From Deltaproteobacteria bacterium (GTDB taxonomy: Bacteria; Desulfobacterota; BSN033; UBA1163): a DNA stretch of 57,068 bases. The stretch covers positions 1-57,068 of the forward strand of contig JAGVBT010000014.1 of NCBI GenBank assembly GCA_020059605.1. Reading direction: 5' to 3'. How positions within the stretch are numbered: position 1 is the stretch's first letter; the number at the start of each line of letters is the position of its first letter. A program made the translations under genes and the position numbers. The notes beneath the pieces are model-generated. The model was not told the DNA's origin and did no database searches. It worked only from the letters and a program-made list of their open reading frames with translations. Positions 1 to 57,068 of the stretch are shown one piece after another.

Positions 1-53
1 ACTAATCAGTCCATAATTGTATAGACACCGAGACTGAACCCCAGCCGTTCGTG

Positions 54-106
54 CTGAGCTTGTCGAAGCATGAATGGCTGCGGGACGCACCCTTCGACAA
101 GCTCAG
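54..106. repeat. Inverted repeat with 15-bp perfect arms
   Basis: CTGAGCTTGTCGAAG at 54-68 is answered by its exact reverse complement at 92-106, around a 23-nt spacer. A further copy of the arm occurs at 44369-44383. Both copies lie in gene-free spaces, so this is a dispersed intergenic repeat and not part of a gene. The rest of 1-234 contains no convincing coding sequence. Confidence 0.8.
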
Positions 107-181
107 GTCGCTTCGACTCGCAACCGAGGTGAGCGGTGATGTCTAACCAAACGACAGAATATGTCTTGTCAATTATGGACT

Positions 182-227
182 CCTTAGTAATTGGTTATTG
201 GTGCTTGGTGTTTGGTTATTGTTACAT
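182..227. repeat. Partial copy of the TTGGTTATTGG intergenic repeat (family A)
   Basis: A short stretch built from TTGGTTATTGG-like words just beyond the 3' end of the glcD-like gene. It matches one arm of the longer inverted repeats at 41051-41171 and 43484-43603. It can be translated, but the product is low-complexity and looks spurious. Confidence 0.7.
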
Positions 228-234
228 CATCAAC

Positions 235-1620
235 TTACGCCTGAACCTCCGGAAAAATCTTCCCGGGATTAAAAATCTCTTCGGGGTCAAAGGCCTTCTT
301 TACCTTCTTCATTGCGGAAATGTCCTGATTGGAGAAAATATAAAACATCTCCTTCATCTTCTCCGTGCCAATCCCGTGCTCGCCGCTGATGGTCCCACCG
401 GCTTCGGCGCATAATTTCATGATTTCAGAGCCTGCGAGGTGTACCTTTCTTAATTCCTCCACATCCCGTTCATCAAAGAGAATGAGAGGGTGCAGGTTTC
501 CATCACCGGCATGAAAAACATTGGCGATGGGAAGGCCATATTTTTTGCTCACCTCCATCACCCGGGTCAACACTTCCGGAAGTTTTGTCCTCGGGACGGT
601 CCCGTCACAGACAAGATAATTTGGCCGAAGCCTTGAAATGGCGCCGAAGGCCCCCTTCCGGCCCGCCCAGAGCTGTGTCCGCTCGGCTTCGGTCTTCGCC
701 GATTTTACCTCGCGGGCGTTATTCTTCCTGCAAACCTCCATGATCTGTTCCGCCAGCCTCTCCATCCCGTCCTTGAGCCCGTCGATTTCTATCAGAAGCA
801 CTGCTTCCGCATCAAGCGGAAAACCTGCGTGCACCGATTCCTCAACCGCTTTAATGGTCAGTTTATCGAGGATCTCGAGGGTGGCCGGCAAGATGCCGTC
901 GGCGATGATCGCGGAGACCGTTCTCCCGGCATCCTCCAGGGAGTTGTAGATGGCCAGCATGGTCTTAACCGCTTCGGATTTGGGCATGATCCGGAGGATC
1001 AGTTTGGTGGCAATTCCCAGGGTCCCCTCCGAACCCACCAGGAGCCCGGTCAGATCATATCCGGGATTGTCCGGCGCTTTGCCCCCCACCTGAACCACCT
1101 CGCCATCGGGAAGCACGATTTCCGCTCCCAGGACGTGGTTCGTTGTCACGCCGTATTTAAGGCAGTGAGGCCCCCCTGAATTCTCGGCAAAATTACCTCC
1201 GAAGGTTGAGACCTTTTCGCTCGCAGGGTCCGGCTGATAAACATATCCATAACGCGCCAATTGATTCTTCAGGGCAAGGGTGAAGAGCCCCGGTTCCACA
1301 ACAGCCCTTTGGTTTTCGATGTCAATCTCAACGATCTTATTCATCCTCGAAAAGTGGAGGATGACCCCGCCCCGCGTGGGAATCGTGCCTCCGCTTAGAT
1401 TTGTTCCAGACCCTCTTGCAATGACCGGAATGCGCTCATGGTGGCAAAACTTGACGATCTGAGAGACATCTTCTGTTGACCCCGGAAACACGATGCAATC
1501 GGGTTTTCCCTTAAAGAGCGAAGCATCGTAGCCATAGAGCAACAGATCTGTCTCCGAGAAGAGGACATTCTCTTTGCCAACGATCTTTGAAAGTTCTTCA
1601 ACCATCTGTTCGCGGTTCAT
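235..1620 (-). CDS. glcD: GlcD-type FAD-linked oxidase (glycolate/D-lactate dehydrogenase family), copy 1
   Basis: A 461-residue flavoprotein of the FAD_binding_4 / FAD-oxidase-C family, which oxidises glycolate, D-lactate or similar 2-hydroxyacids to 2-oxoacids. The N-terminal half has the FAD-binding signature (PGSTEDVSQIVKFC, ARGSGTNLSGG). The C-terminal half has NVFHAGDGNLHPL and GEHGIGTEKM, typical of GlcD. The start at 1620 is preferred over an in-frame ATG at 1647 because AGGAGG lies just upstream of it. It is the last gene of a minus-strand operon with CitE- and SucCD-like genes. Unlike the second copy at 12641 it has no adjacent GlcF, so its electron acceptor is not evident; the ferredoxin-like protein at 4584 is one candidate. 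The family is certain, the exact substrate is not. Confidence 0.9.
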   Translation of the reverse strand: MNREQMVEELSKIVGKENVLFSETDLLLYGYDASLFKGKPDCIVFPGSTEDVSQIVKFCHHERIPVIARGSGTNLSGGTIPTRGGVILHFSRMNKIVEIDIENQRAVVEPGLFTLALKNQLARYGYVYQPDPASEKVSTFGGNFAENSGGPHCLKYGVTTNHVLGAEIVLPDGEVVQVGGKAPDNPGYDLTGLLVGSEGTLGIATKLILRIMPKSEAVKTMLAIYNSLEDAGRTVSAIIADGILPATLEILDKLTIKAVEESVHAGFPLDAEAVLLIEIDGLKDGMERLAEQIMEVCRKNNAREVKSAKTEAERTQLWAGRKGAFGAISRLRPNYLVCDGTVPRTKLPEVLTRVMEVSKKYGLPIANVFHAGDGNLHPLILFDERDVEELRKVHLAGSEIMKLCAEAGGTISGEHGIGTEKMKEMFYIFSNQDISAMKKVKKAFDPEEIFNPGKIFPEVQA

Positions 1621-1640
1621 GGATCCTCCTTGATTTAAAG

Positions 1641-1728
1641 GGTTCAAGTGGTCAAGGGGTCAAGGGTTCCAGTGCAACATATTAAAAAGAATTCTTGAAC
1701 CCTTGAACCCTGGAATCCTTGAATCCTC
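1641..1728. repeat. Inverted repeat of GGTTCAAGGGTTCC type (family C)
   Basis: The left part (ggttcaagtggtcaaggg, then tcaagggttcc) pairs imperfectly with the right part (cttgaacccttgaaccc, then tggaatccttgaatcc). It fills the space between the formyltransferase-like gene and glcD copy 1. Related elements lie at 14007-14104 and 50800-50879, again between co-directional genes. Confidence 0.75.
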
Positions 1729-1731
1729 TGT

Positions 1732-2643
1732 TTATTCTCCCAACCGATCTCCGACTTTTAATCCTATGGATTGCGCAAACTCGATCGGCCCCACCTTCTC
1801 ACCCCTATCCACTCTCAGCTTGCCAACGACGATGATCCCCTCCTTCACCGCGATTTGGAGACCTTCCTTTTCAATGGCCACCACCTCTCCGTTCATTGCA
1901 TCGACCGAGAGCAACTTCTTTCTCGCCTCAAAGAATCGGATCTTCTGCCCTTTAAATGCGATATAAGCCCCTGGCTGGGGATCACATCCCCTTATTAAAT
2001 TGTAAATCTGATTGACCGGTTTAGCAAAATTGATTGAGGCAATCCGGTCATCGCAGGGAGGCTCATAGGTGGCCTGTGATTCATCCTGAAGAATTCTGGG
2101 CGCACTGTCCTTTTTAACCAAATCGACCGCCTCCACCATGGCCTCGACTCCCATCGGAAAGAGAGTATTGAAGTAAAGGGATCCGGTAGTCTCATCCGGA
2201 TTGATCTCCACCTTTTTCTGGAGCAGGATGGGGCCTGTGTCAATCCCCTTATCCGCCCAGAAAATGGTCAAGCCGGTCCGGGTATCTCCCTGTATGATCG
2301 CCCAGTTAATGGCGCTTGCTCCGCGATGCCTCGGCAATAAGGAGGGATGGTAGCATAGGGTGCCGATCGAAGGGATGTTCAATAATTTCTCGGGAATAAT
2401 ATCCGTCACAAAGGCTAACAGGACAAGTTCGGGTTTTAATTTTACATAAAGATCTTGAACTTCAGGATCTTTCATCATCTTGGGGCGAAAGATAGAAATT
2501 CCTGATTTCTCAGCGAGAAGCTTCATGGGCTCCCCCCTCTTATCCGGAAGGGTAAAAACGCCAACGACATCCTCGCCCTGCTTAATCAGAGCCTCCAGAA
2601 CCTTCTCCCCGAAGAGGCCCTGACCTACGATGATGATTTTCAT
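1732..2643 (-). CDS. Formyltransferase-family protein, resembling 10-formyl-THF hydrolase domains
   Basis: A 303-residue protein of the formyl_trans_N family with the C-terminal formyltransferase domain. The N-terminus MKIIIVGQGLFGEKVLEAL and the catalytic-loop motif HPSLLPRHRGASAINWAI, followed by DKGIDTGPILLQ, resemble the hydrolase domain of 10-formyltetrahydrofolate dehydrogenases more than housekeeping methionyl-tRNA formyltransferase, although the two are hard to separate by eye. It would release or transfer the formyl group of 10-formyl-THF in the cytoplasm. It follows the citE-like gene by 11 nt, so co-expression is very likely. A catabolic setting argues against an initiator-tRNA role. 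AAGGCGG precedes the start. Family sure; precise reaction unsure. Confidence 0.75.
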   Translation of the reverse strand: MKIIIVGQGLFGEKVLEALIKQGEDVVGVFTLPDKRGEPMKLLAEKSGISIFRPKMMKDPEVQDLYVKLKPELVLLAFVTDIIPEKLLNIPSIGTLCYHPSLLPRHRGASAINWAIIQGDTRTGLTIFWADKGIDTGPILLQKKVEINPDETTGSLYFNTLFPMGVEAMVEAVDLVKKDSAPRILQDESQATYEPPCDDRIASINFAKPVNQIYNLIRGCDPQPGAYIAFKGQKIRFFEARKKLLSVDAMNGEVVAIEKEGLQIAVKEGIIVVGKLRVDRGEKVGPIEFAQSIGLKVGDRLGE

Positions 2644-2654
2644 GCCCGCCTTTT

Positions 2655-3548
2655 TTATTTCTTTCTCTTTGCATCAAAGGCGGCAATCTCATCCACGATG
2701 GCAAGGATCGTCCTTGCATTTTCATAGACCGGAGTATCCACCATCTTCCCCATATAGGAGACGGCTGCTGCGCCCTTGGCAATTCCCTCTTCCTCAAAGA
2801 CCTTGACCACCCCTTTTGCCCACTCTACATCCTCTGGGGCCGGAGTGTAGATTCGATGGGCGGGTTCGATCTGGCTCGGGTGGATGAGCATTCTTCCTTC
2901 GTATCCCAATTGACGGCCGAAACGGGTGTTTTTCTCAAAAGCTTCCGTATCTTTGAAGGCAACGAACGGGCAATCGATGGCAATGCAACCCGCCGCCCTG
3001 GCAGCAACAGCGTTATGAGCCCGGGCATAGAATTGCTCATCCCCTTCGGTCGTGAGTTTCACCCTCATGTCTTTCGTATAATCCACGGCGCCAAAGATAA
3101 GTGAGTTGACACGGTTGCTCGCCGTGGCTGACGGATAGGCGTTGATTACGCCCTTAGCGGTTTCGATGAGAAGCTGGATGGCGATGCTTCCAACCTTCAA
3201 CCCTCTCCTCCTTTCCAGTTCTTCCAGTTTCCAGTCCAGGCGCTGGACATGGTCCGGACCGCCCGTTTTGGCCAGGCAGACCCCTGAAAGCCCCTCATAG
3301 ACGATGGCTTCAAGGTCGTCATTGGTCATCAAGGTCTCCCAGTTGTTGATCCGGACATAAACTGTGGAGCCGCCCGATCCTGCAAATTTCAGGTTCTCCC
3401 GGACCATCTCACGGGCCTTTGCCTTCTCGGCGGGCGGGACGGAATCCTCAAGGTCCAGGGTAATGATATCCGCCGGAGTCTCAGGAGCTTTTGAAACCAT
3501 CTTCTCATTGTTTCCCGGAATGTAAAACACAGATCGCATCACAGTCAT
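2655..3548 (-). CDS. HpcH/HpaI aldolase, CitE-like CoA-ester lyase (malyl-CoA or citramalyl-CoA lyase candidate)
   Basis: A 297-residue TIM-barrel lyase of the CitE / malyl-CoA lyase family, which reversibly cleaves 3-hydroxyacyl-CoA esters (malyl-CoA to glyoxylate and acetyl-CoA, or citramalyl-CoA to pyruvate and acetyl-CoA). Visible signatures are RSVFYIPGNNEKM, LDLEDSVPPAEK, LLIETAKGVINAY (catalytic/metal Glu) and FGAVDYTKDM (metal Asp). The start at 3548 has AAGGAGGTG six nt upstream. It stands alone without CitD or CitF, so citrate lyase is unlikely. The neighbouring SucCD-like ligase and GlcD oxidase favour malyl-CoA/glyoxylate chemistry. Citramalyl-CoA lyase remains the main alternative. 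Confidence 0.85.
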   Translation of the reverse strand: MTVMRSVFYIPGNNEKMVSKAPETPADIITLDLEDSVPPAEKAKAREMVRENLKFAGSGGSTVYVRINNWETLMTNDDLEAIVYEGLSGVCLAKTGGPDHVQRLDWKLEELERRRGLKVGSIAIQLLIETAKGVINAYPSATASNRVNSLIFGAVDYTKDMRVKLTTEGDEQFYARAHNAVAARAAGCIAIDCPFVAFKDTEAFEKNTRFGRQLGYEGRMLIHPSQIEPAHRIYTPAPEDVEWAKGVVKVFEEEGIAKGAAAVSYMGKMVDTPVYENARTILAIVDEIAAFDAKRKK

Positions 3549-3567
3549 GGCACACCTCCTTGTAAAG

Positions 3568-3684
3568 AATCAATTGTCAGTGATCAATTAGCAATTATCA
3601 ATAAGCAATGAGAACCCACCTTCCTACTTATTGTTTACTGGGCATTGAGAATTGACCATTGCCCATTGATCATTGAACATTTAA
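3568..3684. repeat. Inverted repeat of CAATTGTCAATG type (family D)
   Basis: Runs of caattgtcagtgatcaatt and aattatcaataagcaatg pair imperfectly with cattgagaattgaccattg and cccattgatcattg. It separates the citE-like gene from sucD and overlaps the very end of sucD. A shorter relative lies at 48917-48967 between livH and livM. Confidence 0.7.
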
Positions 3685-4569
3685 TAACTTTTTCAGGGTG
3701 GGGGCGATTTCGTCGGGACGGTCCACAACATGGACGCCCGCCTCTTTCAGAGACTTAATCTTATCTTTGGCTGATCCTTTCCCTCTTTCGATGATACTGC
3801 TCGCATGCGAAAACCGCATCCCCTCGGGGGCCCATGCCCCTGCCACATAGACCACGAGTGGCTTAGTAAACGTTTTCGTTCTGACCGCCTCGGCCGCCTC
3901 CTCCTCGTATGGTCCTCCTATCTCTCCAAACATCGCAACCGCCTTCGTCTCCGGATCTTTCTCGAACAGAGGTAAGATGTCGCCGCAGGACATGCCAAGA
4001 ACCGGCTCAGTCCCTATGTGCAGCACCGTGCTCACCCCCATCCCTGCCTCCTTGATAGCCCAGGGAACGGTTCCGGACTGCCCTCCGCTCCTTGAGATCA
4101 CCCCGATAGGCCCGGGCACAAATACCTTCTTGGCAAATTCTGGAGATCCCCCCAGCCACCCCATGACAGCGATTCCGGGACTGATGGCCCCGATCGACCC
4201 CGGTCCCAAAAGCCGGACGCCATGAACCTTGGCATAGGCCATCATCTCAAGGATATCATAAAGGGGAACTCTCTCGACCGGCATGGAAATAAATTTAATC
4301 CCACCATCAATCGCCTCAAACACCGCGTCCCTGAGCCCCGGCCCGGGCACAAAGGTCACGCTTGCATCGATACGGCCCTGGACCCTGACCGCTTCCTCAA
4401 CGGTATTATAGACGGGGATCCCCGAGATCTCCTCTCCGCCCCGCCCGGGCGTGACCCCGGCCACCACTTTTGTGCCATATCCTTTCATGAAGGCCGCCCG
4501 TGCCGATCCTTCCCTGCCAGTAATCCCTTGAACTAAAACGGTTGTATTTTTCTCCAGCAAAATAGCCAT
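3670..4569 (-). CDS. sucD: Succinyl-CoA-synthetase-like alpha subunit (candidate malate-CoA ligase subunit)
   Basis: A 299-residue CoA-binding subunit of the SucD/MtkB family. The N-terminal Rossmann CoA-binding domain shows QGITGREGSARAAFMKGYG and VAGVTPGRGGEE. The phosphohistidine lies in the C-terminal half in MRFSHASSIIERGKG, matching the active-site His of SucD. With the beta subunit at 5029 it would join or split acid, CoA and ATP. Adjacent citE- and glcD-like genes, and the absence of other TCA genes, favour a malate-, citramalate- or similar acid-CoA ligase over TCA-cycle succinyl-CoA synthetase. Odd: in most genomes sucC and sucD abut, while here a ferredoxin-like gene sits between them. 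AGGTGAGGAA precedes the start. Confidence 0.85.
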   Translation of the reverse strand: MAILLEKNTTVLVQGITGREGSARAAFMKGYGTKVVAGVTPGRGGEEISGIPVYNTVEEAVRVQGRIDASVTFVPGPGLRDAVFEAIDGGIKFISMPVERVPLYDILEMMAYAKVHGVRLLGPGSIGAISPGIAVMGWLGGSPEFAKKVFVPGPIGVISRSGGQSGTVPWAIKEAGMGVSTVLHIGTEPVLGMSCGDILPLFEKDPETKAVAMFGEIGGPYEEEAAEAVRTKTFTKPLVVYVAGAWAPEGMRFSHASSIIERGKGSAKDKIKSLKEAGVHVVDRPDEIAPTLKKLLNVQ

Positions 4570-4583
4570 TTCCTCACCTCTCT

Positions 4584-4877
4584 TTATGCAAGTGACAGTC
4601 CACGTTTCTTCAGGTAATCTTCCAGGCCTGCGACTGGAGCTTCGATCTTAATCGCTTTATTTCCTCTGAACCAGCATTCATACTCGCAGGCCAGGCATTC
4701 CGTCCCGACCCTTTCGGCATAGGCGGCATCTCCACCAAGAGCCGGTTTCCCGTCTTTGATCACTAAAATCCCCCGGTCGAAGAGCTTGCACCCTGCCGCA
4801 CAGACGTGCGTCTTGCAGTCCACGCATTTGCTGTCGTCGATGATAACCTTGATCGTTCTCTCTTTAAACTCAATCAT
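4584..4877 (-). CDS. Small Cys-rich ferredoxin-like protein
   Basis: A 97-residue protein with seven cysteines: C18-x2-C21-x4-C26-x3-C30, then C61-x2-C64-x3-C68. The second half (GTECLACEYECWFRGNKAI) recalls FixX-type ferredoxin-like proteins. The first half departs from the usual CxxCxxCxxxC spacing, so cluster type and number cannot be predicted. It is probably a cytoplasmic electron carrier. It lies between sucC and sucD, only 14 nt from sucD, in the same operon as a GlcD oxidase that lacks a GlcF partner, which makes it a candidate acceptor. I do not recognise a named family for the whole protein. Confidence 0.75.
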   Translation of the reverse strand: MIEFKERTIKVIIDDSKCVDCKTHVCAAGCKLFDRGILVIKDGKPALGGDAAYAERVGTECLACEYECWFRGNKAIKIEAPVAGLEDYLKKRGLSLA

Positions 4878-4902
4878 CTCCGTCTCCTTTATGATCTAAG
4901 TA

Positions 4903-4998
4903 TTGTCATTCCCTCTGCGAAAGCGGGAATCCAGGTTGAGAAGACTTGATTCCCCCGCATCGAGTGCGGGGCAGGCTAAATCAGGTCCGGAATGACAA
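4903..4998. repeat. Inverted repeat with TTGTCATTCC arms (family E)
   Basis: TTGTCATTCC at 4903-4912 is answered by its exact complement GGAATGACAA at 4989-4998. Nested inside is a second hairpin, CCCCGCA-tcgag-TGCGGGG. It occupies the 150-nt space between sucC and the ferredoxin-like gene. A degenerate relative is at 17709-17835. No T-run follows on the minus strand, so it is not an obvious intrinsic terminator. Confidence 0.8.
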
Positions 4999-5028
4999 GA
5001 TTTGTAAAACCATTTCTGAGATAGTAGG

Positions 5029-6282
5029 TTAGCCTTCAATTCCCCGGTCCTTCCGATACTCGAGGATCAGCGCTTTCATTCTCTTGGCCAGGAATTCGGT
5101 CTCGTAAACCTTATCGCTTCCATAGAACTCGAACCTCCCGGGCAAATCCGCTGTCCCCTCTTTCAGAATTTCCATTGACTCTTTCTCCTTATTCCCGCAG
5201 AGGAGGATCACGCATGGAAAACCCGGCCTCTTCGGGATTTCCTCCCGCAGCGCCTTGACCACGCCATGGGCATGATGCCACTGCTCCTGATTGGCAACGA
5301 TGAACCCGCCTAACATGTATCCTTCAATGCCGGGCTGGTTGATGATCAACTTGGCGGCACGGTAGACCTTTGCGGCAGTAGGATTTCCGCTCGTATCCGC
5401 ATAGTTGGCGATTTTTAATCCCTGCCGGTTCAGCGCATCCACTCCGAGGATGGCTCCTCCTCCTCCGATGCCGTGATATCCGACATAGTTCAGTTCTTTG
5501 ATCTCCGGAGCCATCTGGGCAATATAACAGGTCCCCCGCAGATCTCCTTCCTCAATCTGCCAGGCAATCTTGTCTAATTCCGTCGGAGGTGTTGATGCTT
5601 CCCTGGCTACTTCGATCCCTAATTCCGGGTGACGGAAGACTGAGGAGTCGTCAATGGCCATCCGGCAATCTCCGGCCAGTATCTTTCCTTCTTTTGTTAA
5701 GACAAGGGGATTAATTTCGGCTGTTCTACAGTTATATCCTTTAAAGGTCTGAAACAGTCCCATGATAGCCTGGGCAATGCTCTGGAGGTGCTTGTTTGGA
5801 ACCTTCAGTTGAACAGCAAGGTTGAGAGCATCATAGAGCCGGAAACCCCGGAGAACGTCCACGGTGGTCTGGGCAATCTTTTCAGGGTGGACAGATTCGA
5901 TATCCACCCCACCCTCGGTGCTGAACATCACAACCGGAGCCCGGACTTCCCTTGAGGCATCGATAATAACGCCGACATAATACTCTTTATCGATATTGAG
6001 TTTCTCCTCGATCAAAACCTTTTCCACTGTCAGGCCCTTAATGGTGGACCCTAACAGGTCGCCTGCGACCTTTTCCGCCTCCTGGGGATTTGAGGCGAAC
6101 TTAATGCCTCCCGCCTTTCCCCGGCCTCCCGCCCAAATCTGCGCTTTTACAGCCACCGGTTTCCCGATCTTGTCGGCAACCTTCCCGGCCTCCTCAGGGG
6201 TGGCGGCCGCTTCCCCCTGGGGGATTGGCACTTTCGCTGCTTTTAACAATTGCTTTCCCTGGTACTCGTACAATCGAGCCAT
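5029..6282 (-). CDS. sucC: Succinyl-CoA-synthetase-like beta subunit (ATP-grasp; candidate malate-CoA ligase subunit)
   Basis: A 417-residue ATP-grasp subunit, somewhat longer than the usual SucC of about 390. It begins with the family N-terminus (LYEYQGKQLLKAAKVPIPQG). It carries the nucleotide-binding VKAQIWAGGRGKAGGIK, the Mg-site AEINPLVLTKEGK near residue 205, and the C-terminal ligase domain (NYVGYHGIGGGGAILG, ADTSGNPTAAKVYRAA). GGGAGG lies six nt before the ATG. It is the first gene of the minus-strand operon, with a strong promoter at 6369-6397 and a 14-bp hairpin at the start of its leader. The partner alpha subunit is two genes downstream. The CoA-ligase function is secure, while the acid (malate, succinate, citramalate) is inferred from context only. 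Confidence 0.85.
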   Translation of the reverse strand: MARLYEYQGKQLLKAAKVPIPQGEAAATPEEAGKVADKIGKPVAVKAQIWAGGRGKAGGIKFASNPQEAEKVAGDLLGSTIKGLTVEKVLIEEKLNIDKEYYVGVIIDASREVRAPVVMFSTEGGVDIESVHPEKIAQTTVDVLRGFRLYDALNLAVQLKVPNKHLQSIAQAIMGLFQTFKGYNCRTAEINPLVLTKEGKILAGDCRMAIDDSSVFRHPELGIEVAREASTPPTELDKIAWQIEEGDLRGTCYIAQMAPEIKELNYVGYHGIGGGGAILGVDALNRQGLKIANYADTSGNPTAAKVYRAAKLIINQPGIEGYMLGGFIVANQEQWHHAHGVVKALREEIPKRPGFPCVILLCGNKEKESMEILKEGTADLPGRFEFYGSDKVYETEFLAKRMKALILEYRKDRGIEG

Positions 6283-6320
6283 AACAACCTCCCAACTCTT
6301 TTCTTCGGTCTTTCGGGTTT

Positions 6321-6355
6321 ACCCCGTTAGAAAGTCTTCTACTTTCTAACGGGGT
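6321..6355. repeat. Perfect 14-bp hairpin in the leader of the sucC operon
   Basis: ACCCCGTTAGAAAG, a 7-nt loop, then its exact complement CTTTCTAACGGGGT. On the minus strand it would begin about 7 nt after the predicted transcription start and end about 38 nt before the sucC ATG. The word CTTTCTAACGGGG recurs at about 32084-32096 upstream of an aldo-keto reductase gene, so it belongs to a dispersed repeat. A run of nine T follows on the plus strand, so it could also terminate plus-strand read-through. Confidence 0.8.
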
Positions 6356-6368
6356 TAAAAACTTTTTT

Positions 6369-6397
6369 TTTATAACAAAAGAGAAGCGTCTTGTCAA
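6369..6397 (-). promoter_or_regulatory. Sigma-70 promoter of the minus-strand sucC operon
   Basis: Read on the minus strand: TTGACA (complement of 6392-6397), a 17-nt spacer, then TATAAA (complement of 6369-6374). The -35 is a full match and the -10 five of six. The predicted start is near 6362, giving a leader of about 80 nt before sucC. Confidence 0.75.
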
Positions 6398-6494
6398 CAA
6401 TTCAAATATGGTAAGACCTTTAAACCAATTCGTTCCATTTGGGAGGCGGGAGATTTCCCGGGGCAGTTCCTTAAAAAGGGGGAAGCGTATCCTC

Positions 6495-6523
6495 TTGACA
6501 AAGTTTTCTTACAATGCTATGGA
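6495..6523 (+). promoter_or_regulatory. Probable sigma-70 promoter of the dctPQM operon
   Basis: TTGACA at 6495-6500, a 17-nt spacer, then TATGGA at 6518-6523 preceded by TGC (extended -10). It is divergent from the sucC promoter about 100 bp away. A small dyad CGGGA-gatt-TCCCG at 6447-6460 lies between the two and could be an operator. The leader to dctP would be about 220 nt and shows nothing else I can name. Confidence 0.5.
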
Positions 6524-6751
6524 TATCTTCATAGCTCTTACAGGTTTATTTGTAAACAACGAATGGTCAGTCCAGATTTGAAATTCACTCGTCGCAAATC
6601 AATTTCTTCACAGGTTCCCCATCTAACAGCCTTTCATCTGAATGGGACAGGGGAAGGAGGTGATCATTAAATTCGAGGTTTTTCTCAACGTGGGGAGTTC
6701 AAGGGAATTCATAAAGAGATCGCCATTATTTATTCAAAGGAGGAAAAAATA

Positions 6752-7924
6752 ATGAAAAAAGCGAAACAGATCACAACAACAGAAGAAAAGGTTTCACGCC
6801 GTAACTTTTTGAAAGCGGCAGCGGTGACGGCAGGAGCTGCGGCAACGATGGGCTTTCCGGCGGTCGTGAAAGCACAGGGACCGATTAACATGCGGTGGCA
6901 GTCCACCTGGCCGACCAAGGACATTTTTCACGAATACGCCCTCGACTTCGCCAAAAAGATTAACGACATGACCGGCGGTGATCTTAAAATCGAAGTGTTG
7001 CCCGCGGGCGCCGTGGTGCCGGCCTTTGGCCTGCTGGAGGCGGTATCCAAAGGAACGCTCGACGGCGGTCACGGCGTGTTTGTCTACCACTATGGCAAGC
7101 AGCATGTTCTGTCGCTGTGGGGATCGGGTCCCGGCTACGGCATGGACGCCAACATGATGCTGGCATGGCACAAATACGGCGGCGGCAAGGCGCTATTGGT
7201 GAAGGCTTACGCAGCCATCGGCGCGAACGTGGTTTCGTTCCCCTATGGGCCGATGGCAACGCAGCCGCTCGGCTGGTTTAAGAAGCCGATTACCAAAGCG
7301 GATGACTTCAAGGGAATGAAGTTCCGCACCGTGGGAATTTCCATTGATTTATTCACCGGCATGGGCGCGGCTGTCGTTGCGATGCCCGGCGGAGAGATCG
7401 TGCCTGCATTGGATCGCGGCCTGCTTGACGGGGCGGAGTTTAACAACGCTTCTTCCGACCGCCTGCTTGGATTCCCCGATGTATCGAAGGTCTGCATGCT
7501 CCAGAGCTATCACCAGAACGCCGAGACGTTCGAGGTTCTGTTCAACAAGACCAAGTTCGATGCGCTGCCGGACAAGATGAAAGCCATCATTGAGAACGGC
7601 ATCGAAGCGGCATCTTCGGACATGTGGTGGAAGTCGTGCGACCGTTACTCCATAGACTACATCGAGATGCAGACCAAGGACAAAGTCAAGTTTTACAAGA
7701 CCCCGGACTCGATTCTGCAAAAGCAACTCGAAATCTTTGATGAGGTCGTAAAGAAAAAATCAGCTGAGAGTCCCCTGTTCAAAGAGATCGTCGAATCACA
7801 GATAGCCTTTGCCAGGCGCGCGGTATCCTGGGATATGGATACCAACGTCGGCCGGCGCATGGCGTATAACCATTATTTTGCCCCCAAGAGAGCTCCAGCG
7901 AAAGCTCCTGCGAAGAAAGGCTAA
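6752..7924 (+). CDS. dctP: TRAP transporter solute-binding protein (TakP/DctP-like, Tat signal)
   Basis: A 390-residue periplasmic binding protein of the DctP family, in the branch annotated for 2-oxoacids or mannitol/chloroaromatics (TakP-like). A twin-arginine signal is plain: SRRNFLKAAAVTAGAAATMG, with likely cleavage after VVKAQ near residue 42. The mature part begins MRWQSTWPTKDIFHEYA and includes the family-typical GGEIVPALDRGLLDGAEFNN. The tail is Lys/Ala/Pro-rich (KRAPAKAPAKKG), which is unusual. AAAGGAGG precedes the ATG. With dctQ and dctM it forms a complete TRAP system. The surrounding glcD/glcF and hydroxyacid dehydrogenase genes suggest a 2-hydroxy- or 2-oxoacid such as glycolate, lactate or glyoxylate as ligand. 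Confidence 0.9.
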   Translation: MKKAKQITTTEEKVSRRNFLKAAAVTAGAAATMGFPAVVKAQGPINMRWQSTWPTKDIFHEYALDFAKKINDMTGGDLKIEVLPAGAVVPAFGLLEAVSKGTLDGGHGVFVYHYGKQHVLSLWGSGPGYGMDANMMLAWHKYGGGKALLVKAYAAIGANVVSFPYGPMATQPLGWFKKPITKADDFKGMKFRTVGISIDLFTGMGAAVVAMPGGEIVPALDRGLLDGAEFNNASSDRLLGFPDVSKVCMLQSYHQNAETFEVLFNKTKFDALPDKMKAIIENGIEAASSDMWWKSCDRYSIDYIEMQTKDKVKFYKTPDSILQKQLEIFDEVVKKKSAESPLFKEIVESQIAFARRAVSWDMDTNVGRRMAYNHYFAPKRAPAKAPAKKG

Positions 7925-8007
7925 TCTCTGTGTCACTTTTCCACCAATCCCTTCCCTCTTCTTCTGATGAGAGGGAGGGGATTGAAAGGATTTAGAGGAT
8001 CATCGAC

Positions 8008-8048
8008 CAGCTACCCGGGAACCACTGGATCCAGGTAGCTGAATTTTT
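8008..8048 (+). terminator. Terminator-like hairpin between dctP and dctQ
   Basis: CAGCTACCCGG (8008-8018) pairs with CCAGGTAGCTG (8031-8041), 10 of 11 positions, directly followed by AATTTTTAAA. Partial termination here would leave more dctP than dctQM transcript, a common arrangement for binding-protein transporters. It ends about 14 nt before dctQ, so it may also affect dctQ translation. Confidence 0.55.
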
Positions 8049-8061
8049 AAAGGGACCGAAT

Positions 8062-8688
8062 ATGCAGAAAATACTGCTTACCGTTGACAAGATCAGCACA
8101 TTTACGGGTCAAGCCTTTTCCTGGCTCATTGTTTCGCTCACTTTTCTCATCACCTATGAGGTGTTCTCCCGCTACGCACTCAGAGTCACTCATCCTGATG
8201 CTTTCGATGCCATGCTCATGATGTATGGGACTCTGTTCATGATGGCAGGAGCTTACACGCTGTCGAAGAACGGCCATGTTCGCGGCGATGTCCTTTACCG
8301 CTTCTTCCCCCCTCGGGTTCAGGCCAGCCTCGATTTGACGCTCTACATCCTCTTCTTCCTGCCCGGAGTGGTCGCTTTCTGCTGGGCCGGTTACGAATAT
8401 GCCGGTGAGTCCTGGGCGATCGGGGAGCAATCGAGCATCACCTCCGAAGGCCTGCCGATTTATCCGTTCAAGACGATCATTCCGATCGCCGGGGTATTCA
8501 TACTGATGCAGGGCATCGTCGAAATCATCCGCTGCGTCCAATGTCTGAGGCAAGGCAAGTGGCCTTCGCGCGAGGTGGATGTCGAAGAAGTCGATGTCGA
8601 CGAATTGAAAGAAATGGTGCACGTCAAGGACGAAGACATCGATAAACTCGATGAGTTCGTGACACGCAAGAAGGAGGGCGGCAAGTGA
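8062..8688 (+). CDS. dctQ: TRAP transporter small permease subunit
   Basis: A 208-residue inner-membrane protein of the DctQ family with about four transmembrane segments. The first (FSWLIVSLTFLITYEVFSRY) is the classic DctQ helix, and others lie near residues 50-65, 90-112 and 135-160. It bridges the binding protein and DctM. The C-terminal 40 residues are highly acidic and repetitive (VDVEEVDVDELKE, then DEDIDKLDE), an extension not usual for the family; by topology this would be cytoplasmic. It overlaps dctM by four nt (GTGA), indicating translational coupling. Confidence 0.9.
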   Translation: MQKILLTVDKISTFTGQAFSWLIVSLTFLITYEVFSRYALRVTHPDAFDAMLMMYGTLFMMAGAYTLSKNGHVRGDVLYRFFPPRVQASLDLTLYILFFLPGVVAFCWAGYEYAGESWAIGEQSSITSEGLPIYPFKTIIPIAGVFILMQGIVEIIRCVQCLRQGKWPSREVDVEEVDVDELKEMVHVKDEDIDKLDEFVTRKKEGGK

Positions 8689-10586
8689 AAAAAGAAGCCT
8701 GGTTCGGACTCTCGATCATGGCTGTGGTGGTGATTACGGTATTCATTTTGATGCCCTCTCCCTCGCAGATGACCACCGGCCACCTCGGCTTGCTGATGCT
8801 TGCCATGATCGTTGTGGCGATCATGCTCGGCTTTCCCACCGCATTCACGCTGATGGGTATGGGCACGATGTTCACCTGGTTTGCCTATCATAGCGTAAAC
8901 CCGGAACTTGCGGTGAAACAAACACTCGACCTGATGGTGCAGCGCGCCTACGCAGTCATGAATAACGACGTGCTGGTTGCGGTTCCCCTCTTCGTCTTTA
9001 TGGGCTACCTGGTCCAGCGTGCCAACCTGATCGAAAAGCTGTTCACGAGTTTGCACCTGGTCACCTCGCGAATACCGGGATCATTAGCCGTCGCAACGAT
9101 TGTCACCTGTGCGATTTTTGCTACAGCCACCGGCATTATTGGCGCAGTGGTAACGCTGATGGGCTTGCTCGCGTTTCCGGCCATGCTAAAAGCCGGATAC
9201 GGCATCAAGCTCTCAGCAGGCGCGATCACCGCAGGCGGCACCCTCGGCATCCTGATCCCGCCGTCTGTGCTTCTCATCCTTTACGGCGCCACCGCCGGTG
9301 TCTCGGTGGTGCAGCTCTACGCCGGCGCTTTTTTCCCGGGCATCATGCTGGCCACGCTCTACATCGGATACGTCATCGTTTTGGCGAAACTCAAACCCGA
9401 CGTTGCCCCTCCTCTGTCCGAGGAAGAGCGACGCGTGGATTTGCCGACATTCGCTGAGATCATCTCCAGAGTCAGAAGCAAAAACGTTATGGCAGGCCTG
9501 ATCGGCGCCATCAAGGGAAAGCGCAATGCCGAGGTGCCGATGCGCACCTTGTTCAATCAACTGGTCATCGCACTGTTGCCGATTTTAGCCGTTGGCCTGC
9601 TCATGGGCTCGATCTATATGTCTTTGACGGCGCCCGAAAGCAAGGTGCCCGAGGGTGTCGTCCCAATGGGCATGGCTTTCGAATTGCCGGAAGAGGAAAT
9701 AAAGGCTGAAGATTTCGGGGGGTTGCAAGAGCCGGAAGTTGCCCGTGAAGAAGAACCGCTTCCTTCCGAAACCGTTTCCGAAAGCCAGGAGGAACCTGCC
9801 GAGGGGGAGCCGGTTCCCCCCGGAGGACGAAAGCCTGCCCCTACGGGTTACTGGATCGCCCTTGGCATCAGCGCATTGGGACTTGTGGTTTTTTATACCT
9901 TTTTCACCTTCACCCGGCTCGAGCTCTTCAAAATGCTTCTCTCATCATTCTTCCCGCTGGCGATCCTGATCCTTGGAGTGCTCGGCACCATCATTCTTGG
10001 CCTGGCGACGCCGGGCGAGGCCGCGGCGATGGGATCGTTCGGTGGCTTGGTGCTGGCGGCCGCTTACGGACAAATTAACTTCAGAATGGTAAAGGAATCG
10101 GTCTTCCTCACGGCAAAAACAAGCGCAATGGTTTGCTGGCTCTTCATCGGCTCAAGCATGTTCGCAGCGGCATTCGCCCTGCTCGGCGGGCAGGAACTCA
10201 TCAATGAGTGGGTGAAGTCACTCGACATGACGCCAATACAATTCATGATCCTGGCGCAGATCATCATCTTTCTGTTAGGCTGGCCGCTGGAATGGACCGA
10301 AATCATCGTCATCTTCATGCCGATCTTCATCCCGTTGCTGGCACATTTCCAAATCGATCCACTCTTTTTCGGCCTGCTGGTCGCGCTAAACTTACAAACC
10401 GCATTCCTGTCTCCGCCGGTCGCCATGGCCGCATTTTACCTGAAGGGCGTAGCGCCGCCGCATGTGACGCTCAACCAGATCTTTCTCGGGATGATGCCCT
10501 TCATGGCGATCCAGGTCATTGCCATTGTCATCCTATACGTATTCCCGGCCATCGGGTTGTGGTTGCCGGGTTTGGTCTATAGATAA
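8685..10586 (+). CDS. dctM: TRAP transporter large permease subunit with about 150-residue internal insertion
   Basis: A 633-residue DctM-type permease that carries out Na+- or H+-coupled uptake; ordinary members are about 430 residues. It starts with GTG at 8685 behind AAGGAGGG. The first half is standard (AGGTLGILIPPSVLLILYG near residue 190) and so is the second (LGLATPGEAAAMGSFGG near 440). Between about residues 240 and 410 there is extra sequence: a helix (LVIALLPILAVGLLMGSIYM), a Pro/Glu-rich loop (about 315-385) and a further helix. The first inserted helix with its TAPES motif resembles the normal helix ending in ATPGEA, which suggests a partial internal duplication. Long DctM proteins are known in the mannitol/chloroaromatic TRAP group. 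Confidence 0.9.
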   Translation: MKKEAWFGLSIMAVVVITVFILMPSPSQMTTGHLGLLMLAMIVVAIMLGFPTAFTLMGMGTMFTWFAYHSVNPELAVKQTLDLMVQRAYAVMNNDVLVAVPLFVFMGYLVQRANLIEKLFTSLHLVTSRIPGSLAVATIVTCAIFATATGIIGAVVTLMGLLAFPAMLKAGYGIKLSAGAITAGGTLGILIPPSVLLILYGATAGVSVVQLYAGAFFPGIMLATLYIGYVIVLAKLKPDVAPPLSEEERRVDLPTFAEIISRVRSKNVMAGLIGAIKGKRNAEVPMRTLFNQLVIALLPILAVGLLMGSIYMSLTAPESKVPEGVVPMGMAFELPEEEIKAEDFGGLQEPEVAREEEPLPSETVSESQEEPAEGEPVPPGGRKPAPTGYWIALGISALGLVVFYTFFTFTRLELFKMLLSSFFPLAILILGVLGTIILGLATPGEAAAMGSFGGLVLAAAYGQINFRMVKESVFLTAKTSAMVCWLFIGSSMFAAAFALLGGQELINEWVKSLDMTPIQFMILAQIIIFLLGWPLEWTEIIVIFMPIFIPLLAHFQIDPLFFGLLVALNLQTAFLSPPVAMAAFYLKGVAPPHVTLNQIFLGMMPFMAIQVIAIVILYVFPAIGLWLPGLVYR

Positions 10587-10613
10587 GTTTGCAGTCACAG
10601 AAGTAACTCCCCC

Positions 10614-10670
10614 TTTTCCCCTCTTAGGTTAAGAGGGGAAAATATTCCTCCCCTTAAGGTAAGGGGAGGA
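10614..10670. repeat. Two tandem perfect hairpins after dctM
   Basis: TTTTCCCCTCTTA-ggt-TAAGAGGGGAAAA (10614-10642, 13-bp stem) is followed by TCCTCCCCTTA-agg-TAAGGGGAGGA (10646-10670, 11-bp stem). They sit 27 nt after the dctM stop and 56 nt before the hydroxyacid dehydrogenase. The first ends in AAAA rather than T on the plus strand, so termination is not obvious; they may instead protect or trim the message. Degenerate relatives occur near 44230-44440 and 45050-45110. Confidence 0.75.
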
Positions 10671-10726
10671 TAGAAGGGGTTATGAGTCATCGCCCTGGCG
10701 AGACAAAAATATTTTAGGATAAAGCT

Positions 10727-11692
10727 TTGAAACCCAAAGTTCTTGTAACAAGAGAGGTATTCGAGGATGTCCTTCAATGCCTTTCTCAATATTTTGAGGT
10801 GACGTCGAATCAATCGGATGTGGTCATGGACCCGGAAACCCTGGCCGCGAAGCTTTCCGGAAAGCAGGGTGCCATCATCACGCTTTCCGACAGGATCGAT
10901 GCCGCACTCCTGGCACGCTGCCCGAACCTCAAAGCGGTGTGCAATATCGCCGTGGGTTATAACAACATCGATCTTGCCGCATGCACAAAAGCGGGAGTCA
11001 TGGCAACTAACACTCCCGGTGTGCTGGATGATACGACCGGAGATTTTACCTGGACATTGATTCTTGCGACGGCTCGGAGGTTAACCGAGGCAGAAGCCTA
11101 TCTGCGTGCCGGAAAGTGGGACGGCTGGAAATTGAAACAATTTCTCGGACTCGACGTGCACCATGCGACATTAGGAATTTTTGGCCTGGGCCGGATCGGC
11201 CAGGTGGTGGCGCGGCGGGCGATCGGCTTCGAGATGAGGGTAATCTACCATGATGTCCGGCAAGCCGTACCGGAAGTTGAACAGGCTTGCCGGGCAAGTT
11301 TTGCGACCAAGGAAGAACTGCTTTCGCAAGCCGACATTGTAACGATCCATGTCCCCTACTCTCCTGCCACCCATCACCTCATCGGCAAATCCGAACTGGG
11401 ACGCATGAAACCGACAGCGATTCTGATCAACGCTTCCCGTGGCGGCGTGGTGGACGATGCCGCGCTGATTGAGGCGCTTCGTTCGGGAACCATTGCCGGT
11501 GCGGGTCTCGATGTGTTTGAAAACGAGCCGAAACTCAACCCTCAATTTCTCGAATTAAAAAATGTGGTCATGGCGCCCCACATTGCCAGTTCATCCCTGG
11601 CAACCCGCCATAAAATGGCCATGCTTGCCGCGGAGAACCTGGTAGCGGCTCTCACCACCGGCAAACCGCCCAATCTGCTCAATCCTGTTTGA
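10727..11692 (+). CDS. D-2-hydroxyacid dehydrogenase (glyoxylate/hydroxypyruvate reductase family)
   Basis: A 321-residue NAD(P)-dependent D-isomer-specific 2-hydroxyacid dehydrogenase. The Rossmann motif is GIFGLGRIGQ near residue 150. The catalytic triad is visible as Arg in NASRGGVVDD (about 240), Glu in VFENEP (about 265) and His in VMAPHIASS (about 283). The sequence resembles glyoxylate reductases of the GhrB/GyaR type. The start is TTG at 10727 with AGGA a few bases upstream; no later start keeps the family N-terminus KPKVLVT. Placed between a TRAP transporter and glcD/glcF genes, it probably interconverts glyoxylate and glycolate or hydroxypyruvate and glycerate. Confidence 0.88.
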   Translation: MKPKVLVTREVFEDVLQCLSQYFEVTSNQSDVVMDPETLAAKLSGKQGAIITLSDRIDAALLARCPNLKAVCNIAVGYNNIDLAACTKAGVMATNTPGVLDDTTGDFTWTLILATARRLTEAEAYLRAGKWDGWKLKQFLGLDVHHATLGIFGLGRIGQVVARRAIGFEMRVIYHDVRQAVPEVEQACRASFATKEELLSQADIVTIHVPYSPATHHLIGKSELGRMKPTAILINASRGGVVDDAALIEALRSGTIAGAGLDVFENEPKLNPQFLELKNVVMAPHIASSSLATRHKMAMLAAENLVAALTTGKPPNLLNPV

Positions 11693-11874
11693 AACCCCGT
11701 CGGAGATAAAAGCCGGACGGTGAAGGCAATGAGGCCCGTATCGTCAATAAAAGGTTACGTTTAACGTCCCTTCATTCTTTACACGTAACCGTAACCGATT
11801 ACCGAAACGGGCTTCGTAGCCTTAGCCCTGACCGATTGACCTTAAACCATATGGGCTATGTCGCTTTAATCATC

Positions 11875-11903
11875 TTGACAACGATTTGTCCATCATTTAA
11901 AAA
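11875..11903 (+). promoter_or_regulatory. Promoter with operator-like dyad for the FadR-type regulator operon
   Basis: TTGACA at 11875-11880 is followed after 17 nt by TAAAAA at 11898. A perfect dyad GACAA-cgat-TTGTC (11877-11890) overlaps the -35 and spacer. FadR/GntR regulators bind short dyads of this general shape, so autoregulation is plausible. The rest of 11693-11874 shows only degenerate repeats. Confidence 0.5.
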
Positions 11904-11915
11904 AAGGTAAGACCA

Positions 11916-12644
11916 TTGGAGCATTCTTTAATGTTTAAGTCCATCAAACACGTAAAAGTCTCGGAGGAGGTGGCCGACCAGATCAAGCGTCTCATCGTCG
12001 ACGGTAAGTTAAAGCCCGGCGACAGGCTCCCCCCCGAACGGGATCTCATCAAACAATTCGGGGTCAGCCGCCCCTCTCTCAGGGAAGCGCTTAATTCGCT
12101 GGTCACCATGGGGTTGCTCGAGGTGAGACAGGCGAAGAGGACTTTTGTCAAATCCGTCACCTCAAAGCTCATCGAAGATCCTCTCGCCCTGATGATCAAG
12201 GCGGACACCCAGAAGATTTATGATCTGATCGAAGTGAGAAAGGCGATCGAGACCTGGGCCGCTTACCAGGCTGCACGAAAAGCTTCCAGGGAAGACATCC
12301 AGAAGCTCGACGCCATTATCAGGGAGATGAAAAAAGCTTTTAATGAAGGCAAGTCTTGGGAAAAACAGGACGCCGACTTTCACCTGGGCATTGCCCAGGC
12401 CACCCATAACACGATCCACATGCATATCATGTCCGGGATTTACGATCTACTCAGAGAATCGATGGCCAGAATTTTTGTCGACCGAGAGAAGGTCAAAAAA
12501 TTGACCAATCAGCATCACCAGATCTTCCTTGCGATCAAGAGCCGGTCCCCCGAGAAGGCAAGGGAGAAGACGCTGGAACATTTGAATTACGTGGAATCCG
12601 AGGTCAAAAAATCCGTTGACCGGCAGGGAGGTCCTTTCGGATGA
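11916..12644 (+). CDS. FadR/GntR-family transcriptional regulator (FCD domain)
   Basis: A 242-residue cytoplasmic DNA-binding regulator. The N-terminal winged helix-turn-helix spans about residues 12-75 (EEVADQIKRLIVDGKLKPGD, LPPERDLIKQFGVSRPSLRE). The C-terminal FCD ligand domain (about 90-235) contains the usual metal-site pattern in DADFHLGIAQATHN and later histidines. Regulators of this class sense lactate, glycolate, pyruvate or similar acids (LldR, GlcC, PdhR). The start is TTG at 11916 or ATG at 11931, both with weak upstream purines. It overlaps glcD copy 2 by four nt, so it is in one operon with glcD-glcF, and probably controls it and the TRAP genes. Confidence 0.85.
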   Translation: MEHSLMFKSIKHVKVSEEVADQIKRLIVDGKLKPGDRLPPERDLIKQFGVSRPSLREALNSLVTMGLLEVRQAKRTFVKSVTSKLIEDPLALMIKADTQKIYDLIEVRKAIETWAAYQAARKASREDIQKLDAIIREMKKAFNEGKSWEKQDADFHLGIAQATHNTIHMHIMSGIYDLLRESMARIFVDREKVKKLTNQHHQIFLAIKSRSPEKAREKTLEHLNYVESEVKKSVDRQGGPFG

Positions 12645-14005
12645 TCCAAGAACTGATTGAGATTGTGGGTCGGGAGAATTTCACGGACCAGCTGGAAGAG
12701 TTGGTGCCCTACAGCTACGATGCATCGATGAATGTCCACCGGCCGGATGCGGCGGTCTGGCCGGAATCAACGGAGCAGGTATCGGCCATTGTCAAATTTG
12801 CCAATGAACATCACATCGCTGTTGTCCCCCGGGGTGCGGGAACCAGTCTCAGCGGAGGCGTCGTCCCGATACGGGGGGGAATTATCATCGACCTCTCAAA
12901 GATGAACCGGATCCTTGAGATCAGCATCGAGGACCGTTTTGCAAGGGTCCAGGCCGGCGTGGTCTGCGACGGCCTGAACAGGGAGCTTGGAAAATCCGGA
13001 TTCATCTTTCCCCCGGATCCGGCAAGCAGCTCTGTGGCCACGATCGGGGGCAATGTCGCCACCAATGCGGGCGGCATCAAGGGCGCAAAATATGGAACCA
13101 CCCGGGATTATGTCCTTGGGCTTGAAGTTGTCCTCCCCACCGGAGAGGTGATGCGGACAGGCTCTTACACCATGAAATGCGTCTCGGGCTACGATCTGGC
13201 AAGACTCTTTATCGGAGCGGAAGGAACCCTCGGGGTGATCACAGAAGTGACATTAAAGATCAACCCCGTTCCCCGTCATGCCATGACCGCGGTCGCCACC
13301 TATGCGAGGCTGGAGGATGCGGGAAAGGCCATCTCCCAGACCATGACCAGCGGCATTCTTCCCAGCGTCATGGAAATCATGGACAAGGTGACCCTCAAAT
13401 CGATCAGGGAAAATACCGACATCGATCTGCCTGAGGCGGAGGCCATGATCCTCGCCGAGACGGATGGCTTCACCTGGGAAGAGGTCGAGGCTCAGATGGA
13501 GGTCATACTCGCCATCCTGGGGAAAAATGGTCCTGTGGAGATCAAAACCGCAAGGGATGAAAAAGACCGGCTCAATCTCTGGAGGGCCAGAAAATCAGCC
13601 TATGCCACCCTTGCCCGGGTGAGCAGCAGTTTTACACTGGATGATGTAACCGTGCCCATTTCGCGGATCCCCGAGTTACTGGTCGGTATCCAGGAGATTT
13701 CAAAAAAATACGATATTGTCGTTGCCACCTTTGGCCATGCCGGCGACGGAAACCTCCATCCCCAGATCCTTTTCGATGAATATGATGCCGATCAGGTGGA
13801 AAGGATGAAAAAGGTGGAGGAGGAGATCTTCCGCCTTGCCATCGGGCTCAAGGGCACGCTGAGCGGAGAACATGGAATCGGTCTCTCGAAGGCAGCTTAT
13901 ATGACTTTAGAACATGACCCCGTCGAGATGGCCCTGATGCGACTGATCAAAAAGACACTGGATCCGAATAACATTATGAACCCTGGGAAAAGAGCACTGG
14001 ACTAG
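12641..14005 (+). CDS. glcD: GlcD-type FAD-linked oxidase, copy 2
   Basis: A 454-residue paralogue of the protein at 235-1620 with the same architecture: FAD-binding core (RGAGTSLSGGVVPIRGG near residue 67) and C-terminal FAD-oxidase domain with ATFGHAGDGNLHPQ and SGEHGIGLSKA. It is predicted to oxidise glycolate, D-lactate or another 2-hydroxyacid, passing electrons to the GlcF-type Fe-S protein encoded next. It starts inside the stop of the regulator gene (ATGA overlap). There is a 121-nt gap containing a family C repeat before glcF. Substrate is inferred from neighbours. Confidence 0.92.
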   Translation: MIQELIEIVGRENFTDQLEELVPYSYDASMNVHRPDAAVWPESTEQVSAIVKFANEHHIAVVPRGAGTSLSGGVVPIRGGIIIDLSKMNRILEISIEDRFARVQAGVVCDGLNRELGKSGFIFPPDPASSSVATIGGNVATNAGGIKGAKYGTTRDYVLGLEVVLPTGEVMRTGSYTMKCVSGYDLARLFIGAEGTLGVITEVTLKINPVPRHAMTAVATYARLEDAGKAISQTMTSGILPSVMEIMDKVTLKSIRENTDIDLPEAEAMILAETDGFTWEEVEAQMEVILAILGKNGPVEIKTARDEKDRLNLWRARKSAYATLARVSSSFTLDDVTVPISRIPELLVGIQEISKKYDIVVATFGHAGDGNLHPQILFDEYDADQVERMKKVEEEIFRLAIGLKGTLSGEHGIGLSKAAYMTLEHDPVEMALMRLIKKTLDPNNIMNPGKRALD

Positions 14006-14006
14006 G

Positions 14007-14104
14007 AGGGTTCCAGGATTCGAGGGTTCAAGGAGTCAAGTGAAAAGAAATAATTTTTCTTAACGATTTCCCTTGAATCCTTGACCCCTAGGCTCCTTGA
14101 ACCC
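14007..14104. repeat. Inverted repeat of GGTTCAAGG type (family C)
   Basis: agggttccaggattcgag with gttcaaggagtcaag on the left pairs imperfectly with cttgaatccttgacccc and ggctccttgaaccct on the right. It separates glcD copy 2 from glcF inside one probable operon. Confidence 0.75.
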
Positions 14105-14126
14105 TATCTCTTAGTTAGGAGACCCA

Positions 14127-15242
14127 ATGTCTACCCAACTGCAATTCGATGAGAAGAAACGCAAGGCTATTGCCCAGTGTTCACGGTGCGGGTTTTGCCG
14201 TGCGGTCTGCCCCATCTTCGATTTGACCAAAAGACCCATGACGAATGCACGGGGGAAGATGATCCTCCTCAAGGAGGTGATGGAGGGAAAACTCCCCTTG
14301 ACCGAAGCCATCGCTCAAGCGTTCCTGCGCTGCACCACCTGCATGAACTGCACGACCAATTGCCCTTCCGGAGTGGATCCCCAGGAGATGGTGAAGGCCA
14401 TGCGGAAAGATATGGTGGGAGCGGGTTTTGACAACCTCTTTAAGGCCATGGGTGAAACCGTTGAGAAGACCGGAAACATCTACGGAGAAACAGAACGCCA
14501 GGATTGGGGGCATCAAAAAGGGATAGCCCCGGTCGTCCTCTTCTTAGGATGTGTCGGAACCTACCGGGAAGAGGAGAGCATCGGAGAGACCCTTCAGCTT
14601 CTCGATATTCTGAAAGTTGATTTCACCCTGATCGACGAGGTCTGCTGCAGCGGGGTGCTCGATGATGTGGGCTACACGATGAAGGGAGATCTGGCCCGGC
14701 GCAATATTCAGGAGATCCGGAAAACCGGAGCTAAAACCCTGATCACCACCTGCCCCTACTGCTACCGTGTTTTCAAAGATCATCCCTCTTACAAGGACCT
14801 GGGATTGGAGATCAAACATATCACCCAATTCCTCAAGGATTTCGATTTTGAGGTGAAAACGGATAAGAAAGTCACCTACCACGATCCCTGCGATTTAGGC
14901 CGCCACGCCGGGATCTACGAAGAACCAAGGGAGATCATACGGAAGATTGCGCCCAATTTCGTGGAGCCGAGGCGAACCCGAGAGAACGCCATGTGCTGTG
15001 GTGCAGGAGGCGGGTTCAGGGGGGCTTTTGCAAAGGAATCCGTGAAGATTGCAAGAAATCGCCTAAGCCAGATCATCGATGAGACCGGAGCCGAAATATT
15101 ATTGACCGAATGCCCTTCCTGCCTCCACAACTTCAAGAACGCCAAAAGGCAGAAACAGAAGATCGAAATCTACAACCTCACCGAATTCCTCGCCCGCCTT
15201 TACCGGGAAAGGGAACGACCCTCCACCAAAGAAGCAGCTTGA
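14127..15242 (+). CDS. glcF: GlcF-like iron-sulfur protein (two 4Fe-4S motifs plus CCG domains)
   Basis: A 371-residue electron-transfer subunit. The N-terminal ferredoxin part has C18-x2-C-x2-C-x3-C-P and a second motif CTTCMNCTTNC near residues 69-79. The C-terminal part has two CCG-type modules: CCSGVLDD with CPYCYRVF, then CCGAGGG with CPSCLHNF. This layout is that of GlcF, HdrD-like and LutA-like partners of GlcD oxidases. It would take electrons from GlcD copy 2 and hand them to the quinone pool or another carrier. There is no predicted membrane helix, so it is probably peripheral or cytoplasmic. GTTAGGAGA precedes the ATG. Confidence 0.9.
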   Translation: MSTQLQFDEKKRKAIAQCSRCGFCRAVCPIFDLTKRPMTNARGKMILLKEVMEGKLPLTEAIAQAFLRCTTCMNCTTNCPSGVDPQEMVKAMRKDMVGAGFDNLFKAMGETVEKTGNIYGETERQDWGHQKGIAPVVLFLGCVGTYREEESIGETLQLLDILKVDFTLIDEVCCSGVLDDVGYTMKGDLARRNIQEIRKTGAKTLITTCPYCYRVFKDHPSYKDLGLEIKHITQFLKDFDFEVKTDKKVTYHDPCDLGRHAGIYEEPREIIRKIAPNFVEPRRTRENAMCCGAGGGFRGAFAKESVKIARNRLSQIIDETGAEILLTECPSCLHNFKNAKRQKQKIEIYNLTEFLARLYRERERPSTKEAA

Positions 15243-15562
15243 TATTCATTCGACCCTCTTTCATTTGAAAAATTCTTTTCGACATGTTTAATATTGGCAC
15301 ATCCGATCTTCAGAATAGATTGAAGCATCATAATATCAGCAGAAGAAATGGATTCCATTCACCACCTATTCAATCTATCCACCCTGATCCAAATACTGAG
15401 ATTAGAGACCTGGTCCTGGCCGCTTGTTTACAGTGGATTCTAATTTTTGTTATCCTTGACATCGTTAAAAAGACTTTTCCTACAGACTCGTTGGGCTTAG
15501 GAGGAATTGATATCTGCTTCATTCCGTGCTATTCTATCAAGCGAAAAGCAGGAGGCAATGCT
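15243..15562. other. Gene-free interval before the antitoxin-like gene
   Basis: This 320-nt, AT-rich interval contains no convincing gene, hairpin or repeat. A TTGACA at about 15458 has no good -10 at normal spacing. Translation upstream of 15563 in the frame of the following gene gives a composition unlike a protein N-terminus. Confidence 0.5.
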
Positions 15563-15790
15563 ATGTCAACGGTGATGGAAAAGGAGGAAGCCCACAAACT
15601 CATCGATCGGATGGCCCCAAACGCCACATGGGATGATCTGATGCGCGAAATATACGTCCGCGAGGCGATTGAACGTGGGTTAGCTGACAGCAAGACAGGC
15701 CGCACCAAAGACGTGAAAGAGGTACGGGCGAAGTACGGCTTGCCGGATGGTTTAAAAAAACCCATTGACATACACATTTTAGAATTATAA
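15563..15790 (+). CDS. Small antitoxin-like protein
   Basis: A 75-residue charged, probably helical protein beginning MSTVMEKEEAHKLIDRM with the core ATWDDLMREIYVREAIERGL. That W-D-D-x-M-x-E-I-Y-V-R pattern is common in small orphan antitoxin-type proteins often seen near RelE or VapC toxins. The start ATG at 15563 follows AGGAGG. No toxin of its own is adjacent; instead vapBC follows 23 nt later, with the vapB promoter starting inside this gene and its dyad covering the stop codon. It may therefore be an extra, orphan antitoxin. Function is inferred from pattern and place only. Confidence 0.55.
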   Translation: MSTVMEKEEAHKLIDRMAPNATWDDLMREIYVREAIERGLADSKTGRTKDVKEVRAKYGLPDGLKKPIDIHILEL

Positions 15791-15801
15791 AATGTGTATG
15801 T
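15765..15801 (+). promoter_or_regulatory. vapBC promoter with 14-bp perfect operator dyad
   Basis: TTGACA at 15765-15770, a 17-nt spacer and TAAAAT at 15788-15793 make a strong sigma-70 promoter. A perfect inverted repeat, ACATACACATTTTA (15768-15781), six-nt loop, TAAAATGTGTATGT (15788-15801), covers -35, spacer and -10. This is the expected layout for autorepression by a VapBC complex. GGAGGTGG follows at once as the vapB ribosome-binding site. Confidence 0.8.
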
Positions 15802-15813
15802 GGAGGTGGAAAA

Positions 15814-16023
15814 ATGCGCACCAATATTGTAATTGATGACAAACTCCTCGAAAAAGGGATGAAATATACAGGGATCAACAAGAAAAAGCAGTTAGTCGAT
15901 TTTGCCCTCAGAGAACTGGTTAACCGAAAAGAGAGGAAAAGGATTCTGAGTTTAAAGGGGAAACTTCGCTGGGAAGGAAATTTGGATGAAATGAGAAGAT
16001 CTCGTTCCAATGATTCTTGTTGA
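15814..16023 (+). CDS. vapB: VapB-type antitoxin (DUF2191-like)
   Basis: A 69-residue antitoxin. The N-terminus MRTNIVIDDKLLEKGMKYTG forms the DNA-binding beta-strand/helix typical of VapB_antitoxin proteins (DUF2191), and the basic C-terminal part (KGKLRWEGNLDEMRRSR) would wrap the toxin. It neutralises VapC and, together with it, should repress the operator at 15768-15801. It overlaps vapC by 14 nt, so the two are translationally coupled. GGAGGTGG lies 4-11 nt before the ATG. Confidence 0.88.
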   Translation: MRTNIVIDDKLLEKGMKYTGINKKKQLVDFALRELVNRKERKRILSLKGKLRWEGNLDEMRRSRSNDSC

Positions 16024-16411
16024 TACGTCTGTATGGATAGAGTTCTTTAATGGTGTGGATACAACTGGCGTCCGAATGCTTGGAGATCTAATTGAATTGG
16101 AAGAGGAGGTATGCATTTCGGATTATATCCTTACAGAAGTTCTTCAAGGATTTAGGAAAGATGGGGATTTTGAATTAGCTCAAAAGCATCTCCTTCGTTT
16201 TCCTGTCTTTTCATTAAATAGTCTTGATTCTTATATCAAAGCGGCGCAGATTTACCGCAAGTGCCGCAAACAGGGAATTACCATCCGAAAAACAGTGGAT
16301 TGTATGATTGCTCAAACCGCTATCGAAAATAAGCTTACCCTTCTTCATAATGATTCTGATTTTGATAAAATTGCTTCAGTTTGCCCACTCAAAAACTATC
16401 AGAAAAATTGA
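16010..16411 (+). CDS. vapC: VapC-type PIN-domain ribonuclease toxin
   Basis: A 133-residue PIN-domain nuclease. The acidic metal-binding residues are visible: Asp in ILVDTSVWIEFF, Glu in DYILTEVLQGF, Asp in KTVDCMIAQTA and Asp in HNDSDFDKIA. VapC toxins cleave tRNA or rRNA when not bound by VapB. Length and spacing are normal, and all catalytic positions are intact, so it should be active. It ends just upstream of two tandem hairpins that separate it from the convergent aminotransferase gene. Confidence 0.9.
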   Translation: MILVDTSVWIEFFNGVDTTGVRMLGDLIELEEEVCISDYILTEVLQGFRKDGDFELAQKHLLRFPVFSLNSLDSYIKAAQIYRKCRKQGITIRKTVDCMIAQTAIENKLTLLHNDSDFDKIASVCPLKNYQKN

Positions 16412-16483
16412 AACCCCCCACCTCTGTCTCCCCTGCTTACCGCAGGACAGCCTATTCTCCACTCCCTACCTGTGCGGCAGGCA

Positions 16484-16539
16484 GCCCTGAATCACATCGG
16501 ATTCAGGGCCAAAGCCCTGAACCTTACATGGTTCAGGGC
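16484..16539. terminator. Two tandem 10-bp hairpins between convergent genes
   Basis: GCCCTGAATC-acatcg-GATTCAGGGC (16484-16509) and GCCCTGAACC-ttacat-GGTTCAGGGC (16514-16539), four nt apart. They share the outer stem sequence and loop length. They lie between vapC (plus) and the aminotransferase (minus) and could act as a bidirectional stop, although no long T-run follows. Confidence 0.6.
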
Positions 16540-16550
16540 GCAATTCAATA

Positions 16551-17672
16551 TCAGGTCAGGATATCCCCTAACGCCCCCATCAGGCAATGAATATATCGGA
16601 GTTTGCAGGTTTCTCCCATGAGACCGACCCTCCAGACTTTGCCTTTGAGGAAGCCCAACCCTCCTCCCACCTCAATATTATATTCATTTAAGAGCTTCGA
16701 CCGCAACTTGACATCATCCATCCCATCAGGGAGAATCACTGAGGTCAACATGGGCAGGCGATATCCTTCCTGGGCAAAAAGTTTGAAACCGAGGCCTTCC
16801 ATCTCCATCTTCAGGCGGTCGCCCAGGGTCCGATGGCGCCGGAACCTTTCTTCCAACCCCTCTTCGAAGATAATTTTCAATCCCTCTCTCAGGGCATAGA
16901 ACATGGAAGCAGGAGCGGTGTGATGATAAACTCTCTCCGTCCCCCAGTATTTTTCGAGAAGGATGAGATCAAGATAAAAACTCTGCACCGGGATCTTGCG
17001 GGATCGAAGCACCTCCATGGCCTTGGAGCTAACGGTGATCGGAGAAAGCCCCGGCGGAACACCGAGGCATTTCTGGGAGCTCGAGTAGCAGACGTCGATA
17101 CCCCATTCGTCCACCTTGACCTCATATCCTCCCAGTGTCGTGACCGCATCCACCACGAGAAGCATATCCTTCCCTTTGCAATAAGCCCCAATCTCATCAA
17201 GAGGCTGCCTCACTCCGGTGGACGTCTCTCCATGAACCATGCCGCAGATCTTAGCCTCGGGATGTTCCTTCAGCGCCTTGATCATCTTTTCCGGCTCGAT
17301 GATCTTCCCCCATTCTTCCTCTACCCGGATTACTTTTGCCCCGCTTCGGGAGGCCACCTGGGTCATCCGGTCCGCAAAGAAGCCGTTAACGCCGATGACG
17401 ACCACATCTCCCGGCTCAACAAAATTGACATACGCCGTCTCCATCCCTGCGCTCCCGGTCGCGGAAAGGGCCAGGGTGACCTGGTTCTTTGTCTGAAACA
17501 CACCTCTTAACATCTCGCTGATCTCATCCATGCAGGCTAAAATTTGGGGATCGAGATAACCGATGACCGGGTTCGACATCGCCTGATAAACCCGGTAATG
17601 GACATTGCTCGGTCCGGGCCCCATTAGAATCCGGTAACTCGGATGCATATCCCCGCCCATCCACTTTTCCAT
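16551..17672 (-). CDS. Class V aminotransferase (alanine/serine-glyoxylate aminotransferase family)
   Basis: A 373-residue PLP enzyme of the AGXT / serine-glyoxylate aminotransferase family. The N-terminal MGPGPSNVHYRVYQAMSNP and SATGSAGMETA are family signatures. The PLP-binding Asp is in LLVVDAVTTLGG and the Schiff-base Lys in CYSSSQKCLGVPPGL near residue 205. It transfers an amino group between alanine or serine and glyoxylate, linking the glyoxylate genes on this side of the window to glycine or hydroxypyruvate; the hydroxyacid dehydrogenase at 10727 could then reduce hydroxypyruvate. GGAGG lies before the ATG. It is a single gene on the minus strand. Confidence 0.9.
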   Translation of the reverse strand: MEKWMGGDMHPSYRILMGPGPSNVHYRVYQAMSNPVIGYLDPQILACMDEISEMLRGVFQTKNQVTLALSATGSAGMETAYVNFVEPGDVVVIGVNGFFADRMTQVASRSGAKVIRVEEEWGKIIEPEKMIKALKEHPEAKICGMVHGETSTGVRQPLDEIGAYCKGKDMLLVVDAVTTLGGYEVKVDEWGIDVCYSSSQKCLGVPPGLSPITVSSKAMEVLRSRKIPVQSFYLDLILLEKYWGTERVYHHTAPASMFYALREGLKIIFEEGLEERFRRHRTLGDRLKMEMEGLGFKLFAQEGYRLPMLTSVILPDGMDDVKLRSKLLNEYNIEVGGGLGFLKGKVWRVGLMGETCKLRYIHCLMGALGDILT

Positions 17673-17708
17673 CCTCCATCCTCCTCCGATTCTATTGACT
17701 TTACAGTA

Positions 17709-17835
17709 TTCTCATTCCGGACTTGATCCGGAATCCACTGTTTTTAATCTGGATTCCTGTCGTTGCGACTCGCCCACCAGGAGTGGGTCCGCCTCGGGCG
17801 GAAAACCGAGCTTTCGCAGACCTTATGACAATTTA
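17709..17835. repeat. Degenerate CATTCCGGACTTGATCCGGAATCC repeat (family E)
   Basis: The element contains a short hairpin (TCCGGA-cttga-TCCGGA) and a second, decayed TCTGGATTCC arm; it resembles the element at 4903-4998. It occupies the 239-nt space upstream of the aminotransferase gene and downstream of the zincin gene, in which no other feature is visible. Confidence 0.6.
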
Positions 17836-17911
17836 GAGGGAGCCTACATTTCAGGCCCCTCACGGCAAGGTAAACCGCCCAACTTTAACACTTTCTTTAA
17901 TTCGATAGCAA

Positions 17912-18295
17912 CTACCCCTCTTCTCCGTTCTCCAGCTCTTCCAACCGGTCCTCGTCCAGCCCGAAATAATGCCCGATTTCATGGACCACAACTTCCCTGA
18001 CCTTCTCCTCAATCTCCTGCCGGGTCCTGCAGGCCGATTCGATGGGAAGCCGGAAAAGGGTGATCTTATCCGGGAGGACGTTGCCATAGTAAAACCCCCT
18101 TTGGTTGATGGGGATTCCCTGGTAGAGTCCCAGCAGATCAAAGGGGGATTTCAAACCCATCTCCGAAAGGAGATCCGGAGATGCCTGATGTTCAATCACC
18201 ACGTCAATATTTTCCATCCTCTTTTTTAAAGATCCGGGAAGCCCCTCGAGGGCTGAAATGATAATTCTTTCAAACTCTTCTGGAGTCAGTCTCAT
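17912..18295 (-). CDS. Small zincin-like metallopeptidase family protein (Zincin_1)
   Basis: A 127-residue protein of the PF06262 (Zincin_1, former DUF1025) family. The zinc-binding helix VVHEIGHYFGLDED near residues 105-118 has the HExxH motif and a downstream acidic residue. The N-terminal MRLTPEEFERIIISALEGLP is also typical. Members are widespread, small and of unknown substrate; no signal peptide is seen, so it should be cytoplasmic. It stands alone on the minus strand, divergent from the sigma-54 activator. GC-rich spacing of 189 nt separates them. Confidence 0.8.
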   Translation of the reverse strand: MRLTPEEFERIIISALEGLPGSLKKRMENIDVVIEHQASPDLLSEMGLKSPFDLLGLYQGIPINQRGFYYGNVLPDKITLFRLPIESACRTRQEIEEKVREVVVHEIGHYFGLDEDRLEELENGEEG

Positions 18296-18502
18296 GGCAG
18301 CCAGTCTTAAGCTGCTTGGAATTTACCAAAAAAGATTCAAGAACACAAGCAAAAATATTTTTTTGGGTAACCCCAATGCCCGCCATTCAAGGTTTTGGAG
18401 GGAGGACCTTCCAACCCTTTTTGTGTTTCCTTAACTGACGGGTTACGTTTTGGGGTCAGTTTGATATTGACTGGCTTGTGAAGATTGGATACATTGATAG
18501 GG

Positions 18503-20431
18503 ATGAAGGAAAAATTATCCTCCCCCGCACCTGTTGCCCTGATCGCCCCCTACCCGGAAATGGCAGATCTGGCCAAGGAGATCTGCCGGGATTTTGAACA
18601 CCCGATTGTCATTGCCATGGGTGATTTAAAGGAAGGTCTCAGAAAAGGAAAGGAGTTGATCGAAAAGGGGGTCGAAGTCATGATCAGCCGGGGGGGAACA
18701 GCCAAATTATTGAAGGAACAATTCCCCATCCCAGTGGTCGAGATCCAGGTGACAGCTTATGACATTCTGGGAGCCCTCCAAAAAGTAAAAAATCGTCGCC
18801 AGAAAATCGGCATCGTCGGATTTGAAAACATAATCTATGGGTCCGAAAAACTGGCGGGCCTCCTGGAGTTAAATTTGACGGTTTTCCCCATCCAGAGGGA
18901 AGAGCAGGTCCCGTTCATTTTGGGGCAAGCCAAGAAAAATAGAATCGAGGTGATCATCGGGGACAAGGTCGTTGTGTCTCAAGCCGCTGAATTCGGCCAA
19001 CAATCCATTCTCATCGAATCTGGCAGGGAATCCCTCCTCCAATCCTTCCATGGAGCCTATGAGATTTTAAGCGTCGTCCGTTCGGAGGCCCAAAAGACCA
19101 AAAAACATCTGGATACCCTGACGCAATTAAAAGCGGTGCTGGATGCCGTCGACGATCAACTGATCATCCTGGATGCAAATGATCGCATTCAATCCTGCAA
19201 TCCGGCGGCATCCCTGACATTTAGAAGGGAGGGGGTTGAATTCATCGGGTCTCCTTTCCACCTGTATCCGACCGATCCTCTCAAAGAAATGAAAAGGAAG
19301 CGGACGGCCCAAAGAAATTATCTCGGCTATGTCCAGGGGAAACACGTCCTGCTGGATTATGTCCCCATTGAGGCAAACGGGGAGAGGACGGGAACCCTGA
19401 TTGTGGGAAGAAGCATTTCCAAACTCCAACAGGCAGAGAGAAAGGTCCGTCATGAACTCTATCTCAAAGGGCATGTGGCCAGATACTCTTTTGCAGACAT
19501 CCTCACGGAGGATGAACGCTTTCAGGCAGTTGTGAACCGGGCAAAGAGTTTCTCCAGCGCCGAGTCGACGGTTCTCATCATCGGAGAGACGGGGACGGGC
19601 AAAGAGCTGTTTGCCCAAAGCATCCACCAAGAAAAATTTGGTTCGGAAAGGCCTTTCGTGGCCATCAACTGCGCCACCCTGCCGGAGCCTTTGTTGGAAA
19701 GCGAGCTCTTCGGCTATGCCCCAGGTGCTTTCACCGGGGCGAGAAAGGAGGGGAAAAAAGGTCTCTTTGAATTGGCTCATGGAGGAACCCTTCTCCTTGA
19801 CGAGATCAGTGAATTGCCTTTGAATTTACAGAGCCGGCTATTGAGGGTCATTGAAGAGAGGGAAGTCCAGCCCATTGGAGATGACAAGGTAATTCCCATT
19901 GACGTCCGCATCATCGCCACGACCAACAAATATCTCTCAAGAGAAGTGAAAGAAAAGCGATTCAGGGGAGATTTATTTTACCGATTAAATGTTCTGCAGC
20001 TCAATGTGCCACCTCTGAGGGAAAGAGGAAAAGATGCCTATGCTCTTTTCAGGCATTTTATCCTTAGAATAAATCCGAAATGCCAAAAGAGAGATCTATT
20101 TGATAAGGACGTGGAAACACTTTTATGTAATTATCAATGGCCGGGAAATATTCGGGAGTTAAAAAATCTCGTAGAAAGACTGGCCAATCTCACGGATAAT
20201 TTTAATCGCAAACTCCGGGACCTACCGAAGTGGGTGCATGAGGAACTTCAAAAACCCGATGAACCTGAAGACACACACTTAGATCTGAAACAGGAAGATT
20301 TGAACCTTAAAAAGATGGAGCAAGAATGGATCAAGAAGATATCCGAATCCTCACCTTCCAAAAAGGCTGAATTGGCCAAGCGCCTTGGCATCAGCCGAAC
20401 TACCCTGTGGAAAAAGATAAAACTAGTCTAG
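18503..20431 (+). CDS. Sigma-54-dependent activator with PrpR_N sensor, PAS and AAA+ domains
   Basis: A regulator of about 642 residues. It has a PrpR-type N-terminal sensor (about 10-180; LIAPYPEMADLAKEI, SRGGTAKLLKE), a PAS domain (about 205-310; VLDAVDDQLIILDANDRI), and an AAA+ domain with Walker A GETGTGKE (near 358), the sigma-54 contact loop GAFTGA (near 408) and LLLDEISELP. A Fis-type helix-turn-helix (AKRLGISRTTLWKKI) ends the protein. PrpR_N proteins sense small organic acids or their CoA-pathway intermediates. The start is uncertain: ATG 18503, or TTG 18485; neither has a good Shine-Dalgarno. A dyad AACTGAC...GTCAGTT lies at 18433-18461. The obvious target is the sigma-54 promoter at 20573. 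Confidence 0.92.
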   Translation: MKEKLSSPAPVALIAPYPEMADLAKEICRDFEHPIVIAMGDLKEGLRKGKELIEKGVEVMISRGGTAKLLKEQFPIPVVEIQVTAYDILGALQKVKNRRQKIGIVGFENIIYGSEKLAGLLELNLTVFPIQREEQVPFILGQAKKNRIEVIIGDKVVVSQAAEFGQQSILIESGRESLLQSFHGAYEILSVVRSEAQKTKKHLDTLTQLKAVLDAVDDQLIILDANDRIQSCNPAASLTFRREGVEFIGSPFHLYPTDPLKEMKRKRTAQRNYLGYVQGKHVLLDYVPIEANGERTGTLIVGRSISKLQQAERKVRHELYLKGHVARYSFADILTEDERFQAVVNRAKSFSSAESTVLIIGETGTGKELFAQSIHQEKFGSERPFVAINCATLPEPLLESELFGYAPGAFTGARKEGKKGLFELAHGGTLLLDEISELPLNLQSRLLRVIEEREVQPIGDDKVIPIDVRIIATTNKYLSREVKEKRFRGDLFYRLNVLQLNVPPLRERGKDAYALFRHFILRINPKCQKRDLFDKDVETLLCNYQWPGNIRELKNLVERLANLTDNFNRKLRDLPKWVHEELQKPDEPEDTHLDLKQEDLNLKKMEQEWIKKISESSPSKKAELAKRLGISRTTLWKKIKLV

Positions 20432-20452
20432 TCTGCATTTCATCCCCTTATT

Positions 20453-20488
20453 GTTCATAATATAAACAAAAACGTTTAATAAATGAAC
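20453..20488 (+). promoter_or_regulatory. Probable upstream activator site (dyad) for the sigma-54 promoter
   Basis: GTTCATAATATAAAC, a six-nt spacer, then GTTTAATAAATGAAC: 11 of 15 positions are complementary, in an outer GTTCAT/ATGAAC and an inner TAAAC/GTTTA block. Its centre is about 129 nt before the predicted start site, a usual distance for enhancer-binding activators. A further partial half-site (TGAACTTTTTAAAC) follows directly. Confidence 0.6.
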
Positions 20489-20572
20489 TTTTTAAACAAA
20501 AACTGATCCTCCTCCATATCGGTAGAAAAATAATTCGTTGAAATCATTATGATATTTTATTGCTACCTCCAT

Positions 20573-20588
20573 TGGCACATCTATTGCT
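20573..20588 (+). promoter_or_regulatory. Sigma-54 (-24/-12) promoter
   Basis: TTGGCACATCTATTGCT: GG at 20574-20575 and GC at 20586-20587 are separated by exactly ten nt, and the flanks match the consensus TGGCAC-N5-TTGC. The expected transcript start is near 20599, only about five nt before the kinase ATG at 20604. Confidence 0.85.
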
Positions 20589-20603
20589 CTCCACCATAAA
20601 CAA

Positions 20604-21914
20604 ATGGTTCAACGATGCCTTCTCATTGCCGACGATCTCACCGGTGGGGCCGATGCAGGTGCCCAGTTTGCCAAAAGAGGTCTTAACACACTTTTAATCT
20701 TTTGCAAGGATCATACAAAGATCGACTTCTCCCAATATGCCCATCGGGATGTACTGGTTGTTAATACCGACTCGAGAGGGTTAACCCCTGAGAAAGCCTC
20801 CTCCCTTATATCCAATCTTCTCAAGACCTATCATCCAAAGGTCTTTCCTATCATTTATAAAAAGATCGATTCAACCCTCCGCGGAAATTTAGGATATGAG
20901 ATCGATACCATTCTAAAAGAAATGAATGGCGCGCTCGGTTTTATGGCTCCCTCCTATCCTGAACAGAACCGGAGGTTGGTGGGGGGAATCATGATCATTG
21001 GAGAAAAACCCCTCGCCCTGACAGAAGTCGCACAAAACACAACCTCCCCGATCCAGGAATCCCATGTCGATAAACTTCTCCAGCAACAATCCCGTAACCG
21101 TGTGGGGTGGATTGATATCACGCTCGTGGCTTCGGGCGTCGAACGTTTGAAAGAAATGGTGGAAAGAGAACAGAACAAAGGGACGAAAATTATTATCTTT
21201 GATGCGGGGAGCCGGCAGGATCTGACAAATGTGGCAGAGGTGGGTTTCTCACTTGAAAGCAAGCCTCTCTTCATCGGGTCAGCTGGACTGGCTGAAGAGG
21301 TGGCAAAGAAGATATCTTCTTCCCAACTCCATCCAAGGTCTTTGAAATCTTATAAACATGTCCTGATCGTGTGTGGGACAGCTTCCAGTGTTACCCATCA
21401 GCAATTAAGGCGTTTAGAATTTAGAAAAATTCCGGTGTTTCAGCTTAACCCATCCCTATTCATCGGGGACTTTTCTGAAGGGGAGAGCGAGAGGAAAGAT
21501 ATCTCCAGGAGGATTGGGAATTGTTTGTCCCGTGGAATAACCATCCTAAAGACCATACCAGAGATGCTCCATTCCGAACATTCAAACGATCTTCCAATTT
21601 CCCTGAAAATCTCAAAGACCCTGGCCGAAATTACCCTCTCGGCCTTAGCACAATCCAGAGTGGAGGTACATGATTTAGCTCTCCTCCTCACAGGCGGAGA
21701 CACGGCTCAGGGCGTCATCAATCGTCTTGACATTTCTGGGATTGAGATCGAAGGTGAACTCTTAGAGGGAATCGTTCAGACCCATCTGACGGGAGGGAAA
21801 TGGGACGGTCTTTTGCTCATCACCAAGGCGGGAGCCTTTGGAAAGGAAGATGCCTTAGAAAAGATTATCACTATCCTTGAGAAAGGAACCCCGCTCGACA
21901 AGGAGGAAGGATGA
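20604..21914 (+). CDS. Four-carbon acid sugar kinase family protein (DUF1537; OtnK/DtnK-like)
   Basis: A 436-residue kinase of the former DUF1537 family, which phosphorylates C4 acid sugars such as D-threonate, D-erythronate or 2-oxo-tetronates. The N-terminal domain starts LLIADDLTGGADAGAQFA and contains NTDSRGLTPEKA and KKIDSTLRGNLGYE. The C-terminal nucleotide-binding domain contains LFIGSAGLAEEV, LLLTGGDTAQGV and TKAGAFGKEDAL. Length is typical. The start is fixed by the family N-terminus, leaving almost no leader and no Shine-Dalgarno behind the sigma-54 promoter. A PdxA-like dehydrogenase is in the same cluster (31001), the known partner in D-threonate/D-erythronate breakdown. The next gene begins 2 nt after its stop. 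Confidence 0.9.
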   Translation: MVQRCLLIADDLTGGADAGAQFAKRGLNTLLIFCKDHTKIDFSQYAHRDVLVVNTDSRGLTPEKASSLISNLLKTYHPKVFPIIYKKIDSTLRGNLGYEIDTILKEMNGALGFMAPSYPEQNRRLVGGIMIIGEKPLALTEVAQNTTSPIQESHVDKLLQQQSRNRVGWIDITLVASGVERLKEMVEREQNKGTKIIIFDAGSRQDLTNVAEVGFSLESKPLFIGSAGLAEEVAKKISSSQLHPRSLKSYKHVLIVCGTASSVTHQQLRRLEFRKIPVFQLNPSLFIGDFSEGESERKDISRRIGNCLSRGITILKTIPEMLHSEHSNDLPISLKISKTLAEITLSALAQSRVEVHDLALLLTGGDTAQGVINRLDISGIEIEGELLEGIVQTHLTGGKWDGLLLITKAGAFGKEDALEKIITILEKGTPLDKEEG

Positions 21915-21915
21915 A

Positions 21916-22944
21916 ATGAAGGCACTGATCAAAGATCGACCTGTGAGAGGTGCAACATTCAGGGACATTCCCATTCCAGAAATTGGAGATCACGACCTTT
22001 TAGTAAAAGTGCAGGCTGCTGCAATTTGCGGAACCGATATCCATATCTATCAGTGGAATGAGTATGCTGCTTCGAGAATGAAACTCCCACTCCTTTTCGG
22101 GCACGAATATGCTGCAGAGGTCGTTGAGATTGGTAAAAATGTGACGAATTTCAAGAAGGGTGACCGGGTCGCGGCCGAAACCCATGTCCCCTGTGGCCAC
22201 TGTTTCCAGTGCACCACCGGCCTCCAGCATATCTGCAAGGACATGAAGATTCTCGGAGTTCATATGGACGGCGCCTTCTCGGAATATGCCGTCCTCCCGG
22301 CCGCCTGCGCCTGGACACTGGCTCCCTCCATCTCTTACGAGATTGGGGCCACGATGGAACCCTTTGGAATCGGAGTCCACGCCATGTCCAAAACAAAACC
22401 CGCGGGAAAGAAAGTGATCGTGTTCGGTTGCGGGCCGATTGGAATCTACGCCCAGATGGTGGCAAAGCTGAGTGGAGCGGAGTATGTCATTGGGGTTGAT
22501 GTGACTCAGAAAAGGCTGGACCTCGCTCGTAAGATGGGCACAGATATCGTTCTCAATGCAAAGGAGGTCAATGTCTTTGAGGAGGTTGATCAGATCACAA
22601 GGGGATTGGGCACGGACATCGTGGTGGAACTTACCGGCAACAGGGGGGTGCTCAATGACGCCTCGAAGACGCTGCGACGAGGAGGCGATATCGTCCTTGT
22701 CGGCCTCTTCTCCGGGCCGGTCGAGTGGGATCTGGTTAACAACGTCATTTACAAAGAAGCAAACGTTTATGGCGTGACAGGCCGGATTATGTGGGACACC
22801 TGGTGGACCGCCCAGAGCATGCTCCTTTCCGGGAAGATGGATATCCGACCGGTCATCACGCACCGTTTTGATCTGAAAGATTACGACCAGGCGTTCCAGT
22901 TGGCCCAATCGGCTTCAACGGGAAAGATCGTTTTTGAAATTTAA
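21916..22944 (+). CDS. Zinc-dependent alcohol dehydrogenase, L-threonine 3-dehydrogenase/polyol dehydrogenase type
   Basis: A 342-residue medium-chain dehydrogenase. The catalytic-zinc Cys is in AAICGTDIHIYQW (near residue 38) with GHEYAAEVVEIG. The structural-zinc cysteines are seen in CGHCFQCTTGLQHIC. The NAD site is VFGCGPIGIYAQM. It closely resembles L-threonine 3-dehydrogenase in length and motifs, but the setting beside a C4 acid sugar kinase suggests a sugar acid or polyol substrate. AGGAGGAAGG lies 5 nt upstream of the chosen ATG; an earlier ATG at 21911 runs straight into a stop. It is the second gene of the sigma-54 operon. Confidence 0.88.
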   Translation: MKALIKDRPVRGATFRDIPIPEIGDHDLLVKVQAAAICGTDIHIYQWNEYAASRMKLPLLFGHEYAAEVVEIGKNVTNFKKGDRVAAETHVPCGHCFQCTTGLQHICKDMKILGVHMDGAFSEYAVLPAACAWTLAPSISYEIGATMEPFGIGVHAMSKTKPAGKKVIVFGCGPIGIYAQMVAKLSGAEYVIGVDVTQKRLDLARKMGTDIVLNAKEVNVFEEVDQITRGLGTDIVVELTGNRGVLNDASKTLRRGGDIVLVGLFSGPVEWDLVNNVIYKEANVYGVTGRIMWDTWWTAQSMLLSGKMDIRPVITHRFDLKDYDQAFQLAQSASTGKIVFEI

Positions 22945-22970
22945 GTGCAGAGAGAAGAAAGGAGACCGCC

Positions 22971-23828
22971 ATGAACCAGGAAAAACATACGGTTCGTACC
23001 ATCCAGGAGATGAAAGACCGCAGCGAGATCATCACCATGCTCACGGCCTATGACTATCCGATTGCCAAACAGATCAATGACGCCGGCATCGATATGATTC
23101 TGGTCGGGGATTCGGCGGCCATGGTCGTCCACGGACATCCCAACACGCTCACGGCAACGATGGACATGATGGTCCTGCATTGCGCAGCCGTTGCCCGCGC
23201 CTGCACCCGCACCATGGTCATCGCCGACATGCCTTTCGGCTCGTTCCAGTATTCCGTGGAAGAGACCATGCGGAATGCCGCCCGGTTTGTCACCGAGGCA
23301 AAGGTGGATGGTGTTAAGTTCGAAGCAACCCCCAACCACATCGAAAAGACCCGTGCCATCGTCCAGATGGGTATCGCGGTGATGGGGCACGTCGGTCTGC
23401 ACCCCCAGGCGGTCGGGGCCTTGGGAGGCTTAAAGGTTCAGGGCAAGTCCATTGAGACGGCCCGCAAAGTCGTCAGTGAAGCGCTCGCCCTGCAGGAGGC
23501 AGGGGCCTTCGCCATCATCTTCGAGGCCGTCCCGGCCAAACTCTCCGCTTACGTGACCAAGAAGCTGCGGGTGCCGACCATCAGCATCGGCGGAGGCCCG
23601 GGGTGCAGCGGACAACTGCTCGTCACCTACGACGTGCTGGGGATGTTTGACACCTTCACCCCCACCTTTGCCAAAAAATTTACCAATCTCAACAAACTGA
23701 TCAAGGACACCTTCCTCCAGTATCGCCAGGAGGTGCTCGACCGTAAATTCCCGGGCGAAGAGCACAGCTACGGCATGTCCGATGAAGTGATGGAGGTCAT
23801 TGAAAAGGAATTTGGCAAATCGAAGTGA
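22971..23828 (+). CDS. PanB-like ketopantoate hydroxymethyltransferase homologue, divergent
   Basis: A 285-residue TIM-barrel of the PanB family, which transfers a hydroxymethyl group from methylene-THF to 2-oxoisovalerate. Conserved parts include TMLTAYDYPIAKQ, the metal Asp in LVGDSAAM and in IADMPFGS, VKFEA and the catalytic Glu in IIFEAVP. Departures: the usual VKIEGG is VKFEAT, and the usual GAG-x3-DGQ-x4-HD stretch reads GGGPGCSGQLLVTYD. No panC or panD is nearby. It sits in a catabolic operon, 26 nt after the dehydrogenase, so it may act on a different 2-oxoacid or in the retro-aldol direction. Confidence 0.8.
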   Translation: MNQEKHTVRTIQEMKDRSEIITMLTAYDYPIAKQINDAGIDMILVGDSAAMVVHGHPNTLTATMDMMVLHCAAVARACTRTMVIADMPFGSFQYSVEETMRNAARFVTEAKVDGVKFEATPNHIEKTRAIVQMGIAVMGHVGLHPQAVGALGGLKVQGKSIETARKVVSEALALQEAGAFAIIFEAVPAKLSAYVTKKLRVPTISIGGGPGCSGQLLVTYDVLGMFDTFTPTFAKKFTNLNKLIKDTFLQYRQEVLDRKFPGEEHSYGMSDEVMEVIEKEFGKSK

Positions 23829-23858
23829 AACAGAGACGGAAAGACATGGGAGAAAAAG

Positions 23859-24821
23859 ATGGAAATCAAACAAGCAATCATCACCGGATTTATGGGGAAG
23901 CTGAAAGACCGTTTCAGCGAGTATCATGAATCGAAAACCCCCGTGGAGAAAATCGCCGCTGTCGCCAAAGTCAAGGGCGCCAAGGGAGTGGAAATTGTCT
24001 ATCCTTACGAGCTGCAGGATCTGGATCGGATCAAAAAAACCCTGAAACGATATCGCCTTGGAGTGGCAGCCGTGAATGTCAATATCAAAGGCGAACCCGA
24101 ATTCGTTAAAGGATCTTCGAGCGTCAATTCGAAGAAGCTCAGAGACAAGGCCATCCAATTCATCTGCGAGGGCATGGACGTCGCAGCAAAACTCGGCGCC
24201 GATAAAGTGACCTGTTGCCCTCTCAGTGATGGCTATGACTACCTCTTTCAGGTCGATTACCAGCAGGCATGGAGGAATATGGTTTCCACCTTCAAGGAAG
24301 CAGCGAGGCATCGGAAAGACATCTTTCTTTTTCTTGAATACAAAGGCTCTGAGACCCGTGTCAACTGTTACCTGGACACGGCTGCAAAAACCCTCTGCAT
24401 GATCCGCGACATCAACGAGCCCAATCTTGGAATCACCATTGACGTGGGGCATTCACTGATGGTGGGGGAGACGGTGGCCGAGTCCCTCTGCCTTGCCCAA
24501 TCCAGCGGCATCCCCTATTACATCCATATCAACGACAACAATAAAAAATGGGATTGGGACCTCATCCCCGCCACGCGAAATCTGTGGGACTACCTGGAGA
24601 TGCTGTTCTACCTGAAGAAATTCAATTACCGCGGCTGGGTAACCTCGGACATGAGCCCCGTGCGGCTTGATCCCATTGCCGCCTTTGAAAGAACCATCGA
24701 CACAACGGAAAAGATGATCAAGATTGTCAAGCGGCTCGATTCAAAGAAACTCGAATCGATGATCCGGGAGGAGAGGACGATTGAAACGTTAACGTGGCTG
24801 GAGGAGCAGGTGTTGCGCTAA
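23859..24821 (+). CDS. Sugar phosphate isomerase/epimerase-like TIM-barrel protein
   Basis: A 320-residue protein of the xylose-isomerase-like TIM-barrel (AP_endonuc_2) superfamily. Metal-ligand positions are seen as Glu in FLFLEYKGSE, Asp and His in GITIDVGHSL and His in YYIHINDNNKKWDWD. Related short members include hydroxypyruvate isomerase and 2-oxo-tetronate isomerase (OtnI), which work with C4 acid sugar kinases. This protein is about 60 residues longer than OtnI, with an extended helical C-terminus. It follows panB by 30 nt, ending before the TctC gene. The substrate is not determinable from sequence alone. Confidence 0.78.
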   Translation: MEIKQAIITGFMGKLKDRFSEYHESKTPVEKIAAVAKVKGAKGVEIVYPYELQDLDRIKKTLKRYRLGVAAVNVNIKGEPEFVKGSSSVNSKKLRDKAIQFICEGMDVAAKLGADKVTCCPLSDGYDYLFQVDYQQAWRNMVSTFKEAARHRKDIFLFLEYKGSETRVNCYLDTAAKTLCMIRDINEPNLGITIDVGHSLMVGETVAESLCLAQSSGIPYYIHINDNNKKWDWDLIPATRNLWDYLEMLFYLKKFNYRGWVTSDMSPVRLDPIAAFERTIDTTEKMIKIVKRLDSKKLESMIREERTIETLTWLEEQVLR

Positions 24822-24946
24822 TGGGTTGAACCGGCAAAAAATCCGGAGAAAAGGGGAGGTGAGGACCGGGCGTCGTCTTCAAAGGGTAAACGAGAAGATT
24901 GTCAGTTAAAGGATGAAACGTTTTCAAAAAAAGAAAGGAGGAAGTA

Positions 24947-25954
24947 ATGAAAAAGTATTGTTTATTGGCGTTCTTGTTCGTATTTGTCCTTTCAGGTCTG
25001 AGTTTAGCACAGGAGAAAAAATTTCCTGTCCGGGATATCACCAATACGGTCGTCTGGGCGGCCGGCGGCGGAACCGATGTCTGTAACCGCATCGTCTCCG
25101 GTGAAATGGCCAAGATTTTTAAAGTGAACATCAATGTGATCAACAAGCCCGGCGGGGTGGGCGGATCGATCGGTATGAACGATGTCTATTCCCGGCCCCA
25201 TGACGGATACGCCTGGGCTGGGGTATCCGAATCCTGTGTAACTGCCGGTGTCCAGGGAGGATGGGACAAGAGGATGTATGTATGGGACTACTTTATCGTT
25301 GGTGGCTCTCCCGATGTCATTTCCGTAACACCCAACGCACCCTATAAAGATCTTAAAGAACTGATGGAAGCTGCAAAGGCCAAACCGGGTTCCATTCGAG
25401 CTGGCGCAAGCGCCTCAGGATCCATCCATCACCTCAATCTATTGGCCCTTGAGAAGGGAGCAGGGGTGAAGTTCAATTATATCCCCTACCCAGGATCAGC
25501 CCCTGCTCAGACTGCCGCGATGACGGGTGAAGTCTCTGTCGTTGTCACATCGGTTGCTGAACAGCAACAGCTTATCAGAGCCGGTAAATTACGGCCACTT
25601 GCGATGCTGACACCCCAACCGTTCACGATGAAAGATGTGGGAGCCATTCCCTCTTCTTTCGTTCCTTATCCGGGCCTCTCGAAGTACCTGCCTATCATGC
25701 AAGCCATTGGTTTTGCCGTGCCGGCAACCGTTCCAGAGAATGTGAAGGAAACCATTGCAGATACTTTCAAAAAAGCGCTTGCAACAGATACGATAAAAAA
25801 CTGGGCAGATTCAAACTATTACACGCTTTCAGGTAAAACCGGAAAGGCCGCCAAGGAGGAGTTTGAAAAATTGGAATCACTTTTTGCCTGGACCCTTTGG
25901 GAGCTGGGGGCGGCAAAAGTGAATCCCGAAACACTGAAGATTCCCAAACCGTAA
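24947..25954 (+). CDS. tctC: Tripartite tricarboxylate transporter substrate-binding protein (TctC/Bug)
   Basis: A 335-residue periplasmic binding protein of the Bug/TctC family. A Sec signal peptide is clear (MKKYCLLAFLFVFVLSGLSLAQ, cleavage after about residue 22). The mature part has VVWAAGGGTDVCNRIV, NKPGGVGGSIGMNDV and GEVSVVVTS, all family-typical. It binds organic acids in the periplasm and delivers them to TctAB. AAAGGAGGAAG precedes the ATG. It begins the transporter block of the cluster; two TctA genes follow tctB, so one binding protein may serve two permeases. Confidence 0.9.
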   Translation: MKKYCLLAFLFVFVLSGLSLAQEKKFPVRDITNTVVWAAGGGTDVCNRIVSGEMAKIFKVNINVINKPGGVGGSIGMNDVYSRPHDGYAWAGVSESCVTAGVQGGWDKRMYVWDYFIVGGSPDVISVTPNAPYKDLKELMEAAKAKPGSIRAGASASGSIHHLNLLALEKGAGVKFNYIPYPGSAPAQTAAMTGEVSVVVTSVAEQQQLIRAGKLRPLAMLTPQPFTMKDVGAIPSSFVPYPGLSKYLPIMQAIGFAVPATVPENVKETIADTFKKALATDTIKNWADSNYYTLSGKTGKAAKEEFEKLESLFAWTLWELGAAKVNPETLKIPKP

Positions 25955-26064
25955 TGATGGATGATGTGCTTCGAGCCTGCCGCATGCAGGCTCGAAGCAT
26001 GAAACGGGTCATCCTCCCCACCCCTATTCTTAAACTAAGAGAATCGGGAAATTTGAGGAAAGTT

Positions 26065-26811
26065 ATGGATAAAGTTCAACTGAGAAAAAAAGATTTTATC
26101 ACCAGTATCATTTTAATCGCCTTTGGAATCTTTATGATCCTTTATACCCTCACGGAAATCCCCATGAAGGACAGCTGGGGAGGAGTGATGAACGTCTGGT
26201 TCGTTTCCCCCGGGCTCTTTCCGTTGGGCGTCGGTTTCCTCATCATCATCATGGGAATCGTCCTGTGCAACCGGGCGATCAAGGACGGAGGGGCGAAGAA
26301 GTTCATGGAAGACCTCTCCCGCCGGGAGAAGGACACGTCCGGGAAGACGCTTCGCCTCCTTGGAATTCTTCTCGTCATTGTCGCTTACGTTTATCTCTAT
26401 ATTCCAAGGATCGATTATTTCTTGAGCACCATGCTCTGCCTGATGGTCTTTATCTCCTTTTTCTATTTCGACCGGCCGGATTTTTTAAAAAAGCTTTTCA
26501 CCTTCTATCTCGTCGGCTGCCTTCTTTTCCTGGGACTTTTTCTGATGAAGGCGGACAAACAGCTCAACAAAAGCTTTCTCTATACCACGGATGGCCTGGT
26601 CTTCCTGTTCTTTCTGGCCTTTATCGTTTACTCCAGGGTGCTTGTTCACGGGGATGGGGTGTTGAAGAAGAGGTGGAAGACCACCCTGATCATGTCGATT
26701 GTTCCCTCCCTCATCCTCATTCCTTCGTTTAAGTACTTCCTGCTCGTTCCCCTTCCTGTGGAGGGAGCATTTATTGAGCTGATGAATATCATCCGTTACT
26801 CCTTCCGTTAA
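26065..26811 (+). CDS. tctB: TctB-family small permease subunit
   Basis: A 248-residue inner-membrane protein. The start ATG at 26065 (MDKVQLRKKDF) is preferred, with GAGGAAA just upstream; longer in-frame starts overlap tctC and lack a ribosome-binding site. Hydrophobic segments lie near residues 12-32, 45-67, 95-112, 120-138, 145-163, 175-190 and 205-225, more than the four usual in TctB. The first half (SIILIAFGIFMILYTLTEIP, then GLFPLGVGFLIIIMGIVL) matches TctB. The extra C-terminal helices are not typical. Confidence 0.78.
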   Translation: MDKVQLRKKDFITSIILIAFGIFMILYTLTEIPMKDSWGGVMNVWFVSPGLFPLGVGFLIIIMGIVLCNRAIKDGGAKKFMEDLSRREKDTSGKTLRLLGILLVIVAYVYLYIPRIDYFLSTMLCLMVFISFFYFDRPDFLKKLFTFYLVGCLLFLGLFLMKADKQLNKSFLYTTDGLVFLFFLAFIVYSRVLVHGDGVLKKRWKTTLIMSIVPSLILIPSFKYFLLVPLPVEGAFIELMNIIRYSFR

Positions 26812-26850
26812 GCAAGGGAAGGAAAAGAACGGTAAACAGACAGGGACGTT

Positions 26851-28374
26851 ATGCTCATCCTCGAACGAATCTGGGATTTCTATGTGACCGTTTTTTTCAC
26901 CGCCTTCAATATCGAGAATATCATCCTCTTATTCGGTTCCGTCATTCTGGGAATCATCTTCGGTGCTATGCCGGGTTTGACGGCAACTCTTGGCGTAGGC
27001 CTTCTGACGACACTGACCTATGGGATTAGCACAAACGCGGCCATGATCACTCTTCTTGGGATGTATGTAGGAGCAGTCTATGGAGGTTCTTATGGTTCGA
27101 TCTGCGTCAACATCCCAGGAACCGCCGCGGCAGCAGCTACTGCCATGGACGGCTATCCATTGGCCTGCAAGGGAGAAGCAGGAAGGGCCTTGGGTCTCAC
27201 CACAACCTCCTCCTTTATTGGAACCATGGTGGGGATGTTTTTTCTCGCTGTCTTTGCTCCGATCATTGCTACACTGGCTCTCCAATTTACCTCCTTCGAA
27301 TTCTTCTTCTTAGCCTTTTTCGGAATTATGATCAGCGGAGGGTTAACCGGTCAGGATCTCGTTTACAAAGGTTGGATTTCAGGACTCATAGGCCTTTTTT
27401 TAGCGCTAATCGGAAGGGATCATCTCCAGTTCTTTCCGCGGTTCACCTTTGGCATTTCTGAATTGGACGGAGGGCTTGAAGTGGTGCCCGTTCTTATCGG
27501 CGCTTTCGGAATTCCACAGATCATCCAGGTCATTCGGGATCAATTGTCGATTGGAGAAGCCAAAAAATTTCAGCGCGTTCTTCCTGAACTGAAGATCATC
27601 TCCAAACACATTACGACCATTGTCCGTTCAGCCCTCATCGGCGTTGGAATTGGAGCGGTTCCAGGCATTGGAGAGGATATTGCTGCATGGGTTTCTTACG
27701 GCGCTGCGAAAAAGGCGTCTAAACATCCTGAAAACTTTGGGAAAGGAGAATATGCTGGGGTTATCTCCTGCGAAACCGGAAACAATGCCTGTATTGGCGG
27801 GGCTATCATTCCGCTCTTAACCCTCGGCATACCGGGTAGCCCGCCGGCAGTCATGCTTCTCGGAGCCCTGATGATCCATAACGTCACCCCAGGGCCCATG
27901 CTATCCATTGAACATCCTCACTTTATCACAGAGATGATAGCCATTCTCTTTCTGGCATCCTTTGCCATGTTCATCAGCGGTATCTTTCTCGCAAAACAGG
28001 TGGTGAAGGTCTTGCGGATTCCACCTCCCATCTTTATGCCAGTGGTCCTCACGCTCTGCGTCATCGGCTCCTATGCCCTTGGGACGAAGGTGTTTAATCT
28101 CTATCTGATGGTGCCGGTAGGCATCCTGGCCTATTTCATGCAATCGATGGGATATCCCATTGCTCCTCTTGTTATTGGAGTCATTTTAGGACCTATGGCT
28201 GATGAAAATCTTCGAAGGGCTTTAATGGTTTCCCAGGGAAGTTTCTTGCCCTTCTTCACCCGACCCGTTGCTCTTATCCTCTTTTTAGTCATTGTCTGGA
28301 TGTTCATCAGCCAGACGCCCTTCTATAAACGGTTCCTGGGAGGAGTGAAGGCCAGAATATTCAAACAGGAGTAA
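26851..28374 (+). CDS. tctA: TctA-family large permease subunit, copy 1
   Basis: A 507-residue integral membrane protein with about ten to twelve helices. Family motifs are GIIFGAMPGLTATLGVGLL, GGSYGSICVNIPGTAAAAAT with DGYPLA, GVGIGAVPGIGEDIAAWVSY and LTLGIPGSPPAVMLLGALM. Together with TctB and TctC it imports organic acids. It lies 39 nt after tctB. It is about three-quarters identical (by eye) to the next gene, but third codon positions here use more A and T, so the two are not a recent duplication. Confidence 0.92.
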   Translation: MLILERIWDFYVTVFFTAFNIENIILLFGSVILGIIFGAMPGLTATLGVGLLTTLTYGISTNAAMITLLGMYVGAVYGGSYGSICVNIPGTAAAAATAMDGYPLACKGEAGRALGLTTTSSFIGTMVGMFFLAVFAPIIATLALQFTSFEFFFLAFFGIMISGGLTGQDLVYKGWISGLIGLFLALIGRDHLQFFPRFTFGISELDGGLEVVPVLIGAFGIPQIIQVIRDQLSIGEAKKFQRVLPELKIISKHITTIVRSALIGVGIGAVPGIGEDIAAWVSYGAAKKASKHPENFGKGEYAGVISCETGNNACIGGAIIPLLTLGIPGSPPAVMLLGALMIHNVTPGPMLSIEHPHFITEMIAILFLASFAMFISGIFLAKQVVKVLRIPPPIFMPVVLTLCVIGSYALGTKVFNLYLMVPVGILAYFMQSMGYPIAPLVIGVILGPMADENLRRALMVSQGSFLPFFTRPVALILFLVIVWMFISQTPFYKRFLGGVKARIFKQE

Positions 28375-28419
28375 GGAGTGATGGGCTCCGTTAAACCCTC
28401 AGCACGATAGGGAATAATC

Positions 28420-29955
28420 ATGACCATCCTTGAACAACTGGGAACCTTCTATTCGCAGGTTTTCCAACTGGCGTTCAATCTTGAAAATATCATCATCCTC
28501 TTTTCCGCAACGATTCTGGGGATCATCTTCGGCGCCATGCCCGGCCTGACCGCAACGCTGGGGGTGGCTCTCCTGACGACGCTGACCTACGGGATGAATA
28601 CAGGGGCGGCCATGATTGCGCTCATATCAATGTACGTCGGGGCTGTCTACGGCGGATCTTACTCTTCGATCCTGCTCAACATTCCGGGAACCGCAGCGGC
28701 GGCGGCGACCGCCATCGATGGATACCCCCTGGCCTGTAAAGGTGAAGCCGGAAAAGCCCTCGGTCTGACAACAACCGCCTCAATGATTGGAACGCTCATT
28801 GGCACCTTCTTTCTTGCCTCCTTTGCCCCGGCCATCGCCAAGATGGCCCTTCAGTTTACCTCCTTTGAATTCTTTCTCCTCGCTTTCTTCGGCATTCTCA
28901 TCAGCGGAACCCTGACGAGTCCTGATCTCATCTACAAAGGTTGGATTGCGGGCCTGATCGGTCTCTTCATGTCGATCATCGGCCGGGACCGCCTACAGTT
29001 CTTCCCCCGGTTTACGTTCGGCTTATCGCAACTCGATGGGGGGCTCGAGCTGGTCCCTGTCCTAATCGGGGCCTTCGGGATCCCCCAGATCATCCAGGTG
29101 TTGAGAGACCAGTTATCGGTCGGGGAAGCCAAAAAGTTTCAACGCGTTCTTCCCGAATTCAAAACCATCGTGAGAAACGCAACCCATATCGTCCGCTCCG
29201 CATTGATCGGTGTCGGGATTGGATCGGTGCCCGGTATCGGCGAGGATATTGCGGGATGGGTTTCCTACAGTGCTGCCAAAAACTCTTCCAAACATCCTGA
29301 AACCTTCGGGAAGGGCGAATATGCAGCCGTCATCTCCTCGGAGACGGCCAACAACGCCTGTATCGGGGGAGCCCTGATTCCTCTCTTAACGTTAGGTATC
29401 CCTGGAAGTCCACCAGCAGCGATGCTCCTGGGCGCATTGATGATCCACAACGTCAACCCCGGGCCCATGATCACTTTTGAGCATCCCACCTTCATTCTGG
29501 AAATGACAGCCATCCTCCTTCTGGCTTCGCTGGCGATGTGGATGACAGGGATCCTGCTGGCCAAGCAGGTCGTAAAGGTGCTCAGAATTCCTCCTCCCAT
29601 CTTCATGCCGATCGTTGGGGTTCTCTGTGTGATCGGCTCCTACTCCCTGGGATCGAATGTTTTCAACCTCTATCTCATGGTGCCTGTGGGGATCATGGCC
29701 TATTTCATGCAGGAGATGGGTTATCCGGTTGCCCCGCTTGTCATAGGTGTCATCCTGGGTCCCATGGCCGACGAAAACCTCCGGAGGGCTCTGATGGTCT
29801 CGCAGGGCAGTTTCCTGCCTGTCATCACGCGGCCGGTGGCGCTCCTCCTCTTTTTGATCATCCTCTTCACCATCTTTAGCCAGACGCTGGTTTACAAGCG
29901 ACTCAAGGAACGGGTCAAACAAAGAATATGGAACCAAATACGAAATAAAAAATAG
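28420..29955 (+). CDS. tctA: TctA-family large permease subunit, copy 2
   Basis: A 511-residue paralogue of the preceding gene with all the same motifs (GIIFGAMPGLTATLGVALL, LNIPGTAAAAATAIDGYPLA, GVGIGSVPGIGEDIAGWVSY). Codon third positions are richer in G and C than in copy 1. Usual TTT operons have one TctA, so this tandem pair with a single TctB and TctC is unusual. It may transport a second substrate or form mixed complexes. The aldo-keto reductase gene starts 12 nt after its stop. Confidence 0.92.
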   Translation: MTILEQLGTFYSQVFQLAFNLENIIILFSATILGIIFGAMPGLTATLGVALLTTLTYGMNTGAAMIALISMYVGAVYGGSYSSILLNIPGTAAAAATAIDGYPLACKGEAGKALGLTTTASMIGTLIGTFFLASFAPAIAKMALQFTSFEFFLLAFFGILISGTLTSPDLIYKGWIAGLIGLFMSIIGRDRLQFFPRFTFGLSQLDGGLELVPVLIGAFGIPQIIQVLRDQLSVGEAKKFQRVLPEFKTIVRNATHIVRSALIGVGIGSVPGIGEDIAGWVSYSAAKNSSKHPETFGKGEYAAVISSETANNACIGGALIPLLTLGIPGSPPAAMLLGALMIHNVNPGPMITFEHPTFILEMTAILLLASLAMWMTGILLAKQVVKVLRIPPPIFMPIVGVLCVIGSYSLGSNVFNLYLMVPVGIMAYFMQEMGYPVAPLVIGVILGPMADENLRRALMVSQGSFLPVITRPVALLLFLIILFTIFSQTLVYKRLKERVKQRIWNQIRNKK

Positions 29956-29967
29956 GGAAGGGACAAA

Positions 29968-30954
29968 ATGGAATACAGGCGTCTCGGCAGATCAGGACTG
30001 ATGGTATCCCCCCTGGTCCTGGGCACGATGAACTTCGGAAACCCGACCAGCAGGGAGGAGTCTTTCCGCATGATCGATCGGGCCATCGAGACCGGGATCA
30101 ACCTGGTCGACTCCGCCGATGTTTATGCGGAAGGCGAAAGTGAAAGAATTCTCGGCGAGGCGCTGGCACGAAATGGAAAAAGAAAAGACATCTTCATCAC
30201 CTCAAAGGTCTTTATGAGTACGGGGCCAGGGCCAAATGATGCCGGCAATTCAAAACACCATATCCTCGAAAGCTGTGAGGCAAGTTTAAAGAGACTGAGG
30301 ACCGATTATATTGATATTTACTTTCTCCACCGCACAGATTTTGATATTCCTCAGGAAGAGTCGCTTGGAGCGTTAGACCTTCTGGTGAGACAGGGAAAGG
30401 TGAGATACATCGGATCCTCCACCCATCCTGCGTGGAGGATTGTAGAAGCTTTATGGATTTCCGATCGACATCATTATCCCAAATTGACTTGCGAACAACC
30501 GCCATATAACCTATTGGATCGCCGGATCGAAAACGAAATCATTCCGATGTGCCGGGTCTATGATCTCGGGCTCATCACCTGGTCTCCCCTGGCCCAGGGC
30601 GTTTTAGCGGGTCGGTATCAGGACCCATTCAACCTTCCCGATGGAAGCCGTGGCACCCTGAAGCCGGTCTATGCCGAACGGATCACTCAAAGAGGCATCG
30701 AGGTCAGCTTGAAACTGGAAGAGAGAGCGAAAGGAAAAGGATATACCGTCGCTCAACTTTCAGTCGCATGGGTCCTGACTCAAACGGGCGTCACAGGAGC
30801 GATCATCGGACCGAGGACATTAGGGCAACTGGAGGACCTTCTCCCTTCAGCCGATATCAAACTCGATGAATCCGACTTCCGTTTCTGCGATAAGTTGGTT
30901 CCCCCTGGGACGAATGTCTCCAACCATTTTAATACCTCCCTGTGGATGAAATGA
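29968..30954 (+). CDS. Aldo/keto reductase, copy 1
   Basis: A 328-residue NADPH-type aldo-keto reductase. The catalytic tetrad can be seen: Asp and Tyr in NLVDSADVYAEGESE, Lys in FITSKVFM and His in YFLHRTDFD. The cofactor site includes IIGPRTLGQLEDLLPS. It resembles the YajO/L-glyceraldehyde-3-phosphate reductase-like group. It is closely linked to tctA copy 2 and probably acts on a sugar or sugar-acid carbonyl in the same pathway. GGGAAGGG is its ribosome-binding site. A second member follows pdxA. Confidence 0.88.
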   Translation: MEYRRLGRSGLMVSPLVLGTMNFGNPTSREESFRMIDRAIETGINLVDSADVYAEGESERILGEALARNGKRKDIFITSKVFMSTGPGPNDAGNSKHHILESCEASLKRLRTDYIDIYFLHRTDFDIPQEESLGALDLLVRQGKVRYIGSSTHPAWRIVEALWISDRHHYPKLTCEQPPYNLLDRRIENEIIPMCRVYDLGLITWSPLAQGVLAGRYQDPFNLPDGSRGTLKPVYAERITQRGIEVSLKLEERAKGKGYTVAQLSVAWVLTQTGVTGAIIGPRTLGQLEDLLPSADIKLDESDFRFCDKLVPPGTNVSNHFNTSLWMK

Positions 30955-31000
30955 TTCTCCGGTTTTGACCTGGGGATCGTCAGGTAGGATGGACTAAGAT

Positions 31001-32035
31001 ATGGTTAAACCAATCGTCGGAATCAGTGTCGGTGATCCTTCGGGGATTGGCCCCGAGATCACAGCCAAGGCGCTCTCTCTGTCTGAGGTTTATCGGCTTT
31101 GCAACCCCTTGGTGATCGGAGAGGCAAAGATGATGGGGCAAGCAGTGAAATTTTCCGGTTTGGATTTGAAGATTCATGTCGTCTCTTCTCCCAGGGGAGG
31201 CCTTTATCAGCCTGGAACGATCGATCTTCTTGATCTGAAGAATGTCGATGGGAAATCGGTCCGGCACAAATCGATCCTGGCTGAATATGGCCGCGCCTCG
31301 TTTGAATATGTGAAGAAAGTGATCGAACTGGCCTTGGAAAAAGAGATTGATGCCACCGTCACCGGTCCCATCAGCAAAGAGGCCATCAACCTTGCGGGTT
31401 TTCATTATTCCGGGCATACGGAGATCTATGCCGACCTGACCCGGACCAAAGATTACGCCATGATGTTGGTCCATGACCACTTCCGGGTGATCCATGTCTC
31501 AACCCATGTTTCATTAAGAGAAGCCTGCGACCGTGTGAAAAAGGAACGGGTTTACCGGGTCATCCGGCTGGGATACGATGCGGTGAAGCGATTAGGGGTT
31601 CAGAATCCGAAGATCGCAGTCGCCGGACTGAATCCCCATGCCGGGGAGGAAGGGCTGTTCGGCCGGGAGGAAATAGAAGAGATCGAGCCTGCCATCAGAC
31701 ACGCTAAAAAAGATGGCTTAAACATCGAAGGGCCCCTTCCCCCGGACACGGTCTTTTCCAAGATGCAGGGCGGGCAATATGATCTGGTTGTGGTCATGTA
31801 TCACGATCAAGGCCATATTCCAACAAAGCTGATCGGCTTTCAATACGATGACAAGACAAAGACCTGGGGTTCCATGTCCGGGGTCAATATCACCTGCGGG
31901 CTGCCCATCATCCGTGTCTCGGTGGACCATGGAACGGCCTTTGGTAAGGCCGGTGAAGGCAGAGCTAATCCCGAAAGTATGATCCAGGCGATTAAAATAG
32001 CCGCCCAATTGGCTTTGAACAAACCCCGTTCGTAA
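31001..32035 (+). CDS. PdxA-family dehydrogenase (PdxA2-like, 4-phospho-threonate/erythronate type)
   Basis: A 344-residue metal- and NAD-dependent dehydrogenase of the PdxA family. Signatures are GISVGDPSGIGPEITAKAL, FHYSGHTEIYADLT (metal His), GLNPHAGEEGLFGREE, VVMYHDQGHIPTKLIGF and GTAFGKAGEGRANPESM. The vitamin B6 enzyme PdxA oxidises 4-phosphohydroxythreonine; PdxA2 paralogues instead oxidise 4-phospho-D-threonate or -erythronate after a DUF1537 kinase, giving dihydroxyacetone phosphate and CO2. The kinase at 20604 in the same cluster makes the PdxA2 role the better guess. No other B6 gene is nearby. Confidence 0.88.
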   Translation: MVKPIVGISVGDPSGIGPEITAKALSLSEVYRLCNPLVIGEAKMMGQAVKFSGLDLKIHVVSSPRGGLYQPGTIDLLDLKNVDGKSVRHKSILAEYGRASFEYVKKVIELALEKEIDATVTGPISKEAINLAGFHYSGHTEIYADLTRTKDYAMMLVHDHFRVIHVSTHVSLREACDRVKKERVYRVIRLGYDAVKRLGVQNPKIAVAGLNPHAGEEGLFGREEIEEIEPAIRHAKKDGLNIEGPLPPDTVFSKMQGGQYDLVVVMYHDQGHIPTKLIGFQYDDKTKTWGSMSGVNITCGLPIIRVSVDHGTAFGKAGEGRANPESMIQAIKIAAQLALNKPRS

Positions 32036-32128
32036 GTGTTCGACAGAGGAATGTCATCTTCATCCCCGCTGCGAGGAGCAGGACTTTCTAACGGGGGAAC
32101 AATCAGTGAAAAAGGGAGGTCGGTCAAT

Positions 32129-33172
32129 ATGAAATACCGTTTTCTTGGGTCGTCCGGATTGATGGTATCGCGCATTTCCCTGGGGACCATGACCTTTGGG
32201 GCAAAGGACTGGGGTTGTGACGAGAGGGAAGCTCACCTGATCATGAAAAGGTATATCGACTCGGGTGGAAACTTCCTTGACTGTGCGGATGTCTATGCAG
32301 GCGGAAAAACAGAAGAGATCCTCGGGGCCTTTCTCCCGGGCATACCGCGGGACCACATCATCCTCGCTTCGAAGTGTTACTTTCCCATGGGCGATGCACC
32401 CAATGCCTACGGCCTCTCCCGAAAACATATTATGGCTTCTTGCGAATCGAGCCTGAAACGTATGAAGACCGACTACATCGATCTCTATTATATTCACGGC
32501 CCTGACCCCGTCACCCCTCTGGAGGAGACGATGCGCGCTCTCGACGATCTCGTCAGGCAGGGAAAGGTGCGTTACCTGGGCTGCAGCAATTTGTTCGGCT
32601 GGCAGATCGCTAAGGCGAACGGGATCTCCGAACGGATGAACTTAGAAAAGCTGGTCGCCGGCCAATACCTGTATAACCTGATCCACCGCGAGCCGGAGAG
32701 AGAAATCATCCCTGCCGCCCTGGATCATGGTTTGGGGATCGTAAGTTACAGCCCTCTCGGGGGAGGTCTGCTGACCGGCAAGTACAAGGGGATGACCGAA
32801 CCCGGACGGGGAACACGCCTCTCTTTTCGGACCCAGGTGGATGGGCCCCGGTTCTGGCATCCGAAGGGATTTAAAACCGCAGAGCTCCTGGAACAGGTTT
32901 CTTCGAAGTCCGGTATTCCCATGCCCAAGCTTGCGATCGGATGGCCATTGAAGCGCCGTTTTGTCGCTTCCGTGATTATTGGGGCTAAAAGCCAGGAGCA
33001 ACTTGAACGGAACATGGAGATGGGGGACTGGGACATCCCGGAGGATCTCTGGAATGAGCTCGAGGGGAAAACAAGGCCGGAGGAAGAGTATTTAACCTGG
33101 TTCAATAGAAGGAATTACGAAAGGTTTTTCTCCGCCGCGGAATTCCATGATGAGAAGTCGGAACTTCCCTGA
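32129..33172 (+). CDS. Aldo/keto reductase, copy 2
   Basis: A 347-residue aldo-keto reductase. The start ATG at 32129 is supported by GGGAGGT eight nt upstream and by the family N-terminus MKYRFLGSSGLMVSRISLG. Catalytic residues: Asp and Tyr in FLDCADVYAGGKTEE, Lys in ILASKCYFP and His in YYIHGPDP. It shares the general fold with copy 1 but is clearly diverged. The space upstream holds the word CTTTCTAACGGGG, also present in the hairpin at 6321. It probably works in the same sugar-acid pathway. Confidence 0.88.
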   Translation: MKYRFLGSSGLMVSRISLGTMTFGAKDWGCDEREAHLIMKRYIDSGGNFLDCADVYAGGKTEEILGAFLPGIPRDHIILASKCYFPMGDAPNAYGLSRKHIMASCESSLKRMKTDYIDLYYIHGPDPVTPLEETMRALDDLVRQGKVRYLGCSNLFGWQIAKANGISERMNLEKLVAGQYLYNLIHREPEREIIPAALDHGLGIVSYSPLGGGLLTGKYKGMTEPGRGTRLSFRTQVDGPRFWHPKGFKTAELLEQVSSKSGIPMPKLAIGWPLKRRFVASVIIGAKSQEQLERNMEMGDWDIPEDLWNELEGKTRPEEEYLTWFNRRNYERFFSAAEFHDEKSELP

Positions 33173-33229
33173 CCAAGGGGAGCCATTTAAAATAGAGGCG
33201 AATCTCGTCTGAAAGCAAAGAGGAACAAG

Positions 33230-34051
33230 ATGGATGAATTGATGATTTGCGTCGCCCCCTACCCGGGCGAAAAACAGGAAGAAAAGTTCCCGGGCAAGCT
33301 TGACCTGCCGCAGGAGGTTTTCCGCTCTTATCATGCGGGGGCCTCCATTGTCCACCTTCACGTGCGGGATGAGAATGGAAACCAGTCCACGGATCCTTCC
33401 GTCTTCCGGAGAGATATTGGGAAGATTCATGCCCGGTGCCCTATCATCATCGAAGGATCGACCGGAGGATTGCCTGAGCATACCCTTCAGGAGCGATGCG
33501 TGTCATTTACCGTCGACGGGATTGAAATGGGGTCATTAAACCTCGGCTCCGTCAATCTCTTTGGCGGCGTCTACCAGAACCCGATGTCCGATATCCGGCT
33601 TTATGCGCAAGAGCTGAAGCAAAGGGAGATCAAACCATTCTTTTGCATCTTCGACCTTTCGATGTTCCATAATGCGGAAAGGCTCGAAGGAGATGGGTTG
33701 GTTTTTCCGCCCTATGCCTTCAATTTTGTCTTCGATATGCCTGACAGCATCCCTTTTTCCGAGAGGGCGCTTGATGCCTTTTTGGATTTTCTTCCGAAGG
33801 GCGCCCACTGGTTTATGACGCGCCACCACAGCAGGGGATGGGAGGGGTTTCGATTGGGTCTGGAGCGGGGCGGCCATGTGAGGGTCGGGTATGAGGATGG
33901 TCCCTTTCTTTCCTCCGGGAGACGAGCTCAATCCAATGCAGAATTGGTGGAAGAAATCGTCCAGGCCGCCCGTTCCCTCGGGCGAAAGGTTGTGGAACCT
34001 CAACGGGCAAGAGCGCTCTTAGGCCTGAAGGGAATTCGTCATTTGGCCTGA
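33230..34051 (+). CDS. BKACE-family beta-keto acid cleavage enzyme
   Basis: A 273-residue TIM-barrel of the 3-keto-5-aminohexanoate cleavage enzyme family (former DUF849). These condense a beta-keto acid with acetyl-CoA and split it to acetoacetate and a new CoA ester. The Zn-binding HLHVRDENG (near residue 45) and IIIEGSTGG are visible, and the C-terminal SNAELVEEIVQAARSLGR is typical. AGAGGAACAAG precedes the ATG. The acetoacetate produced would be a substrate for the acetoacetyl-CoA synthetase encoded at 37342, which makes a pathway link plausible. The keto acid is not predictable. Confidence 0.85.
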   Translation: MDELMICVAPYPGEKQEEKFPGKLDLPQEVFRSYHAGASIVHLHVRDENGNQSTDPSVFRRDIGKIHARCPIIIEGSTGGLPEHTLQERCVSFTVDGIEMGSLNLGSVNLFGGVYQNPMSDIRLYAQELKQREIKPFFCIFDLSMFHNAERLEGDGLVFPPYAFNFVFDMPDSIPFSERALDAFLDFLPKGAHWFMTRHHSRGWEGFRLGLERGGHVRVGYEDGPFLSSGRRAQSNAELVEEIVQAARSLGRKVVEPQRARALLGLKGIRHLA

Positions 34052-34076
34052 TCTCCGGAGGCGGGAGTGGTGTGAC

Positions 34077-34625
34077 ATGCTGACGCGAAAACAGGTCCAG
34101 GAGGCCCAGAGAAAAGCCCTTCAATACATGGAAAAGGCCGGGGTCGTCCTCTCTCCGAAGGACAGAGAAAACATCAGTGTCGCTGACTTTGGATTGAGCG
34201 ATCTGGAGCGCCAGGGAGGGCAGATCCTCACTTTTTTTAATACGGATCGAATCAGCGCCAAAATCATTGTTCTCTTTCCCTGGCAGATATTGCCTGAACA
34301 CTGGCACCCTGCCATCGGAAAGGATATCGGGAAGGAGGAGATCATGAGGGTCCGGTGGGGAGAGATCTACCTCTATGTCCCGGGAGAGCCCACCCCCCAT
34401 CCCAGGGGAAGAACCCCGGAAGGAGAGGAAGGAAACTTTACGGTTTGGCACGAGATCATTCTGAAACCCGGAGAACAGGTTATCATTCCTCCCCAAATGG
34501 TTCATTGGTTCCAGGCGGGGGAGCACGGAGCGGTGATCGACGACTATTCAAGCACTGCCAGGGACTTGCAGGACGGCTTTACCAATCCAAAAATCACAAG
34601 AGAGACAAAGATCATTGAAAGCTGA
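34077..34625 (+). CDS. D-lyxose ketol-isomerase family cupin protein
   Basis: A 182-residue cupin with the metal site of D-lyxose isomerases: EHWHPAIGKDIGKEEIMRV gives two His and a Glu, and IIPPQMVHWFQ gives the fourth ligand. RWGEIYLYVPGEPT is also family-typical. The enzyme family interconverts D-lyxose and D-xylulose (or mannose and fructose). It starts 26 nt after the BKACE gene and ends inside or next to the FGGY kinase start, implying joint action of isomerase and kinase on a pentose. Confidence 0.82.
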   Translation: MLTRKQVQEAQRKALQYMEKAGVVLSPKDRENISVADFGLSDLERQGGQILTFFNTDRISAKIIVLFPWQILPEHWHPAIGKDIGKEEIMRVRWGEIYLYVPGEPTPHPRGRTPEGEEGNFTVWHEIILKPGEQVIIPPQMVHWFQAGEHGAVIDDYSSTARDLQDGFTNPKITRETKIIES

Positions 34626-34656
34626 GAAGTCCGTGCGTGGTGGAGGCCGAAAGCTT

Positions 34657-36288
34657 GTGAAATGGCGCCGGGAATTTGTTATCGGTGTGGATGTGGGGAC
34701 ACTGAGCACGCGTGTGGGCATTTTTGACCTGGATGGAACCATGAGGGGAATGGCCAGCCGCCCGATTGCCATTTTCCATCCCCGTCCTGATTTGGTCGAA
34801 CAGTCCTCCGAAGACATATGGGAAAACACAGGGCTTGCCATGCGGGAGGCTTTGAAACAGGCCCAGGTCCGTCCCGGACAGATGGTCGGCATCGGTTTTG
34901 ATGCAACCTGTTCGCTGGTCTGCCTGGACAGGAAGTTCAGGCCGCTGACCGTTTCGCCCACAGGTGACCCGTCAAGAAATATTATCGTCTGGATGGATCA
35001 CCGAGCGATCCAAGAGGCGGATGCAGTCAACCAAACCCGTCATCCTGTCTTAGCTTATGTCGGGGGAAAGATTTCACCGGAACAGCAACCTCCGAAATTG
35101 AAATGGATTAAAGAGAATTTCCCTGAAACATGGGCGGGAACCGGGAAGTGGATGGATCTTGCAGATTTTATGGTCTTTCGGGCCACCGGGTCGGATAAAA
35201 GGAGCCTCTGCACAAATGTGTGCAAATGGACCTATCTCGGGCATGAAGGGAAGAACGGTTCATGGGATCACACCTTCTTTGAGCAGATCGGACTGGGGGA
35301 CCTGTTTGATGGAGGGAAAGTTTCCAAATCCGCTCATCCGCCAGGTTCTTTTGCAGGGAGGCTGACCGACCGAAGCGCCATGGAATTGGGCCTGAAGCCA
35401 GGGGTTAGAGTGGGCGTCGGGATCATCGACGCCCATGCCGGTGGAATCGGCTTGTTGGGGGATTGCGCGAAGCGGGCCTCGAAAGATCAGGAGGTTTGGA
35501 ACAAGACCCTGGCTCTCATCGGTGGGACGTCCTCCTGCCACATGGCAACCTCTGTGAAGCCAAGGTTTATCCCGGGGGTATGGGGGCCTTATTACGGTGC
35601 GATGATTCCCGGCATGTGGCTCAACGAGGGAGGACAAAGTGCGACCGGTTCCTTGATCGACTACATCATCAGCAATAATTCGAGCCATCCGGAGATCGAA
35701 GCGCTTGCCAAAAAATCAGGCACCGATGTCTATCAATATCTGAATCGGGAGATCAAGAAATACCCGATCCCCCAACTCACAAAGGATATCCACATCCTGC
35801 CCTATCATCACGGGAATCGCTCCCCCAGGGCGGATGCCCATGCCAGGGGGGTGGTCCTCGGGCTCACCCTGAACCAGTCGGTCTTTGAAGTCGCCAGGCA
35901 ATATTATGCCACGATTCAGGCGATTGCCTACGGCACAAGGCACATCCTCGAAACCATGAATGAAAAAGGGTATGCCATCTCCGAAGTCTATATGTGCGGA
36001 GGACATACCAGGAATGATCTCTTTGTGCAGGAGCATGCCGATGTGACTGGGTGCCGCATCCATCTCCCCGGGGAGAAAGAGGCGGTGCTTCTCGGGACGG
36101 CCATCCTGGCGGCTGTGGCCTCGGGAAGATATCGGACCGTCCAGGATGCGATGAAGACGATGTCCCGGGTCGGCGAAACGGTCTCACCCAATTCGGCTGT
36201 TCAAAGATACCATGAGGGGAAATATAAAATCTTTCATAATATGTACAAGCACTTCCTGGAAATTCGACAATTAGGCGAGAAACTTTAA
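34657..36288 (+). CDS. FGGY-family carbohydrate kinase (ribulokinase-like)
   Basis: A kinase of about 543 residues of the FGGY family, ribulokinase/YDR109C-type. The N-terminal phosphate loop VIGVDVGTLSTRVGIFD and the C-terminal MCGGHTRNDLFVQEHADVTG with PGEKEAVLLGTAILAA are clear. ANVCKWTYLGH and GIIDAHAGGIGLLG are typical of D-ribulokinase-like members. The start is uncertain: GTG 34657 has GGAGG ten nt upstream, while TTG 34615 and GTG 34633 would overlap or abut the isomerase gene. It would phosphorylate a pentulose supplied by the isomerase, feeding the pentose phosphate pathway. Substrate not certain. Confidence 0.88.
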   Translation: MKWRREFVIGVDVGTLSTRVGIFDLDGTMRGMASRPIAIFHPRPDLVEQSSEDIWENTGLAMREALKQAQVRPGQMVGIGFDATCSLVCLDRKFRPLTVSPTGDPSRNIIVWMDHRAIQEADAVNQTRHPVLAYVGGKISPEQQPPKLKWIKENFPETWAGTGKWMDLADFMVFRATGSDKRSLCTNVCKWTYLGHEGKNGSWDHTFFEQIGLGDLFDGGKVSKSAHPPGSFAGRLTDRSAMELGLKPGVRVGVGIIDAHAGGIGLLGDCAKRASKDQEVWNKTLALIGGTSSCHMATSVKPRFIPGVWGPYYGAMIPGMWLNEGGQSATGSLIDYIISNNSSHPEIEALAKKSGTDVYQYLNREIKKYPIPQLTKDIHILPYHHGNRSPRADAHARGVVLGLTLNQSVFEVARQYYATIQAIAYGTRHILETMNEKGYAISEVYMCGGHTRNDLFVQEHADVTGCRIHLPGEKEAVLLGTAILAAVASGRYRTVQDAMKTMSRVGETVSPNSAVQRYHEGKYKIFHNMYKHFLEIRQLGEKL

Positions 36289-36330
36289 TCGAACGCCGCA
36301 TGATTTTAAATAGGGCAAAGAGTTTGAAGA

Positions 36331-37311
36331 ATGGGGAGATTCCTTTTTGCTTTCGGCCTGATCCTTTTCGGATTATCCTTTGGATACCTCATCCAGCGGA
36401 TGGCCGCCCGACAGGCGATTCGACTGCCTCTTCCGATCGACCGGCTCCGTAAAATCCTGCTCAAATCCGCCCTGCTCTTTCTAAATCCCATCACCGTAAT
36501 TGGAGCAATCTGGGTCATCGAGTTTAACGATCCCAGGCTCATCACGCTCCCTTTCGTCGGCACGAGCGCCCTCCTGACGGGCGGTCTCCTCGCCTTGGGG
36601 TTCTCGAAACTGCTCGGGTTAAAAAAGAAACAGACCGGTTCTCTCTTCGCCTGTGGCGCCTTCACAAATTTGGGGACCATGGGCGGACTGGTCTGTTATA
36701 TCCTTCTGGGGGAAATCGGTTTCGGGCTGGTTCACCTTTACAAATTGTTCGAAGAATTTATTTACTATGCAATCGGTTTTCCCGTGGCGAAATGGTATGG
36801 CTCCTCATCCGAAAAAGCGGAAAGTCCCTGGAACCGCCTGAAAAACCTTGCATCGGATATATTTATTCTTGTCTCGCTGGGGAGCCTTCTGTTGGGAGGA
36901 CTTCTCAACCAGTCAGGATGGAAAAGACCGGAATTATATCAAACGGTCAATTCGATTCTGATCCCCCTGAGCGCTCTCTTGCTCATCACCGCGATCGGGC
37001 TGGCCATGAAGGTCAGCAAGGTGAAACAGTACCTCAGGGAATGCCTGGCGGTATCGGCGATCAAGTTCCTGATGGTCCCGGTGGCGATAACCTCCTTGGC
37101 CATGGGGCTTGGTTATCGTGGAATGGTTGGAGGCTATTTAATAAAGGTGGTCATTCTCCTTTCCTCGATGCCGGTTGCCTTCAATGCGCTCATTCCACCT
37201 TCCCTTTACGACCTGGATATGGACCTGGCTAATTCGTGCTGGCTATTTTCCACCTCCTTCTTCCTGATGATCATGTTGCCCTCCTTATACTTCCTCATGG
37301 CCCTCTTGTAA
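36331..37311 (+). CDS. AEC-family permease
   Basis: A 326-residue integral membrane protein with about ten helices, resembling the auxin efflux carrier (AEC) family of organic-acid permeases. The C-terminal block MVGGYLIKVVILLSSMPVAF followed by NALIPPSLYDLDMDLANS is characteristic. The first half is less typical, with a basic loop at LLGLKKKQTGS. It is 42 nt after the FGGY kinase and ends the plus-strand cluster. Its role may be import or release of an organic acid in the pathway. Confidence in the family is moderate. Confidence 0.7.
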   Translation: MGRFLFAFGLILFGLSFGYLIQRMAARQAIRLPLPIDRLRKILLKSALLFLNPITVIGAIWVIEFNDPRLITLPFVGTSALLTGGLLALGFSKLLGLKKKQTGSLFACGAFTNLGTMGGLVCYILLGEIGFGLVHLYKLFEEFIYYAIGFPVAKWYGSSSEKAESPWNRLKNLASDIFILVSLGSLLLGGLLNQSGWKRPELYQTVNSILIPLSALLLITAIGLAMKVSKVKQYLRECLAVSAIKFLMVPVAITSLAMGLGYRGMVGGYLIKVVILLSSMPVAFNALIPPSLYDLDMDLANSCWLFSTSFFLMIMLPSLYFLMALL

Positions 37312-37341
37312 AGGGCAGGCTATTGGAATATCCAACCGGAT

Positions 37342-39618
37342 CTATCTCTGCAGTTCCGGGACGATCCTCTCAAAATAGTCCAGCACCTCAGGGTTGCTCA
37401 ATGCATCACGGTTCAGGACCGGTCTCCCGTGGATGATGTTGGTGACGGCGCTTTCCACTTTTTTCATATTCATGGTGTAAGGAGCGCTTGGCATTTCCAT
37501 GATGATGGCCGGGACGTGGCGGGGAGAGGCCTTCTCCCGAAGAGTCTTCTTGATCGTATTTTTTAGCTCGTCCGCAAGCTCCACGCCCGGAGCCAGTTTC
37601 ACAAAGAGAATAATACGTTGTTCCCCTTCCCAGTTTTGTCCGATGGCAAGGCTGTCGGCAATCTCCTCGATCTTTTCCACGACGTTATAAATCTCAGCGG
37701 TTCCGATTCTGACTCCGGAGGGTTTCAGCACGGCGTCGGACCGGCCATAGAAAGTGATGCCGCCCGTGTCGCTGTGCATGACGACGTAGTCGCCATGGCG
37801 CCATACTCCGGGATAGGTGTCGAAATAGGCGGCTCTATACTTTTCCCCATTCGGGTCGTCCCAGAAATAGAGGGGCATGCAGGGCGCAGGGGCCTCGCAT
37901 ACCAGCTCCCCTTCCCTGTCCCAGACCGGTTTTGCGTTCTCATCGTAGGCTTTTACCTTCATGCCCAAACCCGGGCCCTGAAGCTCCCCGGCAAAGACGC
38001 ACTGAACCGGGCTGCCAACGGCAAAACAGCCGTTGATGTCCGTGCCGCCGGAGATGGAATTAAAATGGAGGTCTTTTTTCACCTCGCGGTAGACCCACTC
38101 AAACCCCTCTGCCGAAAGAACAGAACCTGTCTGGGAAATCTCTCTCAGGGAGGAAAGATCGTAATTCTTCCCTGGCTGAATCCCTTCGCTGCGGAGGTAG
38201 TTGATATAGCTTGCACTGAGTCCAAAAAAAGTGATCTTTTCGTCCTGGACCAGCTTCCACATGGCATAGGCATCAGGGTAGTTCGGATTGCCATCATACA
38301 GGACAATGGTAGCGCCCACGCCAAGGGTACTCATCAGCCAGTTCCACATCATCCAGCTGCAGGTGGTAATGTAAAAGACCTTGTCCTCCCGCCTGAGGTC
38401 GCTATGGAGCATCAGTTCTTTCAGATGGTGGAGCAAAATGCCGCCCGCCCCCTGAACCATGCACTTGGGCTTTCCCGTCGTGCCGGAGGAGAACATGATA
38501 TAGATGGGATGGCCAAAGGGCAACTGTTCAAACTCAAGGGTGGGTTCCCTCTCCGGGGCTAAAAAATCCTCATAATGGGTGCCGTTGGGAATATTCCCGA
38601 TATCCGGCTTATTTCCCGTATAGGAAACGATGACAACTCTTTTGAGGGAAGGCATGCCTCTGGCCACTTCTGCCGCATTCCCCAGAGTATTGAAGGGTTT
38701 CGCCTTGTAAAAATACCCATCTACTGAAAATAATACTTTGGGCTCGATCTGACCAAGTCGATCAAGCGCCGCCTGCGGCCCGATGTCCGTGGCGCACGAA
38801 GACCAGACAGCGCCGACGCTGGTAGCCGCCAGCATGCCGATCGTGGTTTCCATCATATTCGGCATATACCCTGCGATCCGATCCCCCGGTTGAATGCCCA
38901 ATTCCCGCAAAGATTTGGCCAGTCGGGCTACGGTGTAATAAAGCTCTCTGTAAGTCATCGTCGCATATTTCTGCGTCTCCCCTTTAAATATAAAAGCCAA
39001 TCGATCATCTCGATACCGGAGCAGATTCTCCGCAAAATTGAGCTTCGCCCCCGGAAACCAGCTCGTTCCTGGGAACTTCTTCAGGTCATCCACCACGCGG
39101 TCCCATTTTTTTGAAGCCTTGACTTCCGCGAAATCCCAGATGGCCGCCCAGAAATCGGGGATATAATCAACGGACCACTGATATAAGTCATCAAACGTTC
39201 GAAAGCTCTTTCCATGCTTTCGATTCACATACCCAATAAAACGGGTCAAATTGGCATTCTTGACCTTATCCGGAGACGGCACCCAAAGAGGCGTTTTTGA
39301 CGTCTTGATGGGGGGCAGGACGACTGGTAACAGGGAAGGTTTCCTTATGATTTTAGATGGTCTCGCTTTTGGGGGTGGTTTTTTGGAAAGCCTTGGCTTT
39401 GGGACGGCTTTTTTGGAAATCTTTTGGGGGGCTATTAGAGAAACTTTGGGGGTAGCCTTTTTAGTCACCTTGGGGGGAATTTTTACAAAAGGCTTTTTTG
39501 AAACCGCTTTTGGAGTTTTCTTTAAAACTTTCTTCAAGGCCTTTTTCAAAGGCTTTTGGGACCCTTTTTTTGAAACCTTTTTCGGCGTCTTTGGATTTCC
39601 TTTTATCCCCTTTTTCAT
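37342..39618 (-). CDS. Acetoacetyl-CoA synthetase with lysine-rich N-terminal extension
   Basis: A 758-residue AMP-forming acid-CoA ligase of the acetoacetyl-CoA synthetase family, where about 650 residues are usual. The catalytic part starts near residue 106 (LWVPSPDKVKNANLTRF) and contains IMFSSGTTGKPKCMVQGAGG, the family-specific ISGGTDINGCF and YGRSDAVLKPSGVRIG. In front is a tail of about 105 residues made mostly of Lys, Pro, Ser and Val in KK-x-P-KK-like units, resembling histone H1-type tails. AAAAAGGGGG lies before the ATG, so the tail seems to be translated. It activates acetoacetate, possibly that made by the BKACE enzyme. It is convergent with the AEC gene. Confidence 0.9.
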   Translation of the reverse strand: MKKGIKGNPKTPKKVSKKGSQKPLKKALKKVLKKTPKAVSKKPFVKIPPKVTKKATPKVSLIAPQKISKKAVPKPRLSKKPPPKARPSKIIRKPSLLPVVLPPIKTSKTPLWVPSPDKVKNANLTRFIGYVNRKHGKSFRTFDDLYQWSVDYIPDFWAAIWDFAEVKASKKWDRVVDDLKKFPGTSWFPGAKLNFAENLLRYRDDRLAFIFKGETQKYATMTYRELYYTVARLAKSLRELGIQPGDRIAGYMPNMMETTIGMLAATSVGAVWSSCATDIGPQAALDRLGQIEPKVLFSVDGYFYKAKPFNTLGNAAEVARGMPSLKRVVIVSYTGNKPDIGNIPNGTHYEDFLAPEREPTLEFEQLPFGHPIYIMFSSGTTGKPKCMVQGAGGILLHHLKELMLHSDLRREDKVFYITTCSWMMWNWLMSTLGVGATIVLYDGNPNYPDAYAMWKLVQDEKITFFGLSASYINYLRSEGIQPGKNYDLSSLREISQTGSVLSAEGFEWVYREVKKDLHFNSISGGTDINGCFAVGSPVQCVFAGELQGPGLGMKVKAYDENAKPVWDREGELVCEAPAPCMPLYFWDDPNGEKYRAAYFDTYPGVWRHGDYVVMHSDTGGITFYGRSDAVLKPSGVRIGTAEIYNVVEKIEEIADSLAIGQNWEGEQRIILFVKLAPGVELADELKNTIKKTLREKASPRHVPAIIMEMPSAPYTMNMKKVESAVTNIIHGRPVLNRDALSNPEVLDYFERIVPELQR

Positions 39619-39744
39619 AAAAACCCCCTTTTTAGGAATAATAGATTCTTTCTTTTAGACCTATTGATTATCATTCTTAAAATTTTCCGTCAAGACATTT
39701 TTCTTCCTCGGCGTCAGGGTTTATGTTGCCTATGGATAACCTCC

Positions 39745-39771
39745 CAGGGTGCGTTAGGGGGACGCACCCTG
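39745..39771. repeat. Hairpin with 10-bp perfect arms
   Basis: CAGGGTGCGT-taggggg-ACGCACCCTG in the space between the divergent acetoacetyl-CoA synthetase and CoA-transferase genes. Hairpins built on GGGTGCGT are a common intergenic repeat in several bacterial groups. The rest of 39619-39877 shows no other clear signal. Confidence 0.75.
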
Positions 39772-39877
39772 CCCGTGTAAAATGGCTTGAAGGCTCGTTG
39801 TGAAAATTTGGAAGGCTTTAATTTTTCAAAACAATATGTTATTAATTTTTTGTTATCTGTTTTATGGGTGTCTTTCC

Positions 39878-41053
39878 GTGGGACCTCTGACAGGCTTTAA
39901 AATGCTTGATCTTTCAAGGCTTTTACCGGGGCCTTACTGTTCCCTTCTTCTGGCTGACCTCGGCATGGACGTCCTGAAAGTTGAGGATCCCGACCAGGGT
40001 GATTACATGCGGAGGATGGGCCCCACCCGGAAGAATGACAGCGCCTACTTCCTCGCCCTGAACCGGAATAAGAAGAGCATGATCCTGAACCTCAAGGTCG
40101 AAGAGGGGAAAGAGATTTTTTGCAACTTGACCGAAACTTATGACATTATTTTAGAGGGTTTCAGGCCCGGGGTGATGGATCGCCTCGGTATCGGATACCA
40201 GGAATTAAAAAAGAGAAACCCGGAAGTGATTCTCTGCTCCCTTTCCGGATACGGGCAGGATGGACCTTACAGAGACCGGTCCGGCCATGATATTAATTAC
40301 ATCGGCCTCGGAGGCATCCTCGAATTGACCGGAACAAAGGAAACCGGGCCTCTCATCCCGGGGGTCCAGATTGCGGACATCGGCGCAGGAGCAATGATGG
40401 CGGCCTTAGCCATTTTAGCTGCCGTCGTCCACCGCCAAAAAACAGGAGAGGGACAACATCTCGACGTCGCCATGCATGATGGCGTCATCTCCTGGCTCTC
40501 CATCCATGGGGCAAAATACCTGATGGATCAAAGACTCCCGCTCAGGGGAGAAATGCACCTGTCCGGAAGGTATGCCTGTTACCACGTCTATGCGACCAAG
40601 GATGGAAGATATATGTCTTTAGGGGCTTTGGAGCCCAAATTCTGGAAAAACTTCTGCGACGCCGTTGGGAAGAAGGACCTTATTCCAAAACAATTTATAG
40701 AAGGAGAGGAAAGGACCCAACTCATCCAAGAGATCAAGGAACTTTTCCAGACAAAGACCCAGGCCGAATGGACCGATTTTTTCAGGGAGGTCGATGCCTG
40801 CTGTGAACCCATCCTGACCCTGGAGGAAGTCTTTAAGCACCCGCATGTCCTCCACCGGAAGATGGTCATCGAATACGAACACCCTGTCGAGGGAAAGGTG
40901 AGGCAGGTCGGCAACCCGATCAAGTCCTCTGGCTTTCCTTTTCCGACCCCATCTCCCTCTCCCCAATGGGGAGAACACACCCTCGAAGTGCTGAAGGAGA
41001 TAGGATATTCGGAAAAAGAGATTGAGAGGTTTAAAGAAGCAAAAGCAATATGA
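39878..41053 (+). CDS. CaiB/BaiF family CoA-transferase
   Basis: A type III CoA-transferase of about 391 residues. The N-terminus FKMLDLSRLLPGPYCSLLL with LGMDVLKVEDPDQGD, the catalytic Asp in RSGHDINYIGLGG and the later QIADIGAGAMMAALAI match the alpha-methylacyl-CoA racemase / CaiB group. It moves CoA between organic acids or racemises branched acyl-CoA. The start is uncertain: GTG 39878 fits the family N-terminus, while GTG 39800 would add 26 odd hydrophobic residues but has GAAGG upstream. It is followed by the 2-oxoacid oxidoreductase genes, whose acyl-CoA products it could use. Confidence 0.85.
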   Translation: MGPLTGFKMLDLSRLLPGPYCSLLLADLGMDVLKVEDPDQGDYMRRMGPTRKNDSAYFLALNRNKKSMILNLKVEEGKEIFCNLTETYDIILEGFRPGVMDRLGIGYQELKKRNPEVILCSLSGYGQDGPYRDRSGHDINYIGLGGILELTGTKETGPLIPGVQIADIGAGAMMAALAILAAVVHRQKTGEGQHLDVAMHDGVISWLSIHGAKYLMDQRLPLRGEMHLSGRYACYHVYATKDGRYMSLGALEPKFWKNFCDAVGKKDLIPKQFIEGEERTQLIQEIKELFQTKTQAEWTDFFREVDACCEPILTLEEVFKHPHVLHRKMVIEYEHPVEGKVRQVGNPIKSSGFPFPTPSPSPQWGEHTLEVLKEIGYSEKEIERFKEAKAI

Positions 41054-41171
41054 TAAGCACCAAACACCAATTAACAATAATCAAATAAGCTCCAATCACC
41101 AATAACCCAAGTTTGGTCATTGTAATTTGGTTATTGGTTATTATTTGGAATTTGGGATTTGGTTATTGGAT
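41051..41171. repeat. Inverted repeat of TTGGTTATTGG type (family A)
   Basis: A left half of CACCAATAACC-like words pairs with a right half of GGTTATTGG-like words. It fills the space between the CoA-transferase gene and korD; a near-identical element at 43484-43603 separates korB and korC. Confidence 0.8.
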
Positions 41172-41190
41172 TTTCATTTGCGGTGAAGTG

Positions 41191-41403
41191 ATGCCATCCA
41201 AAATCGAAATCGACAAAGAGCGATGCAAAGGGTGTGCCCTCTGCACCATCTCCTGTCCCAAGGGATCGATCCGCATCGGAGAGGAAATCAACCGTCAGGG
41301 TTATTTTTTCGTCGTCTGGGACAATAACGGCTCTTGCACGGGCTGCGCCATCTGCGCGGAGATCTGCCCCGATGTAGCCATTCAGGTCTGGAGGGACAAG
41401 TAG
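41191..41403 (+). CDS. korD: 2-oxoacid:ferredoxin oxidoreductase delta (4Fe-4S ferredoxin) subunit
   Basis: A 70-residue ferredoxin-type subunit with two CxxCxxCxxxC motifs (CKGCALCTISC near residue 12 and CTGCAICAEIC near 47). It transfers electrons from the catalytic core to ferredoxin. The start at 41191 (MPSKIEIDKE) avoids the upstream repeat; the Shine-Dalgarno is weak (GTGAAG). Its stop is immediately followed by a CACAGGC hairpin and then korA. Genes are ordered delta-alpha-beta-gamma, as in Kor/Vor complexes. Confidence 0.9.
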   Translation: MPSKIEIDKERCKGCALCTISCPKGSIRIGEEINRQGYFFVVWDNNGSCTGCAICAEICPDVAIQVWRDK

Positions 41404-41422
41404 CACAGGCGTCCCGCCTGTG
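41404..41422. repeat. CACAGGC-gtccc-GCCTGTG hairpin
   Basis: Perfect seven-bp stem between korD and korA, a type of small hairpin that recurs in many bacterial genomes. It starts one nt after the korD stop codon. Confidence 0.7.
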
Positions 41423-41448
41423 ACACGGTGACGAGGAAACACGTAGAG

Positions 41449-42513
41449 ATGGTAGAACAAATTTCTGAAAAGATTTTAGTGAGAGGGAACGAGGCGGTGG
41501 CCATGGGGGCGATTGATGCGGGATGCCTCCTCTTTTTTGGATATCCGATCACCCCCCAGAATGAGATTCCGGAGTACCTCTCGAAACACCTTCCTCCTCT
41601 TGGCGGTGAATTCATCCAGGCCGAAAGCGAGATTGCCTCGATCAATCTGCTTCTGGGGGCATCCGCAACCGGAGTTAGGGCCATGTCCTCTTCCTCCAGT
41701 CCGGGAATTTCTCTCATGCAGGAAGGGCTCTCCTATATGGCAGGAAGCGAGCTTCCGGTTGTCATTGTTAACATCTCCCGAAGCGGACCGGGCCTGGGAG
41801 GAATTTCCGCCTCTCAGGGTGATTATTTCCAGTCCACCCGGGGCGGAGGCCACGGAGATTACCGCATGATTGTCCTTGCCCCTTCCACCGTCCAGGAGAT
41901 GTATGATTTGACTTTCCTCGCTTTTGATCTTTCCGACAAATACAGAAACCCGGCAATGATTCTCGGAGATGCTCTCATCGGTCAAATGAAGGAACCTCTC
42001 CTGCGGAGAAAACCCGAAAAGATGGACCTTCCGGCCAAGGATTGGGCGCTGACCGGGGCCAGAGGGAGAAAACCGAACAGGATCAAATCGCTCTATCTCC
42101 AGGAGGGCGAACTGACCGAACACAACTGGAAACTTTATCAGAAATATGAGAGGATGAAGAAAGAGGACATCCGCTTTGAAACGGTCAATACCGAGGATGC
42201 CCGATTTATCATTGTGGCCTTCGGCAGCATGGCAAGGGTTTCTAAAACCGCCATGGAACTGGCACGGGAGGCAGGGATGAGGGTGGGTCTCTTCCGCCCG
42301 ATCACCCTTTTCCCCTATCCCGAAAAAGCTCTTTTCGATATTTCGAAACGGGTCAAGCATTTTTTAACCATCGAATTGAATACAGGGCAGATGGTGGAGG
42401 ATGTAAAACTATCGGTGGACCGGGATGCACAGGTCTATTTTTACGGTAAACCTCCTGGAGCCTTGCCCCCTCCGGAGGAGATACTGGAAGAGATCAAGAA
42501 ATACTACGCGTAA
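41449..42513 (+). CDS. korA: 2-oxoacid:ferredoxin oxidoreductase alpha subunit
   Basis: A 354-residue pyrimidine-domain subunit of a KorA/VorB-type oxidoreductase, which decarboxylates 2-oxoacids to acyl-CoA with ferredoxin as acceptor. The signature GYPITPQNEIPEYLSKHLP lies near residue 32, with QAESEIASINLLLGAS and MSSSSSPGISLMQEGLSYM. The C-terminal domain has IIVAFGSMARVSKTAMELA. ATG 41449 is chosen; GTG 41428 is possible. The subunit split rules out the fused pyruvate enzyme. By context (PanB-like and CoA genes) 2-oxoisovalerate or 2-oxoglutarate are both possible. Confidence 0.92.
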   Translation: MVEQISEKILVRGNEAVAMGAIDAGCLLFFGYPITPQNEIPEYLSKHLPPLGGEFIQAESEIASINLLLGASATGVRAMSSSSSPGISLMQEGLSYMAGSELPVVIVNISRSGPGLGGISASQGDYFQSTRGGGHGDYRMIVLAPSTVQEMYDLTFLAFDLSDKYRNPAMILGDALIGQMKEPLLRRKPEKMDLPAKDWALTGARGRKPNRIKSLYLQEGELTEHNWKLYQKYERMKKEDIRFETVNTEDARFIIVAFGSMARVSKTAMELAREAGMRVGLFRPITLFPYPEKALFDISKRVKHFLTIELNTGQMVEDVKLSVDRDAQVYFYGKPPGALPPPEEILEEIKKYYA

Positions 42514-42522
42514 CAATTTAAT

Positions 42523-42720
42523 TTCGAAGCACGAAATCCGAAGCACGAAACAATTTCGAATGTCAAAATTTTTAATGTTCCAAACAATAGAGTTTAATAA
42601 TTTTGAATTTTGAAAATTCGAATTTGTTTCGAGTTTTCCGCCAGCCACCAAAGGCGAGCCTCGCCAAGGGCGGGAGGCGGATCTGCCTCAGGCATGACGA
42701 TATTCGAATTTCGGATTTAA
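42523..42720. repeat. Inverted repeat of AATTTCGGATTT type (family B)
   Basis: Begins with gaagcacgaaatccgaagcacg and ends with gatattcgaatttcggattt; the middle is AT-rich (aatttcgaatg, gaattttgaaaattcg) with a GC-rich insert (ccgccagccaccaaaggcg). It lies between korA and korB. A relative is at 52621-52790 upstream of livF. Confidence 0.75.
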
Positions 42721-42730
42721 GGAGTTAAAG

Positions 42731-43483
42731 ATGGAACAAGTTTTTAAACGTCCCGAATGTTTAATCGACGTTCCCTTCCACTTTTGCCCCGGATGTCACC
42801 ACGGAACCGTCCACCGGCTGGTCGCAGAGGCGATTGACCATTTTAAGATCAGAGAAAAGACGATCGGCGTTGCCTCGGTGGGTTGTTCCGTCTTCATGTA
42901 CGACTACTTCAATATCGATGTCGTGGAGGCCCCTCATGGCAGGGCGTCCGCTGTCGCCTCCGGAGTGAAGCGGGCAAGGAAGGAGTTAATCGTTTTTACG
43001 ATTCAGGGGGATGGAGATCTCGGAGCCATCGGGATTGCCGAGGGAATCCATACGGCCAACCGGGGCGAGAACATCACCCTGATCTTTGCCAACAACGGAA
43101 TCTACGGGATGACCGGAGGACAGATGGCGCCCACCACCCTTCTCGGGCAGAAAACAACGACCAGTCCTTACGGAAGGGATTTCACCTATGACGGCTACCC
43201 CATCCGGATGGCGGAGATGATGGCCACCCTGGAAGGGAGCGCCTTTGTAGCCAGGGTGGCGGTCAATAACCCGGCCAACCTGATGAAGGCAAAGAAAGCG
43301 GTTCGAAAGGCATTCCAGATGCAGACTGAAGAGATGGGCTTTTCGTTTGTCGAGATCTTAATGTCCTGCCCTACCAATTGGGGGTTGTCCTCCCTTGAGG
43401 CCAACCGCCGTGTCGAGGAGGAGATGATCCCCTATTTCCCGTTGGGAATTTTGAAAGAAAGGAAAATGGCAGATTATTTATGA
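42731..43483 (+). CDS. korB: 2-oxoacid:ferredoxin oxidoreductase beta (TPP-binding) subunit
   Basis: A 250-residue thiamine-diphosphate subunit. The N-terminal cysteines in FHFCPGCHHGT and the one in VGCSVF are likely 4Fe-4S ligands. The TPP-Mg motif is GDGDLGAIGIAEGIHTANR with the closing NNGIYGMTGGQMAPTT near residue 115. AAGGAGTTAAAG precedes the ATG. It works with KorA, KorC and KorD. Despite a 217-nt repeat-filled gap from korA it surely belongs to the same operon. Confidence 0.93.
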   Translation: MEQVFKRPECLIDVPFHFCPGCHHGTVHRLVAEAIDHFKIREKTIGVASVGCSVFMYDYFNIDVVEAPHGRASAVASGVKRARKELIVFTIQGDGDLGAIGIAEGIHTANRGENITLIFANNGIYGMTGGQMAPTTLLGQKTTTSPYGRDFTYDGYPIRMAEMMATLEGSAFVARVAVNNPANLMKAKKAVRKAFQMQTEEMGFSFVEILMSCPTNWGLSSLEANRRVEEEMIPYFPLGILKERKMADYL

Positions 43484-43603
43484 GAATAACCAAGCACCAA
43501 ATCCCAATAACCAAATAAATTCCAATCACCAATATCCGAAGATTATTTGATTATTGAGAAATTGGTTATTGGTTATTATTTGGAGCTTGGAATTTGGTTA
43601 TTG
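43484..43603. repeat. Inverted repeat of TTGGTTATTGG type (family A)
   Basis: Left half caagcaccaaatcccaataa with ccaaataaattccaatcacc; right half attggttattggttattatt with tggagcttggaatttggtta. An imperfect dyad of about 120 nt between korB and korC, closely similar to 41051-41171. Confidence 0.8.
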
Positions 43604-43618
43604 ATGTTTAGAGGAATG

Positions 43619-44206
43619 ATGGATAGCAAACATTTTTACCACGATGTCATCATGGCCGGATTTGGCGGCCAGGGCGTCCTGGCGATCGGAAACCTGATTG
43701 CCTACGCTGCCATGAAGGAGGGAAGGCATGTCACTTACCTCCCCACCTACGGAGTGGAGATGAGGGGCGGGACAGCCAATTGCACGGTTGTGATCTCATC
43801 CAAAGAAATTGGCTCCCCAATTGTGCAACGACCCCATTCCGCCATCTCCATGAATCTCCCCTCCCTTCTGAAATACGGCCCAAGAGTTCTGCCCGGGGGA
43901 TTGCTGATGGTAAATTCTTCCCTGATCGATCTTAACGAAGTCTCGCGCAACGATGTCGAATTGCTCGCCATTCCGGTCAATGACATTGCCATCCGGAACG
44001 GAAATCCAAAACTGTCCAACATGATTGCATTGGGCGCTTTTGTCGAAAAGACGAAATGGGTGGGGATGGAGTCTCTGTTTGCCTCTCTTGAAAAAGTATT
44101 CGATGAACGCCACCACGCTCTCATCCCCTCCAATATTAAAGCCATCCAGATTGGAGCGGAATTTGTTAAAAAAACAGAAACGAATAGCACGAATGACAGC
44201 AAATGA
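43619..44206 (+). CDS. korC: 2-oxoacid:ferredoxin oxidoreductase gamma subunit
   Basis: A 195-residue POR gamma-domain subunit. The N-terminal VIMAGFGGQGVLAIGNLIAY is the family hallmark, followed by YGVEMRGGTANCTVVISS. Start codons ATG 43616 and 43619 are adjacent behind GAGGA, and 43604 is also possible; none changes the domain. It completes the four-subunit complex. The last dozen residues (KKTETNSTNDSK) are low-complexity, matching a repeat-like DNA stretch, so the original gene end may have been altered by a repeat. Confidence 0.9.
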   Translation: MDSKHFYHDVIMAGFGGQGVLAIGNLIAYAAMKEGRHVTYLPTYGVEMRGGTANCTVVISSKEIGSPIVQRPHSAISMNLPSLLKYGPRVLPGGLLMVNSSLIDLNEVSRNDVELLAIPVNDIAIRNGNPKLSNMIALGAFVEKTKWVGMESLFASLEKVFDERHHALIPSNIKAIQIGAEFVKKTETNSTNDSK

Positions 44207-44368
44207 CGCGAATAGGTTTTAATAATATAGTGAACCCAATTACCTCCCTCTCCTCGGGGAGGCTGTGTCGTAATTCCGTTCATGGTTCGAGACCCTCACC
44301 ACGAACGGGATACGACTTGTGTAAAATCAACCAGTTAGCTGTTCGTCTCGGTTTCGAGTCGAAGCGAC

Positions 44369-44383
44369 CTGAGCTTGTCGAAG
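44369..44383. repeat. Third copy of the CTGAGCTTGTCGAAG arm
   Basis: The exact 15-nt arm of the dyad at 54-106 lies in the 244-nt gap between korC and the XRE-cupin gene. The same gap also has CCTCCCTCTCC...GGGAGAGG-like degenerate arms (about 44238-44440). No gene is visible in this gap. Confidence 0.65.
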
Positions 44384-44450
44384 GGCGAATGGCTAATTAA
44401 GACACAGTCTCTGGCGGGAGAGGGGTAGGGTGAGGGGGGAGGAATGATCA

Positions 44451-45047
44451 ATGGAAGAAGAAGAGAAGAAAGATTTTGAAGAGGTTCGGGTCGGGGAGAA
44501 AATTAAGGAGTTGAGGGAGAAAAAGGGACTTTCTCTCAAAGACCTGGCTGAATTAACCGGGTTTTCTATGGCCCTGCTCTCTCAAATGGAGAACCATCTC
44601 GTTTCTCCATCCCTTGGAACGATCATCAAACTCGCAGGGGCCCTGGAAGTCAGGGTGGGCGACTTCTGGGGGGAGACCGAGGGAGAACCTTTTACCATTG
44701 TAAGAAAAGACGAGCGGAAAAAGGTTTCCCGGTTCGCCTCCAAGGACGGAGTGAAATACGGCTATTCGTATGAATCGCTCGGGTTTGACAAGAAAGATCG
44801 CCATATGGAGCCTTTTATCGTGACCCTCGAACCTGCCACGGTGAAGACGGCAAAGACCTCCGTCCACGAGGGAGAAGAGTTCATCTTCGTCCTGGAAGGG
44901 GAGATGGAGGTCATCCTCGGAAACCATACGGATGTCCTCTATCCCGGCGACTCCATCTATTACGACTCCGCCATTCCCCATAAAGTCCAGTGCCACCGGG
45001 ACAAAATCGCTCGAATTCTGGCCGTTCTGTATACATCGAGCAAGTAA
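44451..45047 (+). CDS. XRE-family regulator with C-terminal cupin sensor
   Basis: A 198-residue cytoplasmic regulator. The N-terminal helix-turn-helix spans about residues 14-70 (IKELREKKGLSLKDLAELTG, MALLSQMENHLVSPSLGTII). The C-terminal cupin domain (about 105-195) has VHEGEEFIFVLEGEMEVILG and YPGDSIYYDSAIPHKVQC. XRE-cupin proteins commonly control neighbouring catabolic or transport genes in response to a small metabolite. It stands between korDABC and an orphan binding-protein gene. GGAGGAATGATCA lies before the ATG. Confidence 0.88.
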   Translation: MEEEEKKDFEEVRVGEKIKELREKKGLSLKDLAELTGFSMALLSQMENHLVSPSLGTIIKLAGALEVRVGDFWGETEGEPFTIVRKDERKKVSRFASKDGVKYGYSYESLGFDKKDRHMEPFIVTLEPATVKTAKTSVHEGEEFIFVLEGEMEVILGNHTDVLYPGDSIYYDSAIPHKVQCHRDKIARILAVLYTSSK

Positions 45048-45143
45048 CTCCCCCTCTCCCCCTCCCGTGGTCGGGTCTATTCGACTTCTCTTAAGAGGGG
45101 GTTGGGGGGCGTTATCAATTGGCACAGGGTTATTGGTTACCGT

Positions 45144-46307
45144 ATGAAAAAATTTTCCCTGCTCCTTATCTCCTTTCTGCTATTCTTGGCGATAGATTCA
45201 AGCCCTGTTTTCAGCCAGGATTCTCTCAAGGTGGGGGCCCTGGTCCCTTTCACTGGGCGGGGGGGGGACTCCGGCAGGGAATGCGCACGAGGCCTGCTCG
45301 ATGCCGGGAAATGGATCAACCAGCGCGGTGGAATCTTCGGGAAAAAGCTGGAAATCATCCTGATGGACGACACCTTCCAGCCCGCAGAGTTCGTTGCCGC
45401 CTTTCGTAAGTTGAACGAGGCGGACCGCATCCTCCTCCTTTATCTCTACTCGGGTGGGACAGGGCTTGCTCTCCTGCCCCATATCAATCTCCATCGGATT
45501 CCCACGCTGACGAGCTCTTTTCCAGGCCTTCTCGCAGATACCTCGAAAACACCCTATCTCTTCTCTCTTACTCCCACCCCTCTCGACCTGGCAAAGATTG
45601 CCATGAAATTTATCTCCGAAAAATCCGATATAAAGATGAGAAATCCGAAAGTCGCCTTCGTCGCTTTTCCCGACCCTCCGGGAAAAGATTTCCTCGACGA
45701 AGCGAAGTCTTATGCCAAAAAGCTCGGGCTGGAAATCGGGCCGGACACTCTCATTTCAGACCTCTCATCTTTGAAAGCCTCCTCCCCTATTCTTGCGCCA
45801 CTAAAGTCCTATCATCCGGACTTTGCCTACATCAACCTGACCTCAAAGGAGGCCTCCACATTCCTTCGGGAAGCCCAGGAAACGGATCTTAAAACCCGAT
45901 GGATTTGCAGTATGAGGGCCTTTGATGAAAATCTTTCGGCTTTCGATGGAGTCCTTGGAGTGCAGCCTATCTCCCCATTCGGGGAAGATGTCCCCGGGAT
46001 GGCTGAGATCAAAGAGGCCCATCAGAAATGGCATCCCTACGATTCCCATACCCTCTCCTATGTTGAAGGATGGGTCACGGCCAAAGTGATGGCGGAAGCC
46101 CTGGGGAGATCTCTCCCGGAACAGGGATTTTCCCGCGAAAGGGTAAAGATGGCCTTTGAAACTTTTACGAATTTCGTTGTCGGAGGCCTCCTCCCCCCCC
46201 TCACCTTTACCGGCAAAGACCACCGGCCCAGTACGGAATCCCGGATCTTCATCATCAAAGACGGAAAACTCGTGAGACACACGGGTTTCATCTCCGTCGG
46301 GAGATAA
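45144..46307 (+). CDS. Liv-type ABC transporter substrate-binding protein (orphan)
   Basis: A 387-residue periplasmic binding protein of the Peripla_BP_6 (LivK-like) type. A Sec signal (MKKFSLLLISFLLFLAIDSS, PVFSQ) precedes LKVGALVPFTGRGGDSGREC, the usual start of the mature domain, and WINQRGGIFGKKLEIILMDD is also typical. The start has no good Shine-Dalgarno, which makes the exact N-terminus uncertain. No permease genes follow directly; the next operon brings its own binding protein at 46616. It may feed that transporter or act as a sensor partner for the XRE-cupin regulator. Confidence 0.82.
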   Translation: MKKFSLLLISFLLFLAIDSSPVFSQDSLKVGALVPFTGRGGDSGRECARGLLDAGKWINQRGGIFGKKLEIILMDDTFQPAEFVAAFRKLNEADRILLLYLYSGGTGLALLPHINLHRIPTLTSSFPGLLADTSKTPYLFSLTPTPLDLAKIAMKFISEKSDIKMRNPKVAFVAFPDPPGKDFLDEAKSYAKKLGLEIGPDTLISDLSSLKASSPILAPLKSYHPDFAYINLTSKEASTFLREAQETDLKTRWICSMRAFDENLSAFDGVLGVQPISPFGEDVPGMAEIKEAHQKWHPYDSHTLSYVEGWVTAKVMAEALGRSLPEQGFSRERVKMAFETFTNFVVGGLLPPLTFTGKDHRPSTESRIFIIKDGKLVRHTGFISVGR

Positions 46308-46388
46308 GAGACGGAATACAGTTTTAAGTGTTGAGTGTTGAGTGTTAAGGAAAGCTCTGAAAAACTACTTTTCGTTCTCTGATTACCC

Positions 46389-46410
46389 CCCTGCCTGCCG
46401 GTAGGCAGGG
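46389..46410. repeat. CCCTGCCT-gccggt-AGGCAGGG hairpin
   Basis: Perfect eight-bp stem in the gap 46308-46615. The same gap has a gttgagtgttgagtgtt direct repeat (46328-46345) and two copies of TAATCGGTGTAATC (about 46461 and 46482), followed by the liv promoter. Confidence 0.65.
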
Positions 46411-46533
46411 ATTTCAAAAAATGGTTCCGCAGATTTCTTTTTATTTTTCAATGCATTTCTAATCGGTGTAATCGTTTCATAATCGGTGTAATCAGAGGTT
46501 CCTGGTCTTCTTCAGAAATTTCTTAGGTTTCAC

Positions 46534-46562
46534 TTGACAGTCCCCTTTATATTAAGTACATT
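46534..46562 (+). promoter_or_regulatory. Sigma-70 promoter of the liv operon
   Basis: TTGACA at 46534-46539, a 17-nt spacer and TACATT at 46557-46562. The leader is about 45 nt, ending in AAAGGAGGGAGGC before the livK ATG at 46616. Confidence 0.65.
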
Positions 46563-46615
46563 AAACTAACCTTTACAGAAGGAGAGGGAAATATTCTATT
46601 AAAGGAGGGAGGCAT

Positions 46616-47908
46616 ATGAGAGGGAAACGGTTTATTTTACTCGTAGGTGTTTCTTTTTTAGTGGTTGGTTTATTGAGCGTTCAAACATTCAGCACAAAAG
46701 CCTGCGCTCAGGGAAAACCTATCGTGCTCGGGGCGCCGCTGGCTACGGCCTTTCTCTATGGCTGGGCGGCGGAGAGAGGCATCAAATTGGCCGTGGAGGA
46801 AATCAATGCGGCGGGAGGTGTTACGGTCGGTAAAGAAAAAAGGCCTTTTAAAGTGGAAGTGATGGATACCCGCGACCTTGAACCTGGAGTGCCGGTCAGC
46901 GATGCCTTGTTGGTTGTTGAAAAACTCATCCTGGAAAAGAAGGCTGACTTTATCGTGGGTGGCCCTGTTCGATCTGAAGCAGCCCTCGCAGCCATGGACT
47001 TACTCTCAAAGTATAAGAAGATCTCCATATTGACCACGGGGGTTCTAACTCCGGCCTATCATAAGCGGGTGGAAGCCGAATATGATAAATTTAAATATTG
47101 TTTCCGGATCTCTGGCGAAGTCGCCTGGATGGTAGTGGGTGAATTTATCCCCTGCTTGATGGAAATCAAGGCGAAACATAATCTCAACAGACTCTTCATT
47201 ATGATCCAGGATGTAGCCCATGCCCGAGCAGGTGGAGACCTCGTTGAAAAGATGTCTAAAGAAAGGGGATGGGAAGTTTTAGGGAAAGAAGTTTTTCCAA
47301 CAGGGACAACAGACTTCTCTGTGGGACTGATGAAGGCCAAAAAGGAGAATGCCCAGGTGATCCTGATCTGGATGGATATGCCTGAAACATCGATTCTCTT
47401 AAAGCAATGGTATGATATGAAAATACCTGCGCTTCCTTATGGCACGATCATTTCTGCTGCTGAGGAACCAGGATTTTGGAAGGCGACAGATGGAAAAGGA
47501 GAGTTCGCCATGGCCAGTGTCGTCAATGCGGGCAATGCTCCATCTAACGCAACTCCATGGACGATGAAGTTCGTCGAGGCTTATAAGAAGAGATGGAAGA
47601 CAGAACCTGAAGGTTATGGGACTTCATCAAGCTATATGGCGGTCTATACTCTGAAGGATGCCATTGAACGGGCTGGTTCTCTTGATTCAGACGCCGTGGT
47701 TGCAGCTCTTGAGAAGACGGACTTGATGGGAGGTGTCTACGGAAGGATAAAATTCAATCCCAAAAACCATCAGGTCATACCAAGCGTTGATCCGAATGAG
47801 GGAGCAGTCGGGACAATCTTTCAGTGGCAGGCAGGAAAGAGAATTGTGGTTTTCCCGCCCAAGATTGCGATGGGCGAGGTCAAACTTCCTCCCTGGATGA
47901 AGAAGTAA
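46616..47908 (+). CDS. livK: Liv-type ABC transporter substrate-binding protein
   Basis: A 430-residue LivK-type binding protein. A Sec signal (about residues 1-31, ending KACAQ) is followed by PIVLGAPLATAFLYGWAAER and VEEINAAGGV, typical of the family. ADFIVGGPVRSEAALAAMDL and TTDFSVGLMKAKKENAQVIL are also family features. It binds an amino acid or, more likely in this setting with acyl-CoA ligases, an organic or aromatic acid. A strong AAAGGAGG site precedes the start. It is the first gene of the livKHMG-ligase-F operon. Confidence 0.9.
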   Translation: MRGKRFILLVGVSFLVVGLLSVQTFSTKACAQGKPIVLGAPLATAFLYGWAAERGIKLAVEEINAAGGVTVGKEKRPFKVEVMDTRDLEPGVPVSDALLVVEKLILEKKADFIVGGPVRSEAALAAMDLLSKYKKISILTTGVLTPAYHKRVEAEYDKFKYCFRISGEVAWMVVGEFIPCLMEIKAKHNLNRLFIMIQDVAHARAGGDLVEKMSKERGWEVLGKEVFPTGTTDFSVGLMKAKKENAQVILIWMDMPETSILLKQWYDMKIPALPYGTIISAAEEPGFWKATDGKGEFAMASVVNAGNAPSNATPWTMKFVEAYKKRWKTEPEGYGTSSSYMAVYTLKDAIERAGSLDSDAVVAALEKTDLMGGVYGRIKFNPKNHQVIPSVDPNEGAVGTIFQWQAGKRIVVFPPKIAMGEVKLPPWMKK

Positions 47909-47942
47909 GCTACCGGAATAATGGAATGTTGCAATGCTGGAA

Positions 47943-48041
47943 TAATGGGTGAGTAATAACAGGATACGGAGAAACGGAGACTCGGGGACCGGAGAAGAAT
48001 AAATTTTTCTCCCCATCTCCGTGTCTCCCCATCCCCCTATC
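47943..48041. repeat. Inverted repeat of GGAGACGGAGA type (family J)
   Basis: ggatacggagaaacggagac and tcggggaccggagaag on the left pair imperfectly with cttctcc-type arms tctccccatctccgtgtctc and cccatccccct on the right. It lies between livK and livH. Confidence 0.65.
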
Positions 48042-48053
48042 AGATTTCTGCCT

Positions 48054-48916
48054 ATGGACATTCTCATCTACGGCATTATCAATAGTTTTTCCCTTGCACT
48101 GATGGCCATTGGGTTTACTTTGGTCTACGGAATTAGTCGCCTCCCCAATTTTGCACATGGCGCGCTCTATGTGATTACGGGTTTTGTCGTCTGGTGGCTC
48201 CTTAATAAGCTTCATCTAAATTATTTTGTTGCCATCCCAATTGCCTTGGTCCTAATGGGTTTGGTGGGTGCAGCCATCTATCGATTTGTTCTCATCCGGG
48301 TGAGAGGCATGGCCACTTCAGAGATTATCGCCACCTATGCTTTGGGATTGGCTGTTCTCGAATTCCTTCGTTGGGGAGGGTTCAAAGGGATGACGTATAC
48401 GCTCCCTGTTTTCATTGAGGCAGCATCGATATAGGAGGCGTTCCTGTCGACTTTCAACGAATGATCGTCATCGCAATAGGGATCGTGGTAGTCACCTTCA
48501 TGTGGCTCTTTACCCATTTCAACAGGACCGGCTTGGCACTCAGAGGGATGGCACAGGATGAACATGCGGCCATGATGTTAGGGATCGATTCGGATAGGAT
48601 GGCCGTCATTGCAATGGCGATGGGATCTATTTTGGCCGGACTCTCTGCTATCGCTTTACTTCCTTTAGGTAACATTGTTGTGGAGGCGGGTTACAATGTG
48701 CTGATCCTCTCGATCGCTGTATGCATTGTGGGCGGATTGGGAAGCTGGGTGGGGGCGATCCTAGCCGCCTTTATAATTGGATTCCTCCAAATCATTGCCG
48801 CCTACATCCAGTCCCATTTCCAGATGGTCGTGGCGCTCCTGGCGATTATTGTCACTCTGATATTAAGACCATCAGGCCTCTTTGGCAAACAGAAGGAGCT
48901 GGAAGAAAGAGTTTAA
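48054..48916 (+). pseudogene. livH: livH permease gene broken by a one-base frameshift
   Basis: LivH-type inner-membrane permease in two frames. The first part (48054-48434) reads MDILIYGIINSFSLALMAIG and ISRLPNFAHGALYVITGFVV, ending PVFIEAASI-stop. The second part, in another frame, reads on as GSIDIGGVPVDFQRMIVIAIG and continues through RTGLALRGMAQDEHAAMMLG to the normal C-terminus. Adding one G at the GG of 48419-48420 restores FIEGSIDIGGVPV and a full protein of about 287 residues, the usual LivH length. It may be an assembly error, a recent mutation, or less likely a programmed shift. The other genes of the transporter look intact. Confidence 0.88.
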
Positions 48917-48967
48917 AAATCAATGGTCAATGACCATTGAACATTGATCATTGACCATTGAAAATTC
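48917..48967. repeat. CAATGGTCAATGACCATTG repeat (family D)
   Basis: Short overlapping dyads: caatggtcaatgaccattg, then aacattgatcattgaccattg. It fills the space between livH and livM and is related to 3568-3684. Confidence 0.7.
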
Positions 48968-48980
48968 TCTTTGGTAGGTC

Positions 48981-50006
48981 ATGAATAAAGAAATAGGCGC
49001 AATTGAAAGAAGAAGAGAGAGGCTCGATAGGGGTATCAAAGTCCGAACAGAAGGGATCTATGCCGTTTCTTCCTTGAAGGAAGTGGCTTACCTTGCTCTT
49101 CCGCGACTGATTTTAATTATAGGCCTTCTTCTCCTTCCTCTACTTATTCCATCCCTCTATTGGAAACGGGTGGTATCCATTGCGGCTATCTATGCCCTGC
49201 TCGCTCTCGGGTTTGATTTCTTAGCCCATTTTGTAGGGTTGGTCTCCCTGGGAGGCGCTCTTTTTATAGGGGTGGGCGGATACACGGCAGCCCTCCTCAA
49301 TAAATCCCTGGGTCTCTCGCCTGTGTTTACCATCCCTATGGCCACTGTGGGTGGGGCTATGATTTGCACCCTTCTGCTTCTCCCTGCCCTTCCTCTTAGG
49401 GGAGTCTATTTTGCCATTGTCACCCTTATGTACCCCTTGACTCTCATGAGGATTATTGAAGCATTGAACATCTTCGGTGGCACGGATGGTATCCTTGGGG
49501 TGGCCGGTTTTCCCAACAGATGGATTGAACAGTATCTCATTATCTTTATCGTGATCTTCGCGCTATTTGGGTTAAGGAGATTGGTGAATGAGGATATTGG
49601 ACTCGTCTTTCGCGGAGTCAAGGATAATGATCAGTCTGTCAGGGCCTCCGGATTAAGCATTACCCTTTACAAAGCGATTGCCGTTTTCATTGCATCAGGA
49701 CTTGGCTCTCTCGGAGGAGCCTATCTTGCCCATATCTACATGTGGTCAGGAATTTCACAGTTCGCTCTCGATTTTTCTGTCATTCCCATCGCGGCCACAG
49801 TGATCGGTGGGGGAGGCACATTAGTGGGCCCTTTATTGGGTTGTTTCTTTCTGGTTCCCATCTCAGAATGGCTAAGAGAGTTTGGAACTCTGAGAATTGT
49901 CTTCTACTCTGTAATCCTGATGGCCTTCATCATGTTTCGAAGTGAAGGAGTCATGGTCTACGCCCAGCGGAAATACCATCAGTTTCAGAGGTGGGTAAAG
50001 GTATGA
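48981..50006 (+). CDS. livM: LivM-type ABC transporter permease
   Basis: A 341-residue inner-membrane permease with a charged 35-residue N-terminal segment (KEIGAIERRRERLDRG) and about eight to ten helices. The conserved block YALLALGFDFLAHFVGLVSL with GGALFIGVGGYTAALL, and the cytoplasmic loop FRGVKDNDQSVRASGLSITL, which contacts the ATPases, are typical of LivM. It overlaps livG by four nt (ATGA). It forms the transport channel with LivH; given the livH frameshift the channel may be non-functional unless that is an artefact. Confidence 0.9.
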   Translation: MNKEIGAIERRRERLDRGIKVRTEGIYAVSSLKEVAYLALPRLILIIGLLLLPLLIPSLYWKRVVSIAAIYALLALGFDFLAHFVGLVSLGGALFIGVGGYTAALLNKSLGLSPVFTIPMATVGGAMICTLLLLPALPLRGVYFAIVTLMYPLTLMRIIEALNIFGGTDGILGVAGFPNRWIEQYLIIFIVIFALFGLRRLVNEDIGLVFRGVKDNDQSVRASGLSITLYKAIAVFIASGLGSLGGAYLAHIYMWSGISQFALDFSVIPIAATVIGGGGTLVGPLLGCFFLVPISEWLREFGTLRIVFYSVILMAFIMFRSEGVMVYAQRKYHQFQRWVKV

Positions 50007-50791
50007 GCGGAGAAAATATTCTCCAGGTGACGGATGTTTCTAAAACTTTCGGTGGCGTTCAGGCATTGTTAAATGTCAGTTTTAGTGTTCAGCAGGGTGA
50101 GGTCTTTGGCATCATTGGCCCCAATGGATCAGGGAAGACGACGCTCATCAATTGCATTACCGGTTTCATCAAGATGGATTCCGGGAAAGTCCTCTATAAA
50201 AGCAAGGATATTAGTAACAGAGCGCCCAATCAGATTGCCAATCTCGGACTCACAAGAACTTTTCAGATCATGAGGCCCTACTACAGCCTCCCCGCCTATA
50301 AGAACCTCATCATTCCCCTCTTCTCTCCGAGGGCGAGAAAGAAAGGGGGATGGCGTGGAGGAGGTAAGTTGGGGGATCGGGGCACAGTCGCCATCGATAT
50401 TTTGGAAGAGATCGGCTTCGAGAGAGATTCTTTCGTTCCTTATAAATTGGCATCGAGTCTGCCGACCGGATACCTGAAGCGCCTTGAACTCGCCAGATGT
50501 CTTGCCTTGGGACCTGATCTCATCCTTTGTGACGAGGTCTTCTCAGGGCTTAGCATGAGCGAAATCGCCAGCATGGTTCCTTTAATCGAAAAATTGCAGA
50601 TGGATGGGATTACGTTGGTGATGATCGAGCATCGATTAAGGGAACTCTTCCGGGTGGCCAGTCGGGTGATGGTATTAAACTTCGGAGAAAAATTGACCGA
50701 GGGGGTGCCTGAAGAGGTCATGGCGGATGAGAGGGTCAAGGAAGCTTACCTGGGATCCGAGAAGCTGCTCGATTATACGTTTGAAGCCTGA
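50003..50791 (+). CDS. livG: LivG-type ABC transporter ATPase, copy 1
   Basis: A 262-residue ATP-binding protein. Walker A is GIIGPNGSGKTT, Walker B LILCDEVFSGL and the H-loop VMIEHRLREL. The signature motif reads LPTGYLKRLELARCLA in place of the usual LSYGQQRRLELARAL. A basic insert (SPRARKKGGWRGGGKLGDRG) replaces part of the region after Q-loop residues RTFQIMRPY. The C-terminus KEAYLGSEKLLDY fits the LivG family. The start is ATG 50003, inside the livM stop. Confidence 0.9.
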   Translation: MSGENILQVTDVSKTFGGVQALLNVSFSVQQGEVFGIIGPNGSGKTTLINCITGFIKMDSGKVLYKSKDISNRAPNQIANLGLTRTFQIMRPYYSLPAYKNLIIPLFSPRARKKGGWRGGGKLGDRGTVAIDILEEIGFERDSFVPYKLASSLPTGYLKRLELARCLALGPDLILCDEVFSGLSMSEIASMVPLIEKLQMDGITLVMIEHRLRELFRVASRVMVLNFGEKLTEGVPEEVMADERVKEAYLGSEKLLDYTFEA

Positions 50792-50799
50792 TTGAAAAT

Positions 50800-50879
50800 A
50801 GGATTCAAGGGGTCAAGTGGATTTTTATTCTAAAACCAAAAAGCTTGAATCCTCGGACCCTGGAATCCTCGAACCCTCT
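50800..50879. repeat. Inverted repeat of GGATTCAAGGGGTCAAG type (family C)
   Basis: ggattcaaggggtcaag on the left; cttgaatcctcggaccctgg and aatcctcgaaccctc on the right. It lies between livG and the acyl-CoA ligase gene, and resembles the elements at 1641 and 14007. Confidence 0.75.
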
Positions 50880-50916
50880 TTTACAAAGTCTTTTAGGAAA
50901 TTTGAGATCGTTAATA

Positions 50917-52584
50917 ATGAATACAGTTAAAAATGGCAAAATGGAACCTGAATTAACTTTTACCCAGTTCGAAAGGATGTGCAAGAAATATCCGGATCGA
51001 GTGGCGGTCATCTATCTGGGCGAGAAGTTCACTTATGCCCGGCTCCAGAATCTCATCAATCGATTTGGCTCCGCCCTCAATCGCCTGGGGGTTCGAAAAG
51101 GTGATAAGGTCCTGCTCTATATCACCAACTCCGCCCAATGGGTCATCGCCTTCTTTGGGATTCAAAAGATTGGGGCAGTGGTGGTGCCGGTGGCTCCTAT
51201 CTACACCTCATTCGAAATCGAATATATGATCAAGGACTCCGGCGCTGAGACGATCATCTGTCTGGACACCAATTTTGGTTATGTCCAGGACATTTTTTCC
51301 AAGACCGGCTTGAAAAGAGTCGTCGTTACCAATCTGGTCGATCTTCTTCCTCTCTGGAAACGCGCCGTTGGATTTCTCTTCGATAAGATTCCAAGCGGCA
51401 TTGTCAAAAAAGGCAAGAGTATCTATTTCTTCAAGGATCTCGTCAAAGCATCACCGGAGAAATTGGATGTAAAAATAGATCCCTGGAAAGATCTCTCCTA
51501 TATCCTCTATACAGGCGGAACAACAGGCTTCCCAAAAGGCGTGCCTGGCAATCATATGGGCATGATCTCTTATGTCAGGGATGTCATGGAGGATGTGGCC
51601 GGAGCTTACATCGAGGAGGGAAAAGATACCTATATTGCGATCAATCCCCTTTTTCACATCATGGCTCTTGGGCTGTTTGTCGCCATTGGCTTGAACTATG
51701 GCAATACGACGATCATCATGCCTGTTCCGCAGGTCGATTCCATTCTGCGGGCCATCGAAAAAAACCGGGTGAGATGGATGCTTGGAGTTCCGGCTCTTTA
51801 TCGAATGATTCTCGAAAATGACCGATTGCACCAATATGATTTGAGCTCCCTTAAATACTGCTACTGCGGCGGAGATGTGCTTCCGATCGAGGTATTTAAA
51901 CGATGGAAGGAACATCTTGGCGTTTCCATTTACCAGGTCTATGGTTCCACGGAGGCGGGCCATGTCACCTACAGCCGCCTGGACAGAGAGCCGGAGATTT
52001 CCTCCATCGGGTTGCCACTCAAAACCAGGGAATGCAAAGTCGTCGACCCGGATACCCTGGAGCCTGTGCCCATTGGAGAAACCGGAGAGCTTGTGGTGAC
52101 TTCGGACTACACGGTGAAACATTATTGGAATAAACCCGATGAAACGAACCGATCTTATGTAACGATCGATAATAAGATATATTATCGGATGGGCGATTAT
52201 GTCCGGCTGGGCGAAAAGGGAGACATTTATTATGTCGAAAGATCGGCAGATGTGATCAAACATAAGGCCTATCGGGTCTCTGCCTCGGAAATCGAAGCCG
52301 TGTTGCAAGACCACCCCACGGTCATCGGAGCTTGCGTGGTTGGGGTTCCGGATCCCAAGGTCGGCGAACGCATCAAGGCAATCGTTGTTCTAAAGGAAGA
52401 TGCGCGAGGGGTGGATGCCTCCGAATTGACGCGATGGTGCCGCGAGAGGCTTGCCCCCTATAAAATTCCACAATACATTGAATTCAGGGATATGTTGCCC
52501 AAATCAAAAGTAGGAAAACTCCTGAGGCGTGAAATCAGGGACGAAGAACATCGAAGGTTATCGCAGGATAAAACACAAGGATAA
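50917..52584 (+). CDS. AMP-forming acyl-CoA ligase within the liv operon
   Basis: A ligase of about 555 residues of the AMP-binding (ANL) family. Motifs: YILYTGGTTGFPKGVPGNHM (P-loop), YQVYGSTEAGHVTYS, YRMGDYVRLGEKGDIYYVER and the catalytic Lys in PKSKVGKLLRREIRDE. AYRVSASEIEAVLQDHP shows an intact C-terminal domain. It activates a medium/long-chain or aromatic carboxylic acid to its CoA ester. ATG 50917 is taken; 50941 is possible. Its place between livG and livF suggests that the transported solute is a carboxylic acid activated on entry. Confidence 0.88.
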   Translation: MNTVKNGKMEPELTFTQFERMCKKYPDRVAVIYLGEKFTYARLQNLINRFGSALNRLGVRKGDKVLLYITNSAQWVIAFFGIQKIGAVVVPVAPIYTSFEIEYMIKDSGAETIICLDTNFGYVQDIFSKTGLKRVVVTNLVDLLPLWKRAVGFLFDKIPSGIVKKGKSIYFFKDLVKASPEKLDVKIDPWKDLSYILYTGGTTGFPKGVPGNHMGMISYVRDVMEDVAGAYIEEGKDTYIAINPLFHIMALGLFVAIGLNYGNTTIIMPVPQVDSILRAIEKNRVRWMLGVPALYRMILENDRLHQYDLSSLKYCYCGGDVLPIEVFKRWKEHLGVSIYQVYGSTEAGHVTYSRLDREPEISSIGLPLKTRECKVVDPDTLEPVPIGETGELVVTSDYTVKHYWNKPDETNRSYVTIDNKIYYRMGDYVRLGEKGDIYYVERSADVIKHKAYRVSASEIEAVLQDHPTVIGACVVGVPDPKVGERIKAIVVLKEDARGVDASELTRWCRERLAPYKIPQYIEFRDMLPKSKVGKLLRREIRDEEHRRLSQDKTQG

Positions 52585-52620
52585 AAGGGAATGTGAAAAC
52601 TTAACAGGGTTTGTTGATGA

Positions 52621-52790
52621 ATAAAATCCGAAATACGAATATCGAAATCCGAAACAAATTCAAATTTTCAAAATCCAAATGTCTTAAACTGTTACTTGTT
52701 TCGAACATTTGAAATTTGGTCATTAAAGATTGTTTCGAATTTCGCCACGATACGGGCGGTCGTACCGACCGAATTTCGTGCTTCGGATTT
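52621..52790. repeat. Inverted repeat of AATTTCGGATTT type (family B)
   Basis: aatccgaaatacgaatatcg and aaatccgaaacaaattc on the left are answered by gaatttcgccacgatacggg and ccgaatttcgtgcttcggat on the right. A nested GGCGGTCGTACCGACC hairpin is inside. It lies in the 287-nt gap before livF, where no other signal is seen. Confidence 0.75.
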
Positions 52791-52871
52791 ATACCAAGAG
52801 CGATCAATAGAATTTTGTTGCCATTTTGCACACAATTTTGTTCATAAGCAACTAAATGAAGGGGTTGTGAA

Positions 52872-53618
52872 GTGCTGGAGATCAAAAACCTCATGGTATT
52901 TTATGAAAATGCCATCGCCATCAACAATATCAACATAAAATGCCAGGGCGAAAAAGTGACAGGCATCTTCGGCGCCAATAGCGCTGGGAAGTCCACACTC
53001 ATGTACACCATCTCCGGAATCATATTAGATGTGAAAAAGAAGGAAGAAATGAAAGGAGGAGAAAGGATCACGGTCCTTGGCAATATCACATTTGAAGGAA
53101 TGGATATCACATTTATGAAACCCAGCGAAAGAGCTAAAAAAGGAATCGTCCTCTGCCCTGAAAGACGAAGGATCTTCGCTGAAAGCAGCACATTGGAAAA
53201 TCTGAAAATTGGAGGCTATTTGGCCACAAAGGCCCAGGCTAAAAAGACCCTGGAATATGTCTTCACCATTTTCCCGGCGTTAATAAATCTAAAGAGGAGA
53301 GAAGGAGGCTTTCTCAGCGGGGGAGAACAGCAGATGCTCGCTATCGGAAGGGCGTTGATGGCACAACCCAAAATGCTTCTCCTCGATGAACCCCTCCTCG
53401 GACTGAGCCCTTTGATGGAGGCCATGCTTGCACGGGCCATCCGCGACATCAATCGACAGACCGGAATCACCACTCTTATTTCAGAACAATATGCCCGCCC
53501 CATTTTGCCCATCATCCATCATGGCTATATCCTTGAAAACGGCGGGGCGGTTTTGGAAGGAAATTCCCGGGAACTGATGGAAAACCCCGATGTGAAGTCC
53601 GCTTATTTTGGGTTGTAA
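52872..53618 (+). CDS. livF: LivF-type ABC transporter ATPase
   Basis: A 248-residue ATPase. Walker A is IFGANSAGKSTL (Ser in place of the usual Gly before AGK), the signature LSGGEQQMLAIGRAL and Walker B MLLLDEPLLGLSP. An insertion of about ten charged residues (DVKKKEEMKGGER) follows the first helix. It starts with GTG at 52872 behind AAGGGG. The C-terminus (LMENPDVKSAYFGL) is normal for LivF. It pairs with LivG as the motor of the transporter although the ligase gene lies between them. Confidence 0.9.
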   Translation: MLEIKNLMVFYENAIAINNINIKCQGEKVTGIFGANSAGKSTLMYTISGIILDVKKKEEMKGGERITVLGNITFEGMDITFMKPSERAKKGIVLCPERRRIFAESSTLENLKIGGYLATKAQAKKTLEYVFTIFPALINLKRREGGFLSGGEQQMLAIGRALMAQPKMLLLDEPLLGLSPLMEAMLARAIRDINRQTGITTLISEQYARPILPIIHHGYILENGGAVLEGNSRELMENPDVKSAYFGL

Positions 53619-53637
53619 TGTTACAAGGAGGAGAAAG

Positions 53638-54210
53638 ATGGATCTTTTGACGGCATTGAAAGAAAGAAGAAGCTGCCGGAATTTTCTAACCGAACCGGTG
53701 GAGGAAGCGACCATTGAGAAGCTGTTGGAGGCAGCCACCTGGGCGCCGTCGCCACTCAACAGCCAGCCCTGGGAATTTATGGTCATCACCAATCCGGAAG
53801 TGAAGGGAAAGATCTTTGCCGAAGGGGAGAGATGCCGGAAGTGGGCGCTTGAAAAAAGCGGCTGGAAGTGGTTGGGATCCTACTCGATCGACTTTTTGCA
53901 ATCCGTTCCTGTTATCATTGCTGTAATCGGAGATCCTAAGAAAACAGGGTTGGACATGTTTATGGAAGACGGCTCGATGGGATATCAAGCGGCCTGTGCG
54001 GCCGCCATCCAGAATATGCATCTTGCCGCCCACGCCCTTGGTCTCAGCAGCTTGTGGTTCACTTTATTTGATAAGAAGGCATTGAGAGAGATACTTGGCG
54101 TTGTCCCCGAAAAAACACCTCTGGCGCTGATTTGCCTTGGAAAGCCAGAGCGCTCCCCTGCTCCCACACCCCGAAAGGATATAAAAGAAAAGGCAATTTA
54201 TATCCGTTGA
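53638..54210 (+). CDS. Nitroreductase-family FMN oxidoreductase
   Basis: A 190-residue flavoprotein of the nitroreductase family. FMN-binding parts are LKERRSCRNFLTEPV and TWAPSPLNSQPWEFMVITN, with the C-terminal half containing GYQAACAAAIQNMHLAAHAL and LGLSSLWFT. Such enzymes reduce nitro groups, enoates or quinones with NAD(P)H. GGAGGAGAAAG precedes the ATG; it lies 19 nt after livF and so is probably co-transcribed. Its function in relation to the transporter is not known. Confidence 0.88.
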   Translation: MDLLTALKERRSCRNFLTEPVEEATIEKLLEAATWAPSPLNSQPWEFMVITNPEVKGKIFAEGERCRKWALEKSGWKWLGSYSIDFLQSVPVIIAVIGDPKKTGLDMFMEDGSMGYQAACAAAIQNMHLAAHALGLSSLWFTLFDKKALREILGVVPEKTPLALICLGKPERSPAPTPRKDIKEKAIYIR

Positions 54211-54706
54211 TCTTTGTTTCAGTCTCTTCTGCTCTCCATTTCTGAGCAGGTAAAGGCTTATGTCATGCTTCCCACCCAGGATTCAGCCTGTTTCATGGCT
54301 ATTTCGTAAAACGGCATAACCACTCAGATTTACAAAATATTTTCCAATCTTAAAGGATTCTTTTCACATTTTACGTAAACTGGTAATTTTTTACTTGACA
54401 AAAAAATAGCGTTTTGATAATAAGGTGAGACGTTTTTTTGGGTGGTCTTCTTCAATCTAATTTTTCACTCCTATCTTTTTGCGTAAAATCATTTGACCGA
54501 GACGCCAGATAGCGTCTCAAGCGAGAGGCAGAGCCAAACGAATATGTGGGGAAAACCCTTGTTCCTTCCCTTTGGCAGACCGAGTCTTCTCCGCCAATCC
54601 ATGCCTGCGTCTATTTCCATTGTATCGTTTTCTACGCAAGCATCAAACTCCCTACCCAACTCCACGATTCAATTAACACTCATCTTTATTGAGAAAGGAG
54701 CTCTTG
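54211..54706 (+). promoter_or_regulatory. Gene-free interval with promoter and long leader of the second liv operon
   Basis: TTGACA at 54395-54400 with TAATAA at 54418-54423 (17-nt spacer, TG extension) is the best promoter. The leader of roughly 275 nt contains a perfect hairpin GAGACGC-cagata-GCGTCTC (54499-54518) and ends in GAAAGGAG before the livG start at 54707. No known riboswitch was recognised. The part 54211-54390 shows no gene or repeat. Confidence 0.5.
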
Positions 54707-55516
54707 ATGGCTGTGACCAATGAGGTTCAACTCGATGTCCAAAACATCCATATGGCTTTTGGAGGCGTTCAAGCCCTGATGGGTGTCAGTTTTGAGGTCA
54801 AGCGGGGAGAGATCTTCTCGATCATCGGCCCAAATGGCGCAGGCAAAACCGTTCTCCTCAACTGCATTAACGGTCTTTACCAACCGCAGCAGGGAAGGAT
54901 ATCCTTCGAGGGTGAAGACATCTCCGGACTAAAGCCCTACCAGAGAGCGAAACGTGGCATCTCAAGGACTTTCCAGAAACTTGAGCTCTTTAAAGGGGCA
55001 ACCGTGCTCGACAATATCCGGCTGGGGCGGCATATTCACCTGTCATCGGGCCTGGTCAGCAGTTCTCTATACTTTGGGAAGGCGGCACGAGAGGAAATTG
55101 AGCACCGTGATTTCATAGAGAAGGAAATTATTGATCTTCTGGAGATTGAACATATCCGGCACAAGATTGTCGGAATGCTTCCCTATGGACTGCAGAAACG
55201 GGTCGAACTGGCAAGGGCGCTGGCTCTCAACCCCAAGATTATTCTCCTTGACGAACCTCTCGCAGGCCTCAACCTTGAGGAAGTGGAGGACATGGCCCGG
55301 TTCATTCTCGATATCAATGAAGAGGAACGATGGCAGACAACCTGTGTCCTGGTTGAGCACGATATGGGGGTGGTCATGGACATCTCCCACCGGGTGATCG
55401 CTCTCAACTTCGGCGAGAAAATTGCAGACGGCACTCCTCCCGAAGTGCAGAGCAACCCCAATGTCATTAAAGCTTATTTAGGAGAGGCGGAGGATCTCTA
55501 TGTCACACGTCGCTAA
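54707..55516 (+). CDS. livG: LivG-type ABC transporter ATPase, copy 2
   Basis: A 269-residue ATPase. Walker A is IIGPNGAGKTVLL, the signature MLPYGLQKRVELARALAL, Walker B IILLDEPLAGLN and the H-loop VLVEHDMGVVMDIS. As in copy 1 the signature begins LP rather than LS. GAAAGGAG lies before the ATG at 54707. It overlaps the next gene by 17 nt, indicating tight coupling to an acyl-CoA ligase. The permease and binding-protein genes of this system presumably lie beyond the window. Confidence 0.92.
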   Translation: MAVTNEVQLDVQNIHMAFGGVQALMGVSFEVKRGEIFSIIGPNGAGKTVLLNCINGLYQPQQGRISFEGEDISGLKPYQRAKRGISRTFQKLELFKGATVLDNIRLGRHIHLSSGLVSSSLYFGKAAREEIEHRDFIEKEIIDLLEIEHIRHKIVGMLPYGLQKRVELARALALNPKIILLDEPLAGLNLEEVEDMARFILDINEEERWQTTCVLVEHDMGVVMDISHRVIALNFGEKIADGTPPEVQSNPNVIKAYLGEAEDLYVTRR

Positions 55517-57068
55517 CCACAAGGAAATTGAAATTACCAAAGAGTTAACCATCCCCAAACTTTGGCTGCAAGCCGCCAAGAAATACTGGGATAAAAAAGT
55601 GGCCATGCGTGAGAAAGAGTTTGGCATCTGGGTTCCCATCACCTGGAAAGGGTACTATGAGCATGTCAAAAAGATCGCTCTCGGAATGGTCTCCCTGGGC
55701 CTTGAACGGGGAGACAAGGTGGCCATGATCGGGGATAACCGCCCGGAAGCTCTCTGGACGGAGATGGCCGCCATGTGCGTTGGCGGGGTGGGGGTTTGGC
55801 TTTTTCAGGATTCTTTGATTGACGAGGTGAAATACATTATCGATCACTCCGACGCCAAGCTGATGGTGGGAGAAGGTCAGGAGGAGGTCGATAAATACCT
55901 CATGATCAAAGAAAAGTGCCCCAAGCTGAAGAGGATGCTGTGGGATGACCCGAAGGGGATGAGAGGTTACGATGATCCTTCCCTCATCAGCATCAAAGAG
56001 TTGATGAGAATCGGCGAAGAAGTCGACAAAAAAGAGCCCGGCCTTTTTGAAGATATTATCTCTAAAGGAACGACGGAGGATATCTGCCTCCTCTTCTACA
56101 CCTCAGGGACAACCGCTCTTCCGAAAGGAGCCCTCCTCACCCATTACAATATGTTAACCATGGGGCAGAACCTCATGCGGGTGGACCCCTACTTCGAGAG
56201 CGATGACTTTGTCTCCTACCTCCCCTTTGCCTGGATCGGGGAGCAGATGATGTCGATCTCCTGCGGCATCCAGGCCGGATTCACCCTTAACTTTCCGGAA
56301 GAACCGGAGACCGCCCAGGAAAATATCCGGGAAATCGGCCCGCACGTAATGTTTGCCCCACCCCGGGTCTATGAACAGATGGTCCGAACGGTCCAGGTGA
56401 AATACCTGGACGCCTCCTGGTCCAAAAGGAAGGCTTATGAACTGGCGATGAAGATCGGCTATTATGTCGCCGAATTGAAATTCATGAAGAAACCCGTGCC
56501 CTTTTACTGGAAAACGCTTAACTATGTTGCCTTTCTGGGCGTCCATAAGAAATTGAAAGACCATCTGGGCCTTTCGAGAATAAGATACACCTATACCGGG
56601 GGGGCGGCCATGGGTCCGGACCATTTCCGGTTCTTTCATGCCATCGGGGTCAACCTGAAACAGATCTACGGCCAGACTGAGATTGCCGGGATCTCGGTAC
56701 TCCATCGGGACGGAAACATTAAATTCGACACGGTGGGTACCCCCATCCCTGAGACCGAGGTTAAAATTACTCCTGATGGAGAGATCATCTCCAAGAGCCC
56801 TTCGGTTTTTATCGGGTATTACAAGATGCCGGAGGAAACCGCCAAGACCTTGAAAGACGGATGGCTCCATTCCGGCGATACCGGTTTCATCGATGCAGAA
56901 GGACATCTGGTCGTCTTCGATCGAACCAAAGATGTGATGACTCTAAGCGATGGAACAAAGTTTGCTCCACAGTACCTGGAAACACGACTCAAGTTCAGTC
57001 CCTATATCAGGGAAGTCTGGGCGATTGGCGATAAGCGTCCTTATGTCACCATAGTGATCTGCATCGAC
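55500..57068 (+). CDS. AMP-forming long-chain acyl-CoA synthetase, cut by the window edge
   Basis: At least 523 residues, open at the right edge. The start ATG is at 55500 within the end of livG copy 2. Motifs: LLFYTSGTTALPKGALLTHY, the family YLPFAWIGEQMM, TGGAAMGPDHFRFFHAIG, IYGQTEIAG and the motif SGDTGFIDAEGHLVVFDRTK. This is the FAA1/FadD15 type, which normally has about 600-650 residues, so roughly 100 are missing. It would activate a long-chain or related acid. It is the second acyl-CoA ligase here joined to a Liv ATPase gene. Confidence 0.9.
   Translation, partial: MSHVANHKEIEITKELTIPKLWLQAAKKYWDKKVAMREKEFGIWVPITWKGYYEHVKKIALGMVSLGLERGDKVAMIGDNRPEALWTEMAAMCVGGVGVWLFQDSLIDEVKYIIDHSDAKLMVGEGQEEVDKYLMIKEKCPKLKRMLWDDPKGMRGYDDPSLISIKELMRIGEEVDKKEPGLFEDIISKGTTEDICLLFYTSGTTALPKGALLTHYNMLTMGQNLMRVDPYFESDDFVSYLPFAWIGEQMMSISCGIQAGFTLNFPEEPETAQENIREIGPHVMFAPPRVYEQMVRTVQVKYLDASWSKRKAYELAMKIGYYVAELKFMKKPVPFYWKTLNYVAFLGVHKKLKDHLGLSRIRYTYTGGAAMGPDHFRFFHAIGVNLKQIYGQTEIAGISVLHRDGNIKFDTVGTPIPETEVKITPDGEIISKSPSVFIGYYKMPEETAKTLKDGWLHSGDTGFIDAEGHLVVFDRTKDVMTLSDGTKFAPQYLETRLKFSPYIREVWAIGDKRPYVTIVICID

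Follow-up and report, generated by a model that had tools for sequence, protein, structure and literature searches.

A kinase gene in the stretch of Deltaproteobacteria bacterium DNA analysed here (57,068 nucleotides, below called the window) follows a sigma-54 promoter at such short distance that its message is predicted to begin only about five nucleotides before the ATG, and the same spacing recurs among the sigma-54 genes of the bacterial family to which the window belongs. We hold with good confidence that an activator-gated, near-leaderless sigma-54 start of the kinase, together with a division of the family's sigma-54 leaders into two length classes, best explains what we found. The DNA itself shows the promoter, the operator, the activator and kinase genes and the conservation of all four, as well as the ATG that the reading frame dictates, the lack of a Shine-Dalgarno (SD) sequence and the recurrence of the spacing. 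Below, G000 denotes the window's genome, other G numbers related genomes, and L numbers individual loci.

The kinase gene and its control region

The sigma-54 promoter that an earlier note on this DNA had placed before the kinase gene was borne out: TTGGCACATCTATTGCT is the only site in the window that agrees with the consensus at all 12 positions (Table 1), and four relatives keep a sigma-54 site there (below). Its GG and GC are separated by 10 nt in the context TTGGCAC-N5-TTGCT, and no other GG-N10-GC begins on the plus strand between 20300 and 20639; a further sigma-54 site driving the kinase was rejected for this reason, as was an alternative with 9- or 11-nt spacing, whose sole match is a GG-N9-GC inside the kinase gene itself. 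The pattern YTGGCAYN5TTGCW has 30 matches in the G000 genome and its reversed control has two, which argues that the kinase promoter site is not a chance occurrence. The RpoN DNA-binding domain was present in all seven genomes searched (PF04552 in G000), and an AAA+ activator with the GAFTGA loop is encoded nearby. Elsewhere in the window, at 6225 on the plus strand, a sigma-54-like site (TTGGCACTTTCGCTGCT) matches at 11 of 12 positions.

When C20587 is taken as position -12, the start convention that we infer, the predicted +1 falls five nt before the ATG, as the earlier note had estimated. According to the part of PMC3847290 available to us, sigma-54 motifs lie 8-13 nt upstream of the start in Campylobacter dRNA-seq data, which would give the kinase a leader of roughly 2-7 nt. 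The limit for calling a message leaderless varies among authors, and in the accessible portions of their papers it is 0 nt (PMC3616915), up to 5 nt (PMC3536570), 0-10 nt (PMC5243855) or <10 nt (PMC3815106). Set against the strict definition, in which the AUG is at +1, the predicted kinase leader is 5 nt long, or about 2-7 nt within the usual scatter of sigma-54 starts; by the looser ones (<=5 nt, or up to ~10 nt) a message with a 5-nt leader, an ATG and no SD, as predicted here, would count as leaderless. No Rfam leader element was matched in the window at gathering scores.

That the ATG is required, as the earlier note held, follows from the reading frame: 18 codons upstream the frame is closed by a TGA, with no ATG, GTG or TTG in between, every in-frame ATT (the nearest is at 20583) lies upstream of the predicted +1, and the next in-frame ATG, GTG or TTG is at +323 relative to +1, well beyond the conserved IADDLTG motif. 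A downstream alternative start, including the conserved one that the earlier note had named as a way in which it could be wrong, was rejected on the last of these grounds. The claimed lack of an SD also stood, since no match of at least 4 nt precedes the ATG, and the 16S rRNA of G000 has a normal anti-SD tail. The absence of an SD is by itself weak evidence, because 30 of the window's 49 ORFs, as crudely called, have none of at least 5 nt.

The protein has both SBD_N (184.4 bits) and NBD_C (77.1 bits) above the Pfam cut-offs and carries IADDLTGG near its N-terminus, DDLTG being what we take to be the mark of the DUF1537 four-carbon acid sugar kinase family. By these domains and this motif it belongs to DUF1537; tetronate kinase activity is a prediction. 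Its nearest solved chain is 4xfm_A (E 1.7e-29), and the solved relatives are 4xfm, 4xfr, 1yzy, 5dmh and 3dqq. The three genes next downstream (Table 1) are probably in the same operon as the kinase, and the longer run behind them, in which the tctB gene is named from its place alone and not by Pfam, is perhaps co-transcribed as well, judging from its orientation. Two features of the cluster deserve mention: two full-length TctA genes stand in tandem behind one TctC (26851-28374 and 28420-29955), and the PanB-like gene (22971-23828) sits within an apparently catabolic cluster. The 13.3-kb locus of G002 (L031) gave no match to the PanB-like gene, and the dehydrogenase and isomerase-like genes there are 1.9 kb apart (at 8353-10289).

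Pfam likewise agrees with the earlier note that the adjacent activator is of the PrpR_N type (PrpR_N 158 bits, followed by Sigma54_activat, whose translation holds the GAFTGA loop, and HTH_8; a PAS-like stretch scores below the cut-off). At the level of the locus its neighbours are the DUF1537 kinase, alcohol dehydrogenase, PanB-like and Tct genes and not a methylcitrate (prp) operon, and we therefore call it PrpR_N-type and not PrpR. Between activator and promoter the earlier note had described a GTTCAT/ATGAAC dyad at about -129; the position stands, and the element is better described as a predicted operator of 36 bp, centred at -128, in which 6 bp separate the palindromes GTTCATAATATAAAC and GTTTAATAAATGAAC, each of 15 bp, so that they stand in a 21-bp register. 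A search of seven genomes with an operator pattern of 16 fixed bases found it at a single place each in G000, G002, G005 and G010, always directly upstream of the kinase, with no control matches, and second copies elsewhere were thereby rejected for these four; the pattern was absent from G009, where one palindrome is degenerate, and from G017 and G018.

Table 1. Positions in the window of the features discussed in the text
Feature	Positions	Strand	Basis
Sigma-54 activator (enhancer-binding protein)	18485-20431	+	Pfam PrpR_N, Sigma54_activat, HTH_8; ORF from TTG 18485
Predicted operator (UAS), palindromes GTTCATAATATAAAC and GTTTAATAAATGAAC	20453-20488	.	Sequence and relatives
Sigma-54 -24/-12 promoter TTGGCACATCTATTGCT	20572-20588	+	12/12 consensus positions
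Predicted +1 and 5-nt leader AACAA, without SD	20599-20603	+	Inferred start convention, C at -12
Four-carbon acid sugar kinase-like protein, SBD_N and NBD_C, ATG start	20604-21914	+	Pfam
Zinc alcohol dehydrogenase, PanB-like, xylose-isomerase-like	21916-24821	+	Pfam; synteny in relatives
TctC, presumed TctB, two TctA, aldo/keto reductase, PdxA, aldo/keto reductase, BKACE	24947-34051	+	Pfam

The kinase locus in related genomes

Activator, operator, promoter and kinase are kept together in four relatives, G002, G005, G009 and G010, in each of which an activator orthologue (68-80% identical) lies directly upstream of the kinase; the G009 and G010 loci contain only the C-terminal two thirds of the activator. 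The predicted palindromic operator is present at all five kinase loci that have the promoter, that of G009 with one degenerate palindrome. Its centre lies at -128 in G000, -127 in G005, -127 in G009, -138 in G002 and -140 in G010 relative to the predicted +1. The two spacing groups are 10-13 bp apart, close to one helical turn, as would be expected of an activator that has to face the polymerase. The control unit of activator and dyad proposed in the earlier note is therefore kept in all four relatives, with an operator-promoter spacing that is not fixed and varies by about one turn. For two further kinases, those of G017 (62% identical) and G018 (48%), upstream stretches of 300 and 260 bp, respectively, contain no sigma-54 site.

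Is the short leader kept as well? The predicted kinase leaders are 5 nt in G000, 4 nt in G005 and 3 nt in G010, so that three of the five promoter-bearing loci are near-leaderless; compared over the same interval, then, the relatives uphold the arrangement of promoter, operator, activator and kinase and not a universal short leader. G009, whose site reads ATGGCAC and hence falls outside the TTGGCAY pattern used below, has a leader of 39 nt with an SD-like AAGGGGG before the ATG. In this locus (L011, reverse strand) a GTGGTTC stands at the near-leaderless position, out of frame and 35 nt before the SD-bearing start. Lying at +5, it is similar to the ATGGTTC that the window has at +6; a short insertion may therefore have moved the G009 kinase start, leaving GTGGTTC as the displaced old one. 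G002 is the closest relative (kinase 71% and activator 80% identical), and its kinase leader is 173 nt long, has no clear SD and consists in part of a short repeat (L031, ~5840-5950) with an inverted GCCGAAC/GTTCGGC end. This end has exact matches at two places in G002 and none in four relatives, and the label "mobile element" is accordingly not established for it. With leaders of 173 and 39 nt in G002 and G009, the short spacing is evidently not required for kinase function.

Leader lengths of sigma-54 genes in the family and beyond

In 16 genomes of the window's family, TTGGCAYN5TTGCW has 296 matches and its reversed control eight, and from this ratio we infer that most of the sites should be real promoters. 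We read 180 sites, namely all 30 of G000 and 150 of the 296 TTGGCAY matches in the 16 family genomes; these 150 (30 loci and 120 further stretches) are the matches listed less about a dozen, several of which lie at contig edges. The kinase loci L012 and L013 were read in addition and do not enter this total. Gene calls were ORFs of at least 80 codons and not annotated genes. An ORF begins 1-6 nt beyond the predicted +1 at 24 of the 180 sites, 22 of these starts being ATG (L128, with TTG, is doubtful, and L086 has GTG), and by the same rule none begins 7-12 nt beyond it, although for L033 a second ATG, with an SD and a leader of 12 nt, is the likelier start and would put one site in that bin. 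Pseudo-sites shifted upstream gave a mean of 1.1 over 40 shifts (maximum 14), or 0.3 when only ATG was counted (maximum 4). The other 6-nt bins downstream, up to 132 nt and including real leadered genes, hold 0-21 starts (ATG only, 0-15), so the 1-6 nt bin is the fullest, by a small margin when all start codons are counted and by a clear one for ATG. Choosing the best ORF for each site (146 sites) gave 24 at 1-6 nt, 0 at 7-12, 7 at 13-18, 8 at 19-24 and 13 at 25-30.

The two sides of the gap also differ in their SD sequences. An SD of at least 5 nt precedes none of the 24 starts with 1-6 nt leaders and 40 of the 60 with leaders of 13-60 nt, a class in which the best start was chosen within 20 codons and which is thereby biased toward having an SD; for SDs of at least 4 nt the values are 6 of 24 and 50 of 60. 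As predicted from sequence, therefore, the sigma-54 genes of the family form two classes, one near-leaderless and mostly with AUG (1-6 nt) and one leadered and mostly SD-bearing (>=13 nt). The 24 sites are not independent, since clustering placed members at 1-6 nt in only 10 of 67 orthologue sets (nine without L033). Pfam assigns their representatives, with the kinase, to eight families (response regulator, Nitro_FeMo-Co, DUF4124, DUF4388, Sigma54_activat, PilZ, Flg_hook/FliK and the kinase); the short-leader gene of L166 has no Pfam match, its orthologue L215 being outside the Pfam run. The near-leaderless spacing of the kinase gene, which the earlier note had called unusual in Gram-negative bacteria, is thus no isolated case in this family. 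Within orthologue sets the short leader is found at 6 of 6 DUF4124 loci, 3 of 3 FeMo-Co-like loci and 4 of 6 response regulator loci, a further one of which has TTG at 0 and ATG at 6.

At the opposite extreme from the near-leaderless genes, some sigma-54 promoters feed second-messenger riboswitch leaders: nine of 16 selected sigma-54 loci (L045, L059, L062, L084, L123, L136, L170, L184 and L218) have a riboswitch of the c-di-GMP-I or c-di-GMP-I-GGC type a short way downstream of the sigma-54 site.

Outside the family the pattern is less sharp. In other families of the phylum, 86 strict sites, of which 67 have an ORF, gave six leaders of 1-6 nt and four of 7-12 nt; L249, L260, L273 and L286 seem to be real cases, unlike L225 and L300, and several sites there have better starts further in. 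In other families of the class, 50 sites (38 with an ORF) gave three at 1-6 nt and one at 7-12 nt, and only L371 is convincing; it encodes a response regulator which, on visual comparison, is similar to the near-leaderless one in G000. With the 7-12 nt gap not seen outside, the sharp two-class pattern is seen, on these counts, in the window's family alone. Among 30 FliK loci across the phylum, three have leaders of 4-8 nt (4, 5 and 8; L273 and L299 are among the three), 11 have a sigma-54 candidate 18-32 nt upstream and 16 have no usable candidate, so FliK exemplifies conversion and not general conservation. Taken with the kinase, these predicted leaders indicate that orthologues convert between the near-leaderless and leadered classes.

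Could the near-leaderless spacing be an unselected by-product of compact intergenic regions, in which the start codon need only be far enough from the -12 element? Start codons become possible from +1 onward, orthologues swap short and long leaders (kinase, FliK), and leaders of 7-12 nt exist outside the family (4 of 67 in the phylum, 1 of 38 in the class), all of which such compaction would allow. It should also have filled the 7-12 nt bin, which in the family holds 0 of 180 sites (one if L033 uses its second ATG), and it does not account for a short-leader class with 22 of 24 ATG and no SD of at least 5 nt, nor for DUF4124, which keeps the short leader at all six loci. We regard this neutral origin as unlikely, though it is the strongest of the alternatives. 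The empty bin fits two routes of translation start, since leaders of intermediate length would serve neither an AUG at the 5' end nor an SD with its spacer.

A second possibility is that the kinase is translated mainly from a longer message begun upstream, for example at the promoter of the activator gene, the sigma-54 start being minor. Only 172 bp separate the kinase from the end of the activator gene, which has the same orientation, a search of 20380-20640 gave no terminator-like site, and the G002 kinase presumably works behind its 173-nt leader. An SD would be missing from such a message too, four relatives keep the sigma-54 site and the operator, and a simple scan of the plus strand from 20380 to 20640 found no sigma-70-like site, the other upstream promoter that the earlier note had said would count against it; we consider read-through quite improbable. 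Sigma-54 holoenzyme can occupy sites without firing, but a decoy role for the kinase site, bound and unproductive and blocking another start, is highly improbable beside a dedicated activator and a regularly spaced operator conserved together with it.

Proposed mechanism and relation to known systems

Our preferred reading, an activator-gated and near-leaderless start, would work as follows: the PrpR_N activator would sense a metabolite, probably a substrate or intermediate of the four-carbon-acid/tricarboxylate-transporter operon, bind the two palindromes, loop over ~128 bp and remodel RNA polymerase-sigma54 at the promoter; transcription from about 20599 would give a message with ~5 nt before the AUG, on which ribosomes would start by a leaderless-type route (recognition of the 5' end and AUG) and not by SD pairing. 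Sigma-54 promoters have very low basal activity, so a near-leaderless sigma-54 gene would join very tight switching to the simplest possible start of translation. In the family as a whole, near-leaderless, SD-independent starts may be read as a recurrent second mode of expression for sigma-54 genes, gained and lost between relatives. We propose more tentatively, and at somewhat less than even chances, that the sigma-54 regulons of this lineage use a dedicated near-leaderless output, with activator-gated promoters whose messages start 1-6 nt before the AUG. If that is true, an all-or-none transcription switch is coupled to SD-independent, leaderless-type initiation in genes of several recurring kinds (response regulator, FeMo-cofactor-like, DUF4124, DUF4388, FliK, PilZ, sigma-54 activator and kinase). 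The two length classes with a near-empty gap at 7-12 nt make a testable prediction about the leaders that these ribosomes can use, and gene finders that seek an SD may misplace near-leaderless starts.

Overall, the parts of the arrangement are known and their combination appears to be new; the earlier observation is confirmed and its interpretation partly supported. In the literature as available to us (including PMC3415461, PMC6615313 and PMC12403871, supplements aside) we found no description of sigma-54-driven leaderless genes as a class; single cases may already be in print. The word "leaderless" is absent from the text of PMC4641369 and PMC12316311, and "start codon" has no match in the accessible part of PMC6615313.

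The kinase resembles other DUF1537 kinases in having both SBD_N and NBD_C above cut-off and differs in its neighbours, which include PanB-like, alcohol dehydrogenase, tricarboxylate-transporter and BKACE genes. Its control by a one-component activator is like that of the conserved -24/-12 promoters in the regulons of Desulfovibrio vulgaris (PMC4641369) and the Clostridiales (PMC6615313), the latter of which include PrpR_N activators, as far as the available portions of these papers extend. In Sinorhizobium meliloti and Bradyrhizobium (PMC3616915 and PMC4842269, each in part), leaderless messages and sigma-54 promoters have been mapped in one organism, and the S. meliloti leaderless starts are all AUG; supplementary tables aside, the accessible text does not link the two sets to each other, and PMC4842269 (2016) states that specific promoters have not been described for leaderless genes. 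The leaderless messages described in the consulted sections of PMC12340547 and PMC3847290 are tied to sigma-70-type promoters, from which a link to sigma-54 would differ. In Deinococcus-Thermus the -10 box adjoins the ORF (PMC12340547), and in Campylobacter and Helicobacter leaderless genes likewise lie behind sigma-70 -10 boxes (PMC3847290). The kinase is like these genes in that its promoter abuts the ORF and no SD is present, and the Campylobacter and Helicobacter cases share with our family the ATG starts and the orthologues that convert to and from leaderless. It differs in that those genes use sigma-70-type -10 boxes, whereas the kinase has a predicted activator-dependent -24/-12 promoter with a distant operator.
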